Part shown: positions 1 through 49,538 of the stretch, one piece after another | Layout: every line of letters starts with the position of its first letter | How positions within the stretch are numbered: the first letter of the stretch is position 1 | Virus record (IMG/VR): IMGVR_UViG_3300025362_000011 | Coordinates: 1 to 49,538 of that record | DNA: 49,538 nt | Source of the DNA: a virus | Direction: 5' to 3' (one strand) | Program-made: the position numbers and the translations under genes | The notes under the pieces: generated by a model | What the model was told of the DNA's origin: nothing | Database searches by the model: none | What the model saw: the letters and a program-made list of their open reading frames with translations, nothing else

Positions 1-2
1 CA

Positions 3-320
3 GCTAAACATGAGAATACAGATGTAAACGAACTTAAAATAAAACAATCAAATGTTGATACATCTAAAGTAAAACGAGCACAGGCTAATTCAGTTCAAGA
101 ACAAATGAATGATGCAACAGCTACTGTTAAAGCTTCTCAATCTATGAATAAAAATATGAAGGATGCCAGTAAAGATTCAGCTAATGTAATAGCATCTACT
201 GTTGTTAATAATAATAATAGTAATAGTAACTCATCAAGTGTATCAGGTGGCGGTGGTGGTGCAACACCGGATAAATACTGGAAGAATATTGATTCTATTT
301 TAGGTGGAAATGTAATTTAA
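3..320 (+). CDS. C-terminal part of a hydrophilic phage protein (5' end outside window)
   Basis: The frame is open from the first bases of the window, so the ATG at 105 is probably internal and the true start lies to the left. The visible part is rich in Lys, Asn, Gln, Ser and Ala, with no membrane segment. It ends with an Asn/Ser-rich stretch, a run of five glycines and a short ordered-looking tail (TPDKYWKNIDSILGGNVI). Low complexity followed by a short tail suggests a linker and a docking peptide. The next gene starts 9 nt after its stop and encodes a probable virion protein, so this is likely part of the same structural operon. No family recognised. Confidence 0.6.
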   Translation, partial: AKHENTDVNELKIKQSNVDTSKVKRAQANSVQEQMNDATATVKASQSMNKNMKDASKDSANVIASTVVNNNNSNSNSSSVSGGGGGATPDKYWKNIDSILGGNVI

Positions 321-329
321 GGAATAATT

Positions 330-1532
330 ATGGCTTTAATAATACCCCCAATTATCGGATGGCCGGGAGCTATCGCTGGAGATGTAGTAGGACAACCTGG
401 TTCATCTATGCATGAACACATTATTCGAACTTTAAATTTAGCTTATATGCAACCTAGAACAATTCAAAATAGTGGTGGAACTGAAATATGGAAATCAGTA
501 TCAGCTATGTCTGGTGATAAAGAAGGTGGCAGTAGTGAATTTGATAAATATTTATTAGATGGTAGTGGAATAACAGGACGAGAAGTATTTTCAGGAAATC
601 CTGGTGGGCTAACAGTTGCATTTCAGCACATGTCTCCAGTTTCAGAATCATATTCTAATGAGTTCTCTCAGAATTCAATTTTAGCAGGTATGCAATCAGG
701 AAATCAATTATTACAAGATGCTGGTATGTTATATGGTGGAGCTAGTGGTGGTGGTGGATGGGATGCATTGAAGAAGAAAGCTCCTGGTGTTATGAAGACA
801 GCAGAAGATTTTCTGCAACAAGGAGAAGACATTGCTGGTAAAATTGGTGGGTCTGGCGGGCAGAAATTTGCAAATACTATGACCACAATGTTGAAAAAAT
901 TTGACCATAAAATTGATTTTCCTATGATGTGGCGTGGATCATCTTTTAGTACATCTTATAATTTAATGATCAGATTATATAATCCAATACCTGCAAGTGA
1001 TGATTATTATCAAAGATTGATTGTTGCTCCTTTAGTAGCTTTATTATCATTCGTATGTCCTCGAAGTAATGATGGTAAAACATGGACTTATCCATTTATT
1101 ATGAAATTTGATATTCCTGGTAGAGCTCATTTGACATCAGCATTCTGTTCTAGTCTATCTGTAGTAAAGGGTGGAGATGTTAACGATATAGCTTATTCAT
1201 CAAGACCAAACATTGTAGATATCAACATGACGATCAATCCAGTACATTCAGTAAAATTAAATAGTAAGAGAAATGTTGTTGGTGATGCTCCCACTTTAAG
1301 AAAAGAAATAGATCAAACTTTAATGACTCAGATTGAAAAACCTCTAATGCCTGGGACGGATTTCCCCGCAGGAAAACCTGGTTCCGGAACACCCGCCCAA
1401 AATGGACCCGTGAATACTGGCCCATCAATTAATCCTCCTGCACCATCAAGATCCCAAACTGCACAACAGGCAGCTGCAGTAAATGGTCTAACTAGTGCAT
1501 TAGTAGCAAATGCTTTAACTCTACCCTCTTAA
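330..1532 (+). CDS. Probable virion (tail/baseplate) structural protein
   Basis: A 400-residue protein with an SD-like AAGGAAT ahead of its ATG. The N-terminal half is Gly/Ser/Met-rich, with a GGASGGGG stretch near residue 135. The middle, about residues 200-320, looks like an ordered beta-rich domain (FSTSYNLMIRLYNPIP, then MKFDIPGRAHLTSAFCSS, then RPNIVDINMTINPV). The C-terminal 60 residues are Pro/Ala/Gly-rich and probably disordered. A phrase of the type 'PNIVDINMTI' is common in tail-tube-like and baseplate proteins of large myoviruses, so a gp48/gp54-like tube-cap role is possible, but this is inference. It converges with the next gene, with 14 nt between the stops. Confidence 0.5.
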   Translation: MALIIPPIIGWPGAIAGDVVGQPGSSMHEHIIRTLNLAYMQPRTIQNSGGTEIWKSVSAMSGDKEGGSSEFDKYLLDGSGITGREVFSGNPGGLTVAFQHMSPVSESYSNEFSQNSILAGMQSGNQLLQDAGMLYGGASGGGGWDALKKKAPGVMKTAEDFLQQGEDIAGKIGGSGGQKFANTMTTMLKKFDHKIDFPMMWRGSSFSTSYNLMIRLYNPIPASDDYYQRLIVAPLVALLSFVCPRSNDGKTWTYPFIMKFDIPGRAHLTSAFCSSLSVVKGGDVNDIAYSSRPNIVDINMTINPVHSVKLNSKRNVVGDAPTLRKEIDQTLMTQIEKPLMPGTDFPAGKPGSGTPAQNGPVNTGPSINPPAPSRSQTAQQAAAVNGLTSALVANALTLPS

Positions 1533-1546
1533 AAACTCCTAAAAGT

Positions 1547-2698
1547 CTACATATAATTCCTGATATAAAAGGCAAAGTAATAGGCGATAAAGTTCCTTGA
1601 GATGGACTTTGATTGGATTGAAAGTCCATTATACCAATCATCTAAATTCAGATGTTCAATGACCTTCATATGTATTTCGCTAACAGTCTTTTTGAAATAT
1701 ACAGTCTTTTTAGTGACTTTAATTGACATTAGTTTTTGGACATAATCTATAAATTGCATTTTCTGAATTAATGAAATATCTTTAATATCTTTAACTAATA
1801 GGAATATTGCCGTATTGACTTGTTCAGAGAACATAGGATTTGATAGAATTTTAGAATATTCAATAGATAATTTTTTATTAAATTTTATCAATTGTGATGC
1901 TTTAACTGATGCATTTTGATCAACTTTTCCATACACACACATATCTAAAGAAATTCGACCAACAAATATTCTCAGTTTTTCTTCATGGCTTCTATCATAA
2001 TCCATTTCTTCTTTTGATTTAGTTAATTGATCTTTATCATCTCTGGCAGCATAATAATGTTTAAAGAAACTTCTCATAGATTGACCTAATCTTGATCGAA
2101 TTTCAATAATCATTGTTGCTATCTTATCAGTATCATCTTCAATTAATGCATTCATATACTTTCTAAGAATAACTCTTGAATAATACATTATGCTATTTGG
2201 GATAGTCTTTTGTTTTGAAAACATGTGATTTTTTGATAATCGATCAAGTGCAGATTGAAAGTAGTTGTTATTACATATCTTAGTGTGAGAACCTCTCGGG
2301 GTAGTCCCTTTATATAAAAGACTAGTGTAATACTTCAAAGAAAATAAATGAAATGTAGATTCAGCACCTGCCAAATCTTTATTTTTTAAAAAATCTTGAA
2401 CGATCAATATTAACAATATTGTGTATGGATCATATAACATTCGAGATTTTATTTTATTTCCAATTTTATCAAATGTAAATTTCTCTTTAGCATACTTAAC
2501 TAAATTCTTTTCACGACTTTTTGTCATATGAAGCAAATCTCGATATAACTTGGAATTTTTGGAAACCTTTGGATAATAACATGGCTCAACCATATTTGAA
2601 AATTCTTCACTGATAACTTTAAGAATATATCTATGAAGTTTAGAATGATCTAATTGAGATATCACTTCTGATGAATTTAGAGAAACTAATTTTACCAT
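1547..2698 (-). CDS. Hypothetical protein, helical, basic
   Basis: A 383-residue protein rich in Lys, Ser, Tyr and Ile that appears mostly alpha-helical. No nucleotide-binding, metal-binding or membrane motif is visible. The ATG is preceded by AAAGGA, and a late-promoter-like element lies only 16 nt upstream (2714-2726). Together with its position next to the tail cluster this fits a late-expressed virion or assembly protein, but I do not recognise the family. Confidence 0.55.
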   Translation of the reverse strand: MVKLVSLNSSEVISQLDHSKLHRYILKVISEEFSNMVEPCYYPKVSKNSKLYRDLLHMTKSREKNLVKYAKEKFTFDKIGNKIKSRMLYDPYTILLILIVQDFLKNKDLAGAESTFHLFSLKYYTSLLYKGTTPRGSHTKICNNNYFQSALDRLSKNHMFSKQKTIPNSIMYYSRVILRKYMNALIEDDTDKIATMIIEIRSRLGQSMRSFFKHYYAARDDKDQLTKSKEEMDYDRSHEEKLRIFVGRISLDMCVYGKVDQNASVKASQLIKFNKKLSIEYSKILSNPMFSEQVNTAIFLLVKDIKDISLIQKMQFIDYVQKLMSIKVTKKTVYFKKTVSEIHMKVIEHLNLDDWYNGLSIQSKSISRNFIAYYFAFYIRNYM

Positions 2699-2713
2699 TA
2701 CAAATCCTTTACA

Positions 2714-2726
2714 TTTTAATTTATTC
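2714..2726 (-). promoter_or_regulatory. Late-promoter-like element (exact GAATAAATTAAAA)
   Basis: On the minus strand the sequence is GAATAAATTAAAA, 16 nt before the ATG of the gene ending at 1547. Identical 13-mers occur at 12388-12400, 14919-14931 and 31922-31934, each upstream of a gene. A -10-only element without a recognisable -35 resembles the T4 late promoter design. The leader would be very short here. Confidence 0.55.
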
Positions 2727-2760
2727 TAAATTCCTATACATTAGTTCTTATAATTATTAT

Positions 2761-2775
2761 GAATAAAATATAAAA
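2761..2775 (+). promoter_or_regulatory. Promoter-like element of endonuclease cassette 1
   Basis: GAATAAAATATAAAA ends 25 nt before the start of the small ORF at 2800. The same 15-mer ends exactly 25 nt before the small ORF of cassette 3 (27879-27893), and the spacer is also similar (TATG..., then TATGGAG as the ribosome binding site). It looks like a variant of the GAAYAAATTAAAA family. Confidence 0.55.
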
Positions 2776-2799
2776 GTATGATAGTATGGAGAATTGATT

Positions 2800-2949
2800 A
2801 TGAGTGAAAATAACGAAACTACGATTGGTGTTAAACGAATAACTAGAGATGAATTAAAGATCATATCTATCAGAAGTGGGAAAAAATTATATGAATTGAT
2901 CGATGAATCAGTAGATTTATTAAAGGCTAAATATGGAATAAGACTATGA
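2800..2949 (+). CDS. Small ribbon-helix-helix-like protein of endonuclease cassette 1
   Basis: A 49-codon ORF with a GGAG ribosome binding site 8 nt before its ATG. The layout fits an Arc/MetJ-type ribbon-helix-helix protein: a short strand (TTIGVKRIT), a first helix (RDELKIISIRSG) and a second helix (KLYELIDESVDLLKAKYG). Such proteins bind DNA as dimers and often repress their own operon. Its stop overlaps the start of the endonuclease gene (ATGA), so the two are probably translationally coupled. Close homologues occupy the same place in the cassettes at 12484 and 27918. The fold is inferred from the pattern only. Confidence 0.65.
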   Translation: MSENNETTIGVKRITRDELKIISIRSGKKLYELIDESVDLLKAKYGIRL

Positions 2950-3872
2950 ATCAATTATGTGAATGTGGTTGTGGGGATAGAGTTAAGAGTAAGACTGCTC
3001 GTTTTATTCGTGGGCATAGTAATCGATCACTTGAAATTAAAGCTAAGAAAAAAGAATCTTATCGTCTTCATTATGGAGTAGAGCATCCGATGCATATCCA
3101 AGATGTAAAGGATAAAGTAAGAGATACTACAATTAAAAATCATGGAGCTATAGGGTATGCAAGTGATGAATTAATGCAGAAGAGTAAAGATAAGACTCTT
3201 GAACGGTATGGGGTTGAATTTGCCAGTCAATCTAATGAATTTCAAGATAAAGTAAAAGTGACTTGTCTTGGACGATATGGGGTTGAATCATGGCATCAAT
3301 CAGAAGAGATTAAAGAAAAGAAGAGAAAAACCTGTCTTAAACATTATGGCGTGGATAGCCCATTAAGATCTAAAATAATTCAGGAAAAAACTAAAGCTAC
3401 TTGTTTGAAAAAATACGGGGTTGACAATCCATCAAAAGATCCAGTTATCGTTCAAAAGATAAGATTGAAAACACTTCAAAGAATTGAAGATCAATTATTG
3501 AATGGTGAGCCATTAATGCCATGTATAGGTACAGATGAAAGAAACTGTTTAAATGAACTAGATTCTCACACAAAATATACAATATTAAAAAATGATCCAA
3601 TGGTGTGCAGAGAAATTAGAAGATATCCAGATGGCTATATTAAAAAATTAAATCTAATTATTGAGTTTGATGAACGTCATCATTTTATTGATGAATGGGA
3701 AACATTGAATGAAAAAGATATTCAACGGCAAACCGAAATCGCTGAATATCTTAATTGTAGATTTTTTAGAATTAAACAACATGACTGGTTGAATGATCCA
3801 GAAAAAGTTATTCAAGAGTTTAAAGAAGTTATTTTACTATCTCAATCTGAATCCCATCGTCTTGCACGTTAG
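2946..3872 (+). CDS. Putative homing endonuclease, KYGV-repeat / EDxHD (Vsr-like) type, cassette 1
   Basis: A 308-residue protein. Residues 3-26 form a Cys/His-rich head (LCECGCG...H). Residues about 38-175 carry six repeats of the 'RYGVEFASQS' type, each with a charged helix, likely DNA-reading modules. The C-terminal domain has RRYPDGYIKKLNLIIEFDERHHF near residues 220-245, which matches the D...E...HH layout of EDxHD/Vsr-like nucleases such as I-Bth0305I. The gene is on the opposite strand to the surrounding tail genes, follows a small RHH-like ORF by ATGA overlap, and its last 44 nt overlap the 3' end of the gp6-like gene tail to tail. That fits insertion of a selfish element between structural genes. 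Confidence 0.75.
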   Translation: MNQLCECGCGDRVKSKTARFIRGHSNRSLEIKAKKKESYRLHYGVEHPMHIQDVKDKVRDTTIKNHGAIGYASDELMQKSKDKTLERYGVEFASQSNEFQDKVKVTCLGRYGVESWHQSEEIKEKKRKTCLKHYGVDSPLRSKIIQEKTKATCLKKYGVDNPSKDPVIVQKIRLKTLQRIEDQLLNGEPLMPCIGTDERNCLNELDSHTKYTILKNDPMVCREIRRYPDGYIKKLNLIIEFDERHHFIDEWETLNEKDIQRQTEIAEYLNCRFFRIKQHDWLNDPEKVIQEFKEVILLSQSESHRLAR

Positions 3873-6800
3873 ACGAATAATTTCTATCATTAGACACCGC
3901 CCCCACATATTGGGGTGTATAGTCAATAATTTGAGCTTGAGTTAGATCTTTAATATCATAGTTAAAACGAATATCTACTTCAGGTTTTCTAACTTCACAG
4001 TATTGAACACCGGGAATTTGTCTAACAACAGTCAATATTTCTGATCGGTCAAGATTTTTATGAATACCCATAAATGGAGAAAAATGATCAATTAATTCTC
4101 GTTTAATTAAATTTTTCATAACATCTCCACTGGATGTATAATTCGCATCTAGTTCAATTTTTAAATCTATTATCAAAGGGATACTAAATTCTTGAACATC
4201 TTTCCAATTATATCCATCATAAACTAAAGTTTTCTCATCATGAACTGAATCATATTCATCTTCAATTCTAACATACATACCTTTAGATGGCTTAGTTAGA
4301 TACCATCCAACACCTTCATAATACTCAGCTATATAACCAAGATAACTACTAAGATCTCGTCCAATTGCTTCATATGATGGAACTATGCCATTTACTATAT
4401 ATTTATCAGCATCTATTGATGGCGTAGAAGATGATGAAGATGAACTATTATAAAATTCAGAACTCCATTCTATTCCAGTTGGATTTTCCCAACTAAATGG
4501 AGTTCTAAATCTACTCTTGATTGTATGATCTATCGGATTGAATTTCAGATTATTCAATTTTCCATAAGTATCTGGAAATTTAACATTAATAAAATCTGTA
4601 AGCATCTTCTTATCTTCTAAATTCAGATTAGATATCAAAGTCTGCATCACAGTTGATTCAAAACTACTAGAAGAATCATCTGCTCTTTTAGCCAATTCAT
4701 CCAAATAACTAGATAATATAACTGGAACGTTATGAAGAGAATATCTAAGATAATCATGGTATTCTCCATCCCAAGTATGGGTTTCAGATATAGTACTCAT
4801 CATTACATCACTGAGATCTTTACGAGCCATTACATCAGTATAATACTTAGTTAATGGTTGCCATGCAGTAAATTGATCTGGATCATCATCAATCTCAGTA
4901 TCTGTTAAATCTAAAATATTACCATCTTCATCAACATACCGGCCATTAGTGTTACGTCTCAAAGCATCAGCTTCAATACTGAATTCATATCTCTGTATTC
5001 CAGATGGCACATTTAAATAATTAGGAATTTCAAATTCAAACCATTCATACCCTTCACCATTTTCAATATTAGGATTCGCAGGATATGAGGCAACTTGATT
5101 GTATACTTGATTCGAATCCCATTTAGTAACCATTTTACATCTATAATCACTAATGAAATAATCGGATTGTACATCTTGCGGAATATGATTTACGTTAACT
5201 CTAATTCGAACTGGATAAGTATGAGTACCATCATATACTGATGTAGAATCTCCACTCTCATCTATTATAACATCAAAATCAACACCAGTTACTGGAATGT
5301 ATGAATATTGTTGATAGAAAGATGGATCTAATTGAGTATATAATATTGTTGGAGTCCCTTTAATTGTTTGTAATATATAATCATAAGAACCAATCTTAGA
5401 GTTTCGATTTAGTGTTATATTAAATAATGTTTTATATGATTCATCATCGATCATTACATTACTAGTTCTCATAATAGTATATTCATCATTTTCATTAAAT
5501 TCTAAATCATCAAAATTTAGTTTTGCATTTCGAGTTGGAACGATTTGTGGAAGATATTCCTCATCATGATATTGGAGAAGAATGAAAGCCATAATTTCAT
5601 TCACTTTGATATCACTTCTTTTAAGCAATGGATATGCTTCAACTGTTGGGAATGACGATCCCATGATAGTATTAATATCATCATAGTCCATTTCTGATAC
5701 TAATTTTCCTTTTGATCTCAAGTTAACAATAGCATTTCTTTTTATCTCTGGTAGGGTTGGAGTATTTTCACCACCATGCGAATGAATCGGATTACTAATC
5801 TGATATGATATCATATGGGATTTCGTAGTTATATCACTTGAAGTTGTATTTCCATCTGAATCATAACGAGCGGTAACTGAATAGGATAATGGACTTCCAG
5901 TAGTTACACTATTTGGAATTACATGACCATTCTCACCTTGAGTTATATACATCTCAATTGTGATTGCAGCATTTTGAATCGGTTGTCTTCCAACTACACC
6001 ATTCCCAAAGAAAATTTCACATTGATTAATTCCAGAAACAAGAACAAATTGTTGACTATTTGAAGATAAAGTATATATTCCTTGGCTCGATTCTGTCCAT
6101 TCATTCCATGTATACCAATTCCCATCTCTACCACCAATATTAGATTGCTGTTGATCTTCTGGATTAAAATCTTGCGAATTAATAGAATCTAAAGGAATCT
6201 TTTCTCCAACACCAGGTTCCATTACCCATAGTCTAAATCCACTAATCATTCCATCAAATGTGAATTTTTTTGAGTAAAATTGATATGGTTGGATAGTCTC
6301 GGGGATTAAAAATTGTTCAATGGTTCTTTCATGTTGAGTAAAGGATAATGAGAATGATGCATATAATAAACCATCTGTTTCACTTACAAATATTGGACGA
6401 TAAAATCCATCACTATCTCTAACAGATAAAGCTGAGTTATTTACAACAACTCCCCTAGCAGCTGAACTACTAATAAATTTGGTTTTATCATAATCAAATC
6501 TAGCAGATGGAACATTTATCCCACTCGAATCCACTAAGAAAGGTATATCATTAGCTTTAGCTATAAAATCATTGGGAATTGTAAAGGTTACATCTGGTGA
6601 ATTGAATGTTAATGGAAATGTTAACATGATATCTACTTTTGATGCAGTAGCTTTAGGAACCTCATATCCAATCCATCTTGCTAGATTATATACTGATTCT
6701 TGTAACTGAGCCTCAACAAAGAAAAATTCTCTATAAATCATTGAATCGTAGAATAAATGATTGGCAGTAAGAATAGATAAAACATCAACAATATAAGACA

Positions 6801-6942
6801 TCACACTAGTTTTATAAAAATCAACTGTTTTTAATTCAAGATATTCTTGAGAAAAATCAATTAACTGACGTCTTATTCGTTCCCGTGAAGTATATATATT
6901 AACTCCGGTACCCACTAATTGGTTGAAATTATCGAGATCCAT
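3829..6942 (-). CDS. Baseplate wedge protein, T4 gp6-like (baseplate J-like)
   Basis: A 1037-residue protein. The N-terminal region has the pattern typical of gp6-type wedge proteins: a helix reading DFYKTSVMSYIVDVLSILTANH, followed by FFFVEAQLQESVYNLARWIGY near residues 70-95. In T4, gp6 forms the inner ring of the wedge and drives sheath-contraction signalling. Here it is longer than T4 gp6 (about 660 residues), with extra beta-rich inserts and two serine runs near residues 760 and 840. It is the last gene of a run with the gp25-like gene and one more wedge gene. Its 3' end overlaps the convergent endonuclease gene by 44 nt, so its final residues may differ from relatives. Confidence 0.8.
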   Translation of the reverse strand: MDLDNFNQLVGTGVNIYTSRERIRRQLIDFSQEYLELKTVDFYKTSVMSYIVDVLSILTANHLFYDSMIYREFFFVEAQLQESVYNLARWIGYEVPKATASKVDIMLTFPLTFNSPDVTFTIPNDFIAKANDIPFLVDSSGINVPSARFDYDKTKFISSSAARGVVVNNSALSVRDSDGFYRPIFVSETDGLLYASFSLSFTQHERTIEQFLIPETIQPYQFYSKKFTFDGMISGFRLWVMEPGVGEKIPLDSINSQDFNPEDQQQSNIGGRDGNWYTWNEWTESSQGIYTLSSNSQQFVLVSGINQCEIFFGNGVVGRQPIQNAAITIEMYITQGENGHVIPNSVTTGSPLSYSVTARYDSDGNTTSSDITTKSHMISYQISNPIHSHGGENTPTLPEIKRNAIVNLRSKGKLVSEMDYDDINTIMGSSFPTVEAYPLLKRSDIKVNEIMAFILLQYHDEEYLPQIVPTRNAKLNFDDLEFNENDEYTIMRTSNVMIDDESYKTLFNITLNRNSKIGSYDYILQTIKGTPTILYTQLDPSFYQQYSYIPVTGVDFDVIIDESGDSTSVYDGTHTYPVRIRVNVNHIPQDVQSDYFISDYRCKMVTKWDSNQVYNQVASYPANPNIENGEGYEWFEFEIPNYLNVPSGIQRYEFSIEADALRRNTNGRYVDEDGNILDLTDTEIDDDPDQFTAWQPLTKYYTDVMARKDLSDVMMSTISETHTWDGEYHDYLRYSLHNVPVILSSYLDELAKRADDSSSSFESTVMQTLISNLNLEDKKMLTDFINVKFPDTYGKLNNLKFNPIDHTIKSRFRTPFSWENPTGIEWSSEFYNSSSSSSSTPSIDADKYIVNGIVPSYEAIGRDLSSYLGYIAEYYEGVGWYLTKPSKGMYVRIEDEYDSVHDEKTLVYDGYNWKDVQEFSIPLIIDLKIELDANYTSSGDVMKNLIKRELIDHFSPFMGIHKNLDRSEILTVVRQIPGVQYCEVRKPEVDIRFNYDIKDLTQAQIIDYTPQYVGAVSNDRNYSSNVQDDGIQIEIVK

Positions 6943-6953
6943 AATAAATCCTT

Positions 6954-7634
6954 TTATATTTGTTCAGGAACATTGTCCACATATAATCCAATCTGATCCT
7001 TAAAATAATTGTTTATGGATAGATTTGCATTTTTAACTCGTTGCTTAGTTAGATGAATAGCATCAGATGTTCTATATATTTTTTTTTCATAATCAACAAA
7101 TGTATAGTTACCACTCAGCTGCTGATCAATTCTTTCTTTTGATATAGAACTTCCTTTAAGTGTCAATTTCCAAAATGTTATATTTGTTGATGATGCCTTC
7201 TCTAAATTGATGACCTCATATGTTGGTGTATATGCTTGAAATGGATTTTGTCTCTGTTGGATTTGATCGTAAACAATATAATCATGAATCATTGGTCTAA
7301 ATTCATATGAAGATGGGATAAATAAAGTAGTCTGTTTATCCTGGAAACCAACTCCTCTTTCATCAGCATTTAAATTAAAACTAATTTGTTCCATATTATA
7401 TACTGGAAGTGTTAATATCTTTTGCCATAAATATCCAGAAAGATCACCAATAGCTTCATATGTTCCACCCATTAACAGTTCATCATCTTTAACACTATTC
7501 GGTAAATCTAAATGATAATATGTTATAGGTAATCGAATACCAGAAGTTGCATAATATTGGTATAATAACTCAAAATAATCTAAGGGATATTCATTTAATT
7601 GAACCCATTTTTGACTATACATTATTTTAGACAT
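6954..7634 (-). CDS. Baseplate protein between gp25-like and gp6-like genes
   Basis: A 226-residue protein with many Tyr, Gln and Asn residues and mixed alpha/beta character. No cysteines or membrane segments. Its start codon overlaps the stop of the gp25-like gene by 1 nt and its stop lies 11 nt before the gp6-like gene, so the three are almost certainly co-translated and likely part of the same wedge. By position it could fill the gp53 role (wedge locking), but I see no clear gp53 sequence signature. The assignment to the baseplate is by context. Confidence 0.6.
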   Translation of the reverse strand: MSKIMYSQKWVQLNEYPLDYFELLYQYYATSGIRLPITYYHLDLPNSVKDDELLMGGTYEAIGDLSGYLWQKILTLPVYNMEQISFNLNADERGVGFQDKQTTLFIPSSYEFRPMIHDYIVYDQIQQRQNPFQAYTPTYEVINLEKASSTNITFWKLTLKGSSISKERIDQQLSGNYTFVDYEKKIYRTSDAIHLTKQRVKNANLSINNYFKDQIGLYVDNVPEQI

Positions 7635-8092
7635 TATTTTAGCCCCGCTGATATATCATCTTCAAGTCCAAACATTCGATCATTTCCATTAAATGTAACT
7701 GAAACCAATCCAGTGATACCATCTCGTTCTATATCAACATGTATTATAACAGTCTTTCCATCTGAGCTATAATTAGATTTAACGTTAGTAATAGTAACAC
7801 GATCTTCAAATTGTTCTATTCTTTCAGTGACTTCATATTCAATTTCATCTTGGGTAATCCTATCAGCCATTTCAAATAATTTCTTAAATAACAATGACCC
7901 ATAAGTTGGATCAAATGGATAATGTCCTAGAGGGGTTAATAATAAAGTTCGAATAGATAAAATAACAACATCGATTCCACTGATTCTTTGAAAATCACCA
8001 GTGGAATCAATAACAGGTGCATAATCATAAATTTGATTAACTTTACCATTTATTTGATTCTGGAAAAAATTATATTGGTCGAGATCTGACAT
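7634..8092 (-). CDS. Baseplate wedge protein, T4 gp25-like
   Basis: A 152-residue protein of the gp25/W-like wedge family, usually 130-150 residues. It has the conserved core: SIRTLLLTPLGHYPFDPTYGS (residues 47-67), then the helix LFEMADRITQDEIEYEVTERIEQFEDRV and a terminal beta-sheet. In T4 gp25 joins the gp6/gp53 wedge core and connects it to the sheath initiation ring. An SD (AAGGAG) lies ahead of the ATG and a promoter-like element (8113-8125) lies 21 nt upstream, inside the end of the chaperone extension frame. Confidence 0.85.
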   Translation of the reverse strand: MSDLDQYNFFQNQINGKVNQIYDYAPVIDSTGDFQRISGIDVVILSIRTLLLTPLGHYPFDPTYGSLLFKKLFEMADRITQDEIEYEVTERIEQFEDRVTITNVKSNYSSDGKTVIIHVDIERDGITGLVSVTFNGNDRMFGLEDDISAGLK

Positions 8093-8107
8093 AGGCTGTA
8101 CTCCTTA

Positions 8108-8332
8108 CTATACTTTAATTTGTTCTAAACTATCAGCCTTTGCTTTCTCTCGATCCTGATCAAACTTAATTTTCCATGTGAGATATTGTTCAAGTCGATT
8201 GACAGGCATGACCATAACTTCTGACCATGACATTTTTCCCAATTCCATAGCCAGGAAAACATTTTCTCTAAAACGTTTTTCATAGCTGTCCTGAAATTCC
8301 TCACTGATAGATTGAGCGAAAAAACTGACGAA
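8108..8332 (-). CDS. Frameshift extension of the baseplate chaperone (no own start codon)
   Basis: A reading frame open from just upstream of the end of the chaperone gene to a TAG at 8108-8110. It has no sensible ATG near its beginning, yet the last 64 codons look strongly coding (EEFQDSYEKRFRENVFLAM, then MSWSEVMVMPVNRLEQYL, then WKIKFDQDREK). It lies in the +1 frame relative to the chaperone, and the frames are joined by a run of six T (minus strand) at 8319-8324 inside codons for ...RQFF. Tail assembly chaperones of many phages are made as a short and a frameshifted long form, which this layout fits. Alternatives are a homopolymer sequencing error, or initiation at an internal ATG giving about 46 residues. 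Confidence 0.55.
   Translation of the reverse strand, partial: FVSFFAQSISEEFQDSYEKRFRENVFLAMELGKMSWSEVMVMPVNRLEQYLTWKIKFDQDREKAKADSLEQIKV
8113..8125 (-). promoter_or_regulatory. Promoter-like element before the gp25-like gene (GAACAAATTAAAG)
   Basis: Matches the late-promoter-like consensus with C at position 4 and a final G. It sits 21 nt before the gp25-like start. It also lies within the codons of the frameshift extension, so coding constraint could explain part of the match. Confidence 0.35.
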
Positions 8333-9119
8333 CTAAATCAATGGATACATCCTCTACATTTCCACATTTTTGGCATCTAACTTTGCTCTTGATATCAACA
8401 CCATATTTACCAAATGTATCTTCATATACTTTATCAATAGCTTTACGATCAGTCGAAGGTAATTGTTTATAACCTTTAAGAATATTATCTCTATCTTCAA
8501 TAGTATCTGGTGTTTTAACCCCTTCACTGAGAATTTCAAATTTGTCAATAATAAGTAATTCCATGCCCATATCTCTAATCTCTTCAGAAACAAATGCTGT
8601 TTCCTTTAATAGATTATGCTCATCTATTAACCGAGGCTGACGAATGATTGCAGTCACATCAATCGCAATTTCAAACTTTGCTGAAACTCTTTTTGTCAAT
8701 ACATCTTCACCATCTGTTGGCCACATATCTGCTTTAAAACTTTTTAAGAAATCAATTTTAACACTGTTAACAGTATCACATTTACCACATGTTACATCAT
8801 AATTATGTATATCTTTATAGGTCACATGATATAGAGCATACATCAATGCATCTCTATCTTTGATTGTAATCATATTTAAAAAATCTTGAAAAGTTTTTAT
8901 TTCATCTGGTTTCTTGACAATACAATCCCATATAACTTCATTTAGGTGCTGAGCTAATTTATTTGGTGTTAATAAACTAGACTTTAATTTTTCTTCCTCT
9001 GCAACTGTTAATGCTCGCACTGAAAATTCTTTGAGGGTGTGTGGAGTTATCACGGAATATTCCGGATATTTAATATTGAAACCATTAAAGATTTCTATTC
9101 CTGCTGTATTTTTACTCAT
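8301..9119 (-). CDS. Baseplate hub assembly chaperone, T4 gp26-like, with two zinc-type Cys pairs
   Basis: A 272-residue protein whose N-terminal part (FSVRALTVAEEEKLKSSLLTP..., then LTPNKLAQHLNEVIWDCIV) resembles the T4 gp26 / 'T4 baseplate' chaperone family. Two CxxC pairs are visible: CGKCDTVNSVKIDF near residue 112 and CQKCGNVEDVSIDLV near residue 250, which could bind one zinc as a split ribbon. Its own frame ends ...QFFRSIYQ, but a +1 shift on the T6 run would replace the last residues with a 64-residue extension (see 8108-8332). It is preceded by an AAGGAAC ribosome binding site and a strong promoter-like element at 9155-9167. Likely acts in the cytoplasm during baseplate assembly. Confidence 0.65.
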   Translation of the reverse strand: MSKNTAGIEIFNGFNIKYPEYSVITPHTLKEFSVRALTVAEEEKLKSSLLTPNKLAQHLNEVIWDCIVKKPDEIKTFQDFLNMITIKDRDALMYALYHVTYKDIHNYDVTCGKCDTVNSVKIDFLKSFKADMWPTDGEDVLTKRVSAKFEIAIDVTAIIRQPRLIDEHNLLKETAFVSEEIRDMGMELLIIDKFEILSEGVKTPDTIEDRDNILKGYKQLPSTDRKAIDKVYEDTFGKYGVDIKSKVRCQKCGNVEDVSIDLVRQFFRSIYQ

Positions 9120-9154
9120 TATATAAGTTCCTTTTTACTGTTTCTAATATACCA

Positions 9155-9167
9155 TTTATATTTATTC
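9155..9167 (-). promoter_or_regulatory. Late-promoter-like element before the chaperone (GAATAAATATAAA)
   Basis: Reads GAATAAATATAAA on the minus strand, 36 nt before the chaperone start. It lies directly downstream of the hairpin that follows the tail tube gene (9172-9199), so the arrangement is stop, hairpin, new promoter, next gene. Confidence 0.55.
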
Positions 9168-9171
9168 ATAA

Positions 9172-9199
9172 CCCTCTTTAGCAATTCCGCTAAAGAGGG
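9172..9199 (-). terminator. Strong stem-loop after the tail tube gene
   Basis: An 11-bp perfect stem, CCCTCTTTAGC / GCTAAAGAGGG, with a 6-nt loop, starting 26 nt after the stop of the tube gene. Only two T residues follow, so it may act as a processing or mRNA-stabilising hairpin as well as, or instead of, an intrinsic terminator. Confidence 0.55.
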
Positions 9200-9224
9200 A
9201 TATTCGTTCAAACTTTTAATTTAA

Positions 9225-9992
9225 TTATTTGGCTGCCGTATTATCTGTTCCATGATAAGGATAATCATCTCCTCTATAACCACCCTTTGGACTATTCTCG
9301 ACACCAATTCTATCCGCTGCTTCTTGTGCTGCAGCATGAACCCATTCTTCATGCCATATCCAATCGACATTAAATTCCATATCAATTTCTAATTTGTCAA
9401 TACTAGTAACATCTGACGCAAATAAATCTTGTGGATCTTTAGTTGGGAACAAACCAGTATATGCGGCAGAATATTCTACAGTTTTACCATCTGGTTTAGT
9501 TGTCCAATACAGTAACGATCCAGCATAGGCCGATTTTGTATAACTATCGTCATGATTATTTAATATAGATGTTCCAGTTTTATAATCACGAATCATTCTA
9601 ACCCAACCATGGAAAATATTTAATATTGGAAGATGACTGAATTCTATGAATTTGATAGTTAAACTATTAGTATAATCAATATTTGTTGGTACTGACCATT
9701 TAGTTCCACCGATTCCAGTAAATTCTGTTTTATTTAAAGTTCCACCAGGGGGTGTTACTGATATACATGCAGATTCTAAGAATTGTTTAATATCCGCTGA
9801 TGAGTCAATACCAGACATATTATTGCCATCCCCATGTCTTACCATTGCTGGTAAATGAGATGGTAGTTGTAACCACTTAATATAGTGATAACCACTAATA
9901 TACGGATCAGCAACAATATACTCATCAGTACCACCGAAGTGTCGATCTCGAGCTTTGTTATTTAAGACCCCGTTGAATGCTGTTCTAGCCAT
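9225..9992 (-). CDS. Tail tube protein, T4 gp19-like
   Basis: A 255-residue protein located next to the sheath gene, as is usual for tube proteins. It has the expected beta-rich core and the tube-type segment LTIKFIEFSHLPILNIFHGWVRMIRDYK, split here around residues 112-139, where a helix follows the two long strands. The N-terminus (MARTAFNGVLNNKARDRHF) is probably flexible. T4 gp19 is about 163 residues, so this version carries insertions and a Gly/Asp-rich C-terminal tail. SD AAGGAG lies 7 nt ahead of the ATG. A hairpin ends the message on one side and another separates it from the sheath gene. Confidence 0.7.
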   Translation of the reverse strand: MARTAFNGVLNNKARDRHFGGTDEYIVADPYISGYHYIKWLQLPSHLPAMVRHGDGNNMSGIDSSADIKQFLESACISVTPPGGTLNKTEFTGIGGTKWSVPTNIDYTNSLTIKFIEFSHLPILNIFHGWVRMIRDYKTGTSILNNHDDSYTKSAYAGSLLYWTTKPDGKTVEYSAAYTGLFPTKDPQDLFASDVTSIDKLEIDMEFNVDWIWHEEWVHAAAQEAADRIGVENSPKGGYRGDDYPYHGTDNTAAK

Positions 9993-10015
9993 TTTTTCTC
10001 CTTCTTTAAGTTATT

Positions 10016-10050
10016 TAAAAATAGGGGTAAATTAAAAATTTACCCCTTTT
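10016..10050 (-). terminator. Terminator after the tail sheath gene
   Basis: An 11-bp stem (AGGGGTAAATT / AATTTACCCCT, 10023-10047) with a 3-nt loop, 7 nt after the sheath stop on the minus strand and followed by TATTTTT. A T6 run also follows on the plus strand, so it could work in both directions. It separates sheath from tube expression. Confidence 0.7.
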
Positions 10051-10053
10051 TTA

Positions 10054-12333
10054 TTATTTCACATACAGATTAAGTTCAATCTTTTCGATTACTTTCATTG
10101 GCTGTAATGTTACATTCACATGACAAATCTTATTTTTGAATTCATAATCATCTGCCCCGACCTCAACATCGAAATCTACAAGACCTCGTTTCGCTCTTAT
10201 CCGATCAAGGAATGGAATAATTCCAGCTTTAATCTGATCATGAGTAACACCATCATTAAACTCAAAAATGAAGTATTTACAATACTGTTCGATTGCTCGT
10301 TTGATATAAAGAACCAATCTCATTACATTAATATCCTGCAATGAAGAAGGACGTTTCTGTGTTGTTAGATTACCCCAGATTGTATAACCTTGAGGAAAAT
10401 GAACAATCGGGTTCACTTGGAGTAAGTATAACTTATCTCTTTCACCGAGTTTAGGACTCCATCTCAATTCTTTAACAGTACTGAGTGTACCACGATTGAA
10501 TCCAGCACTTGCATACCAAATTTCAAATAGTCTATCATTCAAAGGAATAACTTGAGCCATATGATAAACAGGAGAAACCCAAAGATTTCTACCAGTAAAT
10601 GTATCATATATTTTACTATATGATTCATATCTTGCAGCATATCTACTATTCCATAAACGACCACTTGGAATTGATGGGCTACCACCAACATAAGTTTCTA
10701 CATCGTCATAATCAATATTATCACCGCAATCAGAAATTAGCATACAATCTCGTCTATATACATCACATAGGGTTAGAGCTGAATCTTTCACATCTGGTGG
10801 ATAACCTGCATCATAAACCAATGAGAAATAAATCCAATCAAGGTCAAATATCTCATCTACGAATTGGCGTTTCCATACATTACCAGAGATGACATTATCA
10901 GGTTTTTCTAATAGACCGAGATAAGCTTCAGATAAAAGCTGAGTAGCAGTTTCATCTGATGTGGCAACTTTTCCAGTATTTTGATCCGTATAAACCAATG
11001 AACCTTCCGAACCTTCAGCCATAGGCCATGGTTCAATTTCAGCTGTTTCTGAATTAACATCACCCATATCAAGAATATCTAATTGATATGCATCTTCTAG
11101 ATTTCTTTTGGTAATATTAACATCTGATCTAGCTGAACTAACTAAACTAATAGCATTAGAAATAGCTTCATTTCGTGTTACAACTTCAACAGAAGTTGTA
11201 GTTGGTAATTTTCTAGCAGTTGTTAAATCGGTTAAGAATTCTTCTAAAACTTCTACAGCATATTCATAATCATAAGTTGCTAATTGAATTTTTGTAGCTT
11301 TATATCCATCAGTTTCAGATTCATAATCATTATATAATGCAGCTGCATCTTCTGGTAACGTTGGATCATTAAGATAATAAGATGCTTTATATTCTTCAAG
11401 AACTCTAAGTGCTTCTCTATTTACACTACAACGAATATCTTTAGAAAATTTATTTACAACATCTTCAATGAAAAGTGATTCACCAGTATCATCAACTGTC
11501 ACTTCATCAAATGCAACATTAAAAGATTCAACGATCATATTGTCGCCATCATCCTGGGTTTGATAAATATCAAGAATATAGATTCCAAATTTCTCTGGAT
11601 TACTATTCCGACTTAATTTGATAGAATAATTATTATAACTATCACCACGGCCAATAGCTCTAAAATAAACCAAGAATCCATTATTGAGGCCAACACCGCC
11701 AGTACCAGTAGAGTAATCACCGAGAACAGTATCTACTTCAACACCGTTAGTATCTTCAACAGATCCAGCGACATAATCAGTCCACATATAATCACCAGTC
11801 ATCTCTTCACCTAAGAAAGATTCTAATTCATTTACGTGATTGATTGAGGGATATGTCAAATCAGTAGTCTCAACATATGCATCTTTATCACTATCCCATT
11901 GACGATTTACATGGTCTTGACCATCCAGATAAATTGATTTTAACTCCAATTTATTCATGAAGGTAGATCCAGCAGTCGAACTAGAATAAGTAGTTTCAAT
12001 TTCATCTTGTCCTAGTTGCATACCTATAACCATATGGGCATAAGTTGCATCATCTGGAAGAGCGCGAAGAACATAAAGATGTGAAGACACACCCAGATGT
12101 TGCCATGCTACATATGGTCCTTGACCATAGTATTTTCCGTAATCCAAAATATTTGGTTCACCGTACAAATTAATAAATTGTTCTTTTGAAGAAACAAATT
12201 GTAACTTGTTATCAGGACCCTTTTTGGAAAGGATAGGTAGAAACCCAACAGTCCCTGGTATATCTGCCAGGTATTGAGATAAATCTATAATGCGGGTATA
12301 AATACCTGGGCTAACCATTTGTCCCATCGCCAT
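10054..12333 (-). CDS. Tail sheath protein, T4 gp18-like
   Basis: A 759-residue protein. The N-terminus (MVSPGIYTRIIDLSQYL...VGFLPILSKKGPDN) and the C-terminal domain (about residues 640-759: WGNLTTQKRPSSLQDINVMR, then IKRAIEQYCKYFIFEFND, then RIRAKRGLVDFDV) are the classic conserved ends of contractile sheath proteins, which connect neighbouring subunits. The middle, about residues 200-430, is an expanded, acidic variable region, probably exposed on the outside. Length is slightly above T4 gp18 (659). It has a strong SD (AAAGGAG), a late-promoter-like 13-mer 55 nt upstream, and a hairpin near the predicted 5' end of its message. Confidence 0.85.
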   Translation of the reverse strand: MAMGQMVSPGIYTRIIDLSQYLADIPGTVGFLPILSKKGPDNKLQFVSSKEQFINLYGEPNILDYGKYYGQGPYVAWQHLGVSSHLYVLRALPDDATYAHMVIGMQLGQDEIETTYSSSTAGSTFMNKLELKSIYLDGQDHVNRQWDSDKDAYVETTDLTYPSINHVNELESFLGEEMTGDYMWTDYVAGSVEDTNGVEVDTVLGDYSTGTGGVGLNNGFLVYFRAIGRGDSYNNYSIKLSRNSNPEKFGIYILDIYQTQDDGDNMIVESFNVAFDEVTVDDTGESLFIEDVVNKFSKDIRCSVNREALRVLEEYKASYYLNDPTLPEDAAALYNDYESETDGYKATKIQLATYDYEYAVEVLEEFLTDLTTARKLPTTTSVEVVTRNEAISNAISLVSSARSDVNITKRNLEDAYQLDILDMGDVNSETAEIEPWPMAEGSEGSLVYTDQNTGKVATSDETATQLLSEAYLGLLEKPDNVISGNVWKRQFVDEIFDLDWIYFSLVYDAGYPPDVKDSALTLCDVYRRDCMLISDCGDNIDYDDVETYVGGSPSIPSGRLWNSRYAARYESYSKIYDTFTGRNLWVSPVYHMAQVIPLNDRLFEIWYASAGFNRGTLSTVKELRWSPKLGERDKLYLLQVNPIVHFPQGYTIWGNLTTQKRPSSLQDINVMRLVLYIKRAIEQYCKYFIFEFNDGVTHDQIKAGIIPFLDRIRAKRGLVDFDVEVGADDYEFKNKICHVNVTLQPMKVIEKIELNLYVK

Positions 12334-12362
12334 AATCGTTCTCCTTTTTAGAAGGTTATTTT

Positions 12363-12386
12363 GATAACTCTCACTATAAAGTTATC
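12363..12386 (-). other. Stem-loop at the predicted 5' end of the sheath mRNA
   Basis: GATAAC and GTTATC form a 6-bp stem around a 12-nt loop in the sheath leader, beginning 2 nt downstream of the promoter-like element at 12388-12400. A hairpin at the extreme 5' end would protect an abundant late mRNA from decay. The role is inferred from position. Confidence 0.4.
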
Positions 12387-12387
12387 T

Positions 12388-12400
12388 TTTTAATTTATTC
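12388..12400 (-). promoter_or_regulatory. Late-promoter-like element of the tail sheath gene
   Basis: Exact GAATAAATTAAAA on the minus strand, 55 nt before the sheath start. Since the sheath is a highly expressed late protein in any contractile phage, this instance is the best argument that the motif is a late promoter. Confidence 0.6.
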
Positions 12401-12441
12401 CGTCTATATTTAGAGAAATTTTATGATTTAAAAATAATACC

Positions 12442-12455
12442 GAACAAATATAAAA
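12442..12455 (+). promoter_or_regulatory. Promoter-like element of endonuclease cassette 2
   Basis: GAACAAATATAAAA ends 29 nt before the first small ORF of the cassette, with AAAAGGAGT as its ribosome binding site between. It faces away from the sheath promoter, making a divergent promoter pair. Confidence 0.5.
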
Positions 12456-12483
12456 AAATAGTTTTAAATATAAAAGGAGTATT

Positions 12484-12633
12484 ATGAAAAGTATTGGTAT
12501 TAATGATGAATTACATAAACGAATAAAAAGAATATCAAAGAAAACGGGTATATTAATATATCGATTGATATTGGACAGTGTTGAATATCTAGAAGATAAA
12601 TATGAGGTAACCCCTGATGAAGAAATTATGTGA
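12484..12633 (+). CDS. Small ribbon-helix-helix-like protein of endonuclease cassette 2
   Basis: A 49-codon ORF with AAGGAGT 5 nt before the ATG. Pattern: short strand (KSIGIND), helix (ELHKRIKRISKKTG), helix (LIYRLILDSVEYLEDKYEV), then an acidic tail TPDEEIM. It is clearly related in layout to the small proteins at 2800 and 27918 but more diverged. Unlike those, it does not reach the endonuclease start: a short remnant of a second copy lies between (12617-12685). A DNA-binding autoregulator is the likely role. Confidence 0.6.
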   Translation: MKSIGINDELHKRIKRISKKTGILIYRLILDSVEYLEDKYEVTPDEEIM

Positions 12634-12685
12634 GTTGATTGAAGATTCAATTCCTTTACTAAGGGATAAATATAATGTTAGATGA
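12617..12685 (+). pseudogene. Remnant C-terminus of a second RHH-like gene carrying the endonuclease ribosome binding site
   Basis: A 22-codon frame reading MKKLCELIEDSIPLLRDKYNVR, which closely matches the last helix of the cassette 3 protein (KLYELIEESVPLLKEKYHVR). The N-terminal half is missing. It overlaps the end of the complete small ORF by 17 nt and the start of the endonuclease by 11 nt. The codons for LRDK contain AAGGGA at proper spacing (about 9 nt) for the endonuclease ATG at 12675, which may be why this tail was kept. Confidence 0.6.
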
Positions 12686-13850
12686 ACGTTATTTAATATG
12701 TCAAATATGCGGTAAAAAATATACTTCTATTAGAGGTGTTTTATCACATTCATCTCAGAAACATAAAATATATAAAAAAGAATATTATGATACATATTTT
12801 AAAAAAGAAAATGAAGGATTATGTAAAATATGTGGCGCCAAAACAAAATTTCATGGATTTGGAAGATATAGTATATATTGTTCTCAGACGTGCAAAATGA
12901 AAGATTTAGAAGTCCGTGATAAAATGAAAAAAACATGTTTAAAAAATCATGGAGTCAAATATTCATTACAATCCAAAGAAATACAAAAGAAAATCCAACA
13001 AACTATATTAGATAGATATGGTGTCAAAAATATTAGTCAATGCCCTGCTATACATCAAAAAAAGATTGATACTTCAATCTCCCATTATGGTGTAGAATAT
13101 CCATTTCAAGCAGATATAGTAAAAGATAAAATTAAAGAGTATATGATTAATTTATATGGTGTAGAAAATCCAAGTCGATGTCCAGAGATACAACAGAAAA
13201 AAATAGATACTAGTATAAAAAAATATGGAGTTGAACACCCATCTCAGACGAATGAATTTCAAGATAGAAGAAAAAATACATGTCTTGAAAAGTATGGAGT
13301 AGATAATCCTTTAAAGGATGAAACGATAAAACAAAAAGTTCAAAACACAAATTTAAATCGTTATAATGTTAAATGGGGATTATCATCAAAAATTATTCAA
13401 GAGAAAGGAATACGTACCAATCAAAAAAAATATGGATATGATTATTGGACACAATCACCAAAAGGAAGACAAAGGTTGAGAGATTATCACCTAAACAGAA
13501 TTCAAAAACAATATAATAATAATGAACCATTATGGCCATTTATTGGAGATGAAGAACGAAAATGTTTGAATGAATTACAAAAATATTGTGATTTTAAAAT
13601 TAAAAGAAATCCACGAATGATTGGGTATTTTCCAGATGGTTATATAAAGGAATTGAATTTAATAATTGAATTTGATGAACGTTATCATTTTATAGATAAT
13701 TATGAAACATATCGAGAAAAAGATATCAATAAAAATAATGATTATAAAAAATACAAATTCAATCTATTAAGAATAAAAAAATTAGATTGGATGATAAATC
13801 AAAAAAATGTAATCGAAATCTTTCGGAAAATCATCCAATCTATAACCTAA
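12675..13850 (+). CDS. Putative homing endonuclease, KYGV-repeat / EDxHD type, cassette 2
   Basis: A 391-residue protein. The head differs from cassette 1: a zinc-finger-like CQICGKKYTSIRGVLSH...H (residues 9-30), then CKICGAKTKF and YCSQTC (about 51-75). Eight KYGV-type repeats follow (about residues 90-265), then the nuclease domain with GYFPDGYIKELNLIIEFDERYHF near residues 318-340, where the second-last His of the HH pair is Tyr. It is inserted between the sheath gene and a structural gene, on the opposite strand, and ends 4 nt from the stop of the convergent neighbour. Confidence 0.75.
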   Translation: MLDERYLICQICGKKYTSIRGVLSHSSQKHKIYKKEYYDTYFKKENEGLCKICGAKTKFHGFGRYSIYCSQTCKMKDLEVRDKMKKTCLKNHGVKYSLQSKEIQKKIQQTILDRYGVKNISQCPAIHQKKIDTSISHYGVEYPFQADIVKDKIKEYMINLYGVENPSRCPEIQQKKIDTSIKKYGVEHPSQTNEFQDRRKNTCLEKYGVDNPLKDETIKQKVQNTNLNRYNVKWGLSSKIIQEKGIRTNQKKYGYDYWTQSPKGRQRLRDYHLNRIQKQYNNNEPLWPFIGDEERKCLNELQKYCDFKIKRNPRMIGYFPDGYIKELNLIIEFDERYHFIDNYETYREKDINKNNDYKKYKFNLLRIKKLDWMINQKNVIEIFRKIIQSIT

Positions 13851-13854
13851 AAGA

Positions 13855-14892
13855 TTAAAAATATATTTTCCACAGAAAAACTATTTCTCGATCTTGCGTC
13901 TTGCGCAGGGTCGAAAAAGTTACACGAGAAAACATTTCATATGGCTCAATTTGTTTATTAATAAAATGAGCAATTGCTGAAGTTGGTTCCTCATCTATAG
14001 CCGATGAATTTTCTACAATCACATACCCACTTCTACCAACTTCACCATTATAAATATCAACAATTAACAATGGTGATTCTTCATCGATATCATTACCAGT
14101 ACTTGTGCTGCCACTAACATAAAGATAATCACCTGTAGCTAGTAATGGGACATCAGTACTAACATCAACTGAATCTAATATGTATATAGAATAATCACCA
14201 TCCTTAACTATATTAATAACATCACAATCGCCAATAGCAACTCCCCCACTAGTTGAAATTAATCCAGGATCTGATTCAGTTGGATCAGAAATAAATAATC
14301 CAGCTTCATTCAAATCAACCCATCCAGATGTTCCATCGACTCCATTAGCATCATCAGAAGAAAGTTCAATTCTAATCTCAGCAATTAGTGAGGGATATTT
14401 AGTTATACCATCTTTAACATATGGATTAGAATGATCTTCCTTAACCACAATGGTGGAAAACTGTTTGAAATATCCATGATCACCAGTAGTCGGATCTGAT
14501 GCATATGAAGAATAACCTGGATCTACACCTTCTACTAAATCACTACGAAGTCTGACTGGACTTAATAGCCAATCATCAGATCCAATTGTTGCACCAGCTT
14601 GTAATGGATTTCCTGGTTCTCCACCTCCCTGACCACAAGAAAACCAGTTAATTGTTTTATTGTAAATATTAGGCGAATTACCAATTAAAGAACTTCCAAA
14701 AGCTTTCCTTAATAACCATTCTCTTCCACCATTTACAATCAGATTATCTTTTTTACCTAATAATCCCAAGCTTCCATCGGGGTTCTTTTCATACATTTCT
14801 ACTGAACCTCGTAGATTACCACCACCGATCTTACAATCATCTTTCATATTTTTAGAGAGTCCATCTCTAATATTGACTATTTGTTTTGACAT
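13855..14892 (-). CDS. Probable virion structural protein
   Basis: A 345-residue protein, Gly/Ser/Asp-rich and beta-like. Recognisable segments are DNLIVNGGREWLLRKAFG (about residues 47-64), GWVDLNEAGLFISDP near 200 and FSRVTFSTLRKTQDREIVF near the C-terminus. The order 'no value given, uncaused region, then RVTFSTLRKT...' is seen in tail-associated proteins of large phages, but I cannot name the family. It has SD AAGGAG and an exact late-promoter-like 13-mer 27 nt upstream. Its stop faces the stop of endonuclease 2. Confidence 0.5.
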   Translation of the reverse strand: MSKQIVNIRDGLSKNMKDDCKIGGGNLRGSVEMYEKNPDGSLGLLGKKDNLIVNGGREWLLRKAFGSSLIGNSPNIYNKTINWFSCGQGGGEPGNPLQAGATIGSDDWLLSPVRLRSDLVEGVDPGYSSYASDPTTGDHGYFKQFSTIVVKEDHSNPYVKDGITKYPSLIAEIRIELSSDDANGVDGTSGWVDLNEAGLFISDPTESDPGLISTSGGVAIGDCDVINIVKDGDYSIYILDSVDVSTDVPLLATGDYLYVSGSTSTGNDIDEESPLLIVDIYNGEVGRSGYVIVENSSAIDEEPTSAIAHFINKQIEPYEMFSRVTFSTLRKTQDREIVFLWKIYF

Positions 14893-14918
14893 ATAGTAAC
14901 TCCTTTTTAGAAATTAGT

Positions 14919-14931
14919 TTTTAATTTATTC
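14919..14931 (-). promoter_or_regulatory. Late-promoter-like element (exact GAATAAATTAAAA)
   Basis: Minus-strand exact copy of the 13-mer, 27 nt before the start of the 345-residue structural gene. Confidence 0.55.
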
Positions 14932-14965
14932 ATACGTTTTAGATTCTCATACCGTCTAAAATCCA

Positions 14966-17900
14966 TTATGATACATAACATGGATCTTCTTCATATCCAT
15001 TAATATAATTCTTTGAATAATATTCAGATCCATCTCTTTCCCATATTGTTATTGAACTATCACCTGAATATAAGAAAAATGGAATATATTTATTTAATAC
15101 ATAATAATCTAAAGATGATATAGTTGAAATATTAAAATCTGTAGGAAATGATATTTGTGATTCATATGCAGCTGGGATAAATCGATGCTCCTGTGAATAC
15201 TCAGATAAAGATGATGATGATGAAGATGAAGATATCAACATCGTTTTAATTTTAATAAACCCACCATAAGGATCAACACAATATACTATTTGATCAATAT
15301 CTACAGAATCTTGAACATGGCAATTACATTTGATAGGTTTAGTTACCATCTGAATCCCTTTAAAAGTTTCAAGAAATGGAACGACATTGCCACATACTGA
15401 TAATTCATCTGGGTTATCAACATTATAATCAGGAGCATTTAAATTAGCAGGAGTAGTTTCATTTGGTTCAAATATTCCATCTACTAATGTTTGAGTTATT
15501 TCTGATTTTGGTTTACCTACTGTTATTGTTTGAGTGATTGGAACTGTTATAGTTTCTTCCATTAGGAATGAAGATGGATCATCCAAGTTATTAGTCCATC
15601 TATCTTCAGATGGATCCATATCATTACCATTTAAGAAATTATCTGATTCTACTTGTAAATTATCCGGATCAGAATCATCTAAATCATCCATCGTATGTAA
15701 TTTCTCTTTCAATTCACTTCTAAGTAACAATGTATATTCATCAGATGAGGAAGAAGAGGATGATGACGATGATCCAGCTATTTCTCTAATTTCCCAATAA
15801 TGATAACCACTGTTCTTATCAAAAACATGAACCATCTCATTTCCATTTAGATCAACATAACAATAAGGATAATCTTCATCATGAGTTGTAGTTGTTACTC
15901 CAGGTTCCCAAGTTCCATTTAAATGACATAAAGCATCTGTGAAACCAACACCAACTATCTGATTATGATATATACCACATGATTTATATTCATTTGGCAT
16001 TTCAAATATAGCAATATCAGGAGTAAATAATGGAGTATCACATTCAGTACAGTAAGTATCACCTGGATTATCCATTGATATATTCCATAAAGATTCATTT
16101 TCCCAATGTTCTCTTATTGTATATTGTTCATCTATGGGAGCTATTGGGTTCCATATAGAATCTAAATTTTCTAAAAATCCCTGACTAATATGATGACTTG
16201 TATGTTCATCATATTCCAATTTAACTATACTATAATCTTGATATTGACCACCCATCCAGCTATATTGATCTTCAATATCATCATCAACTTCAGATAAAGA
16301 TTCCCATGTACCATCTGAGTTAATCATAAATGGATCAAATATTTTTCCAGTATCAACAAGTACAGATGATATCTTTATCGAATCTGAATCAATTTCAAAT
16401 TTCCCATATGATAAGATGGATGATGATTCTATTAAACCATCCCCCGTACCATTAACATTTCTAGGTATTTTACCAGCAGAAGGTATAGTAACCCAATGAA
16501 CTTCATCAGCCTCACAATGAGAGTAAAAATGATTATGTCCAGATAAAACTAAATGTACTCCATATGTAACACATAATGGTTGAAGTATGGTTCTTACTGT
16601 TGGATTATATCCATGAGCACCATCATCTGAATAGGCACCATGATGTAATATTATAATATCCCATTGACTTGTGCTATTGTTTAATTCATTTTCAATCCAT
16701 ACAGATTGGATTCCATCTGTTAGAGTAAATATATCTACAACAATTATTTTAGCTGGACCATAATTATATGAGTAATAAAAGGTATTTGGAACATACATTG
16801 GATATGGCATATATTTTTGATATATAATACCATTACCTTCATGATTCCCTCGACATCCCATTACTGGAATTTTAGATTGAAGTTCTGGCCAGTCTGAGTG
16901 ATTTCTCGAAAAATATTCAGCTGCCCATGATGATTCATTATCATAATCAGACCAATCCCCTAGATGTAACCACATAGATTGATATGATGGATCTGTATCA
17001 ATTGTATTTAACATTGAGCGAGCTACCCTATTCATCTGATTATGATCTTTTTTTGTATCACCAATAGCAAAGAATTTAATAGAATCCAAATTAGACTCCG
17101 ATGGAGCAGATACAAATGATCCTGCGACTAAATCAACTCTATAATAATATAGAGTATTTGGAATTAATCCCTGGATAGTATATTGATGTTGATGATCAGA
17201 ATTATATTCAGCATTTGAGGTGGAACGAATTTCATATTCTAAAGTTGTACCCCATTCTATAGTTGAAATTGTGTCAGTATTCGTTTGCCATAGAACTATC
17301 ATTTGAGTAGGATCATTTGGATATATTAAATATGGTCCTTTATCTAAATTATCTATATAATTTAAAAATATTCTTTGTTCTGGACCCCATTTAATCACTT
17401 GAGGATTAGTTGGACCATCATGGCAACAACCTACATCATAATAATCACAACAATCACTAAGATCTCTGCATGGATAACAATCATGAATAATAAAATTAAT
17501 ACCTGTGTATAATGGTCTATGATACACTGGTCCAGAATAAAATGAACTAGCATCCAATACCCACCATATTGGAGTTGAATATGAATAAGATATATTTGAA
17601 TCCAAACTAGGTGCAGTTAAAAATTGAATGAACTGTTCATTAGTGGTTATACTAATACTCCATTCCGATTCTTCTAACTTAACTGAATTAACATATATGC
17701 TAATATGATACGGATTAACTCGAATGACATTTAATTTAAACAAAGTCTTTGAACCATCACCTTTAGCAAATACAATTTCAGTTTCATTAAAATTATTAAA
17801 GTTGCTATCTGATTGATAGGTATCTCCATCAATGCTAGTTCTATTCGTAACCTTATCAGCACTACCATGTACAACTCTATCGTCAAGGCCATCATACATT

Positions 17901-20900
17901 GATATTTTATCATCATCGGGATAAGGCCATCTGTTAAAAGAATGTCCTTCTTCTTGATTCCCAATTGGATCCCCTGATCTGTTTAAAGCATCATAACCAC
18001 TATAACGTGAACCATCTAAATTCTCTGGATGACCCAATGCACCAGATGGAAATACACATCTAATATTAATTGGATCTTTACAGAGTACTGGACCCCAATG
18101 TCTAAGTGATGATGTTTCTTCTCTTAAAGTTTTAACATGCGGTGAACTAATTACAGTATCCCATCCGGGTAAATCTAATTTAGTTCTAGGATGAATAACA
18201 TTCCAATCATTTTCTACATCAAGATCATACCCTGACATATCAACATCATGTTTAACATCCCTAGGTGCAATATCAGTCGAAACTAAATCATCAATCTCTA
18301 TAATAGTTCTTCCATTGGTTATAGAACCAGGTGTATCACTCTTAGTATGCCATATACCAGTCAAGTATTTGGTATCATAACAAACATATAATGCATCACA
18401 CCAATCAAGATTATCTTTTCTTAATGCTATAATCCATTCTTTATCATAACCATGGATTTGAATATTTTTATTTTTGATTAAGGTTAGGCATACATTATGA
18501 TCATTTAAAAAATATGTTGAACTATCTTGTCCTAAATCACTTCTATTAAAATAAAATCCATTTACTCGATCATCTTCAAATCCAGTGAGATACATGATAG
18601 CTTCACCATATTCGGAATTATCGGGAATCTCATATACACTAACACTATCCTCTTGATGATATGATTTTTTATACAATCCATTATTGTTTTGAATAAATGG
18701 CATATCCTGTTTGGGAATATAATCATTGATCTGTTGGATAATTTTTGTTGCTTCTGGTCGATCTTCAACAATAATTGAATTAAATAATCTATCATCGAAT
18801 ACCAAATCAATAGTAAAATACAATAGACGTGATCTTTTCGGTTTAAAGAAATTGATTAAATCACGATGCAATCCACCATTTTTAATGTTTTTATAGATTC
18901 CAACAATATCTAAATCAGGATCATTAAATATTCTCTTAGTATAATTAGAAAATGCCACAAGAAATGAATCCGCAGTAGTTTCATAGTCTTCTTCTGATGT
19001 TGCTTTAGTATCTATCCAACTAATTAGATTATTATTGAATCCTAAATTGACTTGTTTTATTTCTGGTTTTCCTGGTATTCTACTAACTCGATTAATTGGA
19101 TCTTTTTTCCATATCGATAGAATTTCATCATAGATCCAAATTTCTGGATAACCATCATTTCCATTTGAAACTAGGATTTCTCCACCATTAGTCGATCCTT
19201 CTAAACCATTCAGATCTGTAATATTCAAAACGAATTGACCTCGAAGAATTCGTTCAGCATCATATCGATTTGTTAAATCAAGATTCGGAAAATGATAACC
19301 ACCCTGATAGAATTTCGATCCATTAGATGTCCATTCATTTTCAATTAAAGTGCGAACCCATACGATAACGTCATTATCATCAGTCATCCTAGTAAAGATA
19401 AAGTTACCATCACAAACCCGATTAAAATCAACTAATAGGTATCCATTTTCATCCATAACGAGATGATGTGTGTTAATATAATTATCTAAATCAGATGCGG
19501 TATATTGATAAGTTATTGGGTTATCACATAACGGACCGACGATAAAATCAAAAGTTTTCTTTTCAATATCTGATTGGTCATCACTTAGCCATATAGTAGC
19601 AACATATTCTGGAACCTTAGCTTTAATATGAGTTCGAGAAGTGTCTGATCTTAATCTCAAATGTCCATCTGGGGTAACTGGACCATCACAATAATCCCAT
19701 TCTATTTGACATTGATATCTTACCCATTTATTAACAGATGCATAAATATAAACATAACCATCATCATAGGTATGGTATCCAAGTTCATGGTTATCACTAC
19801 TAGAATTTGGCAATATTGGTGTATTAGACCATGAAATTTCTATTTTAGTACGAACCCAATTACTTGGTGATTTACAATAATAAAAATAATCACTATCAAC
19901 AGCCCAATTCCATTGTTTTGGTTGTGGAAATTTTTGGACAAAATAAGGAGTCAAAGAACTTCCATCATGCTCAATATCTTCAGTATAATCATCAGAACAC
20001 CATGAAATATATTCAAAGAATTCATCTTGATGTTTTCGAATAGCATCATATGTTGTGTTTTGATATTCATTATGAAGGTTACTTGATTGATAAGATTTAG
20101 CTACATTATCATATTCAACTCGAACAGTATCTTGATTTGCCACCCGATTCTGATCTTCAATGATTTCTGTATATTCGAATCCATCTTCATTAAAATCTGC
20201 ATTCCGTTCACCATTATAAAATAAAATCTTATCCATAGTAGTATCAGTCTGATCCATTCTATCGAAATGATCAATCTGATATATGAATGGATATTCAGTA
20301 TCATAAAAAATAGTAGGGATATTGGCCGGAGTGTGAGGATTGGGATCACTTGAATCTAAAGGATCCACTGGACGATTTATCCACCAAGACATTAATTCAT
20401 TATTAGAACAATAATAATTAGTAGAATCTGATACATTGTATCTTTTTATGATCGCGTCTAATGGTAATATACCATCAATTAATTCACCATCATTAATTCT
20501 CTTACATAACGAATATATCAATTCCTGATATGCCCACGGATATTCATATTCAGAGTTATCAATAACAATATGTTTTGAATCTAAAAAATCATACAGATGA
20601 ATATATTGTTTATATTCATCAGATCTAATTTGAGCATATGTCCAACCAAGAAATGATTCCAATAATGTAATTGCTTCATTATATCCCTCAATCCACAAGT
20701 CTCTTTCAGATAAATCTTCATTGAAACCACTAATACCAATATCTCTTGGGATTAAATCTGATTGCCCTTGTAAATATGCATTGAATTGTGCCGATAATGA
20801 TTTTTCTACAATCCCCATGATGGTATTATATTTCTCAATATCATGAACATAGTTAACTCCAAAGTACGGAGTTATAGATGGTAATTTCATCCAAGTATTA

Positions 20901-21772
20901 GGATTCCAGTTAATATCGATAATTTGTTTTTCAGTATACCACCAATGAGGATCTCCGATTTCAATTAATCGAGTCTGAAAATTTTGCCAACTAAGAATAG
21001 AATCATCTAATAATGTTTGGTCTTGTTTCCATTCATATTTATTATCAATTAGTTCTTGTTCCCACTTTCCAGATGCAATTCCCTTCAATCGAATGTTTTG
21101 ATACCCACGAGGTTCTCTCTCAACCCAAAATTCTCTAATATAACAATTCGTCAAACCAGCATAATAAAGTGAATTAACAATTGAATCTGCTGTTCCTTTT
21201 ATTTTATATAACTCAGTTAAAGCTAATAAAAAAATCTGCCGAGAATTCAAATTCGGTAATGTTTTCTGATTGACAAAATCGATACCAAATCCACGAATAG
21301 CCTTATCGATATCTTCATCATCCAGTGAAAAGGCATCAGATGCCTGTCTCATTAAATCTTTAAATGTTCTTGCTGCCGCTGACCAATCAACTACTAGTTT
21401 ACGAAATAACTCAATATCATTTGTATTATATGCATATGATCCAAGCACAATTACATTACCAAAATAATTTCTAATTTTATCTCTAGATTCAAGTGCTGTG
21501 TTTGCGACAGTGAAATCTTTAGGTAACGACAAACTAGTAACTGGATCCCAATCCATTATATCAATCATTAAATCAATACGATTCGTATTTGTTAAAGATT
21601 CATCTGTGATATATTCTTGTAATGAAATATGATCTACCTTAGTTCCATGATCCGGACAAAAATCTAATTTCCCTTTATATACTTTACCATCAATTCTACA
21701 TTTAGAAACAATCGTTGGATTATCTTTGAGAAATGTCAAGATTTGAAAATATCTATCTATGTTAAAAGCCAT
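14966..21772 (-). CDS. Giant tail/baseplate protein with embedded purple-acid-phosphatase-like module
   Basis: A 2268-residue protein. The first ~250 residues (for example QIFLLALTELYKIKGTADSI, then YAGLTNCYIREFWVERE) resemble the N-terminal part of tail protein I / wedge proteins. Residues about 600-830 hold several diverged repeats around a W-V-R core. Residues about 1480-1565 look like an FN3 domain (MIVLWQTNTDT, then IQGLIPNTLYYYRVDL). It is followed by a metallophosphoesterase domain with all signature blocks: GDTK (~1571), LGDWSDY, RGNHE (~1643), LHHGAYS (~1708) and SGHNHFYSH (~1744). FN3 plus this domain is the purple acid phosphatase architecture. Two serine runs (near 2010 and 2190) look like linkers. 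SD AAGGAT precedes the ATG. Likely on the virion, with a possible role on host surface phosphates. Confidence 0.7.
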   Translation of the reverse strand: MAFNIDRYFQILTFLKDNPTIVSKCRIDGKVYKGKLDFCPDHGTKVDHISLQEYITDESLTNTNRIDLMIDIMDWDPVTSLSLPKDFTVANTALESRDKIRNYFGNVIVLGSYAYNTNDIELFRKLVVDWSAAARTFKDLMRQASDAFSLDDEDIDKAIRGFGIDFVNQKTLPNLNSRQIFLLALTELYKIKGTADSIVNSLYYAGLTNCYIREFWVEREPRGYQNIRLKGIASGKWEQELIDNKYEWKQDQTLLDDSILSWQNFQTRLIEIGDPHWWYTEKQIIDINWNPNTWMKLPSITPYFGVNYVHDIEKYNTIMGIVEKSLSAQFNAYLQGQSDLIPRDIGISGFNEDLSERDLWIEGYNEAITLLESFLGWTYAQIRSDEYKQYIHLYDFLDSKHIVIDNSEYEYPWAYQELIYSLCKRINDGELIDGILPLDAIIKRYNVSDSTNYYCSNNELMSWWINRPVDPLDSSDPNPHTPANIPTIFYDTEYPFIYQIDHFDRMDQTDTTMDKILFYNGERNADFNEDGFEYTEIIEDQNRVANQDTVRVEYDNVAKSYQSSNLHNEYQNTTYDAIRKHQDEFFEYISWCSDDYTEDIEHDGSSLTPYFVQKFPQPKQWNWAVDSDYFYYCKSPSNWVRTKIEISWSNTPILPNSSSDNHELGYHTYDDGYVYIYASVNKWVRYQCQIEWDYCDGPVTPDGHLRLRSDTSRTHIKAKVPEYVATIWLSDDQSDIEKKTFDFIVGPLCDNPITYQYTASDLDNYINTHHLVMDENGYLLVDFNRVCDGNFIFTRMTDDNDVIVWVRTLIENEWTSNGSKFYQGGYHFPNLDLTNRYDAERILRGQFVLNITDLNGLEGSTNGGEILVSNGNDGYPEIWIYDEILSIWKKDPINRVSRIPGKPEIKQVNLGFNNNLISWIDTKATSEEDYETTADSFLVAFSNYTKRIFNDPDLDIVGIYKNIKNGGLHRDLINFFKPKRSRLLYFTIDLVFDDRLFNSIIVEDRPEATKIIQQINDYIPKQDMPFIQNNNGLYKKSYHQEDSVSVYEIPDNSEYGEAIMYLTGFEDDRVNGFYFNRSDLGQDSSTYFLNDHNVCLTLIKNKNIQIHGYDKEWIIALRKDNLDWCDALYVCYDTKYLTGIWHTKSDTPGSITNGRTIIEIDDLVSTDIAPRDVKHDVDMSGYDLDVENDWNVIHPRTKLDLPGWDTVISSPHVKTLREETSSLRHWGPVLCKDPINIRCVFPSGALGHPENLDGSRYSGYDALNRSGDPIGNQEEGHSFNRWPYPDDDKISMYDGLDDRVVHGSADKVTNRTSIDGDTYQSDSNFNNFNETEIVFAKGDGSKTLFKLNVIRVNPYHISIYVNSVKLEESEWSISITTNEQFIQFLTAPSLDSNISYSYSTPIWWVLDASSFYSGPVYHRPLYTGINFIIHDCYPCRDLSDCCDYYDVGCCHDGPTNPQVIKWGPEQRIFLNYIDNLDKGPYLIYPNDPTQMIVLWQTNTDTISTIEWGTTLEYEIRSTSNAEYNSDHQHQYTIQGLIPNTLYYYRVDLVAGSFVSAPSESNLDSIKFFAIGDTKKDHNQMNRVARSMLNTIDTDPSYQSMWLHLGDWSDYDNESSWAAEYFSRNHSDWPELQSKIPVMGCRGNHEGNGIIYQKYMPYPMYVPNTFYYSYNYGPAKIIVVDIFTLTDGIQSVWIENELNNSTSQWDIIILHHGAYSDDGAHGYNPTVRTILQPLCVTYGVHLVLSGHNHFYSHCEADEVHWVTIPSAGKIPRNVNGTGDGLIESSSILSYGKFEIDSDSIKISSVLVDTGKIFDPFMINSDGTWESLSEVDDDIEDQYSWMGGQYQDYSIVKLEYDEHTSHHISQGFLENLDSIWNPIAPIDEQYTIREHWENESLWNISMDNPGDTYCTECDTPLFTPDIAIFEMPNEYKSCGIYHNQIVGVGFTDALCHLNGTWEPGVTTTTHDEDYPYCYVDLNGNEMVHVFDKNSGYHYWEIREIAGSSSSSSSSSSDEYTLLLRSELKEKLHTMDDLDDSDPDNLQVESDNFLNGNDMDPSEDRWTNNLDDPSSFLMEETITVPITQTITVGKPKSEITQTLVDGIFEPNETTPANLNAPDYNVDNPDELSVCGNVVPFLETFKGIQMVTKPIKCNCHVQDSVDIDQIVYCVDPYGGFIKIKTMLISSSSSSSSLSEYSQEHRFIPAAYESQISFPTDFNISTISSLDYYVLNKYIPFFLYSGDSSITIWERDGSEYYSKNYINGYEEDPCYVS

Positions 21773-21787
21773 ATAACATCCTTTTAT

Positions 21788-22060
21788 TTACGGCATATCT
21801 ATGATACAAATACCTGAAGAACTAGAAGAACTAGAAGAATCATCTTCGATTGGATCATACCATATACAGTCATTCCATTTATTAATTATCGATGGAATTG
21901 AAATTGGGAGCTCATCTGATTCCTTGTGGCTATCTTTAAAATTTTCAGGAGCCATGCATAATTCAGTTAATCTATTATAATCAGGAGGGCCGTAAGAAAA
22001 CGGAGTCTTCTCACCAGCTCTGAAATTCTTGCAATCTTTACAATATATTTTATCACTCAT
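21788..22060 (-). CDS. Small Cys-rich protein with serine run
   Basis: A 90-residue protein. YCKDCKNFRAGE at residues 6-17, a Cys near 36 and a Cys near 65 (NDCIWYD) suggest one zinc site. The tail is acidic, with a run of eight serines just before the C-terminus, as in its giant neighbour. It lies 15 nt upstream of the giant gene and is likely co-transcribed. The region ahead of its ATG reads AAAGAACAAATAAT, with no clear SD. Function unknown; a small virion-associated or folding factor is possible. Confidence 0.55.
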   Translation of the reverse strand: MSDKIYCKDCKNFRAGEKTPFSYGPPDYNRLTELCMAPENFKDSHKESDELPISIPSIINKWNDCIWYDPIEDDSSSSSSSSGICIIDMP

Positions 22061-22093
22061 ATTATTTGTTCTTTACTTACTGCAGTTTTAAAT

Positions 22094-23290
22094 TTAATCA
22101 CTTGGTTCACTAAAAGGACTACGGGGATTAGCATATGACCAGATAAACTTAACTAATTCATCTAATACAAAATCATCCCTCAATAGAATAACTTCTGCCT
22201 TAACATCATTAGGGTCTTCTGTATTGATAGTAATAGTGAAATCCTCATCTTGACTTAATATCAAACCATCTTTAAAAAATGTAAAATCTCTTCTATTCCA
22301 TGGTAATTGATCACCAGTTAATATGAACTTGTTATCAGAGAGGACTTCATCAGTAACTTTAGTAATGAGAACTTTCTTTTTAAGCATAATAAAGAAATCC
22401 TCTTCAATAATTTTAATATCATTATTGATAACTTCAGAGTCTCTCCATATAATTCCATATGATTTCTGTCTTACTAAGTATAAAATATCCAAGACATGTT
22501 TCTCATATAAACAACATAGAGCTTCATCTGATGTGGATGATATACCTTCAATTCCATCATAATAGATATAGCTATCGTTCAACATTGCATCTAAATAAAC
22601 ATAAATCAATCTTGCTATATTTGAATCTAAATCTTCATATACTATATCATTAATGTTAACATATACGCATCCCGTCTTATAGAACCATAACTTATCTAAC
22701 ATATCCAGAGTTGAGTCACTGAAATCAAAAACATCTGGTGGAGCTATGATAGGTAAATCTTCTTGGGGATTATCTTCGATATCCGGATCTCCAGAAGTCC
22801 ACAATGGCTGATTTCCAGTGCTAGCATTGTATGAGTTATATGTAATATATGGACTTCTATCCTCTTCTTCAACATCAAAAGGCATATATACTTCATTACC
22901 TGAATAGAAATGTGGATCCATTTTAGATCCACTCATATCAAATAAATCAATAAATTTCATAGAATTGGCTCCATATACATTAGCCCACCATCTATACACT
23001 TGTATCCGATTAAGTAAAATTTTATCAGGAAGATTCAAAATATTCATTCTTCGATAGAGATAAATATAAGGTCTATCATTTTTACTTTCTATTGTGATAG
23101 CTGAAGAACTAGATGATAATTCACCTGGATCAAAAGTTTCATTAAACAGAAGCTCAATAACACTTCTTGGATCTCTCCAATACTCACTAACATCTACTGG
23201 GATTTTATGATATGTATCATAAACTTCACTATTTCTCAATATTCTTTTGAACCAATAGTTTAATTCAGGTATAATATTAATGTGTTTCAC
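22094..23290 (-). CDS. Probable virion structural protein (GTG start)
   Basis: A 398-residue acidic protein with serine run SSSSS near residue 60 and many aromatic residues (for example NRIQVYRWWANVYGANSMKF near 92-111). No enzymatic motif. The start is GTG, and it shares one base with the TAG stop of the upstream 54-codon gene (TAGTG), so translation is probably coupled. Its position with other serine-run proteins argues for a tail or baseplate component. Confidence 0.55.
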   Translation of the reverse strand: MKHINIIPELNYWFKRILRNSEVYDTYHKIPVDVSEYWRDPRSVIELLFNETFDPGELSSSSSAITIESKNDRPYIYLYRRMNILNLPDKILLNRIQVYRWWANVYGANSMKFIDLFDMSGSKMDPHFYSGNEVYMPFDVEEEDRSPYITYNSYNASTGNQPLWTSGDPDIEDNPQEDLPIIAPPDVFDFSDSTLDMLDKLWFYKTGCVYVNINDIVYEDLDSNIARLIYVYLDAMLNDSYIYYDGIEGISSTSDEALCCLYEKHVLDILYLVRQKSYGIIWRDSEVINNDIKIIEEDFFIMLKKKVLITKVTDEVLSDNKFILTGDQLPWNRRDFTFFKDGLILSQDEDFTITINTEDPNDVKAEVILLRDDFVLDELVKFIWSYANPRSPFSEPSD

Positions 23291-23454
23291 TACGAATCTC
23301 CCATTTGATTAATTAATCCATTTAACCTTTTGTTCCCTTCTTTTGGTTTCTTTTCTTTCTTCATAGGTTTTGCTGGTGATTCATAACCAGCTATAGCTAC
23401 TGAAACATTGGCAAACTCATTTAAAGCATCTGATAATTCTTTATATCCGAACAT
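23290..23454 (-). CDS. Small Lys-rich protein upstream of structural operon
   Basis: A 54-codon ORF: an ordered-looking N-terminus (MFGYKELSDALNEFANVSVA) and a Lys/Pro-rich tail (KPMKKEKKPKEGNKR). SD GAGGAA precedes the ATG. It is the first gene of the leftward operon; a promoter-like GAACAAATCTAAAA lies 19 nt upstream and its stop overlaps the next GTG start. Function unknown. Confidence 0.6.
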   Translation of the reverse strand: MFGYKELSDALNEFANVSVAIAGYESPAKPMKKEKKPKEGNKRLNGLINQMGDS

Positions 23455-23472
23455 TATAAAAATTCCTCATAG

Positions 23473-23486
23473 TTTTAGATTTGTTC
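23473..23486 (-). promoter_or_regulatory. Late-promoter-like element (GAACAAATCTAAAA)
   Basis: Minus-strand variant of the GAAYAAATTAAAA motif with one extra base, 19 nt before the first gene of the structural operon ending at 14966. Confidence 0.45.
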
Positions 23487-23522
23487 TATCTTAATTTTTG
23501 AAACTAAATTAAGAAAAGTAAT

Positions 23523-23547
23523 TCTATATATATTTAATTATAATAAA
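23523..23547 (+). promoter_or_regulatory. Copy 1 of the 25-nt TCTATATATATT element
   Basis: Begins TCTATATATATTTAATTATA and is nearly identical to 25-nt elements at 36327 and 36463. It lies 68 nt before the winged-helix gene and only 1 nt before a perfect stem-loop. Likely a promoter of another temporal class than GAAYAAATTAAAA. Confidence 0.5.
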
Positions 23548-23548
23548 G

Positions 23549-23568
23549 AGATATTTCATTAAATATCT
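23549..23568 (+). other. Stem-loop at the predicted 5' end of the winged-helix gene mRNA
   Basis: AGATATTT and AAATATCT form an 8-bp perfect stem with loop CATT, immediately after the 25-nt promoter-like element. Probably the 5' end of the transcript. Confidence 0.45.
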
Positions 23569-23614
23569 TTGATTTTCAATTCAGTATGTTTCAATAATTA
23601 AAAGGAGATAGAAT

Positions 23615-24961
23615 ATGAACACGAAAAGTTTCAATGATATCGCACTAGGGACCAAAGGATTATCTATAATTCATACAGAGGATTCTGATATACACGTATC
23701 ACAGAATATCAAAGATGAAATCTATCGACTTGAACAGGGTCGAAAGCAAGGTTCCCTCGGACAAGAAAAAGGGAAATATGAAGAGTTCATTGATATGTCG
23801 TTCGATTTTTATTCCACGGTACCACGGTACCTAGTATATGTTATGATGGAGTTAGCCATAGATACGATTAATCGTATCAAAAACACGATCTATCATGCCA
23901 CTACAAATGAAGGTATTCTATCTCGAGCTATCATTTACTGTGTATCCAGGGGTGATGTGCATAGCTTAAAAATGGCAGAGCATTTGAACATCAAAAAAGA
24001 TGCATTTTATGATCTTATTGATGCATTGAGTGACCGAGGAATCGTCGAGGTGAAACCCGATGGATCATATAAGGTCATCATGTCGGTCACTGATCAGAGA
24101 TACATCGATGAATGTAAAGTAACTGATGGTCGGTGTTTTGATGTGCTCAAGAAAAACATGAATGAATTGCGAGCTGCAAATGGATTACGGCAATCAACAA
24201 TAGATCAACGGGAAGCTAAATGCAAGTTGATTCTACAAATCCTTAATCAGAATGGTCATGATCTGAACTTTGATTCCGATGAGATTCAGAGTAAGATTAA
24301 CTTTCCAGTGTGGGTTACAAAATCTGCAAATTGTAGATTGGGTGTAATTTATTCTGCACCTCCAAAATCTGCCCCTGGTTCGAAAACTGATCCATACGGT
24401 GGTATTAAATTGGCCAACTTTTTATATGTTGCATATGAAGAGAAAGTCGATTCCTCCGATGGTAATACCTATAGAGGAATGGTAAGAAACCCATACTCTA
24501 ATATTGATTGGAATATTCACCAAGCAAGGCTGACAATCATTGGTCATGACGTGAATGGAGTTCAGTTTAAAGAGGCTCGAAAGAATGGCATGTTTGCGAC
24601 CAGTAACTTGATCGACTTAAAACCTGAAATTCAAAATTTCATTCGGAATAGTTGGTCTTCTCCTAATATCAAAGTCACCCCAGCTGATGAATATAAGTTT
24701 CGACAATCTCATTGTGACGAGATCATTGATGGAATCAGATATCTAAACGAAAGGGGTGCATCCTATACAATTATGTATAAGGGAGATACTAGAATAGGAC
24801 TCGCAGGAATAAAAACAATCCATATCAATAATAACAATACTGCATATCACAATGAAGTATTGTATACCGATTGGATTCCGGATGATCCAAATCAGCCATA
24901 TAATGTATGGTTGGATCGTGCAACCAAACATGTCAAAAAGGCATTATTAGAATATACATAA
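23615..24961 (+). CDS. Winged-helix domain protein, probably DNA-binding
   Basis: A 448-residue protein with a strong SD (AAAGGAGAT). Residues about 105-160 read as a winged helix: LSRAIIYCVSRGDVHSLKMA, EHLNIKKDAFYDLIDALSDR, GIVEVKPDGSYKVIM (helix, recognition helix, wing). The rest is mixed, with a possible second domain from about 225 on. Codon use is noticeably less AT-rich than in neighbours (many CGA, GTC, ATC codons), as also in the genes at 36643 and 46186, which may mean higher expression. It is followed by two terminators, so it is a single-gene unit. A regulator or replication-related role is possible; no family named. Confidence 0.6.
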   Translation: MNTKSFNDIALGTKGLSIIHTEDSDIHVSQNIKDEIYRLEQGRKQGSLGQEKGKYEEFIDMSFDFYSTVPRYLVYVMMELAIDTINRIKNTIYHATTNEGILSRAIIYCVSRGDVHSLKMAEHLNIKKDAFYDLIDALSDRGIVEVKPDGSYKVIMSVTDQRYIDECKVTDGRCFDVLKKNMNELRAANGLRQSTIDQREAKCKLILQILNQNGHDLNFDSDEIQSKINFPVWVTKSANCRLGVIYSAPPKSAPGSKTDPYGGIKLANFLYVAYEEKVDSSDGNTYRGMVRNPYSNIDWNIHQARLTIIGHDVNGVQFKEARKNGMFATSNLIDLKPEIQNFIRNSWSSPNIKVTPADEYKFRQSHCDEIIDGIRYLNERGASYTIMYKGDTRIGLAGIKTIHINNNNTAYHNEVLYTDWIPDDPNQPYNVWLDRATKHVKKALLEYT

Positions 24962-24966
24962 TATAC

Positions 24967-24998
24967 AACTCCCATTAAATATCTATTTAATGGGAGTT
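24967..24998 (+). terminator. Long stem-loop after the winged-helix gene
   Basis: A perfect 15-bp stem (AACTCCCATTAAATA and its complement) with a 2-nt loop, 5 nt after the stop. The following TATTC is weak as a U-tract. Confidence 0.7.
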
Positions 24999-25004
24999 TA
25001 TTCA

Positions 25005-25039
25005 AAAGGTTATTGATTGTTCAATGACCTTTCTTTTTT
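25005..25039 (+). terminator. Intrinsic terminator
   Basis: Stem AAAGGTTATTGA / TCAATGACCTTT with one G-T pair and loop TTGT, followed by CTTTTTT. This is a second hairpin in tandem with 24967-24998 and has the proper U-tract. Confidence 0.7.
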
Positions 25040-25054
25040 CTAAGGAAAAATACA

Positions 25055-26416
25055 ATGAATTATAAAACATATCTATTCAATAAATCAATCAATTCTATCT
25101 CAGAGAGATTGATACGATCAGAAGTGTATAGAGCATTTGGTTTGATTCTTCTAAAATATGAAATAATATTAACAAATAAAATTCCCAAAGGAGCACCAGC
25201 TGCTACTGATTATAAAAGAATTTATATTAACCCTGAATCATCATTCTATACTGCATGTGATGTTAATATTGATCATATATCAACATTTACTATAATGCAT
25301 GAAATTTCCCATATTATCTTTATGCATGATAAACGAATTGGGTGTCGAGATAAGATTCTGTGGGGATATGCTACTGATTTTATGATCAATCTTTTATTAG
25401 ATAATATAGAGAAAGAAACGGTGAGATGGGAAGCTCAACAAAAATTAATCGTAATGAGTATTAAAAGATTCAAAGATACTATATGCTATAATAAATCATT
25501 TGAATCTATGTTAGAAGAAGAGATATATGATAAATTGGAGAAGGATGGGAATTACACATCAGAGAAAACAACTCAATCATATAAACAATTTTTAGAAGAT
25601 GTGGGTATCCCATCTGATGGAGTTGATGAATATGAGGATATTGAAATCGAAGAAACTGAACTTAAACTGGATGGTATTGTTAAGAAGAAGACCTTTATTA
25701 AATTCCCAAAAGCTAAAAATCAACTAGATGGTGATGATGAAGTCCTAGATACTCAACTAGCTAAGACTATGTTTGAAACCAACATTCTTAGTCGAGGTTT
25801 TGAAAACTCAGACTTTAAGAAATTCCTTAATAGAATGTGTGAGGTTAAAGTTCCTTGGACTACTATCCTCCAAGATTCTATTCTGATAGAACTCCAGAAA
25901 TCAAGTGATGTTTCATATGGAAAACCAAGAATGGCATGGTTAGTGAATCCTACTCTACCTTATATGCCTTCATATGAAGAGGAAGAGGTATTGGGTGATG
26001 CTATAGTTTCAATTGATGAGTCAGCTTCTGTTAGTGATAATGATATTTCGACTGCGATATCTATCATACAACAAGCTAATTCTTACTATAAACGATTGAG
26101 AATTATTAAACATGATACTAAAGTTAAATGGGAAAACACCTATGAAGATTCATTAACTGAAGATGATATAACTGAATTATTGATTAGGCGTCATTCTGGA
26201 GGAACAAATCATCGATGTGTTTTTGAAAAAGTGATGGAGTATAATCAAGATTCTGATCATTTTATCAGTATTTTGATAGTGATTTCAGATATGTATTCTG
26301 ATATTTCGAAGAGTCAATCTATAATACCAGATTCTATTCCCAGAATATATTTGAAAACGAATTCGAGTGACTTGGATTATGATAATATTAAAGGGAAAAT
26401 AATAAAAATACAATAG
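25055..26416 (+). CDS. HExxH metallopeptidase-like / VWA-like protein (DUF2201 type), partner of MoxR ATPase
   Basis: A 453-residue protein. The N-terminal half has MHEISHIIFMH (HEISH at 82-86), the zinc-metallopeptidase-like signature of the DUF2201 family. The C-terminal half (from about 310) reads as a VWA-like domain with a MIDAS-type DxSxS motif (SIDESASVSD, near 321) and a terminal strand pattern ISILIVISDMYSD. An acidic linker (about 190-215) separates them. In bacteria and phages such proteins are encoded next to MoxR AAA+ ATPases, and here one follows (26598). Whether the HExxH is active is unknown. It ends with TAG, and the frame stays open for another 62 codons (see next entry). 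Confidence 0.7.
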   Translation: MNYKTYLFNKSINSISERLIRSEVYRAFGLILLKYEIILTNKIPKGAPAATDYKRIYINPESSFYTACDVNIDHISTFTIMHEISHIIFMHDKRIGCRDKILWGYATDFMINLLLDNIEKETVRWEAQQKLIVMSIKRFKDTICYNKSFESMLEEEIYDKLEKDGNYTSEKTTQSYKQFLEDVGIPSDGVDEYEDIEIEETELKLDGIVKKKTFIKFPKAKNQLDGDDEVLDTQLAKTMFETNILSRGFENSDFKKFLNRMCEVKVPWTTILQDSILIELQKSSDVSYGKPRMAWLVNPTLPYMPSYEEEEVLGDAIVSIDESASVSDNDISTAISIIQQANSYYKRLRIIKHDTKVKWENTYEDSLTEDDITELLIRRHSGGTNHRCVFEKVMEYNQDSDHFISILIVISDMYSDISKSQSIIPDSIPRIYLKTNSSDLDYDNIKGKIIKIQ

Positions 26417-26605
26417 AATAAACAAACAAATTTTCATGGATCAGGTTATTATGAACATTGTTCAATTAAATGCAGCGCATCTGATGATGTTTTAGAAATA
26501 CCATTACATACAGCGACATTATATTTAACAAATAAAGAAGTATTAGCAAAAACACCCAATATACACATACAGAAAACAATAGATGATGGAGAATCAGATG
26601 ACTGA
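26417..26605 (+). other. Open, coding-like stretch without a start codon after the UAG of the VWA gene
   Basis: In frame with the VWA gene, the 62 codons after its TAG have no stop and read like protein (NFHGSGYYEHCSIKCSASDD, then VLEIPLHTATLYLTNKEVLA). The stretch contains no ATG, GTG, TTG or CTG in frame. It ends in TGA overlapping the ATPase start by 8 nt, the same type of junction as real genes here. Options: UAG readthrough giving a C-terminally extended VWA protein, a small gene with a lost or rare (ATT) start, or a fragment of a broken gene. An ATG with weak SD at 26451 opens only 14 codons in another frame. Confidence 0.4.
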
Positions 26606-27824
26606 ACAAGAACTAATGACAAATGTAGTCTTAAATGACTCTAAAAAGTATATAATGAATAACATCAAGTGCCAGATGAATTCCCAGAAGAAAGGAACTC
26701 ATTGTTCTATTATGCTATTATCAGGACCGCCCGGGATAGGGAAAAGTGATATAATGGAACAAATAGCCCGTGAATTGAAGATGGGATTGAACCCTCAATA
26801 CTTAGGAACAATGTTGGTTGAACAATTTGGTATGCCTTTACCCACTATGGAAAAGGATGCCACATTTCAAAAATGGTCTCAACCAGATTTCTATTCAACT
26901 GCAAATCTAAGAGTTAAGTCACCAGCAATGGAACCGATTAGGTTTGAAGATGGTGCTGCTAAGATCACATCTGTTCTAGAATCTGGTGATACAATTATTC
27001 TATTCCTTGATGATATTCATCTGGCAACCAAAACAATTCAGACTTACTTCTTTCAATTGTTAACTTATAGAAGTATTCATAATAAGAAAATGCCTAAGAA
27101 CTTTGTAATGATTGCAGCTGGTAACCGATCAATTGACCGGGCCGGATCACAACCTATCATGGCTCCTATAGTTAATCGATTCTATATGATTGATGTGATA
27201 GCTAAAGCTGAGGATTGGATTGATAATTTTGCTATCCCTAATCAACTAAGGCATGATATTATATCTTTCATGGGATTCTATCCATCTCTATTACAAAATG
27301 AGCCATTAGAAAGTAAGGCATGGGCAAGTCCTAGAAGTTGGACTTATCTATCCCAAGAGATGACTCAGATGGAGAATGACTTTGGGTCATTGGATATCAA
27401 AGATATGTCTGTTATGGGTAAAGGTCACATTGGAGTTGACTATACTGTTAAATTCATTGAATATGTTAAACTGTTTATGAAATGGGATGCTAGGAGATTC
27501 TTAGATGGGACCCCCTTGCCACGGATAAGAGATAATGGAAAAATTGATAACTATACTTTAATGTCAGCCGTAGTTGGGGAATTGCTAAAGGATGCAAGAA
27601 GAACTAACTGGGATATGACTGATGAGACTATGGTTAAAGAAGTGGATATTGTTAAATCATTATTTGAAGATATGATTGAAGTATGTCCTATGATAGTTCC
27701 ATTAGGCTTAAGGAGTTTAATTCTTTCTGATAAGGATGTAAACCAAACAGCTAAAATGTATGCTCAACTGACTAGCAGTGAGAGATTGATTGGTGTGATG
27801 AAAGAGATACTTGGTCAAAAATAA
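26598..27824 (+). CDS. MoxR-type AAA+ ATPase
   Basis: Start set at ATG 26598 because GGAG lies 6 nt before it; an in-frame ATG at 26583 would add five residues. 408 residues. Walker A is SGPPGIGKS (42-50), Walker B DTIILFLDDIH (about 132-142), sensor 1 FVMIAAGNRS (about 170-180) followed by the MoxR-like ...APIVNRFYMIDV with the arginine-finger region. It sits right after the HExxH/VWA gene. MoxR/VWA pairs act as chaperone-like or metal-insertion machines on protein complexes; here the target is unknown and could be host or virion proteins. A good intrinsic terminator follows. Confidence 0.8.
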   Translation: MTEQELMTNVVLNDSKKYIMNNIKCQMNSQKKGTHCSIMLLSGPPGIGKSDIMEQIARELKMGLNPQYLGTMLVEQFGMPLPTMEKDATFQKWSQPDFYSTANLRVKSPAMEPIRFEDGAAKITSVLESGDTIILFLDDIHLATKTIQTYFFQLLTYRSIHNKKMPKNFVMIAAGNRSIDRAGSQPIMAPIVNRFYMIDVIAKAEDWIDNFAIPNQLRHDIISFMGFYPSLLQNEPLESKAWASPRSWTYLSQEMTQMENDFGSLDIKDMSVMGKGHIGVDYTVKFIEYVKLFMKWDARRFLDGTPLPRIRDNGKIDNYTLMSAVVGELLKDARRTNWDMTDETMVKEVDIVKSLFEDMIEVCPMIVPLGLRSLILSDKDVNQTAKMYAQLTSSERLIGVMKEILGQK

Positions 27825-27834
27825 GGACTATAAC

Positions 27835-27866
27835 AATCCCCGTATTAATTTGCGGGGATTTTTTTT
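27835..27866 (+). terminator. Intrinsic terminator after the MoxR ATPase
   Basis: Stem AATCCCCG / CGGGGATT with a 10-nt loop, followed by an uninterrupted T run, 11 nt after the stop. It also isolates the ATPase operon from the endonuclease cassette that follows. Confidence 0.85.
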
Positions 27867-27878
27867 GGAAAAAATAAT

Positions 27879-27893
27879 GAATAAAATATAAAA
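27879..27893 (+). promoter_or_regulatory. Promoter-like element of endonuclease cassette 3
   Basis: GAATAAAATATAAAA, identical to the cassette 1 element and with the same 25-nt gap to the small ORF. Confidence 0.55.
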
Positions 27894-27917
27894 CTATGTA
27901 ACTATATGGAGTTGAAT

Positions 27918-28064
27918 ATGAATCAAGAAACGACAATAGCCCTAAAAAAAGAAACTAGAGATCAATTAAAAATAATAGCAATTTTTTCTAATAAAAAGTT
28001 ATATGAATTGATCGAAGAATCAGTTCCTTTACTGAAGGAGAAATATCATGTCAGAAATTTGTAA
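27918..28064 (+). CDS. Small ribbon-helix-helix-like protein of endonuclease cassette 3
   Basis: A 48-codon ORF with GGAG 7 nt before its ATG. Strand TTIALKKET, helix RDQLKIIAIFSN, helix KLYELIEESVPLLKEKYHV. It shares much of its length with the cassette 1 protein (TTI, DxLKII, KKLYELI, ESV, LLK, KY). The codons for LLKEK contain AAGGAG, placed 7 nt before the endonuclease ATG at 28048, and the two genes overlap by 17 nt. An autoregulatory DNA-binding role is inferred. Confidence 0.65.
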   Translation: MNQETTIALKKETRDQLKIIAIFSNKKLYELIEESVPLLKEKYHVRNL

Positions 28065-29037
28065 AATATGCGGTGAACACAAGAAACGACTAGGCAATCA
28101 TATTAGATCAATTCATCATATATCTTTAAAAGAATATTATGATAAATATCTAAAAAAAGAAGGTGAAGATATATGTCCAATATGTAAAAAGAAAAAGAAA
28201 TTTGGTAGGGATTTAAATGAGGGCTATTCATTGTATTGTTCCAGGCGATGTGCTATGAAAAGTGAAAATGTAATAGAAAAAAGAAAAATAGCATCTCTTG
28301 AGAAATATGGAGTAGATCATCCTATTAAATCAAATATTATCAAAAACAAAATAAAGAAAATTTTAAAAAAGAAATATAATGTAACATGTACTCTGAGAAT
28401 CCCGTGGGTTATTGAAAAATCTAAATGTTCAAATATTCAAAAATATGGTTATGAAAATGCTGCTTCATCACTTGAGGTCAAGAATAAAATTAGAAAAACA
28501 TTACATACCAAATATGGCGGACATCATTTAAGATTAAAAGAATTCCAAGATAAACAAAGGATTACAGTTAATGAACATTATGGAGTAGATAATATATCCC
28601 AATCTCATGAAATTCAAGAAAAAAAGAAACAAACATGTCTAGAAAGATATGGATATGAGCATTATTCTAAAACTAAAAAATTTCGAAAAAATGCAAAACA
28701 ATCAATAATTAAAAGATATGGTGATGGTAATATTATAGTTCCTATGATCGGATATAATGAACCAGAATTTTTTAAGAAACTCCAATTATACACGAATTAT
28801 ATTATCACTAGACCAACTAAACCATTATTTGGTTGTTATCCAGATGGTTATATTGAAGAATTAAGTTTAGTTATTGAGTTTGATGAACCGCACCATAATT
28901 CTCCCGCATCTAAAAGAAATGATAATTTAAAAGATGAAATTTACCTAGACCATAATTTAAAAATTTTTCGAGTTAAACAAGATATTTGGGATTCTAATCC
29001 GGAAATAGTTATCAAGGAATTTCAATCATTCTTATAA
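28048..29037 (+). CDS. Putative homing endonuclease, KYGV-repeat / EDxHD type, cassette 3
   Basis: A 329-residue protein with a zinc-finger-like head close to that of cassette 2: CKICGEHKKRLGNHIRSIH (5-23), CPICKKKKKF and YCSRRC. Seven repeats of the KYGV/KYGY type follow (about 85-225), then the nuclease domain with GCYPDGYIEELSLVIEFDEP and HHN near 270-293, keeping the D, E and HH positions. It ends 15 nt from the stop of a convergent gene. The cassette is preceded by a terminator, so it is an independent unit. Confidence 0.75.
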   Translation: MSEICKICGEHKKRLGNHIRSIHHISLKEYYDKYLKKEGEDICPICKKKKKFGRDLNEGYSLYCSRRCAMKSENVIEKRKIASLEKYGVDHPIKSNIIKNKIKKILKKKYNVTCTLRIPWVIEKSKCSNIQKYGYENAASSLEVKNKIRKTLHTKYGGHHLRLKEFQDKQRITVNEHYGVDNISQSHEIQEKKKQTCLERYGYEHYSKTKKFRKNAKQSIIKRYGDGNIIVPMIGYNEPEFFKKLQLYTNYIITRPTKPLFGCYPDGYIEELSLVIEFDEPHHNSPASKRNDNLKDEIYLDHNLKIFRVKQDIWDSNPEIVIKEFQSFL

Positions 29038-29052
29038 CATATTTTTTGAATA

Positions 29053-29598
29053 TTATCCGATTCGGTATTGTCCAGTATCACGATTTTTAATAAATCTGAT
29101 AGTAGGAGCTGATGGAAATCCCTCACCTTCAAATCGAACAATTAATTTTTTTAATTTATATTCTGATACAAATTTAATAGCCGAGAATATATGTTTCTCA
29201 AAACCATAAATTTCATAAGGATTCCTAATTTTAGGTTCCATTGTTTTAAATTCGTTTGGGAATTTATTTGGATATAAAAGTGCATCTTGTTGATTGAACA
29301 CATACGCGAAATTCCATAAAAAAGAAGGCGAATTACTATAGACCTTAATACCAGTATCAAGATTCAACTTATCAATAGAATTTATTTCTAATACAACAAT
29401 AGAACTTTTTCCACCTTTTTTCTCAGATGGTATAGTCAAATATACACTTGATTTGGATGCCTGTTTTTGAACACCTTCTACTATAATTTCATTTTTAATT
29501 GATTCATATATTTTTTCATATGCTTGTAATATATATCTGACACCAATTGCTGATTGCCCTTTATTCATATTATTTATAATCTGTCGTAAACTTAACAT
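29053..29598 (-). CDS. Hypothetical protein
   Basis: A 181-residue basic protein of mixed alpha/beta pattern, with a helical N-terminus (RYILQAYEKIYESIKNEI) and a C-terminal strand-rich part (KKLIVRFEGEGFPSAPTIRF). No known motif. Its start overlaps the stop of the upstream Gly/Lys-rich gene by 7 nt. Its 3' end faces the endonuclease of cassette 3. Confidence 0.5.
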   Translation of the reverse strand: MLSLRQIINNMNKGQSAIGVRYILQAYEKIYESIKNEIIVEGVQKQASKSSVYLTIPSEKKGGKSSIVVLEINSIDKLNLDTGIKVYSNSPSFLWNFAYVFNQQDALLYPNKFPNEFKTMEPKIRNPYEIYGFEKHIFSAIKFVSEYKLKKLIVRFEGEGFPSAPTIRFIKNRDTGQYRIG

Positions 29599-29774
29599 TT
29601 TCGATTTTTACCTTTTCCTTTCCCTTCACCACTACCTTCACCAGGACCACCATCAGGACAAGGATTTTGATTTTTATTAGCTCTACCGCCACCTTTCTGA
29701 CCTTTACCTTTACCACTACCATCCTGCTTTCTTAAAACTTCTGATACTATATTATATGTATTTATTTCTTTCAT
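29592..29774 (-). CDS. Small Gly/Lys-rich protein
   Basis: A 60-residue protein. The first 17 residues look helical (MKEINTYNIVSEVLRKQ); the rest is a disordered basic Gly/Lys stretch with two cysteines (NPCPDGGPGEG...NRKC). SD AAAGGAAA precedes the ATG. Basic, glycine-rich tails often bind nucleic acid, but nothing more specific can be said. Overlap with the next gene supports it being real. Confidence 0.5.
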   Translation of the reverse strand: MKEINTYNIVSEVLRKQDGSGKGKGQKGGGRANKNQNPCPDGGPGEGSGEGKGKGKNRKC

Positions 29775-29837
29775 TTTTTCCTTTCCTTTCTTTTTATATC
29801 AGTACTCCCCTTAAAAGATTTCCTTTAAAGTAAAAGG

Positions 29838-29850
29838 GATTAAATTAAAA
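29838..29850 (+). promoter_or_regulatory. Late-promoter-like element (GATTAAATTAAAA)
   Basis: One mismatch to GAATAAATTAAAA, 16 nt before the ATG at 29866, with AAGGAG between. Confidence 0.45.
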
Positions 29851-29865
29851 CCAAGGAGTTATTAT

Positions 29866-30183
29866 ATGAATTATAAAATGTTTAAAATCACCAGCGGCGA
29901 ATTTATCGTGGCATGTATTAAATCAGAAACTGAAACACATATCAATTGTGATACTCCGTTTATTGTTCATTTTGGAGCAACAGATAATGGTCAGTTGGCT
30001 ATTAATTTGTTTCCTCTAAATCCGTTTGCAACTAAAGTATCTGAGGAATATGAAATTAGCAAATCTCACATCCTCATTACTATAGAAGACATTCATCCTG
30101 AAATTGTTAAACAGTATACTCAAATTACTTCCGGTATCGTTTTAGCAACAGAGAAAGATGTTCCAAAATTGAGTATAACCTAA
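29866..30183 (+). CDS. Small beta-rich protein, possibly Sm-like
   Basis: A 105-residue protein with strong SD (AAGGAG). It begins MNYKMFKITSGEFIVACIKS and continues with alternating hydrophobic strands and a 'LNPFATKVSEEYEISKSHIL' segment. This layout resembles the Sm-like small proteins found in many marine T4-like phages (KITxGE...I), but the similarity is weak. Its stop overlaps the stop of the convergent gene by 4 nt. Confidence 0.5.
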   Translation: MNYKMFKITSGEFIVACIKSETETHINCDTPFIVHFGATDNGQLAINLFPLNPFATKVSEEYEISKSHILITIEDIHPEIVKQYTQITSGIVLATEKDVPKLSIT

Positions 30184-31301
30184 AGTTTGCTATGAGTGCG
30201 GAACTGGCTTTTATTTTGAGCCAGTTTCGCCAGTTTTTCCTGGTACTTAGCTTTTCTTTTATTCCAATTCCATATTTGTTTATTGAATGAATACTGGCAT
30301 TTCTGAGGATCAGGTTTTTGATCACATCCTTGCATACCTTTTTCTAATACTCGAACTGCTTCTGTTGCAGCTTTAATCTTATATCTAAGAATACATGCTG
30401 TTTTCATTTTACCTGTTTGATTTGAACAAGCCACTTTAGCTGGATCAGTCAATTTTTTATATATTCCATATGCTACAAGAGCTGATACTGTAATACTTCC
30501 AGCTATTATCGCAGCTTTGGATCCAGTATTCATTCCCTTAGCTATCCGTTTAGATTTTTCTAAAGCTTTACGTGCATCTTTAGCTTCAGGGGTTTCCATC
30601 AGTCGTTCACCACCCTTTTTGAGTAATCTATGAGCTTTAGCAACTTTAGAATTTTTAGTAGCAATACGAGCCTTTTTTGCTATCTTTTTTTCTACATTCT
30701 TATTGTTACTAATAATTTTAGTTTTATCAGCCAAAGAACTAGATGCACCAACTTTATTATTCGCTTGAGTTCTGATTTTTTTCAACTTCTCTATCTCATA
30801 TGTTTCTGGATCAACTAATTTATGAATTTGAGGAATTTTCCGAACTGCCTTAGTCCAAGCTGATCCAATATTAGTAGCCATTTTTTTATTAGCCTCAGCT
30901 GCTAGATCCTGATGAGTTAGAGCCCATGTTGAATATGCTGATACTACTGCAAGGAGTGAACCGGTTTTTGCCATTTGAGTAAATTGATCTACTTTATCAT
31001 CCACTTCTTTTGATTCAGATAGATAAGTATCTCTCATATGAAGGTGATCCATATTACTGATAGACAGATCACTTCTCGACTCTCTTAAATATTTATCATA
31101 TTCATGCTCTAATAGTTGAGGAGCCATCGATTCTAACTGTAACAATGATTGAGTTAGTTCTTGGAGATTGTCATCATTCATCTCTTCAATGAATCCAATC
31201 ATTCCCATTTTATCTTTCACTTGGATTGATTCAAAGGCAATTATATCCATCAGTGAATGTCTTGCTGCCCAACATAAATCATCTGTTTCTTGTAAATTCA
31301 T
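30180..31301 (-). CDS. Basic helical protein with one membrane-like segment
   Basis: A 373-residue protein. The N-terminal 140 residues are acidic/helical (MNLQETDDLCWAARHSLMDI). The middle, about 175-260, is strongly Lys/Ala-rich and coiled-coil-like. A hydrophobic stretch AAIIAGSITVSALVAYGIY lies near 263-281, and the C-terminal part holds paired cysteines (CSNQTGKMKTAC, CDQKPDPQKC) and a basic helical tail. It could be a virion-carried or membrane-acting protein; no family recognised. It has AGGAG ahead of the ATG and a promoter-like element 19 nt upstream. Confidence 0.55.
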   Translation of the reverse strand: MNLQETDDLCWAARHSLMDIIAFESIQVKDKMGMIGFIEEMNDDNLQELTQSLLQLESMAPQLLEHEYDKYLRESRSDLSISNMDHLHMRDTYLSESKEVDDKVDQFTQMAKTGSLLAVVSAYSTWALTHQDLAAEANKKMATNIGSAWTKAVRKIPQIHKLVDPETYEIEKLKKIRTQANNKVGASSSLADKTKIISNNKNVEKKIAKKARIATKNSKVAKAHRLLKKGGERLMETPEAKDARKALEKSKRIAKGMNTGSKAAIIAGSITVSALVAYGIYKKLTDPAKVACSNQTGKMKTACILRYKIKAATEAVRVLEKGMQGCDQKPDPQKCQYSFNKQIWNWNKRKAKYQEKLAKLAQNKSQFRTHSKL

Positions 31302-31319
31302 ACTATCTCTCCTAAAAAG

Positions 31320-31333
31320 TTTTATTTTTGTTC
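31320..31333 (-). promoter_or_regulatory. Late-promoter-like element (GAACAAAAATAAAA)
   Basis: Minus-strand variant of the motif, 19 nt before the gene starting at 31301. Confidence 0.45.
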
Positions 31334-31349
31334 CAAATAAAAGATAAAC

Positions 31350-31889
31350 TTATCGTAATATATTTTTTAACTTACCTATTGTTTCGTTTGCGTTCTGATG
31401 GAGGATAGCTATTCCTCCTGCTTTCTTCCATGGATATACATTTCGAACATCATCATCAATGAGAATTGATTTCGAATCAGCATATTTAGCCTTGTCTGGT
31501 TCAAAGATATAAGGGATGTTTTTTCCTAGATGTTTTTCAATCCAAATCCTTTTACCAATTCGACTACTATTATTGTTTAATGGCTTTGATAAAATAGTAG
31601 GTTTATATGGTAAGATGAATTTCCATAATTTTTGACCCCCTGGTAACCAATCCATTTCAGACCAAAACTTAGATCCATGTTTAATAAGAATAGACCACAT
31701 ACTCGATTTACCATATTTCTTTTCAAACTCATTCATTGGCATTCCTAAAATTGAATCAGCTTGTTTTAAAAAATCCACAAGACAGCCATCCATATCACAA
31801 AAAATATTGATAGATGAAATTTCTGATAAAAATTTATTAATTATATTCATAACATATTTTTGTTCGGTATTCAAATGTTTATAATTCAT
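31350..31889 (-). CDS. HAD-superfamily phosphatase, 5'(3')-deoxyribonucleotidase-like
   Basis: A 179-residue protein. Motif I is FCDMDGCLVDF (D32 and D34), typical of HAD phosphatases with a small cap. Motif II is likely PTILSKPL (Ser near 88), and motif III/IV is SILIDDDVRNVYPWKKAGG (about 138-156). The size and the motif I context resemble 5'(3')-deoxyribonucleotidases that dephosphorylate nucleotides. No clear SD: the ATG is preceded by AATAAATGAATT. A second HAD gene of another subtype lies at 39663. Confidence 0.7.
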   Translation of the reverse strand: MNYKHLNTEQKYVMNIINKFLSEISSINIFCDMDGCLVDFLKQADSILGMPMNEFEKKYGKSSMWSILIKHGSKFWSEMDWLPGGQKLWKFILPYKPTILSKPLNNNSSRIGKRIWIEKHLGKNIPYIFEPDKAKYADSKSILIDDDVRNVYPWKKAGGIAILHQNANETIGKLKNILR

Positions 31890-31921
31890 TTATGTAAATA
31901 GTTGAAGTTCATTATTTTATG

Positions 31922-31934
31922 GAATAAATTAAAA
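31922..31934 (+). promoter_or_regulatory. Late-promoter-like element (exact GAATAAATTAAAA)
   Basis: Exact 13-mer 75 nt before the double phosphoesterase gene at 32009. The 119-nt gap between the divergent genes contains nothing else clear. Confidence 0.5.
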
Positions 31935-32008
31935 TTATGATGTATCAAAAAATTTAAGAATTAATAAAAAGATATACTTAATTTATCATCAATTCATAAG
32001 GAGAAAAT

Positions 32009-33895
32009 ATGAAAGAGTGGTCTGATGTCGAGAAGAAAACCTTATTTGATTTAAAGAATAAGACAACTCTCACTTATGCAATTATTGGGCAAAAGTTACA
32101 TCGAAGTCCTGGTGCAGTCACTCGAATGTATCAAAAAACTAACTGGAAGAAATTTTTTCGAACAGTTACAGATATAACTGATTCAACAATTTCTAAACAA
32201 ATAGTAATTGATAATTTTATTGATAATTTAACTATCGCATTAATTGAAATGTCAAGACATGATATTAGACGATTAAAAGAAATAACCAAAACAGATTTTT
32301 TAAAACATGCAATTCTACCATCCAAAACATTACCAATTACTTTCACTGAGTTAAAAAGAAAGGCAGTATATGAATTAGATGAGATTGGTTATTCATTCCC
32401 GAATGCAAAGATTATGGGAAAAGGAACTTATATTATTGTTGGAGATACACATGGTAAACATACTAGAACAGGAATGTTCAAGTTAATTAAGAATTTATCT
32501 AAACATATCAATGCTACTAAGATAATCCATGTTGGTCATTTTATAGATGATGATAATGATTTTAATCATAATTGGAATCAAATTCCAAATTTGAGTATTA
32601 TAGCTAAAGAAGAAGAATTAAAAATATTAGCTAAAATGAATATGTCACATGAAATTATTAGAAATGAAATTCAACTTGGTGATAATCTTTCAATTCAGAA
32701 TCAAGATTTAATGACTGATTATGTTCAAACACCATTATCAAGTGGAATATCGCAAGAATATTTTGAAATGTCAACTATTACTAATTTGCACAGACATGAA
32801 TTTAATACTAGATGTACTGAAAAAGATGTATATTCCTATATTGCATCACCAGGAAGTTTATGTGAACAGCATATAACATACTGTATTCGGCAGCAAGATT
32901 TTACTGATGGGCGAACCGTAAAAATGACATATCCCACTGGGTATAAAAAATACAGACGCATGAAACATATGTATAAAACTTGGCAACAAGGATGTATTAT
33001 AGTTGAAGTTGATGGTGATGGTGAATCTCATATTCATATGTGTCGTATTCATAAAACATCTGGAGGTTTCACTACTTCTTATTTCGATAAGATTATAACT
33101 GAAACTAAAATAGTTAAGCCAGATGAAAAAACTATGATAATATCTGATTTGCATGTGGATTTGCATGATGAGAATGTATTAGATATCGAGGAACAGATTT
33201 CTAAAGAATATAAACCTGACACACTAATTAATTTGGGTGATATGAATGAGAATAAATCAATAAATCATCATGAATTTAAAAAAATTGGATCGATGCATGT
33301 TGATAAAAGTATATTAAATGAATCAGCATCTAGTAATTTTGTCATAAACAGACTAAGTCACTGGGCTGATAAAATGATTTTACTATTAGGAAATCATGAA
33401 AGATTTTATACGGATTTATGTAATAAACTACCCCAATTTACTGATATTTTAAATTTTAAATTCATAAATGGAATATCTGATATGAATATAGAAATTGTTG
33501 ATATGAAACATATGAAAAAACATAATAATAATTCTTATGTTCATGGTGATATATTAATGTATGGACAACGAGGGGGTAACAAACTAGATAAGTTATTTAG
33601 AACATATGGTCGAAATGTTGTAATGGGACATTGTCATTATCCATCATGTAGGTTTGATTGTTATACAATTGGACTCTCTGGAAAATTAGATCTTGAATAT
33701 AATGAAGTTGGGGCGTCGACATGGATTCAGGGGTGTGCGTTATCTAATTCATTTGAAGATATTTCATTTATATCAAATATTTTAATAATAAATAATAAAA
33801 CTCAAATAAATGGAAAGGTATTTAAATCCACCAACCCAGAGAACTGGAAAGTACCTAAATTTGTAGCTAAATTGCAATTTGATTTTTCGGAATAA
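32009..33895 (+). CDS. Protein with N-terminal HTH and two metallophosphoesterase domains, the first degenerate
   Basis: A 628-residue protein with SD AAGGAG. Residues 1-50 look like a SANT/HTH domain (WSDVEKKTLFDLK, YAIIGQKLHRSPGAVTRMYQ). Domain 1 begins YIIVGDTHGKH (141-151), but the second block is VGHFIDDD, with His where Asp is expected, and no GNHE block follows in normal form. Domain 2 is complete: ISDLHVDLHD (~376), NLGDMNEN (~410), LGNHER (~461), YVHGD (~511) and MGHCHYP (~540). Domain 2 should be a two-metal phosphoesterase, domain 1 a regulatory or DNA-positioning copy. The HTH head suggests a nucleic acid substrate. The endonuclease-like gene at 33901 follows after 5 nt. Confidence 0.7.
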   Translation: MKEWSDVEKKTLFDLKNKTTLTYAIIGQKLHRSPGAVTRMYQKTNWKKFFRTVTDITDSTISKQIVIDNFIDNLTIALIEMSRHDIRRLKEITKTDFLKHAILPSKTLPITFTELKRKAVYELDEIGYSFPNAKIMGKGTYIIVGDTHGKHTRTGMFKLIKNLSKHINATKIIHVGHFIDDDNDFNHNWNQIPNLSIIAKEEELKILAKMNMSHEIIRNEIQLGDNLSIQNQDLMTDYVQTPLSSGISQEYFEMSTITNLHRHEFNTRCTEKDVYSYIASPGSLCEQHITYCIRQQDFTDGRTVKMTYPTGYKKYRRMKHMYKTWQQGCIIVEVDGDGESHIHMCRIHKTSGGFTTSYFDKIITETKIVKPDEKTMIISDLHVDLHDENVLDIEEQISKEYKPDTLINLGDMNENKSINHHEFKKIGSMHVDKSILNESASSNFVINRLSHWADKMILLLGNHERFYTDLCNKLPQFTDILNFKFINGISDMNIEIVDMKHMKKHNNNSYVHGDILMYGQRGGNKLDKLFRTYGRNVVMGHCHYPSCRFDCYTIGLSGKLDLEYNEVGASTWIQGCALSNSFEDISFISNILIINNKTQINGKVFKSTNPENWKVPKFVAKLQFDFSE

Positions 33896-33900
33896 ATAAT

Positions 33901-34587
33901 ATGAATAATTTATGTGAATGTGGATGTGGATTAAAAACAAAAATAAATAATCGATCTAAACAATTTAATAGATTTGTTGTAGGTCATAATAGAAGAGGAA
34001 CTCCATTCACTGGAAGGAAACATTCTGATGAATCAAATTTAAAAAATTCAATATCATGTACTGGGAAAAAACATTCAGATGAAACTAAATTAAAAATGTC
34101 AAAATCTTTTACAGGACGAAAATATAAACATGGGATCATATTCAAAGGAAGTCAGGGATTTTTAGGAAAAAAACATTCCGATAAAACAAAACAAAAAATG
34201 AGAATATCAGCAATCAAACATATAGAAAAACAACTATTAAATGGTGAACCTATAATGCCCAGAGTTGGTGATTTGGAACGGCCATTCTTAAACGAACTTC
34301 AAAAATATACGGAATATAAAATCCTAAGACAAGATCCAAGATTTAGATATGTGATTGGTAGATTTCCGGATGGCTATATTCCAGAATTAAAATTATTCAT
34401 TCTATTTGATGAACTTCATCATTTTAAAGATAAAGAATGTTTAATATATAATAAAGATAGTCTTTGTGAGATTCGTGATTATGAATCATTAAAAAAACAT
34501 ACTATACTCAGAGTTTCTGAAAAAGAATGGCTGGATAATCCAAAGCAAATAATAAAACAATTTATTTTGAGGATTAGTCATGGATGA
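33901..34587 (+). CDS. Homing-endonuclease-like protein with NUMOD3-type repeats, probably inactive
   Basis: A 228-residue protein. The head LCECGCGLKTK...H (4-29) matches the head of endonuclease 1. The KYGV repeats are replaced by four NUMOD3-like repeats (GRKHSDES, GKKHSDET, GRKYKHG, GKKHSDKT; about 38-100). The nuclease domain retains GRFPDGYIPEL (about 158-168) but the key segment is LFILFDELHHF, where Glu of the IEFDE motif is replaced by Leu. It has no RHH-like partner and sits on the same strand as its neighbours. Confidence 0.65.
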   Translation: MNNLCECGCGLKTKINNRSKQFNRFVVGHNRRGTPFTGRKHSDESNLKNSISCTGKKHSDETKLKMSKSFTGRKYKHGIIFKGSQGFLGKKHSDKTKQKMRISAIKHIEKQLLNGEPIMPRVGDLERPFLNELQKYTEYKILRQDPRFRYVIGRFPDGYIPELKLFILFDELHHFKDKECLIYNKDSLCEIRDYESLKKHTILRVSEKEWLDNPKQIIKQFILRISHG

Positions 34588-34732
34588 AAAATCTGCTGCA
34601 ATGATTTTATTAAAATCAAGGATTCATAAAACTATATCAAATACCATATACGAGGGTTGTCCTACTTGCCCGAAGAAAAAATCCGAACATATTATAAAGC
34701 AGATATATAAGAAGAAAACTAAACGAGGATAA
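34580..34732 (+). CDS. Small basic CxxC protein
   Basis: A 50-codon ORF that overlaps the end of the endonuclease-like gene by 8 nt and ends 1 nt before the next gene. It is Lys-rich with one CPTC pair (NTIYEGCPTCPKKKSEH). SD-like TGAGGA lies ahead of the ATG. Function unknown; its tight spacing places it in the operon with the PH/GRAM-like and metacaspase genes. Confidence 0.55.
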   Translation: MDEKSAAMILLKSRIHKTISNTIYEGCPTCPKKKSEHIIKQIYKKKTKRG

Positions 34733-34733
34733 A

Positions 34734-35351
34734 ATGTTAAATACTACTAGTTACTTGTCAGAAGCATTCAATACATTACATCGAAGTCGTGAGAAATCTA
34801 CTAATCTAGTTCTAGAGAAAACATCGGGTAATGATATATTTAATAGAGATATCATAGATTATGAAAATGCAGAAAGCATATCTCCATTCCATAAAAATAC
34901 AGATGAGAAGATATTAGTTAAACTGGATGGTATCGTATGGGTTGAAAATTTATCTATTGGTAGTCTAATAATTACTGATCAGAGATTTTTCTATCAACCT
35001 CAATATTATGATATTCCAATGACTAAACATAGTATAGAAATCCCAATTGATAAAATTACAATTGCAGGACATTGGCTGATCAAGGGAGTATCAGGTATAG
35101 TTATTTTTGTTGGTGATACCCATGCTAAGGTTGAGTTCGTTTCAAAAATCCCCCATAAAATGATTAAAGTATGGAAGACTTTTAAACAGTTAAATGGAAA
35201 ATGGAAAGATTTAGATCAGAATAGAATTAATAAAATGCAAAAGAATGGTATACTTAAAGGTTTAGCTTTAGCGAGTGGGTTGGTTATGGCTAAAGGCACT
35301 ATTCTAAAAGGGATCAACTTAGTTTCAAAATTTTTAGGAGCAAAACAATGA
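34734..35351 (+). CDS. PH/GRAM-like domain protein
   Basis: A 205-residue protein. Residues about 55-155 follow the pattern of a GRAM or bacterial PH-like domain: ILVKLDGIVWVENLSIGSLI, then ITDQRFFYQPQYYD, then HSIEIPIDKITIAGHWL, then VIFVGDTHAKVEFVS (strand, 'T/S-D-x-R', strand, 'I-xx-I' helix lead-in, final strands). Such domains bind lipids or proteins. The C-terminal 35 residues hold a weakly hydrophobic Gly/Ala/Leu stretch (GLALASGLVMAKGTILKG), possibly membrane-touching. It overlaps the next small gene by ATGA and leads into the metacaspase gene. Confidence 0.5.
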   Translation: MLNTTSYLSEAFNTLHRSREKSTNLVLEKTSGNDIFNRDIIDYENAESISPFHKNTDEKILVKLDGIVWVENLSIGSLIITDQRFFYQPQYYDIPMTKHSIEIPIDKITIAGHWLIKGVSGIVIFVGDTHAKVEFVSKIPHKMIKVWKTFKQLNGKWKDLDQNRINKMQKNGILKGLALASGLVMAKGTILKGINLVSKFLGAKQ

Positions 35352-35497
35352 ATATAGATAAAGTAGCAAAATACCATAAAGCAGTACATGAAACATTAGG
35401 TCATTCAAAAGAGAGAATTAATAAAATGGTTCACTCTAAGTGGTTTGATGATGATGTTGATATTAAAACAGAGAAGAATGATGTAAAGAAAAAATAA
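35348..35497 (+). CDS. Small charged protein upstream of the metacaspase
   Basis: A 49-codon ORF that starts inside the stop of the PH/GRAM-like gene (ATGA). Rich in Lys, Asp and His (YHKAVHETLGHSKERINKM), helical, with an acid-basic tail. It ends 13 nt before the metacaspase. It could be a regulator or substrate of the protease, but there is no direct sign. Confidence 0.55.
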   Translation: MNIDKVAKYHKAVHETLGHSKERINKMVHSKWFDDDVDIKTEKNDVKKK

Positions 35498-35510
35498 GTG
35501 AGGTGATATT

Positions 35511-36308
35511 ATGTATGACAAAGTAGCAGTAAACATAGGTATTAATAAATATCCAAACCCAGCCAATAGACTTAATGGTTGTGTTCCTGATGCAAAATTA
35601 ATGAGAAGAGATCTCATGAAGAAATTTAATTTTGATAAGAGTTTTCTTTTGTTGGATTCAAAAGCAACATATGAACGAACAGTTAACACAATAGAATCAT
35701 CATTGAAGATGTTAAATGATGGTGGTCATTGGGTATTCACTGTTTCAAGTCATGGAACAACAGTACCTGATAGAAACGGAGACGAGAAAGATAAAAGAGA
35801 TGAAGCCATATGTTTATATGATAGAATTTTAATTGATGACGTGTTTAGGAAAATACTATTACATGCTCCACATAATATGAAAATGACTATCATTACTGAT
35901 TGTTGTCATAGTGGGACAATCACACGTGGATCATATATTAGGAAGTTTGGTAGTATGCCAGCAAATAAATATGCAAAACCTAGATACCTTCCTCCTAATG
36001 ATGATTCATTCGCAATGTCAAATGATGTTCTATCTTCTCGAGTACCTGCCTTTATCCCGCAAGAAGAGATGAATGAAGTTTTAATCACTGGATGTATGAG
36101 TCATGAGTTTTCTTATGATGCAGTATTTAATGGTAAATACAATGGAGCACTAACTTATAATCTTTCTAAAATTTTTAATAAATATCAAGATATTACTTAT
36201 AATCAATTAATGGCATTGATTAAAGCTGAACTTCCGTCAACTCATTATCCTCAGACTCCACAATTAGAAGGTAGTGAAGCAAATAAAAAGAGGATCATAT
36301 TCAGTTAA
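35511..36308 (+). CDS. Metacaspase-like cysteine protease (peptidase C14 fold)
   Basis: A 265-residue protein with SD AGTGAGGTGAT. The caspase-fold signs are complete: start VAVNIGINKYPNPANRLNGC (6-24) followed by PDAKLMRRDL; catalytic His in VSSHGTTVPD (His81); acidic pocket DEAICLYD (97-104), typical of Arg/Lys-specific metacaspases; and the Cys loop IITDCCHSGT (Cys132). Later blocks VLITGCMSHEFSYD and YNGALTYNLSK match the p10-like part. The protein has no prodomain and no membrane segment, so the protease would be cytoplasmic. It is last in a four-gene run with a PH/GRAM-like protein and two tiny ORFs. Confidence 0.85.
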   Translation: MYDKVAVNIGINKYPNPANRLNGCVPDAKLMRRDLMKKFNFDKSFLLLDSKATYERTVNTIESSLKMLNDGGHWVFTVSSHGTTVPDRNGDEKDKRDEAICLYDRILIDDVFRKILLHAPHNMKMTIITDCCHSGTITRGSYIRKFGSMPANKYAKPRYLPPNDDSFAMSNDVLSSRVPAFIPQEEMNEVLITGCMSHEFSYDAVFNGKYNGALTYNLSKIFNKYQDITYNQLMALIKAELPSTHYPQTPQLEGSEANKKRIIFS

Positions 36309-36326
36309 TATAGATGGATTTTTATA

Positions 36327-36351
36327 TCTATATATATTAAATAATGAATAG
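36327..36351 (+). promoter_or_regulatory. Copy 2 of the 25-nt TCTATATATATT element
   Basis: Begins TCTATATATATTAAATAATG. It lies 18 nt after the metacaspase stop and overlaps by 6 nt the 5' side of the tRNA-like fold. Confidence 0.5.
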
Positions 36352-36420
36352 ATAACTCAATTTGGTAAGAGTAATCGGTTAAAACCCGAGAGGTTATGGG
36401 TTCGAATCCCATTCTTTTTT
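36346..36420 (+). tRNA. tRNA-like gene, anticodon uncertain (AAA as folded), no encoded CCA
   Basis: D arm ACTC-AATTTGGTAA-GAGT (36355-36372) and T arm ATGGG-TTCGAAT-CCCAT (36396-36412) are canonical. The anticodon stem has TCGG/CCGA plus an A-G mismatch, with loop TTAAAAC giving AAA at 34-36, which would be Phe but with an unusual A34. The acceptor stem GAATAGA / TCTTTTT has one T-T mismatch and one G-T pair. The variable loop is 5 nt. It could be a working but odd tRNA or a decayed one. Confidence 0.5.
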
Positions 36421-36462
36421 GATCATGTTAATGAAAAAAATTAATATGATTAGAAAAGGGTT

Positions 36463-36487
36463 TCTATATATATTAAATTATAAATAG
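36463..36487 (+). promoter_or_regulatory. Copy 3 of the 25-nt TCTATATATATT element
   Basis: Begins TCTATATATATTAAATTATA, 156 nt before the gene at 36643. Its last base is the first base of a small stem-loop, as in the other copies. Confidence 0.5.
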
Positions 36488-36572
36488 AAGATAATTGTCT
36501 TCATGTTTTTAAACCCTTAACGTAATCATTTAGTCCAAACTAATTAAAATTTTGATTATGTTAAGGGTTTAA
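36487..36572 (+). other. Structured leader of the gene at 36643: a small and a large stem-loop
   Basis: GAAGA/TCTTC (36487-36502) forms a 5-bp stem with a 6-nt loop. Next, 36509-36528 and 36553-36572 form a 20-bp stem with a single G-T pair and a 24-nt loop containing no conserved motif I know. No T run follows, so the large hairpin may be a leader structure or processing site rather than a terminator. The remaining ~70 nt to the start codon are AT-rich without other signals. Confidence 0.5.
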
Positions 36573-36642
36573 TTTACATAATAAAATTTCTTTCTTCTGT
36601 TATTTTTTCGCTCTTATGAACCCAAATATATAAGGAGATTCG

Positions 36643-37536
36643 ATGAGAAAAGGAATTAAACCAGAATTAATAATTCATAATGATATTGTAGTAGGGGTAA
36701 ACATGAGTTCAGATTTTTGTGCTGAACATGAATGGGGTATCGATAACATCAGAGATAACCTAGGATGCAAAAAAGCATCTCGAGAAGTTCTTGGTATTGA
36801 AAGTCGCAAGATATTCAATATCGAACCTGATTCATTATTCTATGTGAAAGGTAAGAAATTCCTCTTACTTGCATTGACAACTCATATCGATAATGATGAT
36901 AATCGAAAAGCCCTCATGGATAGTGATAAACTGGATAAAGGAGAATCACCTTTCCGTGATTTACATTGTTGTGACGATCAAGTTACTGCGGCTTGGAGTG
37001 AAGATGATTTCGGTATAATTGCACCGATTGAACATATTCAATTCTTTGATGATTTATATGAAGCAATGATTACTCAGAATGCAGCGATATGGTTTTCAAG
37101 TAAAGGTGCATGGATTGAAAATGCGGGATTGTGTATCGGTATCATTGATCGTATGCCACCTGAGTTTATTGAATCACTCCATGCATATGATGTTGATCAG
37201 TACCAACTACTGGATGCAAGTAATGCAACTGGTATCAAAGAAAAGATTGATAAGTTGAATGAAGTAGAGCGAGAAAAGACTGATACTTTTAGTCCACGTC
37301 TCGGATATCATGCTTTATCTCCAAGATGGATCAGTGAAGGTGAGAAATCAAAATCAAAACATCCAGTGATTTATTGGCTGAATCCGATGAATCAAGATAA
37401 GACGAATTTTGGATGGTATACAGTAGAAATACTAGAACAGTGGGTTGATGGGAAAGGTCCGATCCCAATGTCAAATAAAGAATTGAAAGAGAGAAGGAGG
37501 ATACGAAAACGTGAAAATTCAATTAAAAATGATTGA
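36643..37536 (+). CDS. Hypothetical protein, possibly highly expressed
   Basis: A 297-residue protein with strong SD (AAGGAGAT). It is acidic in the middle and basic at the C-terminal end (KELKERRRIRKREN). Notable segments are FCAEHEWGIDNIRDNLG (25-41), DLHCCDDQVTAAWSEDDFG (about 105-123) and SPRWISEGEKSKSK with PVIYWLNPMNQDKTNFGWYT near 225-260. No motif recognised. Base use is less AT-rich than neighbours. It is the first gene of the long operon running to about 46.1 kb, and has the long structured leader described above. Confidence 0.55.
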   Translation: MRKGIKPELIIHNDIVVGVNMSSDFCAEHEWGIDNIRDNLGCKKASREVLGIESRKIFNIEPDSLFYVKGKKFLLLALTTHIDNDDNRKALMDSDKLDKGESPFRDLHCCDDQVTAAWSEDDFGIIAPIEHIQFFDDLYEAMITQNAAIWFSSKGAWIENAGLCIGIIDRMPPEFIESLHAYDVDQYQLLDASNATGIKEKIDKLNEVEREKTDTFSPRLGYHALSPRWISEGEKSKSKHPVIYWLNPMNQDKTNFGWYTVEILEQWVDGKGPIPMSNKELKERRRIRKRENSIKND

Positions 37537-38020
37537 TCCAACTGATTCTGATAAAATGATTGATCATACATTTGACTTGAATGATAAACATAAATCGCAT
37601 ATTCATAAAATAATGGATATGGCTGATAGCGGACTGATTGTTCTCCCAGTCGATATTATTATCACTAATAAGAACTGTAAAATTAATCTAGATGGTATTC
37701 TTTCACTGCGAACTAATCCAAATCAGATAACATCACTCATGTCATCATCTAGTATGGCGAAAAGAATTGGTTATATCAATGTAAGACCAGTAAAGGAAAT
37801 CCCGATGGTAGTTAATATGGAAGAAGGAAAAGATAATGTACCTGAATGGAAAATAAAATATATTGATGCTGGATGTATTCATGGTGATGTAATTGTTAAA
37901 TCAGACAATAAATTTACTGCTATTGTTTCTGTTTCCGCTCCGAATCGAGATATCAAAAGTTGTAAGAGAGTTAAAAAATCAAAAGGTTTTTGGAAAGGAT
38001 GGTTCACACATGATAAGTGA
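37511..38020 (+). CDS. Hypothetical protein (GTG start)
   Basis: A 169-residue protein that overlaps the end of the preceding gene by 26 nt. GTG is preferred as start because AAGGAGG sits 10 nt before it; an ATG six codons later is the alternative. Beta-rich middle (DIIITNKNCKINLDGILSLR; CIHGDVIVKSDNKFTAIVSV) and a basic C-terminus (KSCKRVKKSKGFWKG). No family recognised. Confidence 0.55.
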   Translation: MKIQLKMIDPTDSDKMIDHTFDLNDKHKSHIHKIMDMADSGLIVLPVDIIITNKNCKINLDGILSLRTNPNQITSLMSSSSMAKRIGYINVRPVKEIPMVVNMEEGKDNVPEWKIKYIDAGCIHGDVIVKSDNKFTAIVSVSAPNRDIKSCKRVKKSKGFWKGWFTHDK

Positions 38021-38489
38021 TATCACAACAGCAAATCCTCTAGTTACAAAAGAGGATCTTGGAGATCATAAAAGTGTTGGATTAATTGTACGGAATCATT
38101 ACAAACCAGATCACATTGCTATTTTCTTCCATGAGAAATATCAATTCTACACGATTCCTATTGATAAATGTCAAGACATCTTATATGGCGTCATGACTGA
38201 AGCTAAAGAAGAATTAGGTATTGATGTGGTTATGTTTAATGATATCGCTGGATTTACCAAGACGTATGATAGAGGAAATGGAATAAAAACAACAGTTGAA
38301 TGTCATCTGATTGATATTGAATCATATAACGGTGAACCATTCAATGCTGAACCAGATAAACATCCATCTATGTTATGGTGCACATTAGAAGAAATTGTAT
38401 TGATGATGGCTCATGATAAAAAGTTTTCTGATATGACAATATTTTGTGTATCAGTTTTAAGAATCTTAGAAAGGGGATCAATTAAATGA
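38010..38489 (+). CDS. Nudix-like hydrolase, motif degenerate
   Basis: Start placed at ATG 38010 (AAGGAT 9 nt upstream); the frame is open further left, but only inside the previous gene. 159 residues. The fold pattern is Nudix-like: strands SVGLIVRNHYKPDHIAIFFH, then the helix GVMTEAKEELGIDV (about 61-74), which matches the REUXEEXGU core with Thr for the first Arg. The conserved Gly and Glu before it are less clear. Nudix enzymes clean up or decap nucleotides; the weak box may mean altered substrate or loss of activity. Confidence 0.55.
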   Translation: MISDITTANPLVTKEDLGDHKSVGLIVRNHYKPDHIAIFFHEKYQFYTIPIDKCQDILYGVMTEAKEELGIDVVMFNDIAGFTKTYDRGNGIKTTVECHLIDIESYNGEPFNAEPDKHPSMLWCTLEEIVLMMAHDKKFSDMTIFCVSVLRILERGSIK

Positions 38490-38653
38490 ATTACGGTGAT
38501 TGGGGTAATATTTTAATAGCGATTGGATATGTTCGAAGTCGATATGTTCAGTTTAGTGCATATAGAAACTATACATCAGGACCAACAGCTAATACTGGTA
38601 TATTAAATGAGATCTTTGAAATTTTTACGCCCGGATCTCCGAAAGGATGTTAA
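38486..38653 (+). CDS. Small hypothetical protein
   Basis: A 55-codon ORF that begins inside the stop of the Nudix-like gene (ATGA), with AAGGGGAT as SD. Tyr/Gly-rich (MNYGDWGNILIAIGYVRSRY). It ends 1 nt before the next gene start. No function visible. Confidence 0.55.
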   Translation: MNYGDWGNILIAIGYVRSRYVQFSAYRNYTSGPTANTGILNEIFEIFTPGSPKGC

Positions 38654-38654
38654 T

Positions 38655-38912
38655 ATGGGATTGGCTAAAAAATTCTTATGTACTTGGTGGGAAGAAGGAA
38701 AACATCTCAGAACAATTCGATTCAATAAACTAAAATTATTACAATTTAAATTAATGAAAATTCGGTGCAATGAAAATCATCATGTATATTTACATCTTGG
38801 AACTATTCCGAATGATGCTACAAAAGATGAAATTGAATTATTTTTATATGATATACAATATACTCTGAAAGAAAAGTATGGATTAAAAGGAGAAGACATT
38901 GAAATTGATTAA
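38655..38912 (+). CDS. Small hypothetical protein
   Basis: Start set at ATG 38655 since AAGGA is 7 nt upstream; a longer frame from 38607 would overlap the previous gene. 85 residues, basic, with LCTWWEEGKHLRTIRFNKLK and an acidic C-terminal helix (DEIELFLYDIQYTLKEKYG). Unknown. Confidence 0.55.
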   Translation: MGLAKKFLCTWWEEGKHLRTIRFNKLKLLQFKLMKIRCNENHHVYLHLGTIPNDATKDEIELFLYDIQYTLKEKYGLKGEDIEID

Positions 38913-39078
38913 TGTATTCAAAATCGCCGTTTATATAATATATGGTTTGATAACTATATATTCAACTATATTTTGTATGTCATGGATGTGGCGCAATCCC
39001 AAAGCAAACACAATGACATGTCTAAGAGATTTTAAACATGTTATAGTATTTGATAAAATGGAGACTTATCAGAAATGA
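38899..39078 (+). CDS. Small membrane protein (TTG start)
   Basis: A 59-codon ORF starting at TTG, with AAGGAG 6 nt before it, overlapping the previous gene by 14 nt and the next by ATGA. One membrane segment near residues 8-30 (KIAVYIIYGLITIYSTIFC), then a charged tail. Orientation and role unknown. Confidence 0.6.
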   Translation: MKLINVFKIAVYIIYGLITIYSTIFCMSWMWRNPKANTMTCLRDFKHVIVFDKMETYQK

Positions 39079-39536
39079 GTGATCTAGTAAATCGAGAGAA
39101 GATTCAGGAGTTTCTAAAGCTCCCGAATCTTGATAAACAATTATATGCTTTGCTAGCTGAATATGTTAAGACTGATGTAAATGGATGTTCAAATTCATTA
39201 GAATGGATTTCACATCTAGCTAAACAAGAAACATATAAACTTCGTAAAGAGTGTTGTCATACTATGAGTGGTCTTGAACAGATGATCCATTTCGATGGAT
39301 GTGAGTTAACAGGACATCATCTAGTAACTTCAACAATAAGAGCAGTCATGGCCTACTTCCCAATGGCCCATCCTGGTGGGGCAAGTGAATTGGGTAAAAG
39401 ATTTTTTAAGCGATTTGTAATTGCCCTCAGAGAATCTCATGAAGTATTGATTGATAGTAGCTGGTCCACTAGAGTAGTAGAATGTAATGATTATTTAAAG
39501 TTGGTATTGAAAAATAACCCAGAAGGAACCCTATGA
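39075..39536 (+). CDS. Hypothetical protein
   Basis: A 153-residue helical protein with several Cys and His residues (ECCHTMSGLEQMIHFDGCEL, about 59-78) that are not in a standard zinc pattern. Coupled to both neighbours by ATGA overlaps. No family recognised. Confidence 0.55.
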   Translation: MSDLVNREKIQEFLKLPNLDKQLYALLAEYVKTDVNGCSNSLEWISHLAKQETYKLRKECCHTMSGLEQMIHFDGCELTGHHLVTSTIRAVMAYFPMAHPGGASELGKRFFKRFVIALRESHEVLIDSSWSTRVVECNDYLKLVLKNNPEGTL

Positions 39537-39676
39537 AAAAAGAAGAAACAATACAACTCGCCTGCCAACTTGCATTTGAATATCCAGATTGTAACAGTGA
39601 GCATATGGAAGCCACTATGGATACTTATGATGAAAAAATTATGACTTGTGATACTGGTGGTGATGGTGAAGATTAG
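39533..39676 (+). CDS. Small acidic protein
   Basis: A 47-codon ORF overlapping its neighbours on both sides, with SD AGAAGGA. Acidic tail (CDTGGDGED), three Cys residues. Unknown. Confidence 0.55.
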   Translation: MKKEETIQLACQLAFEYPDCNSEHMEATMDTYDEKIMTCDTGGDGED

Positions 39677-40151
39677 TAAAATAATATTCCTTGACTTTGA
39701 TGGAGTCATAGTAATTCAAAAAGATAGGTTTATTAATATAGATCCTGATTGTGCAAAGCATTTAAAAAGGATTCTAGATGAAACAGGGGCCTTCATTGTT
39801 ATCACGTCAACTTGGAGACTAATACATAAATTTATTGAATTGAAGGAGATGTTATCTAAACATGATATTTCTAAATGTGTATTAGGAATAGTAAATAGAC
39901 GTGATGAAGAAGGTAATGATCATCGAGGTAATGAAATTGATATATGGCTTCATGTGAATCAAGGTCGAGCTAATATCGATGTTAAACGGTACGTTATCCT
40001 TGATGATGAAAAATATCAATTAGAAAATTACTTAGATGTTTTGGTACAGACTGATTCTTATACTGGGATGAATTCAAAACATGCAGATCAAGCAATTAAG
40101 ATATTGAATGGAATTAACTTAGAGGATAAAAATGCAAAAAAAGAGATGTGA
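39663..40151 (+). CDS. HAD-superfamily hydrolase (HAD_SAK-like)
   Basis: Start set at ATG 39663; a GTG at 39648 is possible. 162 residues. Motif I IIFLDFDGVIV (D11, D13), motif II FIVITSTWR (Thr near 50), HRGNEIDIWL near 90 and the acid block RYVILDDEKYQLENYL (about 109-124). This order is seen in compact phage/viral HAD proteins related to polynucleotide-kinase phosphatase domains. With the P-loop kinase at 41725 it could form a nucleic acid end-repair pair, which is inference. Confidence 0.7.
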   Translation: MVKISKIIFLDFDGVIVIQKDRFINIDPDCAKHLKRILDETGAFIVITSTWRLIHKFIELKEMLSKHDISKCVLGIVNRRDEEGNDHRGNEIDIWLHVNQGRANIDVKRYVILDDEKYQLENYLDVLVQTDSYTGMNSKHADQAIKILNGINLEDKNAKKEM

Positions 40152-40365
40152 TAGATGCGGAGAAGAATTCTTTTATAGTGAAGATGATGATATTCGAGAT
40201 AATGATTTAATTCAAATTGATATCAGGAAAGTTGTCATTGATGAAAATGGAAATACATGTCCATTATTTTCTATCCCACCAGATAAGAGACGATTAGTGG
40301 GAGATAAATTTATCAAGATGATATGTCATAACTGTTTGCCATTAAAACAAAAGATTGGAGATTAA
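40132..40365 (+). CDS. Small zinc-ribbon-like protein
   Basis: A 77-residue protein with CDRCGEEF (6-13) and MICHNCLP (near 65-70), two CxxC pairs that would bind one zinc. The linker is acidic. It overlaps the HAD gene by 20 nt and ends just before the peptide deformylase gene. Function unknown. Confidence 0.6.
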
Positions 40366-40366
40366 A

Positions 40367-40927
40367 ATGATAGTTACAAATCAAGAGCATCTTTGTGAAC
40401 CTTCAACTGATATTAAATCAGTGGAGGAAGCAAAGGAAATTTTACATCTGCTAGATAGAGAGATGCAAAATCATCCAAATGGAGTAGGGTTATCAGCTAT
40501 ACAGATAGATATCTCTAAGAGGGTGGCCTTGATTAAATATAAAGGTGAACGGTACACCCTTATAAATCCAACCATAGAGAACACTGAGGATGAGTTCTTT
40601 CACCACAATGAAGGTTGTTTATCATTCCCAGGACGATTTTGTACAGTTCCGAGATTTAAACAAATCACTCTTAATAATACTGTGTTTGATGAATCAGCCC
40701 CTGATGGATGGAGAGAAGAAAGAACTGTACATTATGTTGGTGATGATGGTGATGATTTAAGTCCAATTATTATTCAGCATGAAGTTGATCACATGAATGG
40801 GATCCTTATGGTTCATAAAGAAATCATTCTAGAGCCTGTTATTGTTGATGAAAAAATTGGCAGAAATGATCCATGTCCATGCGGAAGTGGAAAGAAGTAT
40901 AAAAAATGTTGTCTAAAAAAAGGATAA
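40367..40927 (+). CDS. def: Peptide deformylase with C-terminal SEC-C motif
   Basis: Start set at ATG 40367 (GGAG 7 nt before); a TTG four codons earlier is less likely. 186 residues. All three PDF motifs are present: GVGLSAIQ (39-46), EGCLSFPG (82-89) and QHEVDH (137-142), giving the Cys-His-His metal site and the catalytic Glu. After about residue 160 comes a SEC-C zinc motif ([19 protein letters not shown], 164-182), as found in SecA and some ribosome- or chaperone-linked proteins. The enzyme removes the formyl group from nascent proteins. PDFs are known in phages, but the SEC-C tail is unusual and may bring it to ribosomes. Confidence 0.85.
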
Positions 40928-40931
40928 TTTG

Positions 40932-41483
40932 ATGGATAAATCATATATTGATGTTACTGAAGGTGATGATGTACCATTACCACAACCAAATACTCTGAGA
41001 TCCCCAAATCTCTTTAAAATCCCGTACAGTACAAAATTCCCATATAGAGATCCTATTACTCAACAAATTAAATATCGAATTAATAAGGTATTTATGATAG
41101 TCAGGGCCAATAATGAGAACCATGCTGAAAATTTATTCAATGAATATTCAAAAGGCAAAGATTGGATTATTGATATCGGTAATTGTGAACCAATAGACCT
41201 ACTAGTTGATTCATCCATAACGAATGATCAATCATCACAAATGTCTATAATAACATTTATTCATCATGTTGAAAATAATGTTAAATGTTACATTAAAATA
41301 GCTAAAGAATCAGTTTTTAGAAATAAACACATGAATGAATTAAAAAATATAAATGAACTTGATAATTTAGATCAAAAAATAATTGATGCATTATTTGTTG
41401 ATTTTATTAATTTTGTTGCTCTGAAGAAAGGTGTTGATTATGCTATGTATACTAAAGATTTAAAGAATAAATTAAAATCATAG
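40932..41483 (+). CDS. Hypothetical protein
   Basis: ATG 40932 preferred over TTG 40929. 183 residues, acidic N-terminus with Pro (EGDDVPLPQPNTLRSPNLFK), mixed alpha/beta core and a basic helical end. No motif recognised. It lies 4 nt after the deformylase stop. Confidence 0.5.
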   Translation: MDKSYIDVTEGDDVPLPQPNTLRSPNLFKIPYSTKFPYRDPITQQIKYRINKVFMIVRANNENHAENLFNEYSKGKDWIIDIGNCEPIDLLVDSSITNDQSSQMSIITFIHHVENNVKCYIKIAKESVFRNKHMNELKNINELDNLDQKIIDALFVDFINFVALKKGVDYAMYTKDLKNKLKS

Positions 41484-41492
41484 GAGAATTCA

Positions 41493-41699
41493 ATGGATGG
41501 GTACTATATAATCTCAGAAGCAATTGGAAAGATGTTCAATATGTCTCGACTTCAAAAGAGTCTTGATAAGAATGAAAAAAAGATGAAAGCTTTAAAGAAA
41601 AAACATGGTCCCACAGTCACGTACACTAGTAAAGAAGCTATGAAATTAGCAAAGAAAATCCGAGATATTAGACAAAAAATATCATCTGGAAATTTCTAG
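41493..41699 (+). CDS. Small basic helical protein
   Basis: A 68-residue protein with AGGAG ahead of the ATG, mostly Lys-rich helix (RLQKSLDKNEKKMKALKKKH) and a second helix. Could bind nucleic acid. Unknown. Confidence 0.55.
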   Translation: MDGYYIISEAIGKMFNMSRLQKSLDKNEKKMKALKKKHGPTVTYTSKEAMKLAKKIRDIRQKISSGNF

Positions 41700-41724
41700 G
41701 AAATTATAAATTGGAGAGTTTAAA

Positions 41725-42192
41725 ATGGCGAAATTGTCTATGATGTGTGGATACCCTAGAAGTGGGAAATCCACATGGATTAAAAAAAACAAAGGTACCA
41801 GATTAGTAATTGAACCAGATTGGGTTCGAAGAGAGATTCTAGGTCACACCTTCCATCAACCGGCAGAACCAATAATATGGTTAATAGCTGATAGTTTCAT
41901 AAGAGTTTGTCTAAGTCAAAACCAAGATGTTATATTAGACGGAATCAATCTACAGCCTTTTATTCGTTCAAAATACATTCATCTCGCACAATCTCTAGAT
42001 TGTAAAATTGAATGTATATGGGTAGATACGCCCATAGATGAATGTATTCGAAGAAATGAAGAGTCTGATATTAATAACAAATTACCAACATCAATATTAA
42101 TTGGAAAACAATCAGTATTTGTGACTCCGAAACTAGAAGAAGGTTTTAGTTCAATCACTATTATACACACAGGAGAGACATGCAAGAAATAA
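41725..42192 (+). CDS. P-loop kinase (AAA_33 / polynucleotide-kinase-like)
   Basis: A 155-residue protein with SD GGAGAG. Walker A GYPRSGKST (9-17). VIEPDWVRREILG (about 28-40) is the substrate-binding Asp block typical of zeta-toxin/PNK-type small kinases, DVILDGINL (about 71-79) is Walker B-like, and the lid carries CIRRNEES. The substrate may be a nucleoside, a nucleic acid 5' end or another small molecule. The stop is overlapped by the next gene (12 nt). Confidence 0.7.
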   Translation: MAKLSMMCGYPRSGKSTWIKKNKGTRLVIEPDWVRREILGHTFHQPAEPIIWLIADSFIRVCLSQNQDVILDGINLQPFIRSKYIHLAQSLDCKIECIWVDTPIDECIRRNEESDINNKLPTSILIGKQSVFVTPKLEEGFSSITIIHTGETCKK

Positions 42193-43322
42193 CACCGTAT
42201 CAGGTTTTAGAATATAGTCATATTATAAAATTATTAAACATTATGTATAATGACGGTCAGATTGAAAAAGATTTGAAAGTTATTGTATCAACATCAAGTC
42301 CCAAATGGGAATTTGAAACAGCGATGATCAAACAATTTTCATCATATGGGAGTGGTCCACGATTGGATAAATTGGTATGTTTTGAAGATGATCCGATCAA
42401 ATATCAAAATAAGAAAAATTCATGTCATGTTGGTGAGAATATATTTTTATATCCGATGGATTATTATGCCGGAACACAGTTCCTAAATGATCAGTCTGAT
42501 AAAAATTTTAATATGATATACTTGGAATTTGATAGTATTCCGAGAAAGATACATTTTGATCAAATTACCAATATAATTAGGAAGTTAATTGGTTCATCTA
42601 AATGTTTGCTTACATTATCTTTCAAAACAGAATTGAAAAAAGGTCAAACTGTTGATGGCATAATCAATGAATACAATCATGAAAATCGAAACTTGGATAT
42701 TATTGATAAAGCATTAGAGCATTTAGAAGATGGATTGACCACAAATGAAATCTTCATTAAGATGTTTGTATCTTTACTTGGTCGCGCCATATTACAAACA
42801 TCTAATTCTTTGTGTTATTCCAATTATTCAGATGAAAACGAATCAAGAATGACACTTATGTACTCTCTTGGACAAACTCCGAATTATATAAAGGGGTTGC
42901 AATTATTTACTGAGGGTATTATGTACCGGAATAATATTGAGCTGCCTGATAAAGAATTTAGTGCACGTACACTTAATAATATTATCCCACAGGATGAAAT
43001 TGAGTCTGAAGATGTTATGAGAAGTGGTCCATATGGTCAGAAAATACATGTTGGAACTCTTCAATGGAGGAATGTATTTCAGAGATGTCCTGTTGATGAA
43101 TATGTTTTCATCAGGTCATTTAAGAAAAAGAGTAATGATATCTCTTTGAATAAGGTTGTTGCTCGACGGATATCGAAATCTCGATGGTTTCTTGATTTAA
43201 ATGATCGGAAATATAAGGCTGCGAAATGGGCTCCATTAGTTTCTCACGTATGGACATGTAAAGATTTTAACAGGGTTCGTGATGTAGTTGAACATAACAG
43301 CCGTGTACATATGAATCATTAA
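42180..43322 (+). CDS. Hypothetical protein, possibly Rossmann-like
   Basis: A 380-residue protein. The middle has alternating strands and helices (KVIVSTSSPKWEFETAMI; NMIYLEFDSIP; KCLLTLSFKTELKKGQTVDG) that resemble a degenerate SAM-methyltransferase core, but no Gly-rich SAM loop is visible. The C-terminal 100 residues are basic with YVFIRSFKKKS and WFLDLNDRKY. Unknown. It is the last gene before a stem-loop. Confidence 0.45.
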   Translation: MQEITPYQVLEYSHIIKLLNIMYNDGQIEKDLKVIVSTSSPKWEFETAMIKQFSSYGSGPRLDKLVCFEDDPIKYQNKKNSCHVGENIFLYPMDYYAGTQFLNDQSDKNFNMIYLEFDSIPRKIHFDQITNIIRKLIGSSKCLLTLSFKTELKKGQTVDGIINEYNHENRNLDIIDKALEHLEDGLTTNEIFIKMFVSLLGRAILQTSNSLCYSNYSDENESRMTLMYSLGQTPNYIKGLQLFTEGIMYRNNIELPDKEFSARTLNNIIPQDEIESEDVMRSGPYGQKIHVGTLQWRNVFQRCPVDEYVFIRSFKKKSNDISLNKVVARRISKSRWFLDLNDRKYKAAKWAPLVSHVWTCKDFNRVRDVVEHNSRVHMNH

Positions 43323-43328
43323 TAAATT

Positions 43329-43356
43329 AAGGGGTTTTAACTTGTTGAACCCCCTT
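43329..43356 (+). terminator. Imperfect stem-loop, possible terminator
   Basis: AAGGGGTTTTAAC pairs with GTTGAACCCCCTT, with one or two mismatches, 7 nt after the stop. The following TCATTTCAT is a poor U-tract. Confidence 0.5.
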
Positions 43357-43383
43357 CATTTCATATAGTTAAGGTTATAAAAT

Positions 43384-43653
43384 ATGCTCAAATATGACAT
43401 ATTGATAATTCATAGTAAAAAGATCACCACTAGAAAAGAACATGTTTGTGATTCATGTGGTAAGAAAATAAGAAAGGGCACTAAATGTTTATTTATCAAA
43501 ACAGTCAACTTTAAACAAAATAGGTTTATTGAAATTAGAAGACATTTAGATTGTCCAGATCGAGATCATCTAATTCATATTAACAAAATAGATGATCCAA
43601 AACCATACCGTGAAAGTATAAAGAAAATATCCGCTAAAGGTAATCACTCATGA
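43384..43653 (+). CDS. Small zinc-binding protein, copy 1 of a tandem pair
   Basis: An 89-residue basic protein. Core: TTRKEHVCDSCGKKIRKGTK (17-36), then a strand region and RRHLDCPDRD (about 57-66). Two CxxC/HxxC halves suggest a treble-clef or LIM-like single-zinc fold, of the 'K-E-H-x-C-x-x-C-x-x-x-I-x-x-G' type seen in many phage and plasmid proteins. It overlaps its paralogue at 43650 by ATGA. Confidence 0.65.
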   Translation: MLKYDILIIHSKKITTRKEHVCDSCGKKIRKGTKCLFIKTVNFKQNRFIEIRRHLDCPDRDHLIHINKIDDPKPYRESIKKISAKGNHS

Positions 43654-43940
43654 TGAATACACGTTATACAGTAATTATTGCCGATAGAATAGTAACTGCT
43701 CAAAAGGATCACATATGTTATGTATGTGATAAACTGATTATACATGGTAATAAATACCTTTATTTGAGATTATTTGATCGAAGAAGAAAATGGGTTACAA
43801 CCTATAAACGACATTTAAAATGTATCGAACCCGACTGGATGATATACGTGCAATGGGCACATGATCCTAGAGAAATCTGGGATGAATTAAGAGGAGTATT
43901 TAAAAATGCAGGAAGTATTAATAGAGTCATCAGTAGTTGA
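43650..43940 (+). CDS. Small zinc-binding protein, copy 2 of a tandem pair
   Basis: A 96-residue protein with the same plan as the previous gene: VTAQKDHICYVCDKLIIHGN (16-35) and KRHLKCIEPDW (about 59-69), so a tandem duplication. Its 3' end overlaps the membrane protein gene by 35 nt. Probably DNA, RNA or protein binding. Confidence 0.65.
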   Translation: MMNTRYTVIIADRIVTAQKDHICYVCDKLIIHGNKYLYLRLFDRRRKWVTTYKRHLKCIEPDWMIYVQWAHDPREIWDELRGVFKNAGSINRVISS

Positions 43941-44184
43941 TTTTTCAGCTTGGGTATCATTGTTTTCAAGTTTCATTGGTGGAGTATTTTTCCTCATCAT
44001 ACTTGTCATACTGAAAAACTTTTTGAGTAAAGGTTTTTCATGGGCAATAGCTGAGTTCCTACTTAACTATTCAACTAAAGATGTTCGTGTCAAAATGTGT
44101 AAGTATTTCGCCAATGGTGATATCATACTCACACAATTGAAAAACATGGATGCCTTGAATAAAAAGATTGAGAAAGTCGAATAA
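43906..44184 (+). CDS. Small membrane protein
   Basis: A 92-residue protein with AGGAG-like SD. One strong membrane segment near 15-38 (WVSLFSSFIGGVFFLIILVI), followed by a charged, helical cytoplasm-like tail. It overlaps its neighbours. Role unknown. Confidence 0.6.
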   Translation: MQEVLIESSVVDFSAWVSLFSSFIGGVFFLIILVILKNFLSKGFSWAIAEFLLNYSTKDVRVKMCKYFANGDIILTQLKNMDALNKKIEKVE

Positions 44185-44441
44185 TGAAATACCGAGTAAG
44201 GATTGAACATTATTCTAATGGGGTGAGAAGTCGATATATTCCACAAGTCCATGTATTTTGGAAGTTCTGGTCTAATGTAATGAAGGATGATAAAATCGAA
44301 CGATATCTGTATTATTGTCACAATGAAACATTAGCTAACAAAATTATTGAAGCACATAGAAGTTATTATAAGGTCATTAATGGCCCCGTTTTAGAGAAAA
44401 TCGAAATTAAAGAATATTCTAACCCACCAAAGGAGAAATAA
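44184..44441 (+). CDS. Small basic protein
   Basis: An 85-residue protein beginning MKYRVRIEHYSNGVRSRYIP, rich in Tyr and Arg, likely an alpha/beta fold. Start and stop each share one base with the neighbours, so translation is coupled. Unknown. Confidence 0.55.
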   Translation: MKYRVRIEHYSNGVRSRYIPQVHVFWKFWSNVMKDDKIERYLYYCHNETLANKIIEAHRSYYKVINGPVLEKIEIKEYSNPPKEK

Positions 44442-45118
44442 TGTTTGAAGATCAAATAACAGAAATATCAGAGATGGCCGGCGATATCAATGATGATTGG
44501 GATAGAATTGCTGATAGCCATTCTGAGAGGTTCACTGAGTTAAAAGAAGAAGTTGAAGGGAATGAGGATATATTCATCAAGGAATTGATCGAACGTGTTG
44601 ATGGTGATGGTATGTGGCCGATAGAATCTGCCAATACAATCATCCGAAAGATAACGGGATATAATGGATCTATCAAACTAAAGTTCATGCGTAATAGAAC
44701 CACTATCCAAGTTCCGATGTTTATATGTCCAGATGAAGTAACATCAAATGGTCGTACATATCCTCAAGCCGTTTATGATGAAATGATAAAGAAGTTCATG
44801 AATTCACCAACACCAAATCTAATTTATCTAGGAGCCGATAAATTAGAAGGTAATCCGATGATGCTATCAATGGAGGGTGTTGCCGGAATTATAAAGAATA
44901 TTACATCCAATGGATTGTGTTCAATTGAATTGATGGATACTGAGAGTGGAAAGAATGTTAGAGATTGTATGCTTGAAAAATTAAAGTTTACAGTCCACAC
45001 TTCAGTTTATGCAAATGTAGATAATGGTATAGTCCAACCTGGAGCTATACTAGCGATGACCGCACTAGTACCAAAACCACAAAAGGAAACAGAAAATGAT
45101 AAAAATGAAATTGTTTAA
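44441..45118 (+). CDS. Protein with prohead-protease-like layout, catalytic residues not evident
   Basis: A 225-residue protein with AAAGGAG. Residues about 80-205 follow the order of gp21-type prohead proteases: PDEVTSNGRTYPQAVYDEMI, then LIYLGAD, GVAGIIKNITSNGLCSIELM, DTESGKNVRDCMLEKLKFTV. The His in the usual GELDHP-like block and the Ser in the later strand are not seen (VHTSVYANVDNG). So either an inactive relative with a structural job or a chance resemblance. The first 65 residues are acidic and helical. Confidence 0.4.
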   Translation: MFEDQITEISEMAGDINDDWDRIADSHSERFTELKEEVEGNEDIFIKELIERVDGDGMWPIESANTIIRKITGYNGSIKLKFMRNRTTIQVPMFICPDEVTSNGRTYPQAVYDEMIKKFMNSPTPNLIYLGADKLEGNPMMLSMEGVAGIIKNITSNGLCSIELMDTESGKNVRDCMLEKLKFTVHTSVYANVDNGIVQPGAILAMTALVPKPQKETENDKNEIV

Positions 45119-45587
45119 GATGGGAGTTATTATTACTGATAAAGCCAGTGCTCTTTCAGGAATGCTCACTCATATTCAGATAGGTTCAAATAAGACTCCA
45201 TTCTATATGTTCCAGCCAAGAGGTATTAATCCAGAAACTGGATTGCCGGTTGCATCTCAATGGATTGAAGAAGAACGAATTGAGAGTGTAATAAAAGAAC
45301 AATATGAAGTCCCATATGAAGTAATCGGTACTATGGTTACTGATAATGCAAGTGGCCTACAAGGTATTGTAACTCAAATCACAATACATATCAGTGGATG
45401 TATCCATTGTGTTATTCAACCCAAAGGAATTATTCGGAAAACTGGAGATATGATTTCTGCTTTCGATATCGATATTTATCGACTGGAAGGGGATAAGATT
45501 CCGGTTATGAATAAAGTGGAGAAGAAAGAAGCTAAGAAGAAAAATCCAAGCCCAGCTCCAATGTCATCAATAACACCAAGACGATAA
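45096..45587 (+). CDS. Protein with two diverged internal repeats
   Basis: A 163-residue protein. Residues about 9-64 and 75-130 are repeats of one unit: GVIITDKASALSGMLTHIQI with QPRGINPETG, and GTMVTDNASGLQGIVTQITI with QPKGIIRKTG. A basic Pro-rich tail follows. Each unit may be a small beta domain. It overlaps the previous gene by 23 nt; SD AAAGG lies 9 nt before the ATG. Such 'VTDxASGLxGxVT' units are known in phage proteins of unclear role. Confidence 0.6.
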   Translation: MIKMKLFKMGVIITDKASALSGMLTHIQIGSNKTPFYMFQPRGINPETGLPVASQWIEEERIESVIKEQYEVPYEVIGTMVTDNASGLQGIVTQITIHISGCIHCVIQPKGIIRKTGDMISAFDIDIYRLEGDKIPVMNKVEKKEAKKKNPSPAPMSSITPRR

Positions 45588-45666
45588 TACTATGGGGTCT
45601 CATCTAATTGGCTGGAAAATGAGACCCTATCCACTAACAGCCTATGACAAGAAAAGAGGATATATA

Positions 45667-45972
45667 ATGTATAGAACATGTTTGAAATGCGGAAAACGTT
45701 TAGCTATCTATAATAAAACTAATTTTTGCTTTTGTCATCAACAAGTTCCAATGATGATGCCAACAAACCAACGACGAAATCATAGAAGTAGAGTACAGCG
45801 AAGTATACCGGATTTCATAGAGACTAAGAAATATCAATGTCAAGAAGAAAAGGCCTTGCATATATTTGTAGAACCAGATCGAAGAGAAGTAGATGAACTA
45901 TTAAAGAAAATGGAGGTCATGAAAGATAAGAGCAGGTTATCAGTTAGAAAGTGTTGTGCGGCAACGGGATAA
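45667..45972 (+). CDS. Small zinc-ribbon-like basic protein
   Basis: Start set at ATG 45667 with GAGG 8 nt before it; an ATG at 45592 in the same frame has no SD. 101 residues, beginning YRTCLKCGKRLAIYNKTNFC with FCH, which fits a zinc ribbon, then Arg-rich (NQRRNHRSRVQRS) and a helical tail. Probably nucleic acid binding. Confidence 0.55.
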   Translation: MYRTCLKCGKRLAIYNKTNFCFCHQQVPMMMPTNQRRNHRSRVQRSIPDFIETKKYQCQEEKALHIFVEPDRREVDELLKKMEVMKDKSRLSVRKCCAATG

Positions 45973-46120
45973 TCAGAGATTTATTTCGAAGAATGATATG
46001 ATTCGTATTCTTATGAGAGATCGAGATAGTTTCGAGATTACTGAAGATCAAAAAGAATACATTCAAGGATTTATCGATCGGTTAATTACTATGGAGCATC
46101 ACTATCTTCAGAGGAGTTGA
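45956..46120 (+). CDS. Small hypothetical protein (GTG start)
   Basis: A 54-codon frame overlapping the end of the previous gene, ending before the hairpin at 46120. Charged and helical (FISKNDMIRILMRDRDSFEI, then TEDQKEYIQGFIDRL). The only plausible start is GTG 45956, without a clear SD. Coding by amino acid composition; start uncertain. Confidence 0.45.
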   Translation: MRQRDNQRFISKNDMIRILMRDRDSFEITEDQKEYIQGFIDRLITMEHHYLQRS

Positions 46121-46148
46121 AATGTAATTTGTTAACACCGTTACATTT
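46120..46148 (+). other. Inverted repeat between operons
   Basis: AAATGTAA and TTACATTT around 13 nt, between the end of the long operon and the gene at 46186. No U-tract. Could be an operator or weak terminator. Confidence 0.35.
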
Positions 46149-46185
46149 AATAATATAACAAACAACAAACCCGAGGAGGTTTACT

Positions 46186-46581
46186 ATGGGTAATAGAATA
46201 ATCCCAAAGATCGGAGAATACGATAAAATTCAGGTCGTATCATTCGTTGCAATGAAAATCAAGTCCAATGACGAATGGGCTAAACGGGCATGTATTGCTA
46301 TCTATGATCAACAAACTCTTCGTGAGAAAAAGACTCATGTATCAAAAGGTCGTAATGATTGGGGATTCAGTCGCAATGATGCACCACTGTTGACTCACAT
46401 GGGTGCCAAGTTAAAACAGAAACGTTTAATCCAAGAGGATGTTGAAGTCCTTCGATTGAAGATGCATAAGTATGCACGCCAATTGATATGCTTGGCTTAT
46501 GAAAAAGATAAAGGTAAGGGCTTAAAAAAACACCTTGATCTTTATTATAAAGATCAGAAACAATCAGTAGACGTATTTTAA
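46186..46581 (+). CDS. Hypothetical protein, possibly highly expressed
   Basis: A 131-residue protein with a strong SD (GAGGAGG). Basic, helical: EWAKRACIAIYDQQTLREKK, then RNDWGFSRNDAPLLTHM, then LKMHKYARQLICLAY. The pattern 'W-x-K-R-A...I-Y-x-x-Q-T...E-K...G-F...D-A' is one I have seen in small phage and plasmid proteins of unknown role. Codon use is less AT-rich than in neighbours. It stands alone between two hairpins. Confidence 0.6.
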   Translation: MGNRIIPKIGEYDKIQVVSFVAMKIKSNDEWAKRACIAIYDQQTLREKKTHVSKGRNDWGFSRNDAPLLTHMGAKLKQKRLIQEDVEVLRLKMHKYARQLICLAYEKDKGKGLKKHLDLYYKDQKQSVDVF

Positions 46582-46599
46582 TTGATATTTTAATGAATC

Positions 46600-46624
46600 A
46601 CACCCCCCTCATAATAGGGGGTGT
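46600..46624 (+). terminator. C/G-rich stem-loop after the gene at 46186
   Basis: ACACCCCC pairs with GGGGGTGT around a 9-nt loop, followed by TATTAG. Strong stem but weak U-tract. Confidence 0.5.
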
Positions 46625-46646
46625 TATTAGCTGATTAGCTATAAAA

Positions 46647-46685
46647 CTTTAGTTACAGAATAAATATAAAATCTTCTAACTAAAG
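46647..46685 (+). promoter_or_regulatory. Promoter-like element inside an inverted repeat that reaches the ribosome binding site
   Basis: GAATAAATATAAA (46658-46670) lies between the arms CTTTAGTTA (46647-46655) and TAACTAAAG (46677-46685). The right arm contains most of the AAAGGAA ribosome binding site of the gene at 46696. A readthrough RNA could fold and hide the site; an RNA started at this promoter would lack the left arm. Confidence 0.5.
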
Positions 46686-46695
46686 GAATATACTT

Positions 46696-46971
46696 ATGCT
46701 TAAGAATCCTAGAAAGATCACTGTAGATGGAATACAATATCATTGGAAAACTTCAACTCACGGTAATTTACATTTAGTGATTATCGAACCAGAGAAGCAT
46801 AACCAAAAAATTGTTGTGAACTTTAGTAATGATTATCATATCATTACACCGAGAGTGGTGAAGGGATTCATAGAGACAGCCTTAGTTAGAGGGTGGAAAG
46901 AAGATCTTGAGTTTAAAATTACTGAATCTTGGCATCGAATAGAAGATAATGAAAAAAGTGAACAAACCTGA
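46696..46971 (+). CDS. Small hypothetical protein
   Basis: A 91-residue protein, beta-rich (ITVDGIQYHWKTSTHGNLHL, then VIIEPEKHNQKIVVNF) with one helix. It resembles small phage proteins with a 'Y-x-W-x-x-x...G-x-L-x-V-x-I' start, but no function is known to me. Expression may depend on the hairpin/promoter arrangement upstream. Confidence 0.55.
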   Translation: MLKNPRKITVDGIQYHWKTSTHGNLHLVIIEPEKHNQKIVVNFSNDYHIITPRVVKGFIETALVRGWKEDLEFKITESWHRIEDNEKSEQT

Positions 46972-47009
46972 TTCAAATAACCCCTTACTATATTGGGAAG
47001 ATTGATAGT

Positions 47010-47318
47010 ATGAAAAGTAAAACAACAACGACAATAGGATTAGCAATTATATCTATGACATTATGTATGGATACAGTTCTTTCTGGGGATGGTTCAAATG
47101 AGAAGGGTTTTGTAGCCCCACCCAAGAATCGTAAACCTCCATCAGCTCCGCCAAGATCTATCTCTTCGGCTGAGACAACCGATCCATGCTGTTGTTGTCC
47201 TGTGACACCCCAAGCAAGGACAGAGGCTAAGAAATCTCCCACCCCTCCAGTTCTCATTACTAAGTTGAAGTCTGAGACAACCAAGGTTCCAAAGAATAAA
47301 AAGGAAGATAAAAAATGA
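47010..47318 (+). CDS. Small exported Pro-rich protein
   Basis: A 102-residue protein. The first 25 residues look like a signal peptide (KSKTTTTIGLAIISMTLCMD, then TVLSG). The rest is Pro/Lys/Ser-rich and probably disordered, with a CCCC cluster near residue 60 (DPCCCCPVTP). No lipobox is clear (MTLCMD could be one, with Cys19). Might be a periplasmic or lipoprotein-like factor, for example in lysis. Start lacks a strong SD (GGAAGAT). Confidence 0.45.
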   Translation: MKSKTTTTIGLAIISMTLCMDTVLSGDGSNEKGFVAPPKNRKPPSAPPRSISSAETTDPCCCCPVTPQARTEAKKSPTPPVLITKLKSETTKVPKNKKEDKK

Positions 47319-47466
47319 AAATAAAACATAATGCTAAGCTCATATAGTGGAGATATTTGTTAAGTTTGTTTTGCGGAGAAATAAGTGGTAGCTATGATAG
47401 CGAACCTACTGACAAGGATAAGAAGCAATACACCATAAAACTGGTTTTAAATAAAAGAGTTTAAAA

Positions 47467-48051
47467 ATGGCGAGTAAAAAAGAAATTAATAAATTTTTAA
47501 AAGAAAATAATCTAACAGTTAAAGAAGTAAATGTTCTATGGGAAAAGGCTTCTCATTATAATAATCTCATTGCTAATTTGATTAAACAAGGGATCCCATG
47601 GAAGTCAATGAATATAGGTGTAATCAATCAAATTCCAACTGCTAAAGAAACTGCCATCGCGATGATTAAAAAAGAAAACGATGATGAGAAAATAAGGAGG
47701 GAAAAGCGAGAATTGAAATTAGCTGAGCAAAAGAGGTTAACAAATACTCTAGAAGAGGATGATCTTCTACTTGAACGAATATCTCTACAAAATCTATCTG
47801 AAAGTGAGATACGCAGTATTGTTTTCGAAGACAGCTGTGCTAAAGTCATTGAGACTAAAGGATTAGACAACAGAAGATGGGTTCAGGGAATGTCGACTAT
47901 CATTCAAATAGAAGATCAATATTTTCATATTGGTTGGGACAGAGGATTAACTGAGAATCAAGAACATACATTTAATTGTCAGCCATATGAAGTATTACGT
48001 CACGAGAAGAAAGTTACAAAAACAATTGTAACATGGTCATCTAAACAATAG
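47467..48051 (+). CDS. Hypothetical helical protein
   Basis: A 194-residue charged protein, helical up to about residue 120 (ERISLQNLSESEIRSIVFED), then strand-rich (TIIQIEDQYFHIGWDRGLTE). No clear SD before ATG (AGAGTTTAAAA). The 148 nt before it hold only stop-filled sequence and no clear signal. No family recognised. Confidence 0.5.
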   Translation: MASKKEINKFLKENNLTVKEVNVLWEKASHYNNLIANLIKQGIPWKSMNIGVINQIPTAKETAIAMIKKENDDEKIRREKRELKLAEQKRLTNTLEEDDLLLERISLQNLSESEIRSIVFEDSCAKVIETKGLDNRRWVQGMSTIIQIEDQYFHIGWDRGLTENQEHTFNCQPYEVLRHEKKVTKTIVTWSSKQ

Positions 48052-48063
48052 AAAGGATTAGAT

Positions 48064-48201
48064 ATGGTCACGATCAAGATCATAAAGACAGCTCATTGGG
48101 AAGATTATGGAACTGGAATAAATAGTACAATCAATGGTAGTGTTGAACAATGTAGAAATGCTGAGATTGTAATAGGTGAAAAAATATCTAATGTTGCATA
48201 A
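48064..48201 (+). CDS. Small hypothetical protein
   Basis: A 45-codon ORF with SD AAAGGAT, starting 12 nt after the previous stop. Begins MVTIKIIKTAHWEDYGTGIN, beta-like. The sequence after its stop (to about 48330) still has open coding-like pieces in other frames, so this could be the front end of a longer, broken gene. Confidence 0.45.
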   Translation: MVTIKIIKTAHWEDYGTGINSTINGSVEQCRNAEIVIGEKISNVA

Positions 48202-48453
48202 AGATTAAAATAGGTTCATTATGTTCTTTATGTTACATTAGGTCAAAACCTTGGTTATTTTGGTATTAAGTATATTCAACAGATTAGATCAATTAGATGT
48301 CTCAAGGGTATGGGCTAAGGGTCATGTATTAGTTGATTTTATGTTATGTAAAGAAGGTTGTTACTTATTACTAAGAGATACCATTTTAAGCACCTTAAAG
48401 TATCTCATAAGTTATTCTCAAAGAAGGTGTTATACAAAGAAGAATACATAGAA
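48202..48453 (+). other. Gene-poor stretch, possibly decayed coding sequence
   Basis: No well-supported gene. Short frames of reasonable composition (for example around YVTLGQNLGYFGIKYIQQ) are interrupted by stops. A 66-codon frame from 48251 lacks a good start and SD. Confidence 0.35.
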
Positions 48454-48639
48454 ATGAATGATTTATCAGCACTCATGTTCGTAATAGCTATATTACAATT
48501 CAATGTAGGACAAGTACTAACAGTATTAGGATTGTATAAGGAAAAGAAAAACTTAACAAGAACAGGATTATCAGTTATATTATTCAGTATCTTATGGGGT
48601 ATACTTGGAAGTCTATCACATCTTTTATGGAAAGGATAA
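48454..48639 (+). CDS. Tiny membrane protein 1 of 3
   Basis: A 61-codon ORF from ATG 48454; longer in-frame starts lack support. Two membrane segments: ALMFVIAILQFNVGQVLTVLG (5-25) and LSVILFSILWGILGSLSHLL (about 38-57), with a basic loop (YKEKKNLTRTG) between. A hairpin topology with a positive loop suggests both ends outside the cytoplasm. Possibly holin-like or acting on the host membrane. Confidence 0.55.
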   Translation: MNDLSALMFVIAILQFNVGQVLTVLGLYKEKKNLTRTGLSVILFSILWGILGSLSHLLWKG

Positions 48640-48647
48640 ACAATATT

Positions 48648-48830
48648 ATGATTAAAGAAATAGCACAAATAATGTTTTTAGTAGGACTAGTATCAGCATT
48701 TTTAAGTTTAATCTTAAGCTTCATTAGACTATTATTAAACAAGGTTATTATAGCAAAAATAGCGGTAGGTATGTGTTTAGCAGGATTAGTCTTGGTTATA
48801 GTTAGTGTTGGTTTAATGCATTTCATATAA
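48648..48830 (+). CDS. Tiny membrane protein 2 of 3
   Basis: A 60-codon ORF from ATG 48648. Two membrane segments (AQIMFLVGLVSAFLSLILSF and IAVGMCLAGLVLVIVSVGLM) joined by a short basic loop (RLLLNKVIIAK). Same plan as the preceding gene, 8 nt away. Confidence 0.55.
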   Translation: MIKEIAQIMFLVGLVSAFLSLILSFIRLLLNKVIIAKIAVGMCLAGLVLVIVSVGLMHFI

Positions 48831-48905
48831 TAAGATTAATAAAATTACATACAGCTAACCTAGTCATTAGGATTTAACTAGTCTTCAATAAAGAAAGGAT
48901 TTTTT

Positions 48906-49079
48906 ATGAAGATAACATTTGTACAATTATTAGGAGTATATGGGATAGGTTTAGTTAGTATCTCTGTACTTGTAGGTTTGATTGGAATATTCAAGAATAA
49001 TATTCATATTCAATATGCTGCAATAGTTCTTTTAGGTTCAGCAATGTTTATATTAGGACTTATGTTAGGATTAATGTAA
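48906..49079 (+). CDS. Tiny membrane protein 3 of 3
   Basis: A 57-codon ORF with AAGGA 7 nt before ATG. Two membrane segments (LLGVYGIGLVSISVLVGLIG and AAIVLLGSAMFILGLMLGLM) around a short polar loop (FKNNIHIQ). Third member of the group. Confidence 0.6.
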   Translation: MKITFVQLLGVYGIGLVSISVLVGLIGIFKNNIHIQYAAIVLLGSAMFILGLMLGLM

Positions 49080-49211
49080 TGTTTTAGAAGGATTAAGATA
49101 TGGATAAGGAGAATTTAATTAAAGATAGTATTTTTGTAGATTTAGATAAGTATTAAACTTAAGATGAGGTTTACTTGAGATAAAGCACTGTATAGTCGTT
49201 TTGAAATAAAG

Positions 49212-49367
49212 ATGGGGGCTGGATTAGATAAGATCTTTAGTGAAGTTCAAGATAAGATCTTTAGTGAAGTTCAAGATAAGATCTTTAGTGGTTTTAGAGT
49301 AGGAGATAGAGCTGAAGAAGAGTTGGCTTCTTTCAGTAGGCAATTTTGCACATCTTTTCCCCGTTGA
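49212..49367 (+). CDS. Small ORF containing 8-residue repeats
   Basis: A 51-codon frame without a clear SD: MGAGL, then DKIFSEVQ twice and DKIFS once, then a charged tail. The repeat is in phase with the frame, which supports coding, but the weak start keeps this uncertain. Confidence 0.35.
   Translation: MGAGLDKIFSEVQDKIFSEVQDKIFSGFRVGDRAEEELASFSRQFCTSFPR
49227..49290 (+). repeat. Tandem 24-bp repeat, 2.7 copies
   Basis: The 24-nt unit, starting GATAAGATCTTTAGTGAAGT, is repeated exactly twice (49227-49250, 49251-49274) with a third partial copy of 16 nt. Each unit contains an AGATCT palindrome. Confidence 0.85.
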
Positions 49368-49538
49368 CAGTCACGAACGGGATTCCTCACATTTTAAATG
49401 TACAAAAGAAACTACTTTCTCAACATGATCTCAACATAAACCTTATTAAAAGTCTACACAAACAAAAGAAAGACGACAGAACATGAAATCTATACGGTTT
49501 GCTCCCTGCTGAGTATGATTTATTAACACACTCAGCAA
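49368..49538 (+). other. Gene-free right end with terminal stem-loop
   Basis: No gene seen. Base composition is less AT-rich than the region to the left. TGCTGAGT (49507-49514) and ACTCAGCA (49530-49537) form an 8-bp stem with a 15-nt loop at the very end of the window. It may be a terminator or leader structure continuing beyond the window. Confidence 0.4.

Follow-up and report, generated by a model that had tools for sequence, protein, structure and literature searches.

The window, that is, the whole 49,538-nt stretch of viral DNA analysed (IMGVR_UViG_3300025362_000011), carries on its minus strand an open reading frame for a 2268-aa protein, the bounds of which (14966 to 21772) were confirmed exactly. 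Downstream of it and on the same strand lie the genes of a 345-aa virion protein, the tail sheath, the tail tube, a baseplate hub protein and gp25-like and gp6/J-like wedge subunits (Table 1). The 2268-aa gene belongs to this tail cluster, and its neighbours are conserved across related contigs: IMG/VR contigs recruited by their sheath and 345-aa virion protein genes retain the tail genes next to the scaffold frame. An alignment of sheath proteins that included cultured jumbo phages was too diverse for scanning.

The preliminary description had placed a phosphatase module inside a giant tail/baseplate protein. Synteny speaks for this location, as does the distant homologue encoded by contig L015, which matches Tail_P2_I (PF09684; E 1.2e-4, 22.4 bits versus a cut-off of 20.6), but the same HMM returned no match on the window protein itself. 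An hhalign comparison with gp55 of SP-15, a guessed counterpart, was not significant (P 0.39). Collectively, these data support, mainly through synteny and additionally through the L015 match, a predicted baseplate identity of the 2268-aa protein, the N-terminus of which is probably P2 gpI- or T4 gp7-like.

Table 1. Module, scaffold and tail gene features of the window (nucleotide coordinates of the window; residues of the 2268-aa protein)
Feature	Residues	Coordinates	Strand	Evidence or remark
Baseplate/tail scaffold protein (2268 aa) carrying the module		14966..21772	-	ORF call; syntenic homologues L013, L020, L021, L022; distant L034, L035, L015
Conserved N-terminal stretch (LLALxELYKxKGTxxSI)	~175-229	21086..21250	-	aligns to Tail_P2_I match of L015
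Fibre-type domain (~75 aa; YVNSV)	~1331-1401	17570..17782	-	at another site in L022; local alignment score 64, 0/1000 shuffles
Inserted FN3-PAP-like module	~1465-1838	16259..17380	-	absent from four close homologues; AF2 pLDDT 89
FN3-like Pur_ac_phosph_N domain	1481-1547	17132..17332	-	PF16656 1.3e-9; PF00041 1.3e-5
Metallophosphoesterase domain	1566-1749	16526..17077	-	PF00149 2.2e-12; VIA-align Z 39.9 to 6hwr_D
GDTK, metal ligand D1572	1571	17051..17062	-	invariant in 55 sequences
GDWSDY, metal ligand D1606; PAP Tyr position is D1609	1605	16943..16960	-	D invariant, Tyr absent
GNHE (in RGNHE), ligand N1643 and histidine H1644	1641	16838..16849	-	G-N-H invariant
LHHG, ligand H1710	1709	16637..16648	-	H invariant
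GHNH (in SGHNH), ligands H1746, H1748	1744	16529..16540	-	G-H-x-H invariant; GHNH common to Paenibacillus/Geobacter clade
Poly-Ser linker	2001-2010	15743..15772	-	
Poly-Ser linker	2181-2188	15209..15232	-	
Virion protein (345 aa), syntenic marker in relatives		13855..14892	-	PHROG virion structural 9.8e-8; 19 loci
Tail sheath		10054..12333	-	PHROG tail sheath 5e-66
Tail tube / virion structural protein		9225..9992	-	
T4-type baseplate hub protein (T4_baseplate family)		8301..9119	-	PF12322 1.5e-12
gp25-like baseplate wedge subunit		7634..8092	-	
gp6/J-like baseplate wedge subunit		3829..6942	-	PHROG 9e-24

Fold and metal site of the module

An FN3-like domain directly followed by the metallophosphoesterase motifs GDTK, GDWSDY, RGNHE, LHHG and SGHNH had been read from the protein at the outset, and all five motifs were indeed found at the residues then given. 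Matches to PF16656 and PF00149 bear out the order of the two domains and both exceed the curated cut-offs (48.3 bits versus 21.5 for PF00149), with relatives aligning at 36–39% identity over ~280–360 aa. A phmmer search with the domain against the PDB matched the purple acid phosphatases (PAPs) of kidney bean and sweet potato at 6e-7 to 2e-5, the kidney-bean enzyme at 6e-7. AlphaFold2 reached a pLDDT of 36 for residues 1430–1860 from the single sequence; the better model of the module, for which an alignment was built from genome contig loci (n = 55), reached a pLDDT of 89.1 and a pTM of 0.89. Structure prediction had been proposed as a check, and this model adopts the PAP fold: Foldseek and VIA-align set it on plant PAPs across both domains (model residues 8–367), VIA-align to the kidney-bean enzyme (6hwr_D) giving Z 39.9 over 349 residues at an rmsd of 2.8 and 22% identity. 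Rv0805 and GpdQ, which are of nucleotide phosphodiesterase types, were also among the structural matches. The Pfam cut-offs passed, the PAP match by phmmer, the relatives and the confidence and Z score of the model together argue that the motifs are not there by chance.

Six residues (D1572, D1606, N1643, H1710, H1746 and H1748) correspond to the metal ligands, so that all six are present, and they are invariant in 55/55 aligned sequences. The protein thus carries the D, D, N, H, H, H ligand set and the GNH[ED] signature of the calcineurin-like metallophosphoesterase superfamily, in the plant-type PAP architecture of an FN3-like N-terminal domain preceding the metallophosphoesterase. The name purple acid phosphatase, applied in the preliminary description, holds for the fold and the six ligands but not for the tyrosine of GDxxY, which binds Fe(III) and is the residue behind the purple colour of PAPs. 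GDWSDY departs from the PAP motif, having Asp1609 at D+3, the place of that tyrosine, and its own tyrosine at D+4, and in the sequence alignment the nearest relatives likewise have no tyrosine at the PAP position. Since this residue is absent, the module is PAP-like and not a strict PAP; it is a dinuclear metallophosphoesterase, probably not of purple colour, and its phosphatase domain is complete and apparently active.

An empty site in related scaffolds and the kin of the insert

Full-length syntenic homologues of the 2268-aa protein are encoded by contigs L020 (2347 aa), L021 (2449 aa) and L022 (2034 aa), a syntenic, 5'-cut one by L013, and distant ones by L034 (a 321,650-base contig), L035 and L015. 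L013, L020, L021 and L022 share the scaffold at 38–45% identity, and the flanks of the module (residues 1401–1464 and 1839–2101) align directly in all four. At the site itself these homologues have a loop of ~0–18 residues beyond the aligned flanks versus ~370 residues in the window, and this loop is Ser-rich in L020–L022 (e.g., VVMWGYNSVYSSSSGSAGNQWEPGQYSDFN in L021). By this alignment, the site is empty in the relatives and the module is an insertion, with the scaffold intact on either side; the receiving loop would be variable and exposed. L008 was left out as an empty site, its frame in the same place being 5'-truncated and without similarity.

Presence in related phages had been proposed as a check; the scaffold does recur in related contigs, but the module is missing from the four close homologues. 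PF16656 was found in 0/24 related virus records, many of which are fragments, and the PF00149 matches in such records comprise an SbcCD-like protein in L036 and others assessed by frame length alone. Within its phage group the module is known from one contig only, and its use as a marker of all group members was rejected on these grounds. Its GC3 is 0.147, versus 0.13–0.18 in the flanks, and its codon usage also equals theirs; both speak against a chimera and against DNA acquired recently from elsewhere.

The homologues bear modules of other kinds. L021 carries a Laminin_G_3 lectin-type domain at 1233–1405 (E 5.3e-14), inserted near window residue 1202, and in L020 an Asp-box (BNR) repeat occurs six times, once every 40 residues; besides the fibre-type domain of the window protein (Table 1), a different small domain is common to L020–L022 and the frame of L008. 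Such a pattern would be expected of a modular host-contact protein.

The nearest kin of the module, at 36–39% identity, come from six Paenibacillus genomes and a Geobacter MAG and are of secreted type; Ca. Fischerbacteria follows at 34%, and others lie mostly at 22–30%. The window branches with the Paenibacillus/Geobacter proteins (SH-aLRT 99) on a long terminal branch of 1.46. That the closest kin are secreted phosphatases indicates that the module was probably acquired as a unit.

Proposed role and its alternatives

On balance, we lean towards an inserted, virion-displayed and exchangeable phosphatase that would act on phosphorylated envelope polymers at adsorption. A large, uncultivated contractile-tailed phage would have acquired an FN3 plus metallophosphoesterase unit of the secreted bacterial type and lodged it in a loop, presumably variable and exposed, of its giant baseplate scaffold, with the dinuclear metal site kept. 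Displayed at the tail base, the module would most likely serve as a virion-borne phosphomonoesterase or phosphodiesterase that removes or cleaves phosphates on host envelope polymers of the teichoic acid, phospho-glycan or LPS type, and the phosphatase would be interchangeable with the other surface modules of this scaffold, namely the lectin, the BNR repeats and the small fibre domains. The intact active site and the kinship with secreted enzymes support catalysis, while the other modules on the scaffold support surface contact.

Four other explanations were all weighed below this one. The displayed module might only bind phosphorylated or carbohydrate ligands, its catalysis being incidental or lost. 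Viral contig L145 encodes, next to fibre-like ORFs, a PAP-like protein (Metallophos_C 2.9e-7) with GDQE for GNHE and GHPY for GHxH, and with these ligands lost it illustrates that a PAP-like fold can persist in phages without the full metal site; the lectin-type domain among the other scaffold modules likewise agrees with binding. In the module, however, none of the six ligands is altered, nor is the GNHE histidine, and we consider a purely binding role unlikely. Quite improbable is phosphate scavenging, in which an enzyme bound to the virion or released from the cell would supply the infected cell with phosphate taken from organic phosphorus. The closest relatives are of secreted type, and secreted PAP-like relatives in bacteria are plausibly nutritional, but the few copies per virion expected of a baseplate scaffold would make a poor phosphate supply, the domain has no stand-alone gene, and no phosphate-stress genes were noticed adjoining it.

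Delivery of the domain into the cell, or action inside it, perhaps on signalling molecules such as cyclic nucleotides, would draw on the nucleotide phosphodiesterases among metallophosphoesterase folds, as the matches to Rv0805 and GpdQ exemplify, and on the mycobacteriophage metallophosphoesterase gp48, reported to evade immunity (PMC12287305). We hold this very improbable, as the best relatives in both structure and sequence belong to the secreted PAP type with FN3, not to the intracellular enzymes, and the module sits on a baseplate scaffold with lectin-like modules. Its occurrence in a single contig of the group could also reflect an assembly chimera, in which part of a bacterial gene became fused to a phage frame; yet the reading frame is open across both junctions, bacterial identity is 36–39% at best, and GC3 and codon usage are phage-like, which makes such an artefact extremely improbable.

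Module and scaffold beside known systems

Phage precedents exist for a tail-borne PAP-like domain, for which the preliminary description named no standard T4-type counterpart. Gp352 of Bacillus phage G, the top viral structural match, is likewise a large protein in which PF16656 and PF00149 follow fibre-like N-terminal parts; unlike the module, it is a separate gene of a separate PAP lineage, its N-terminal parts being Mtd_N-like (slightly below the cut-off) and LTD-like. Gp352-like proteins annotated as 'phosphatase' occur in Bacteroides phages (DAC22 and others) and in Crassvirales, gp19 of crAss002 matches PF00149 at 7e-7, and a review notes Crassvirales tail spikes annotated with phosphatase domains (PMC10136315). 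The large Crassvirales proteins share with the window a metallophosphoesterase domain and adjoining structural genes, but belong to podovirus-type tail spikes of gp352-like architecture and to a separate PAP lineage. A tree rejected a single clade of the window with gp352 (p 0.0002) or with gp352 and crAss002 (p-AU 0.006); the separate lineages suggest repeated recruitment, although the long branches in the tree make its independence likely and no more than that. PAP-like genes of Microbacterium phages (Rowlf gp26, PMC12352085; cluster EK1, PMC13014141), the function of which is unknown, are variably present and resemble the window in their patchiness among close relatives. A scan of viral contigs for the DNA-encoded pattern GNH..GHxHxY retrieved mostly SbcD/Mre11-like or other intracellular-type metallophosphoesterases, plus a single PAP-like protein whose N-terminus is of signal type. 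A PAP match in MT837099 ('Bacteriophage sp.') was discounted as a phage precedent because it sits among bacterial-type genes.

The enzymes with which phage tails are known to attack host surfaces belong mostly to the glycan hydrolases, lyases, esterases and glycerophosphodiesterases. A phosphatase in a baseplate scaffold, with the exact site empty in relatives, offers a clean natural experiment on enzyme gain by tail proteins and raises the testable claim that envelope phosphate decorations are adsorption targets, while the separate lineages of phage G/Crassvirales and the window suggest a repeatedly useful activity. Tail-type phage proteins with PAP-like domains were already known from gp352 and the Crassvirales; what the analysis adds is the comparison with empty sites in relatives, the exchangeable character of the modules, the kinship with secreted bacterial proteins, the lack of the tyrosine and the placing of the phage precedents in a separate lineage. 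More generally, the scaffold could be an exchangeable display platform, holding lectins, propeller-type repeats or enzymes at insertion sites in different phages. On this view, two or more independent events would have brought PAP-like phosphatases into phage tail proteins that contact the host, where they would act on host range by removing phosphate from polymers of the cell surface; we advance this possibility tentatively and with considerable doubt.

The scaffold recalls P2 gpI/T4 gp7-type proteins through the Tail_P2_I match of L015 within the conserved N-terminal stretch, but it is far longer than P2 gpI, holds inserted modules and itself escapes that HMM. The module is best matched by the secreted FN3–metallophosphoesterase proteins of Paenibacillus, Geobacter and Ca. 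Fischerbacteria (L065–L072), which align at 34–40% over the same two-domain extent and, like it, have RGNHEG and GHNH motifs and no PAP tyrosine; they are, however, cellular proteins with a signal-type N-terminus, not virion scaffolds, and some bear C-terminal repeats resembling, by eye, S-layer-type anchors. Kidney-bean and sweet-potato PAPs (PF16656 plus PF00149) share the two-domain fold, the six ligands, GNHE and GHxH, whereas the module, at 22% identity to the kidney-bean enzyme, is devoid of the GDxxY tyrosine and embedded in a phage protein of baseplate type.

Enzyme-type genes and dispersed ORFs

On the basis of its sequence, the caspase-domain protein encoded in this phage record is a metacaspase-like protease; both SSHGT and DCCHSG motifs are present. 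The neighboring genes for the DUF2201 protein and the AAA ATPase form a MoxR-like pairing. The four ORFs with alike C-terminal parts look like mobile endonuclease genes dispersed across the window, and the first three listed contain KKYGVDNP-type repeats and match DUF7487. One endonuclease-like ORF lies antisense, adjoining the sheath gene, and further such ORFs occur at differing positions in two other loci (L008 and L010).

Features of the window and of related contigs
Feature	Location	Strand	Match or remark
LRR-like repeat extension, C-terminal	L021 2449-aa protein, residues ~2271-2401		phrog_7816, 5e-18
ORFs with alike C-terminal parts	window 2946-3872, 12675-13850, 28048-29037, 33901-34587	+	
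Caspase-domain protein, 265 aa	window 35511-36308	+	PF00656, E 1.3e-20
Poly-Ser runs (4-10 residues), virion-type proteins	window 14966-21772, 3829-6942, 22094-23290	-	
Peptide deformylase and SEC-C motif, one fused protein	window 40355-40927	+	peptide deformylase, 1.8e-25
DUF2201 putative metallopeptidase/VWA-like protein, adjoining AAA ATPase	window 25055-26416 and 26583-27824	+	
PAP-like protein, altered ligand motifs GDQE, GHPY	L145 9125-10588	+	92.7-kb virus contig
628-aa protein, C-terminal metallophosphoesterase	window 32009-33895	+	PF00149, 7.9e-9

Other phosphoesterase-like proteins

The metallophosphoesterase of the 628-aa protein, which also has a YfcE-like match below the cut-off, is the second in the window and unrelated to that of the scaffold protein. 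The purple acid phosphatase (PAP)-like protein of L145 is possibly a pseudo-enzyme, as read from its sequence; fibre-like ORFs adjoin its gene.

Scaffold protein and its homologues

Poly-Ser runs, also found in the module-lacking scaffold homologues (L020-L022), seem to be recurrent linkers in this phage group. The L021 homologue carries the LRR-like C-terminal extension, whereas the window protein (14966-21772) does not.

Follow-up and report, generated by a model that had tools for sequence, protein, structure and literature searches.

Bacteria use proteases of the caspase family in their conflict with phages, and eukaryotic giant viruses encode such proteases as well. The known caspase defence systems, among them Canu, Craspase/CHAT, the gasdermin-linked systems and caspase-linked Thoeris, are listed in a review (PMC12799240). 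Another prokaryotic homologue is MaOC1, an orthocaspase from Microcystis with a ParD-like antitoxin as a substrate (PMC7935541); an orthocaspase in the strict sense is p20-only, without a p10 domain (PMC5756287). Furthermore, for peptidases that occur patchily among phages, an accessory role directed at the host has been argued (Iyer et al., PMC7824862). No description of a bacteriophage metacaspase was found in the PMC full texts, a corpus that covers few subscription journals and is thus weak evidence for novelty. Here we describe a phage gene for such an enzyme, a relative of the caspases of animal cell death, and the DNA around it.

The sequence studied, hereafter the window, is the whole IMG/VR record IMGVR_UViG_3300025362_000011 (49,538 nt, 49.5 kb; G+C content of 31.6%). 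Genes for tail sheath, tail tube, and baseplate wedge and hub proteins were found on its minus strand, and the best matches of the sheath by query coverage were jumbo phages, for example Bacillus PBS1/AR9 and S6-like phages of Staphylococcus, at 25-30% identity. From these tail genes and sheath matches, the window is judged to be part of the genome of a huge, jumbo-type phage with a contractile tail. Neither portal nor capsid genes were recognised in the window. The tail module was common to three short IMG/VR contigs, mostly at 50-75% identity, and none of the three had a match to the metacaspase region of the window. Five homing/HNH endonuclease genes (2946-3872, 12675-13850, 25055-26416, 28048-29037, and 33901-34587) were observed, several of them between or beside structural genes, and a minus-strand ORF of 2268 aa in the structural region (14966-21772) had no PHROG match. 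The accessory genes at 32009-33895, 40355-40927, 40929-41483, and 41725-42192 were common to the window and the large phages G885 and G886, to which the metacaspase contigs L057 and L058, respectively, belong. The window structural genes had no match in these two phages. The comparison suggests that accessory genes may have been exchanged between otherwise unrelated large phages.

The metacaspase gene lies among small plus-strand genes, more than 20 kb from the nearest recognised minus-strand virion genes, and these small genes are assumed to be expressed early. The sequence-only reading had placed it last in a tight run of four genes. The four ORFs and their close spacing were confirmed; however, the plus-strand run is longer, since two genes stand upstream. 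The first is a metallophosphoesterase gene of 628 codons (32009-33895; PF00149, E = 7.9e-9) with an AAGGAG motif, whose product is 40% identical over 609 aa to that of a gene in the 476-kb phage G886. A metallophosphoesterase also occurs near the metacaspase of L057, and a link between the two enzymes was considered and rejected, since the neighbour search detected no similarity between the L057 and window phosphoesterases and the window-type phosphoesterase is unlinked to the metacaspase of G886. The second is a NUMOD3 homing endonuclease gene (33901-34587; PF07460, E = 1.9e-11; phrog_314, E = 1.4e-9), which begins 5 nt after the phosphoesterase gene, overlaps the ORF that follows, and has no Shine-Dalgarno motif before it; it is a probable mobile insertion.

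The four ORFs themselves, all on the plus strand, encode a basic product of 50 aa (34580-34732), an orphan PH/GRAM-like protein of 205 aa (34734-35351), a lysine-rich product of 49 aa (35348-35497), and the metacaspase of 265 aa (35511-36308). The first two are separated by 1 nt, the second and third overlap by 4 nt, and the third ends 13 nt before the metacaspase. By reading of the sequence, all four have a Shine-Dalgarno-like motif just upstream (GAGGA, GAGGA, AGGAG, and GAGGTGAT, in this order, the last at 35500-35507). A coding score, which measures three-periodic composition in bits/nt after training on the long genes of the window, was compared with that of 55 spurious ORFs (95th percentile, 0.048). 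It supported the PH-like gene (0.082), the 49-aa ORF (0.105, above all 55 spurious ORFs), and the metacaspase (0.081), but not the 50-aa ORF (0.002). Directly 3' of the metacaspase is a tRNA gene (36346-36420, plus strand; ARAGORN; Rfam RF00005, 55.3 bits) with the anticodon AAA (Phe). This anticodon is unusual for a tRNA-Phe, as that of bacteria is normally GAA. A long hairpin with 20-nt arms that are 95% complementary (36509-36572, plus strand; dG of -28.3, z of -7.5) stands before the gene at 36643. It is a possible end of the transcription unit; no T-run follows it immediately, and no second copy was found within the window. The promoter scan of the window gave a chance-level result.

The metacaspase (peptidase C14B) matched the Pfam family Peptidase_C14 (PF00656) with an E-value of 1.3e-20 and PDB entry 3bij with an E-value of 1.5e-19, and a 12-sequence profile of the family matched Trypanosoma brucei MCA2 (TbMCA2) with 190 bits. 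The nearest solved proteins were GSU0716 (3bij), plant and yeast metacaspases, and TbMCA2. An AlphaFold (AF2) model from nine sequences reached a pLDDT of 74 and a pTM of 0.77, with low confidence in the linker (residues 136-185) and fair confidence in residues 186-265. The best Foldseek matches of this model were Arabidopsis MC9 and 3bij, and the top 25 consisted of metacaspases and the related bacterial 3bij, in agreement with a caspase-like fold. The protein is a single domain, with neither a prodomain nor an added domain.

The residues of the active site were then placed by alignment with TbMCA2, whose residues are numbered on the assumption that its PDB chain carries a 20-residue tag. H81 and C132 of the window protein aligned with H158 and C213 of TbMCA2 and with the dyads of the other solved metacaspases. 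The S1 pocket residues C24, D27, S79, and D130 corresponded to C92, D95, S156, and D211, and all four were intact. Thus, the earlier description of a complete His81/Cys132 metacaspase with an acidic Arg/Lys pocket was borne out: the Pfam, PDB, and profile matches were far beyond chance, the numbering was correct, and the four pocket residues were equivalent to those of TbMCA2. Three of the TbMCA2 calcium ligands D173, D189, D190, and D220 aligned with D97, D109, and D110; at the D220 position the window has R139, and an Arg was also present in 54 of the 71 viral copies described below. The assignment of C92 to the S1 pocket of TbMCA2 is confirmed in PMC5756287. A p10-like C-terminal part was also present, as the family profile reached position 355 of the TbMCA2 chain, and the identity of a strict, p20-only orthocaspase was therefore ruled out.

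A tblastn search of 50,697 phage records returned one metacaspase match, in LR745208.1 (485 kb; 33% identity), and the confident matches in the viral structure library included only caspases of eukaryotic viruses and no annotated bacteriophage caspase. Peptide-pattern scans of IMG/VR with the window metacaspase, the PH-like protein, or the phosphoesterase alone gave no relatives. A two-sequence metacaspase profile recovered only the 485-kb phage; the 12-sequence profile opened a wider family, and the profile scan of IMG/VR found a metacaspase in 70 further viral contigs, many of them longer than 100 kb. This count is a lower bound, since the scan used one exact motif that covers only the Cys region. 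Phage metacaspases recur, mostly in large phages, and are almost unseen in annotated ones. The identity of a eukaryotic giant virus could be rejected only for contigs in which the metacaspase lies near genes for terminase, UvsX, gp32, endolysin, HSP20, or ClpS; tail sheaths were also sought in 47 metacaspase contigs, with matches in 7, and the search was uninformative for most of them. By Pfam, no metacaspase was present in 17 records that have either the gene downstream of it or the tail genes in common with the window, so the gene is not tied to either of them.

Across the viral copies, the window included, H81, D109, and D130 were kept in 71 of 71, D27 in all 68 that cover the position, and S79 in 67 of the 71. 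C132 and D130 lie inside the search motif. Since H81, D27, S79, and D109 lie outside it, their conservation is independent of how the copies were found. The window has S80 where 64 of the 71 copies have a Gly before the catalytic His. That dyad and pocket are kept across deep divergence implies that the window protein is probably active, as a cysteine endopeptidase for which cleavage is predicted after Arg or Lys. In a tree of 102 sequences, the window metacaspase stood on a long branch and grouped with those of L057 (161 kb) and L058 (476 kb) with an SH-aLRT support of 99 and identities of 44-45%. The copy of LR745208.1 was found elsewhere on the tree, and a nearest shared origin with it was rejected. 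Bacterial relatives were nearly as close to the window protein as most of those from viruses (33% for L049). On the tree, nine changes between viral and bacterial labels were required, three of which were forced by well-supported branches; by its topology, the tree fits several transfers with stable phage clades.

The neighbours of the other viral copies were then compared. L057 and L058 share a syntenic block of a 5'-3' exonuclease, a SIS protein, the metacaspase, a sigma factor, and a RuvB-like ATPase, in which the exonuclease and the SIS protein were named by Pfam, and the sigma factor and the ATPase by reading of the sequence. The two metacaspases are 53% identical, about equal to the best of the block. 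Because this value is far above that of the sigma factor (26%), the metacaspase appears, on sequence grounds, to be kept by selection in this lineage. Among 75 flanking genes in other phages, no recurrent partner of the metacaspase was seen, and the recognisable ones were mainly genes for replication/recombination, packaging, lysis, and nucleases. In LR745208.1 (7655-16944), the metacaspase lies near an HD_4 protein (ppGpp-hydrolase-like), a 2H phosphoesterase with weak similarity to Acb1, and a vWA protein; this region is possibly a counter-defence cluster.

As the best explanation, we propose that the stand-alone, putative Arg/Lys metacaspase is encoded by an accessory, host-directed phage gene and cuts regulatory or defence proteins of the host or the phage, a reading that we consider evenly poised between likely and unlikely. 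The enzyme would be made inside the infected cell as a single-domain protease, its targets would be few, namely proteins of the host (or the phage) with roles in regulation or defence, cleaved at basic sites, and these cuts may help the phage to redirect or disarm the cell. The patchy occurrence and the accessory position of the gene favour action on the host. However, the core-like block in L057 and L058 could equally mean a role in the replication programme of the phage itself. We infer enzymatic activity, Arg/Lys specificity, action within the host, and a part in takeover rather than virion building; virion maturation and self-killing are less likely roles. Slightly more tentative is the wider proposal that phages, mainly large ones, carry an unrecognised and recurrent class of active metacaspases, in some lineages fixed within core replication blocks or within an HSP20-ClpS proteolysis operon, which remodel the host proteome as executioner or regulatory proteases of the phage side.

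This operon bears on a different use of the cuts, in protein turnover. The order metacaspase-HSP20-ClpS-SufBD-115-aa protein is kept in nine viral contigs (L086, L087, L090, L099, L101, L103, L106, L107, and L113), of which L107 is without HSP20 and L099 has an extra minus-strand ORF; a DNA ligase gene is often next, and a ClpX-type gene lies upstream in the longer contigs. If the cuts expose N-termini for ClpS-type adaptors, the products could be passed to the host or phage Clp machinery (quality control/N-degron). However, the ClpS-linked metacaspases form a clade distant from that of the window on the tree, too distant for direct transfer to the window, and no relative of ClpS, HSP20, or ClpX was found in the window, L057, or L058. 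For the window gene, a turnover tool is thus unlikely, and the ClpS-linked lineage suggests how metacaspase cuts might become degradation.

A weapon between phages, that is, a phage-carried effector which is switched on by a competing phage during superinfection and stops or kills the cell, is distinctly unlikely. Caspase-family proteases do act in several antiphage systems (PMC12799240), and the PADLOC caspase model matched the window protein with an E-value of 6.9e-13. However, no sensor, gasdermin, nuclease, or toxin partner was recognised in the run, the protein has no added sensor domain, and most viral copies are likewise compact (240-330 aa). Among the neighbours scanned with Pfam, PADLOC, and NCBIfam, no partner of bacterial caspase defence was recognised.

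Processing of virion proteins is common in phages, and the metacaspase could accordingly trim head or tail proteins in assembly. A terminase-like gene, by reading of the sequence, lies near the metacaspase of L059, and a few terminases flank other loci. Nevertheless, the 75 flanking genes gave no link to portal or capsid genes, and the metacaspase has no fixed place near the tail module in the window and is scattered among unrelated phages, so that a maturation protease is improbable.

Improbable to the same degree is the dedicated four-gene system that had been proposed for the window, in which membrane placement of the protease falls to the PH/GRAM protein, and its inhibitors, activators, or substrates are the two small proteins. 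The tight spacing and the good ribosome-binding motifs agree with such a system, the 49-aa ORF is by its coding score probably a gene, and both small proteins are rich in Lys/Arg (26% and 24%, compared with 11% for the window proteome). However, the 50-aa ORF is doubtful as a gene, having no coding signal, and the PH homology is unproven. The 205-aa protein contains the GRAM/PH-like motif GSLIITDQRFFYQP, and its C-terminal end is amphipathic; the best Pfam matches were below the cut-off (DUF956, E = 0.11; SPT5 KOW domain, E = 0.0075), no relative was found in the PDB, and a single-sequence AlphaFold model had a pLDDT of 31 and no usable fold. The PH/GRAM-like identity is therefore a motif-level impression. 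Searches of the phage collection, plasmids, and IMG/VR gave no relative of this protein; the 49-aa ORF had no known family and no credible phage relative, and the 50-aa ORF had no family match and no phage relative. Moreover, no relative of the three proteins was found near the 70 other viral metacaspases, and a search of 49 whole viral records, of which 47 carry metacaspases, likewise gave no relative of the PH-like protein, although small or fast-evolving proteins may escape such neighbour searches and a negative result does not equal absence. The neighbours in L057 and L058 were quite different. Conservation of the four-gene order was thus not detected among these loci, and unconserved neighbours had been named beforehand as grounds for refutation; a dedicated system is accordingly not supported. 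What is conserved is the protease rather than the operon, and the 205-aa orphan and the two small ORFs are best explained as local passengers.

It is very improbable that the metacaspase is itself a functionless passenger captured from a bacterium, since its patchy occurrence, its long branch, and its close bacterial relatives have to be weighed against the retention of the active-site residues in every viral copy tested and the strong conservation and synteny in L057/L058 and the ClpS clade.

Should the phage enzymes prove active, phages too would use relatives of caspases to control infected cells by proteolysis, and phage metacaspases would be candidates for counter-defence screening. The recurrent linkage with ClpS and HSP20 would then offer a directly testable tie between limited proteolysis and the N-degron pathway.

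Among the known systems, the window metacaspase resembles GSU0716 of Geobacter sulfurreducens (3bij), a bacterial single-domain metacaspase with which it agrees in size, in p20/p10-like order, in the dyad, and in the pocket (217-bit match to the family profile; TM-score of about 0.72). However, GSU0716 is the product of a chromosomal bacterial gene, and the window copy is phage-encoded and about 26% identical to it. The eukaryotic type I/II metacaspases (TbMCA2, yeast Yca1, and Arabidopsis MC4/MC9) share the fold, the dyad, and the Arg/Lys pocket residues, with Foldseek E-values of the window model down to 5.8e-17, whereas the window copy lacks an N-terminal prodomain and a long linker and has an Arg at the position of TbMCA2 D220. 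MaOC1 resembles the window protein, as predicted here, in being a prokaryotic caspase homologue that cuts at basic residues; it is, however, p20-only and encoded beside a toxin-antitoxin pair, whereas the window protein has a p10-like part and no such pair was recognised. The C14 proteases of eukaryotic giant viruses (Fadolivirus, Clandestinovirus, medusavirus, and others) are virus-borne and were the best matches in the viral structure library, but these viruses infect eukaryotes, unlike the window phage. The metacaspases of LR745208.1, L057, and L058 are phage-borne, 33-45% identical to that of the window, and intact in the active site, and their neighbours differ from those of the window. 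With the antiphage caspase systems, the window locus has in common a caspase-fold protease in the conflict between phage and bacterium. No partner from the Canu, CRISPR, gasdermin, Thoeris, or EACC1 caspase systems was found beside the window metacaspase with Pfam, PADLOC, and NCBIfam, and, in contrast to those systems, the window gene stands on the phage side.
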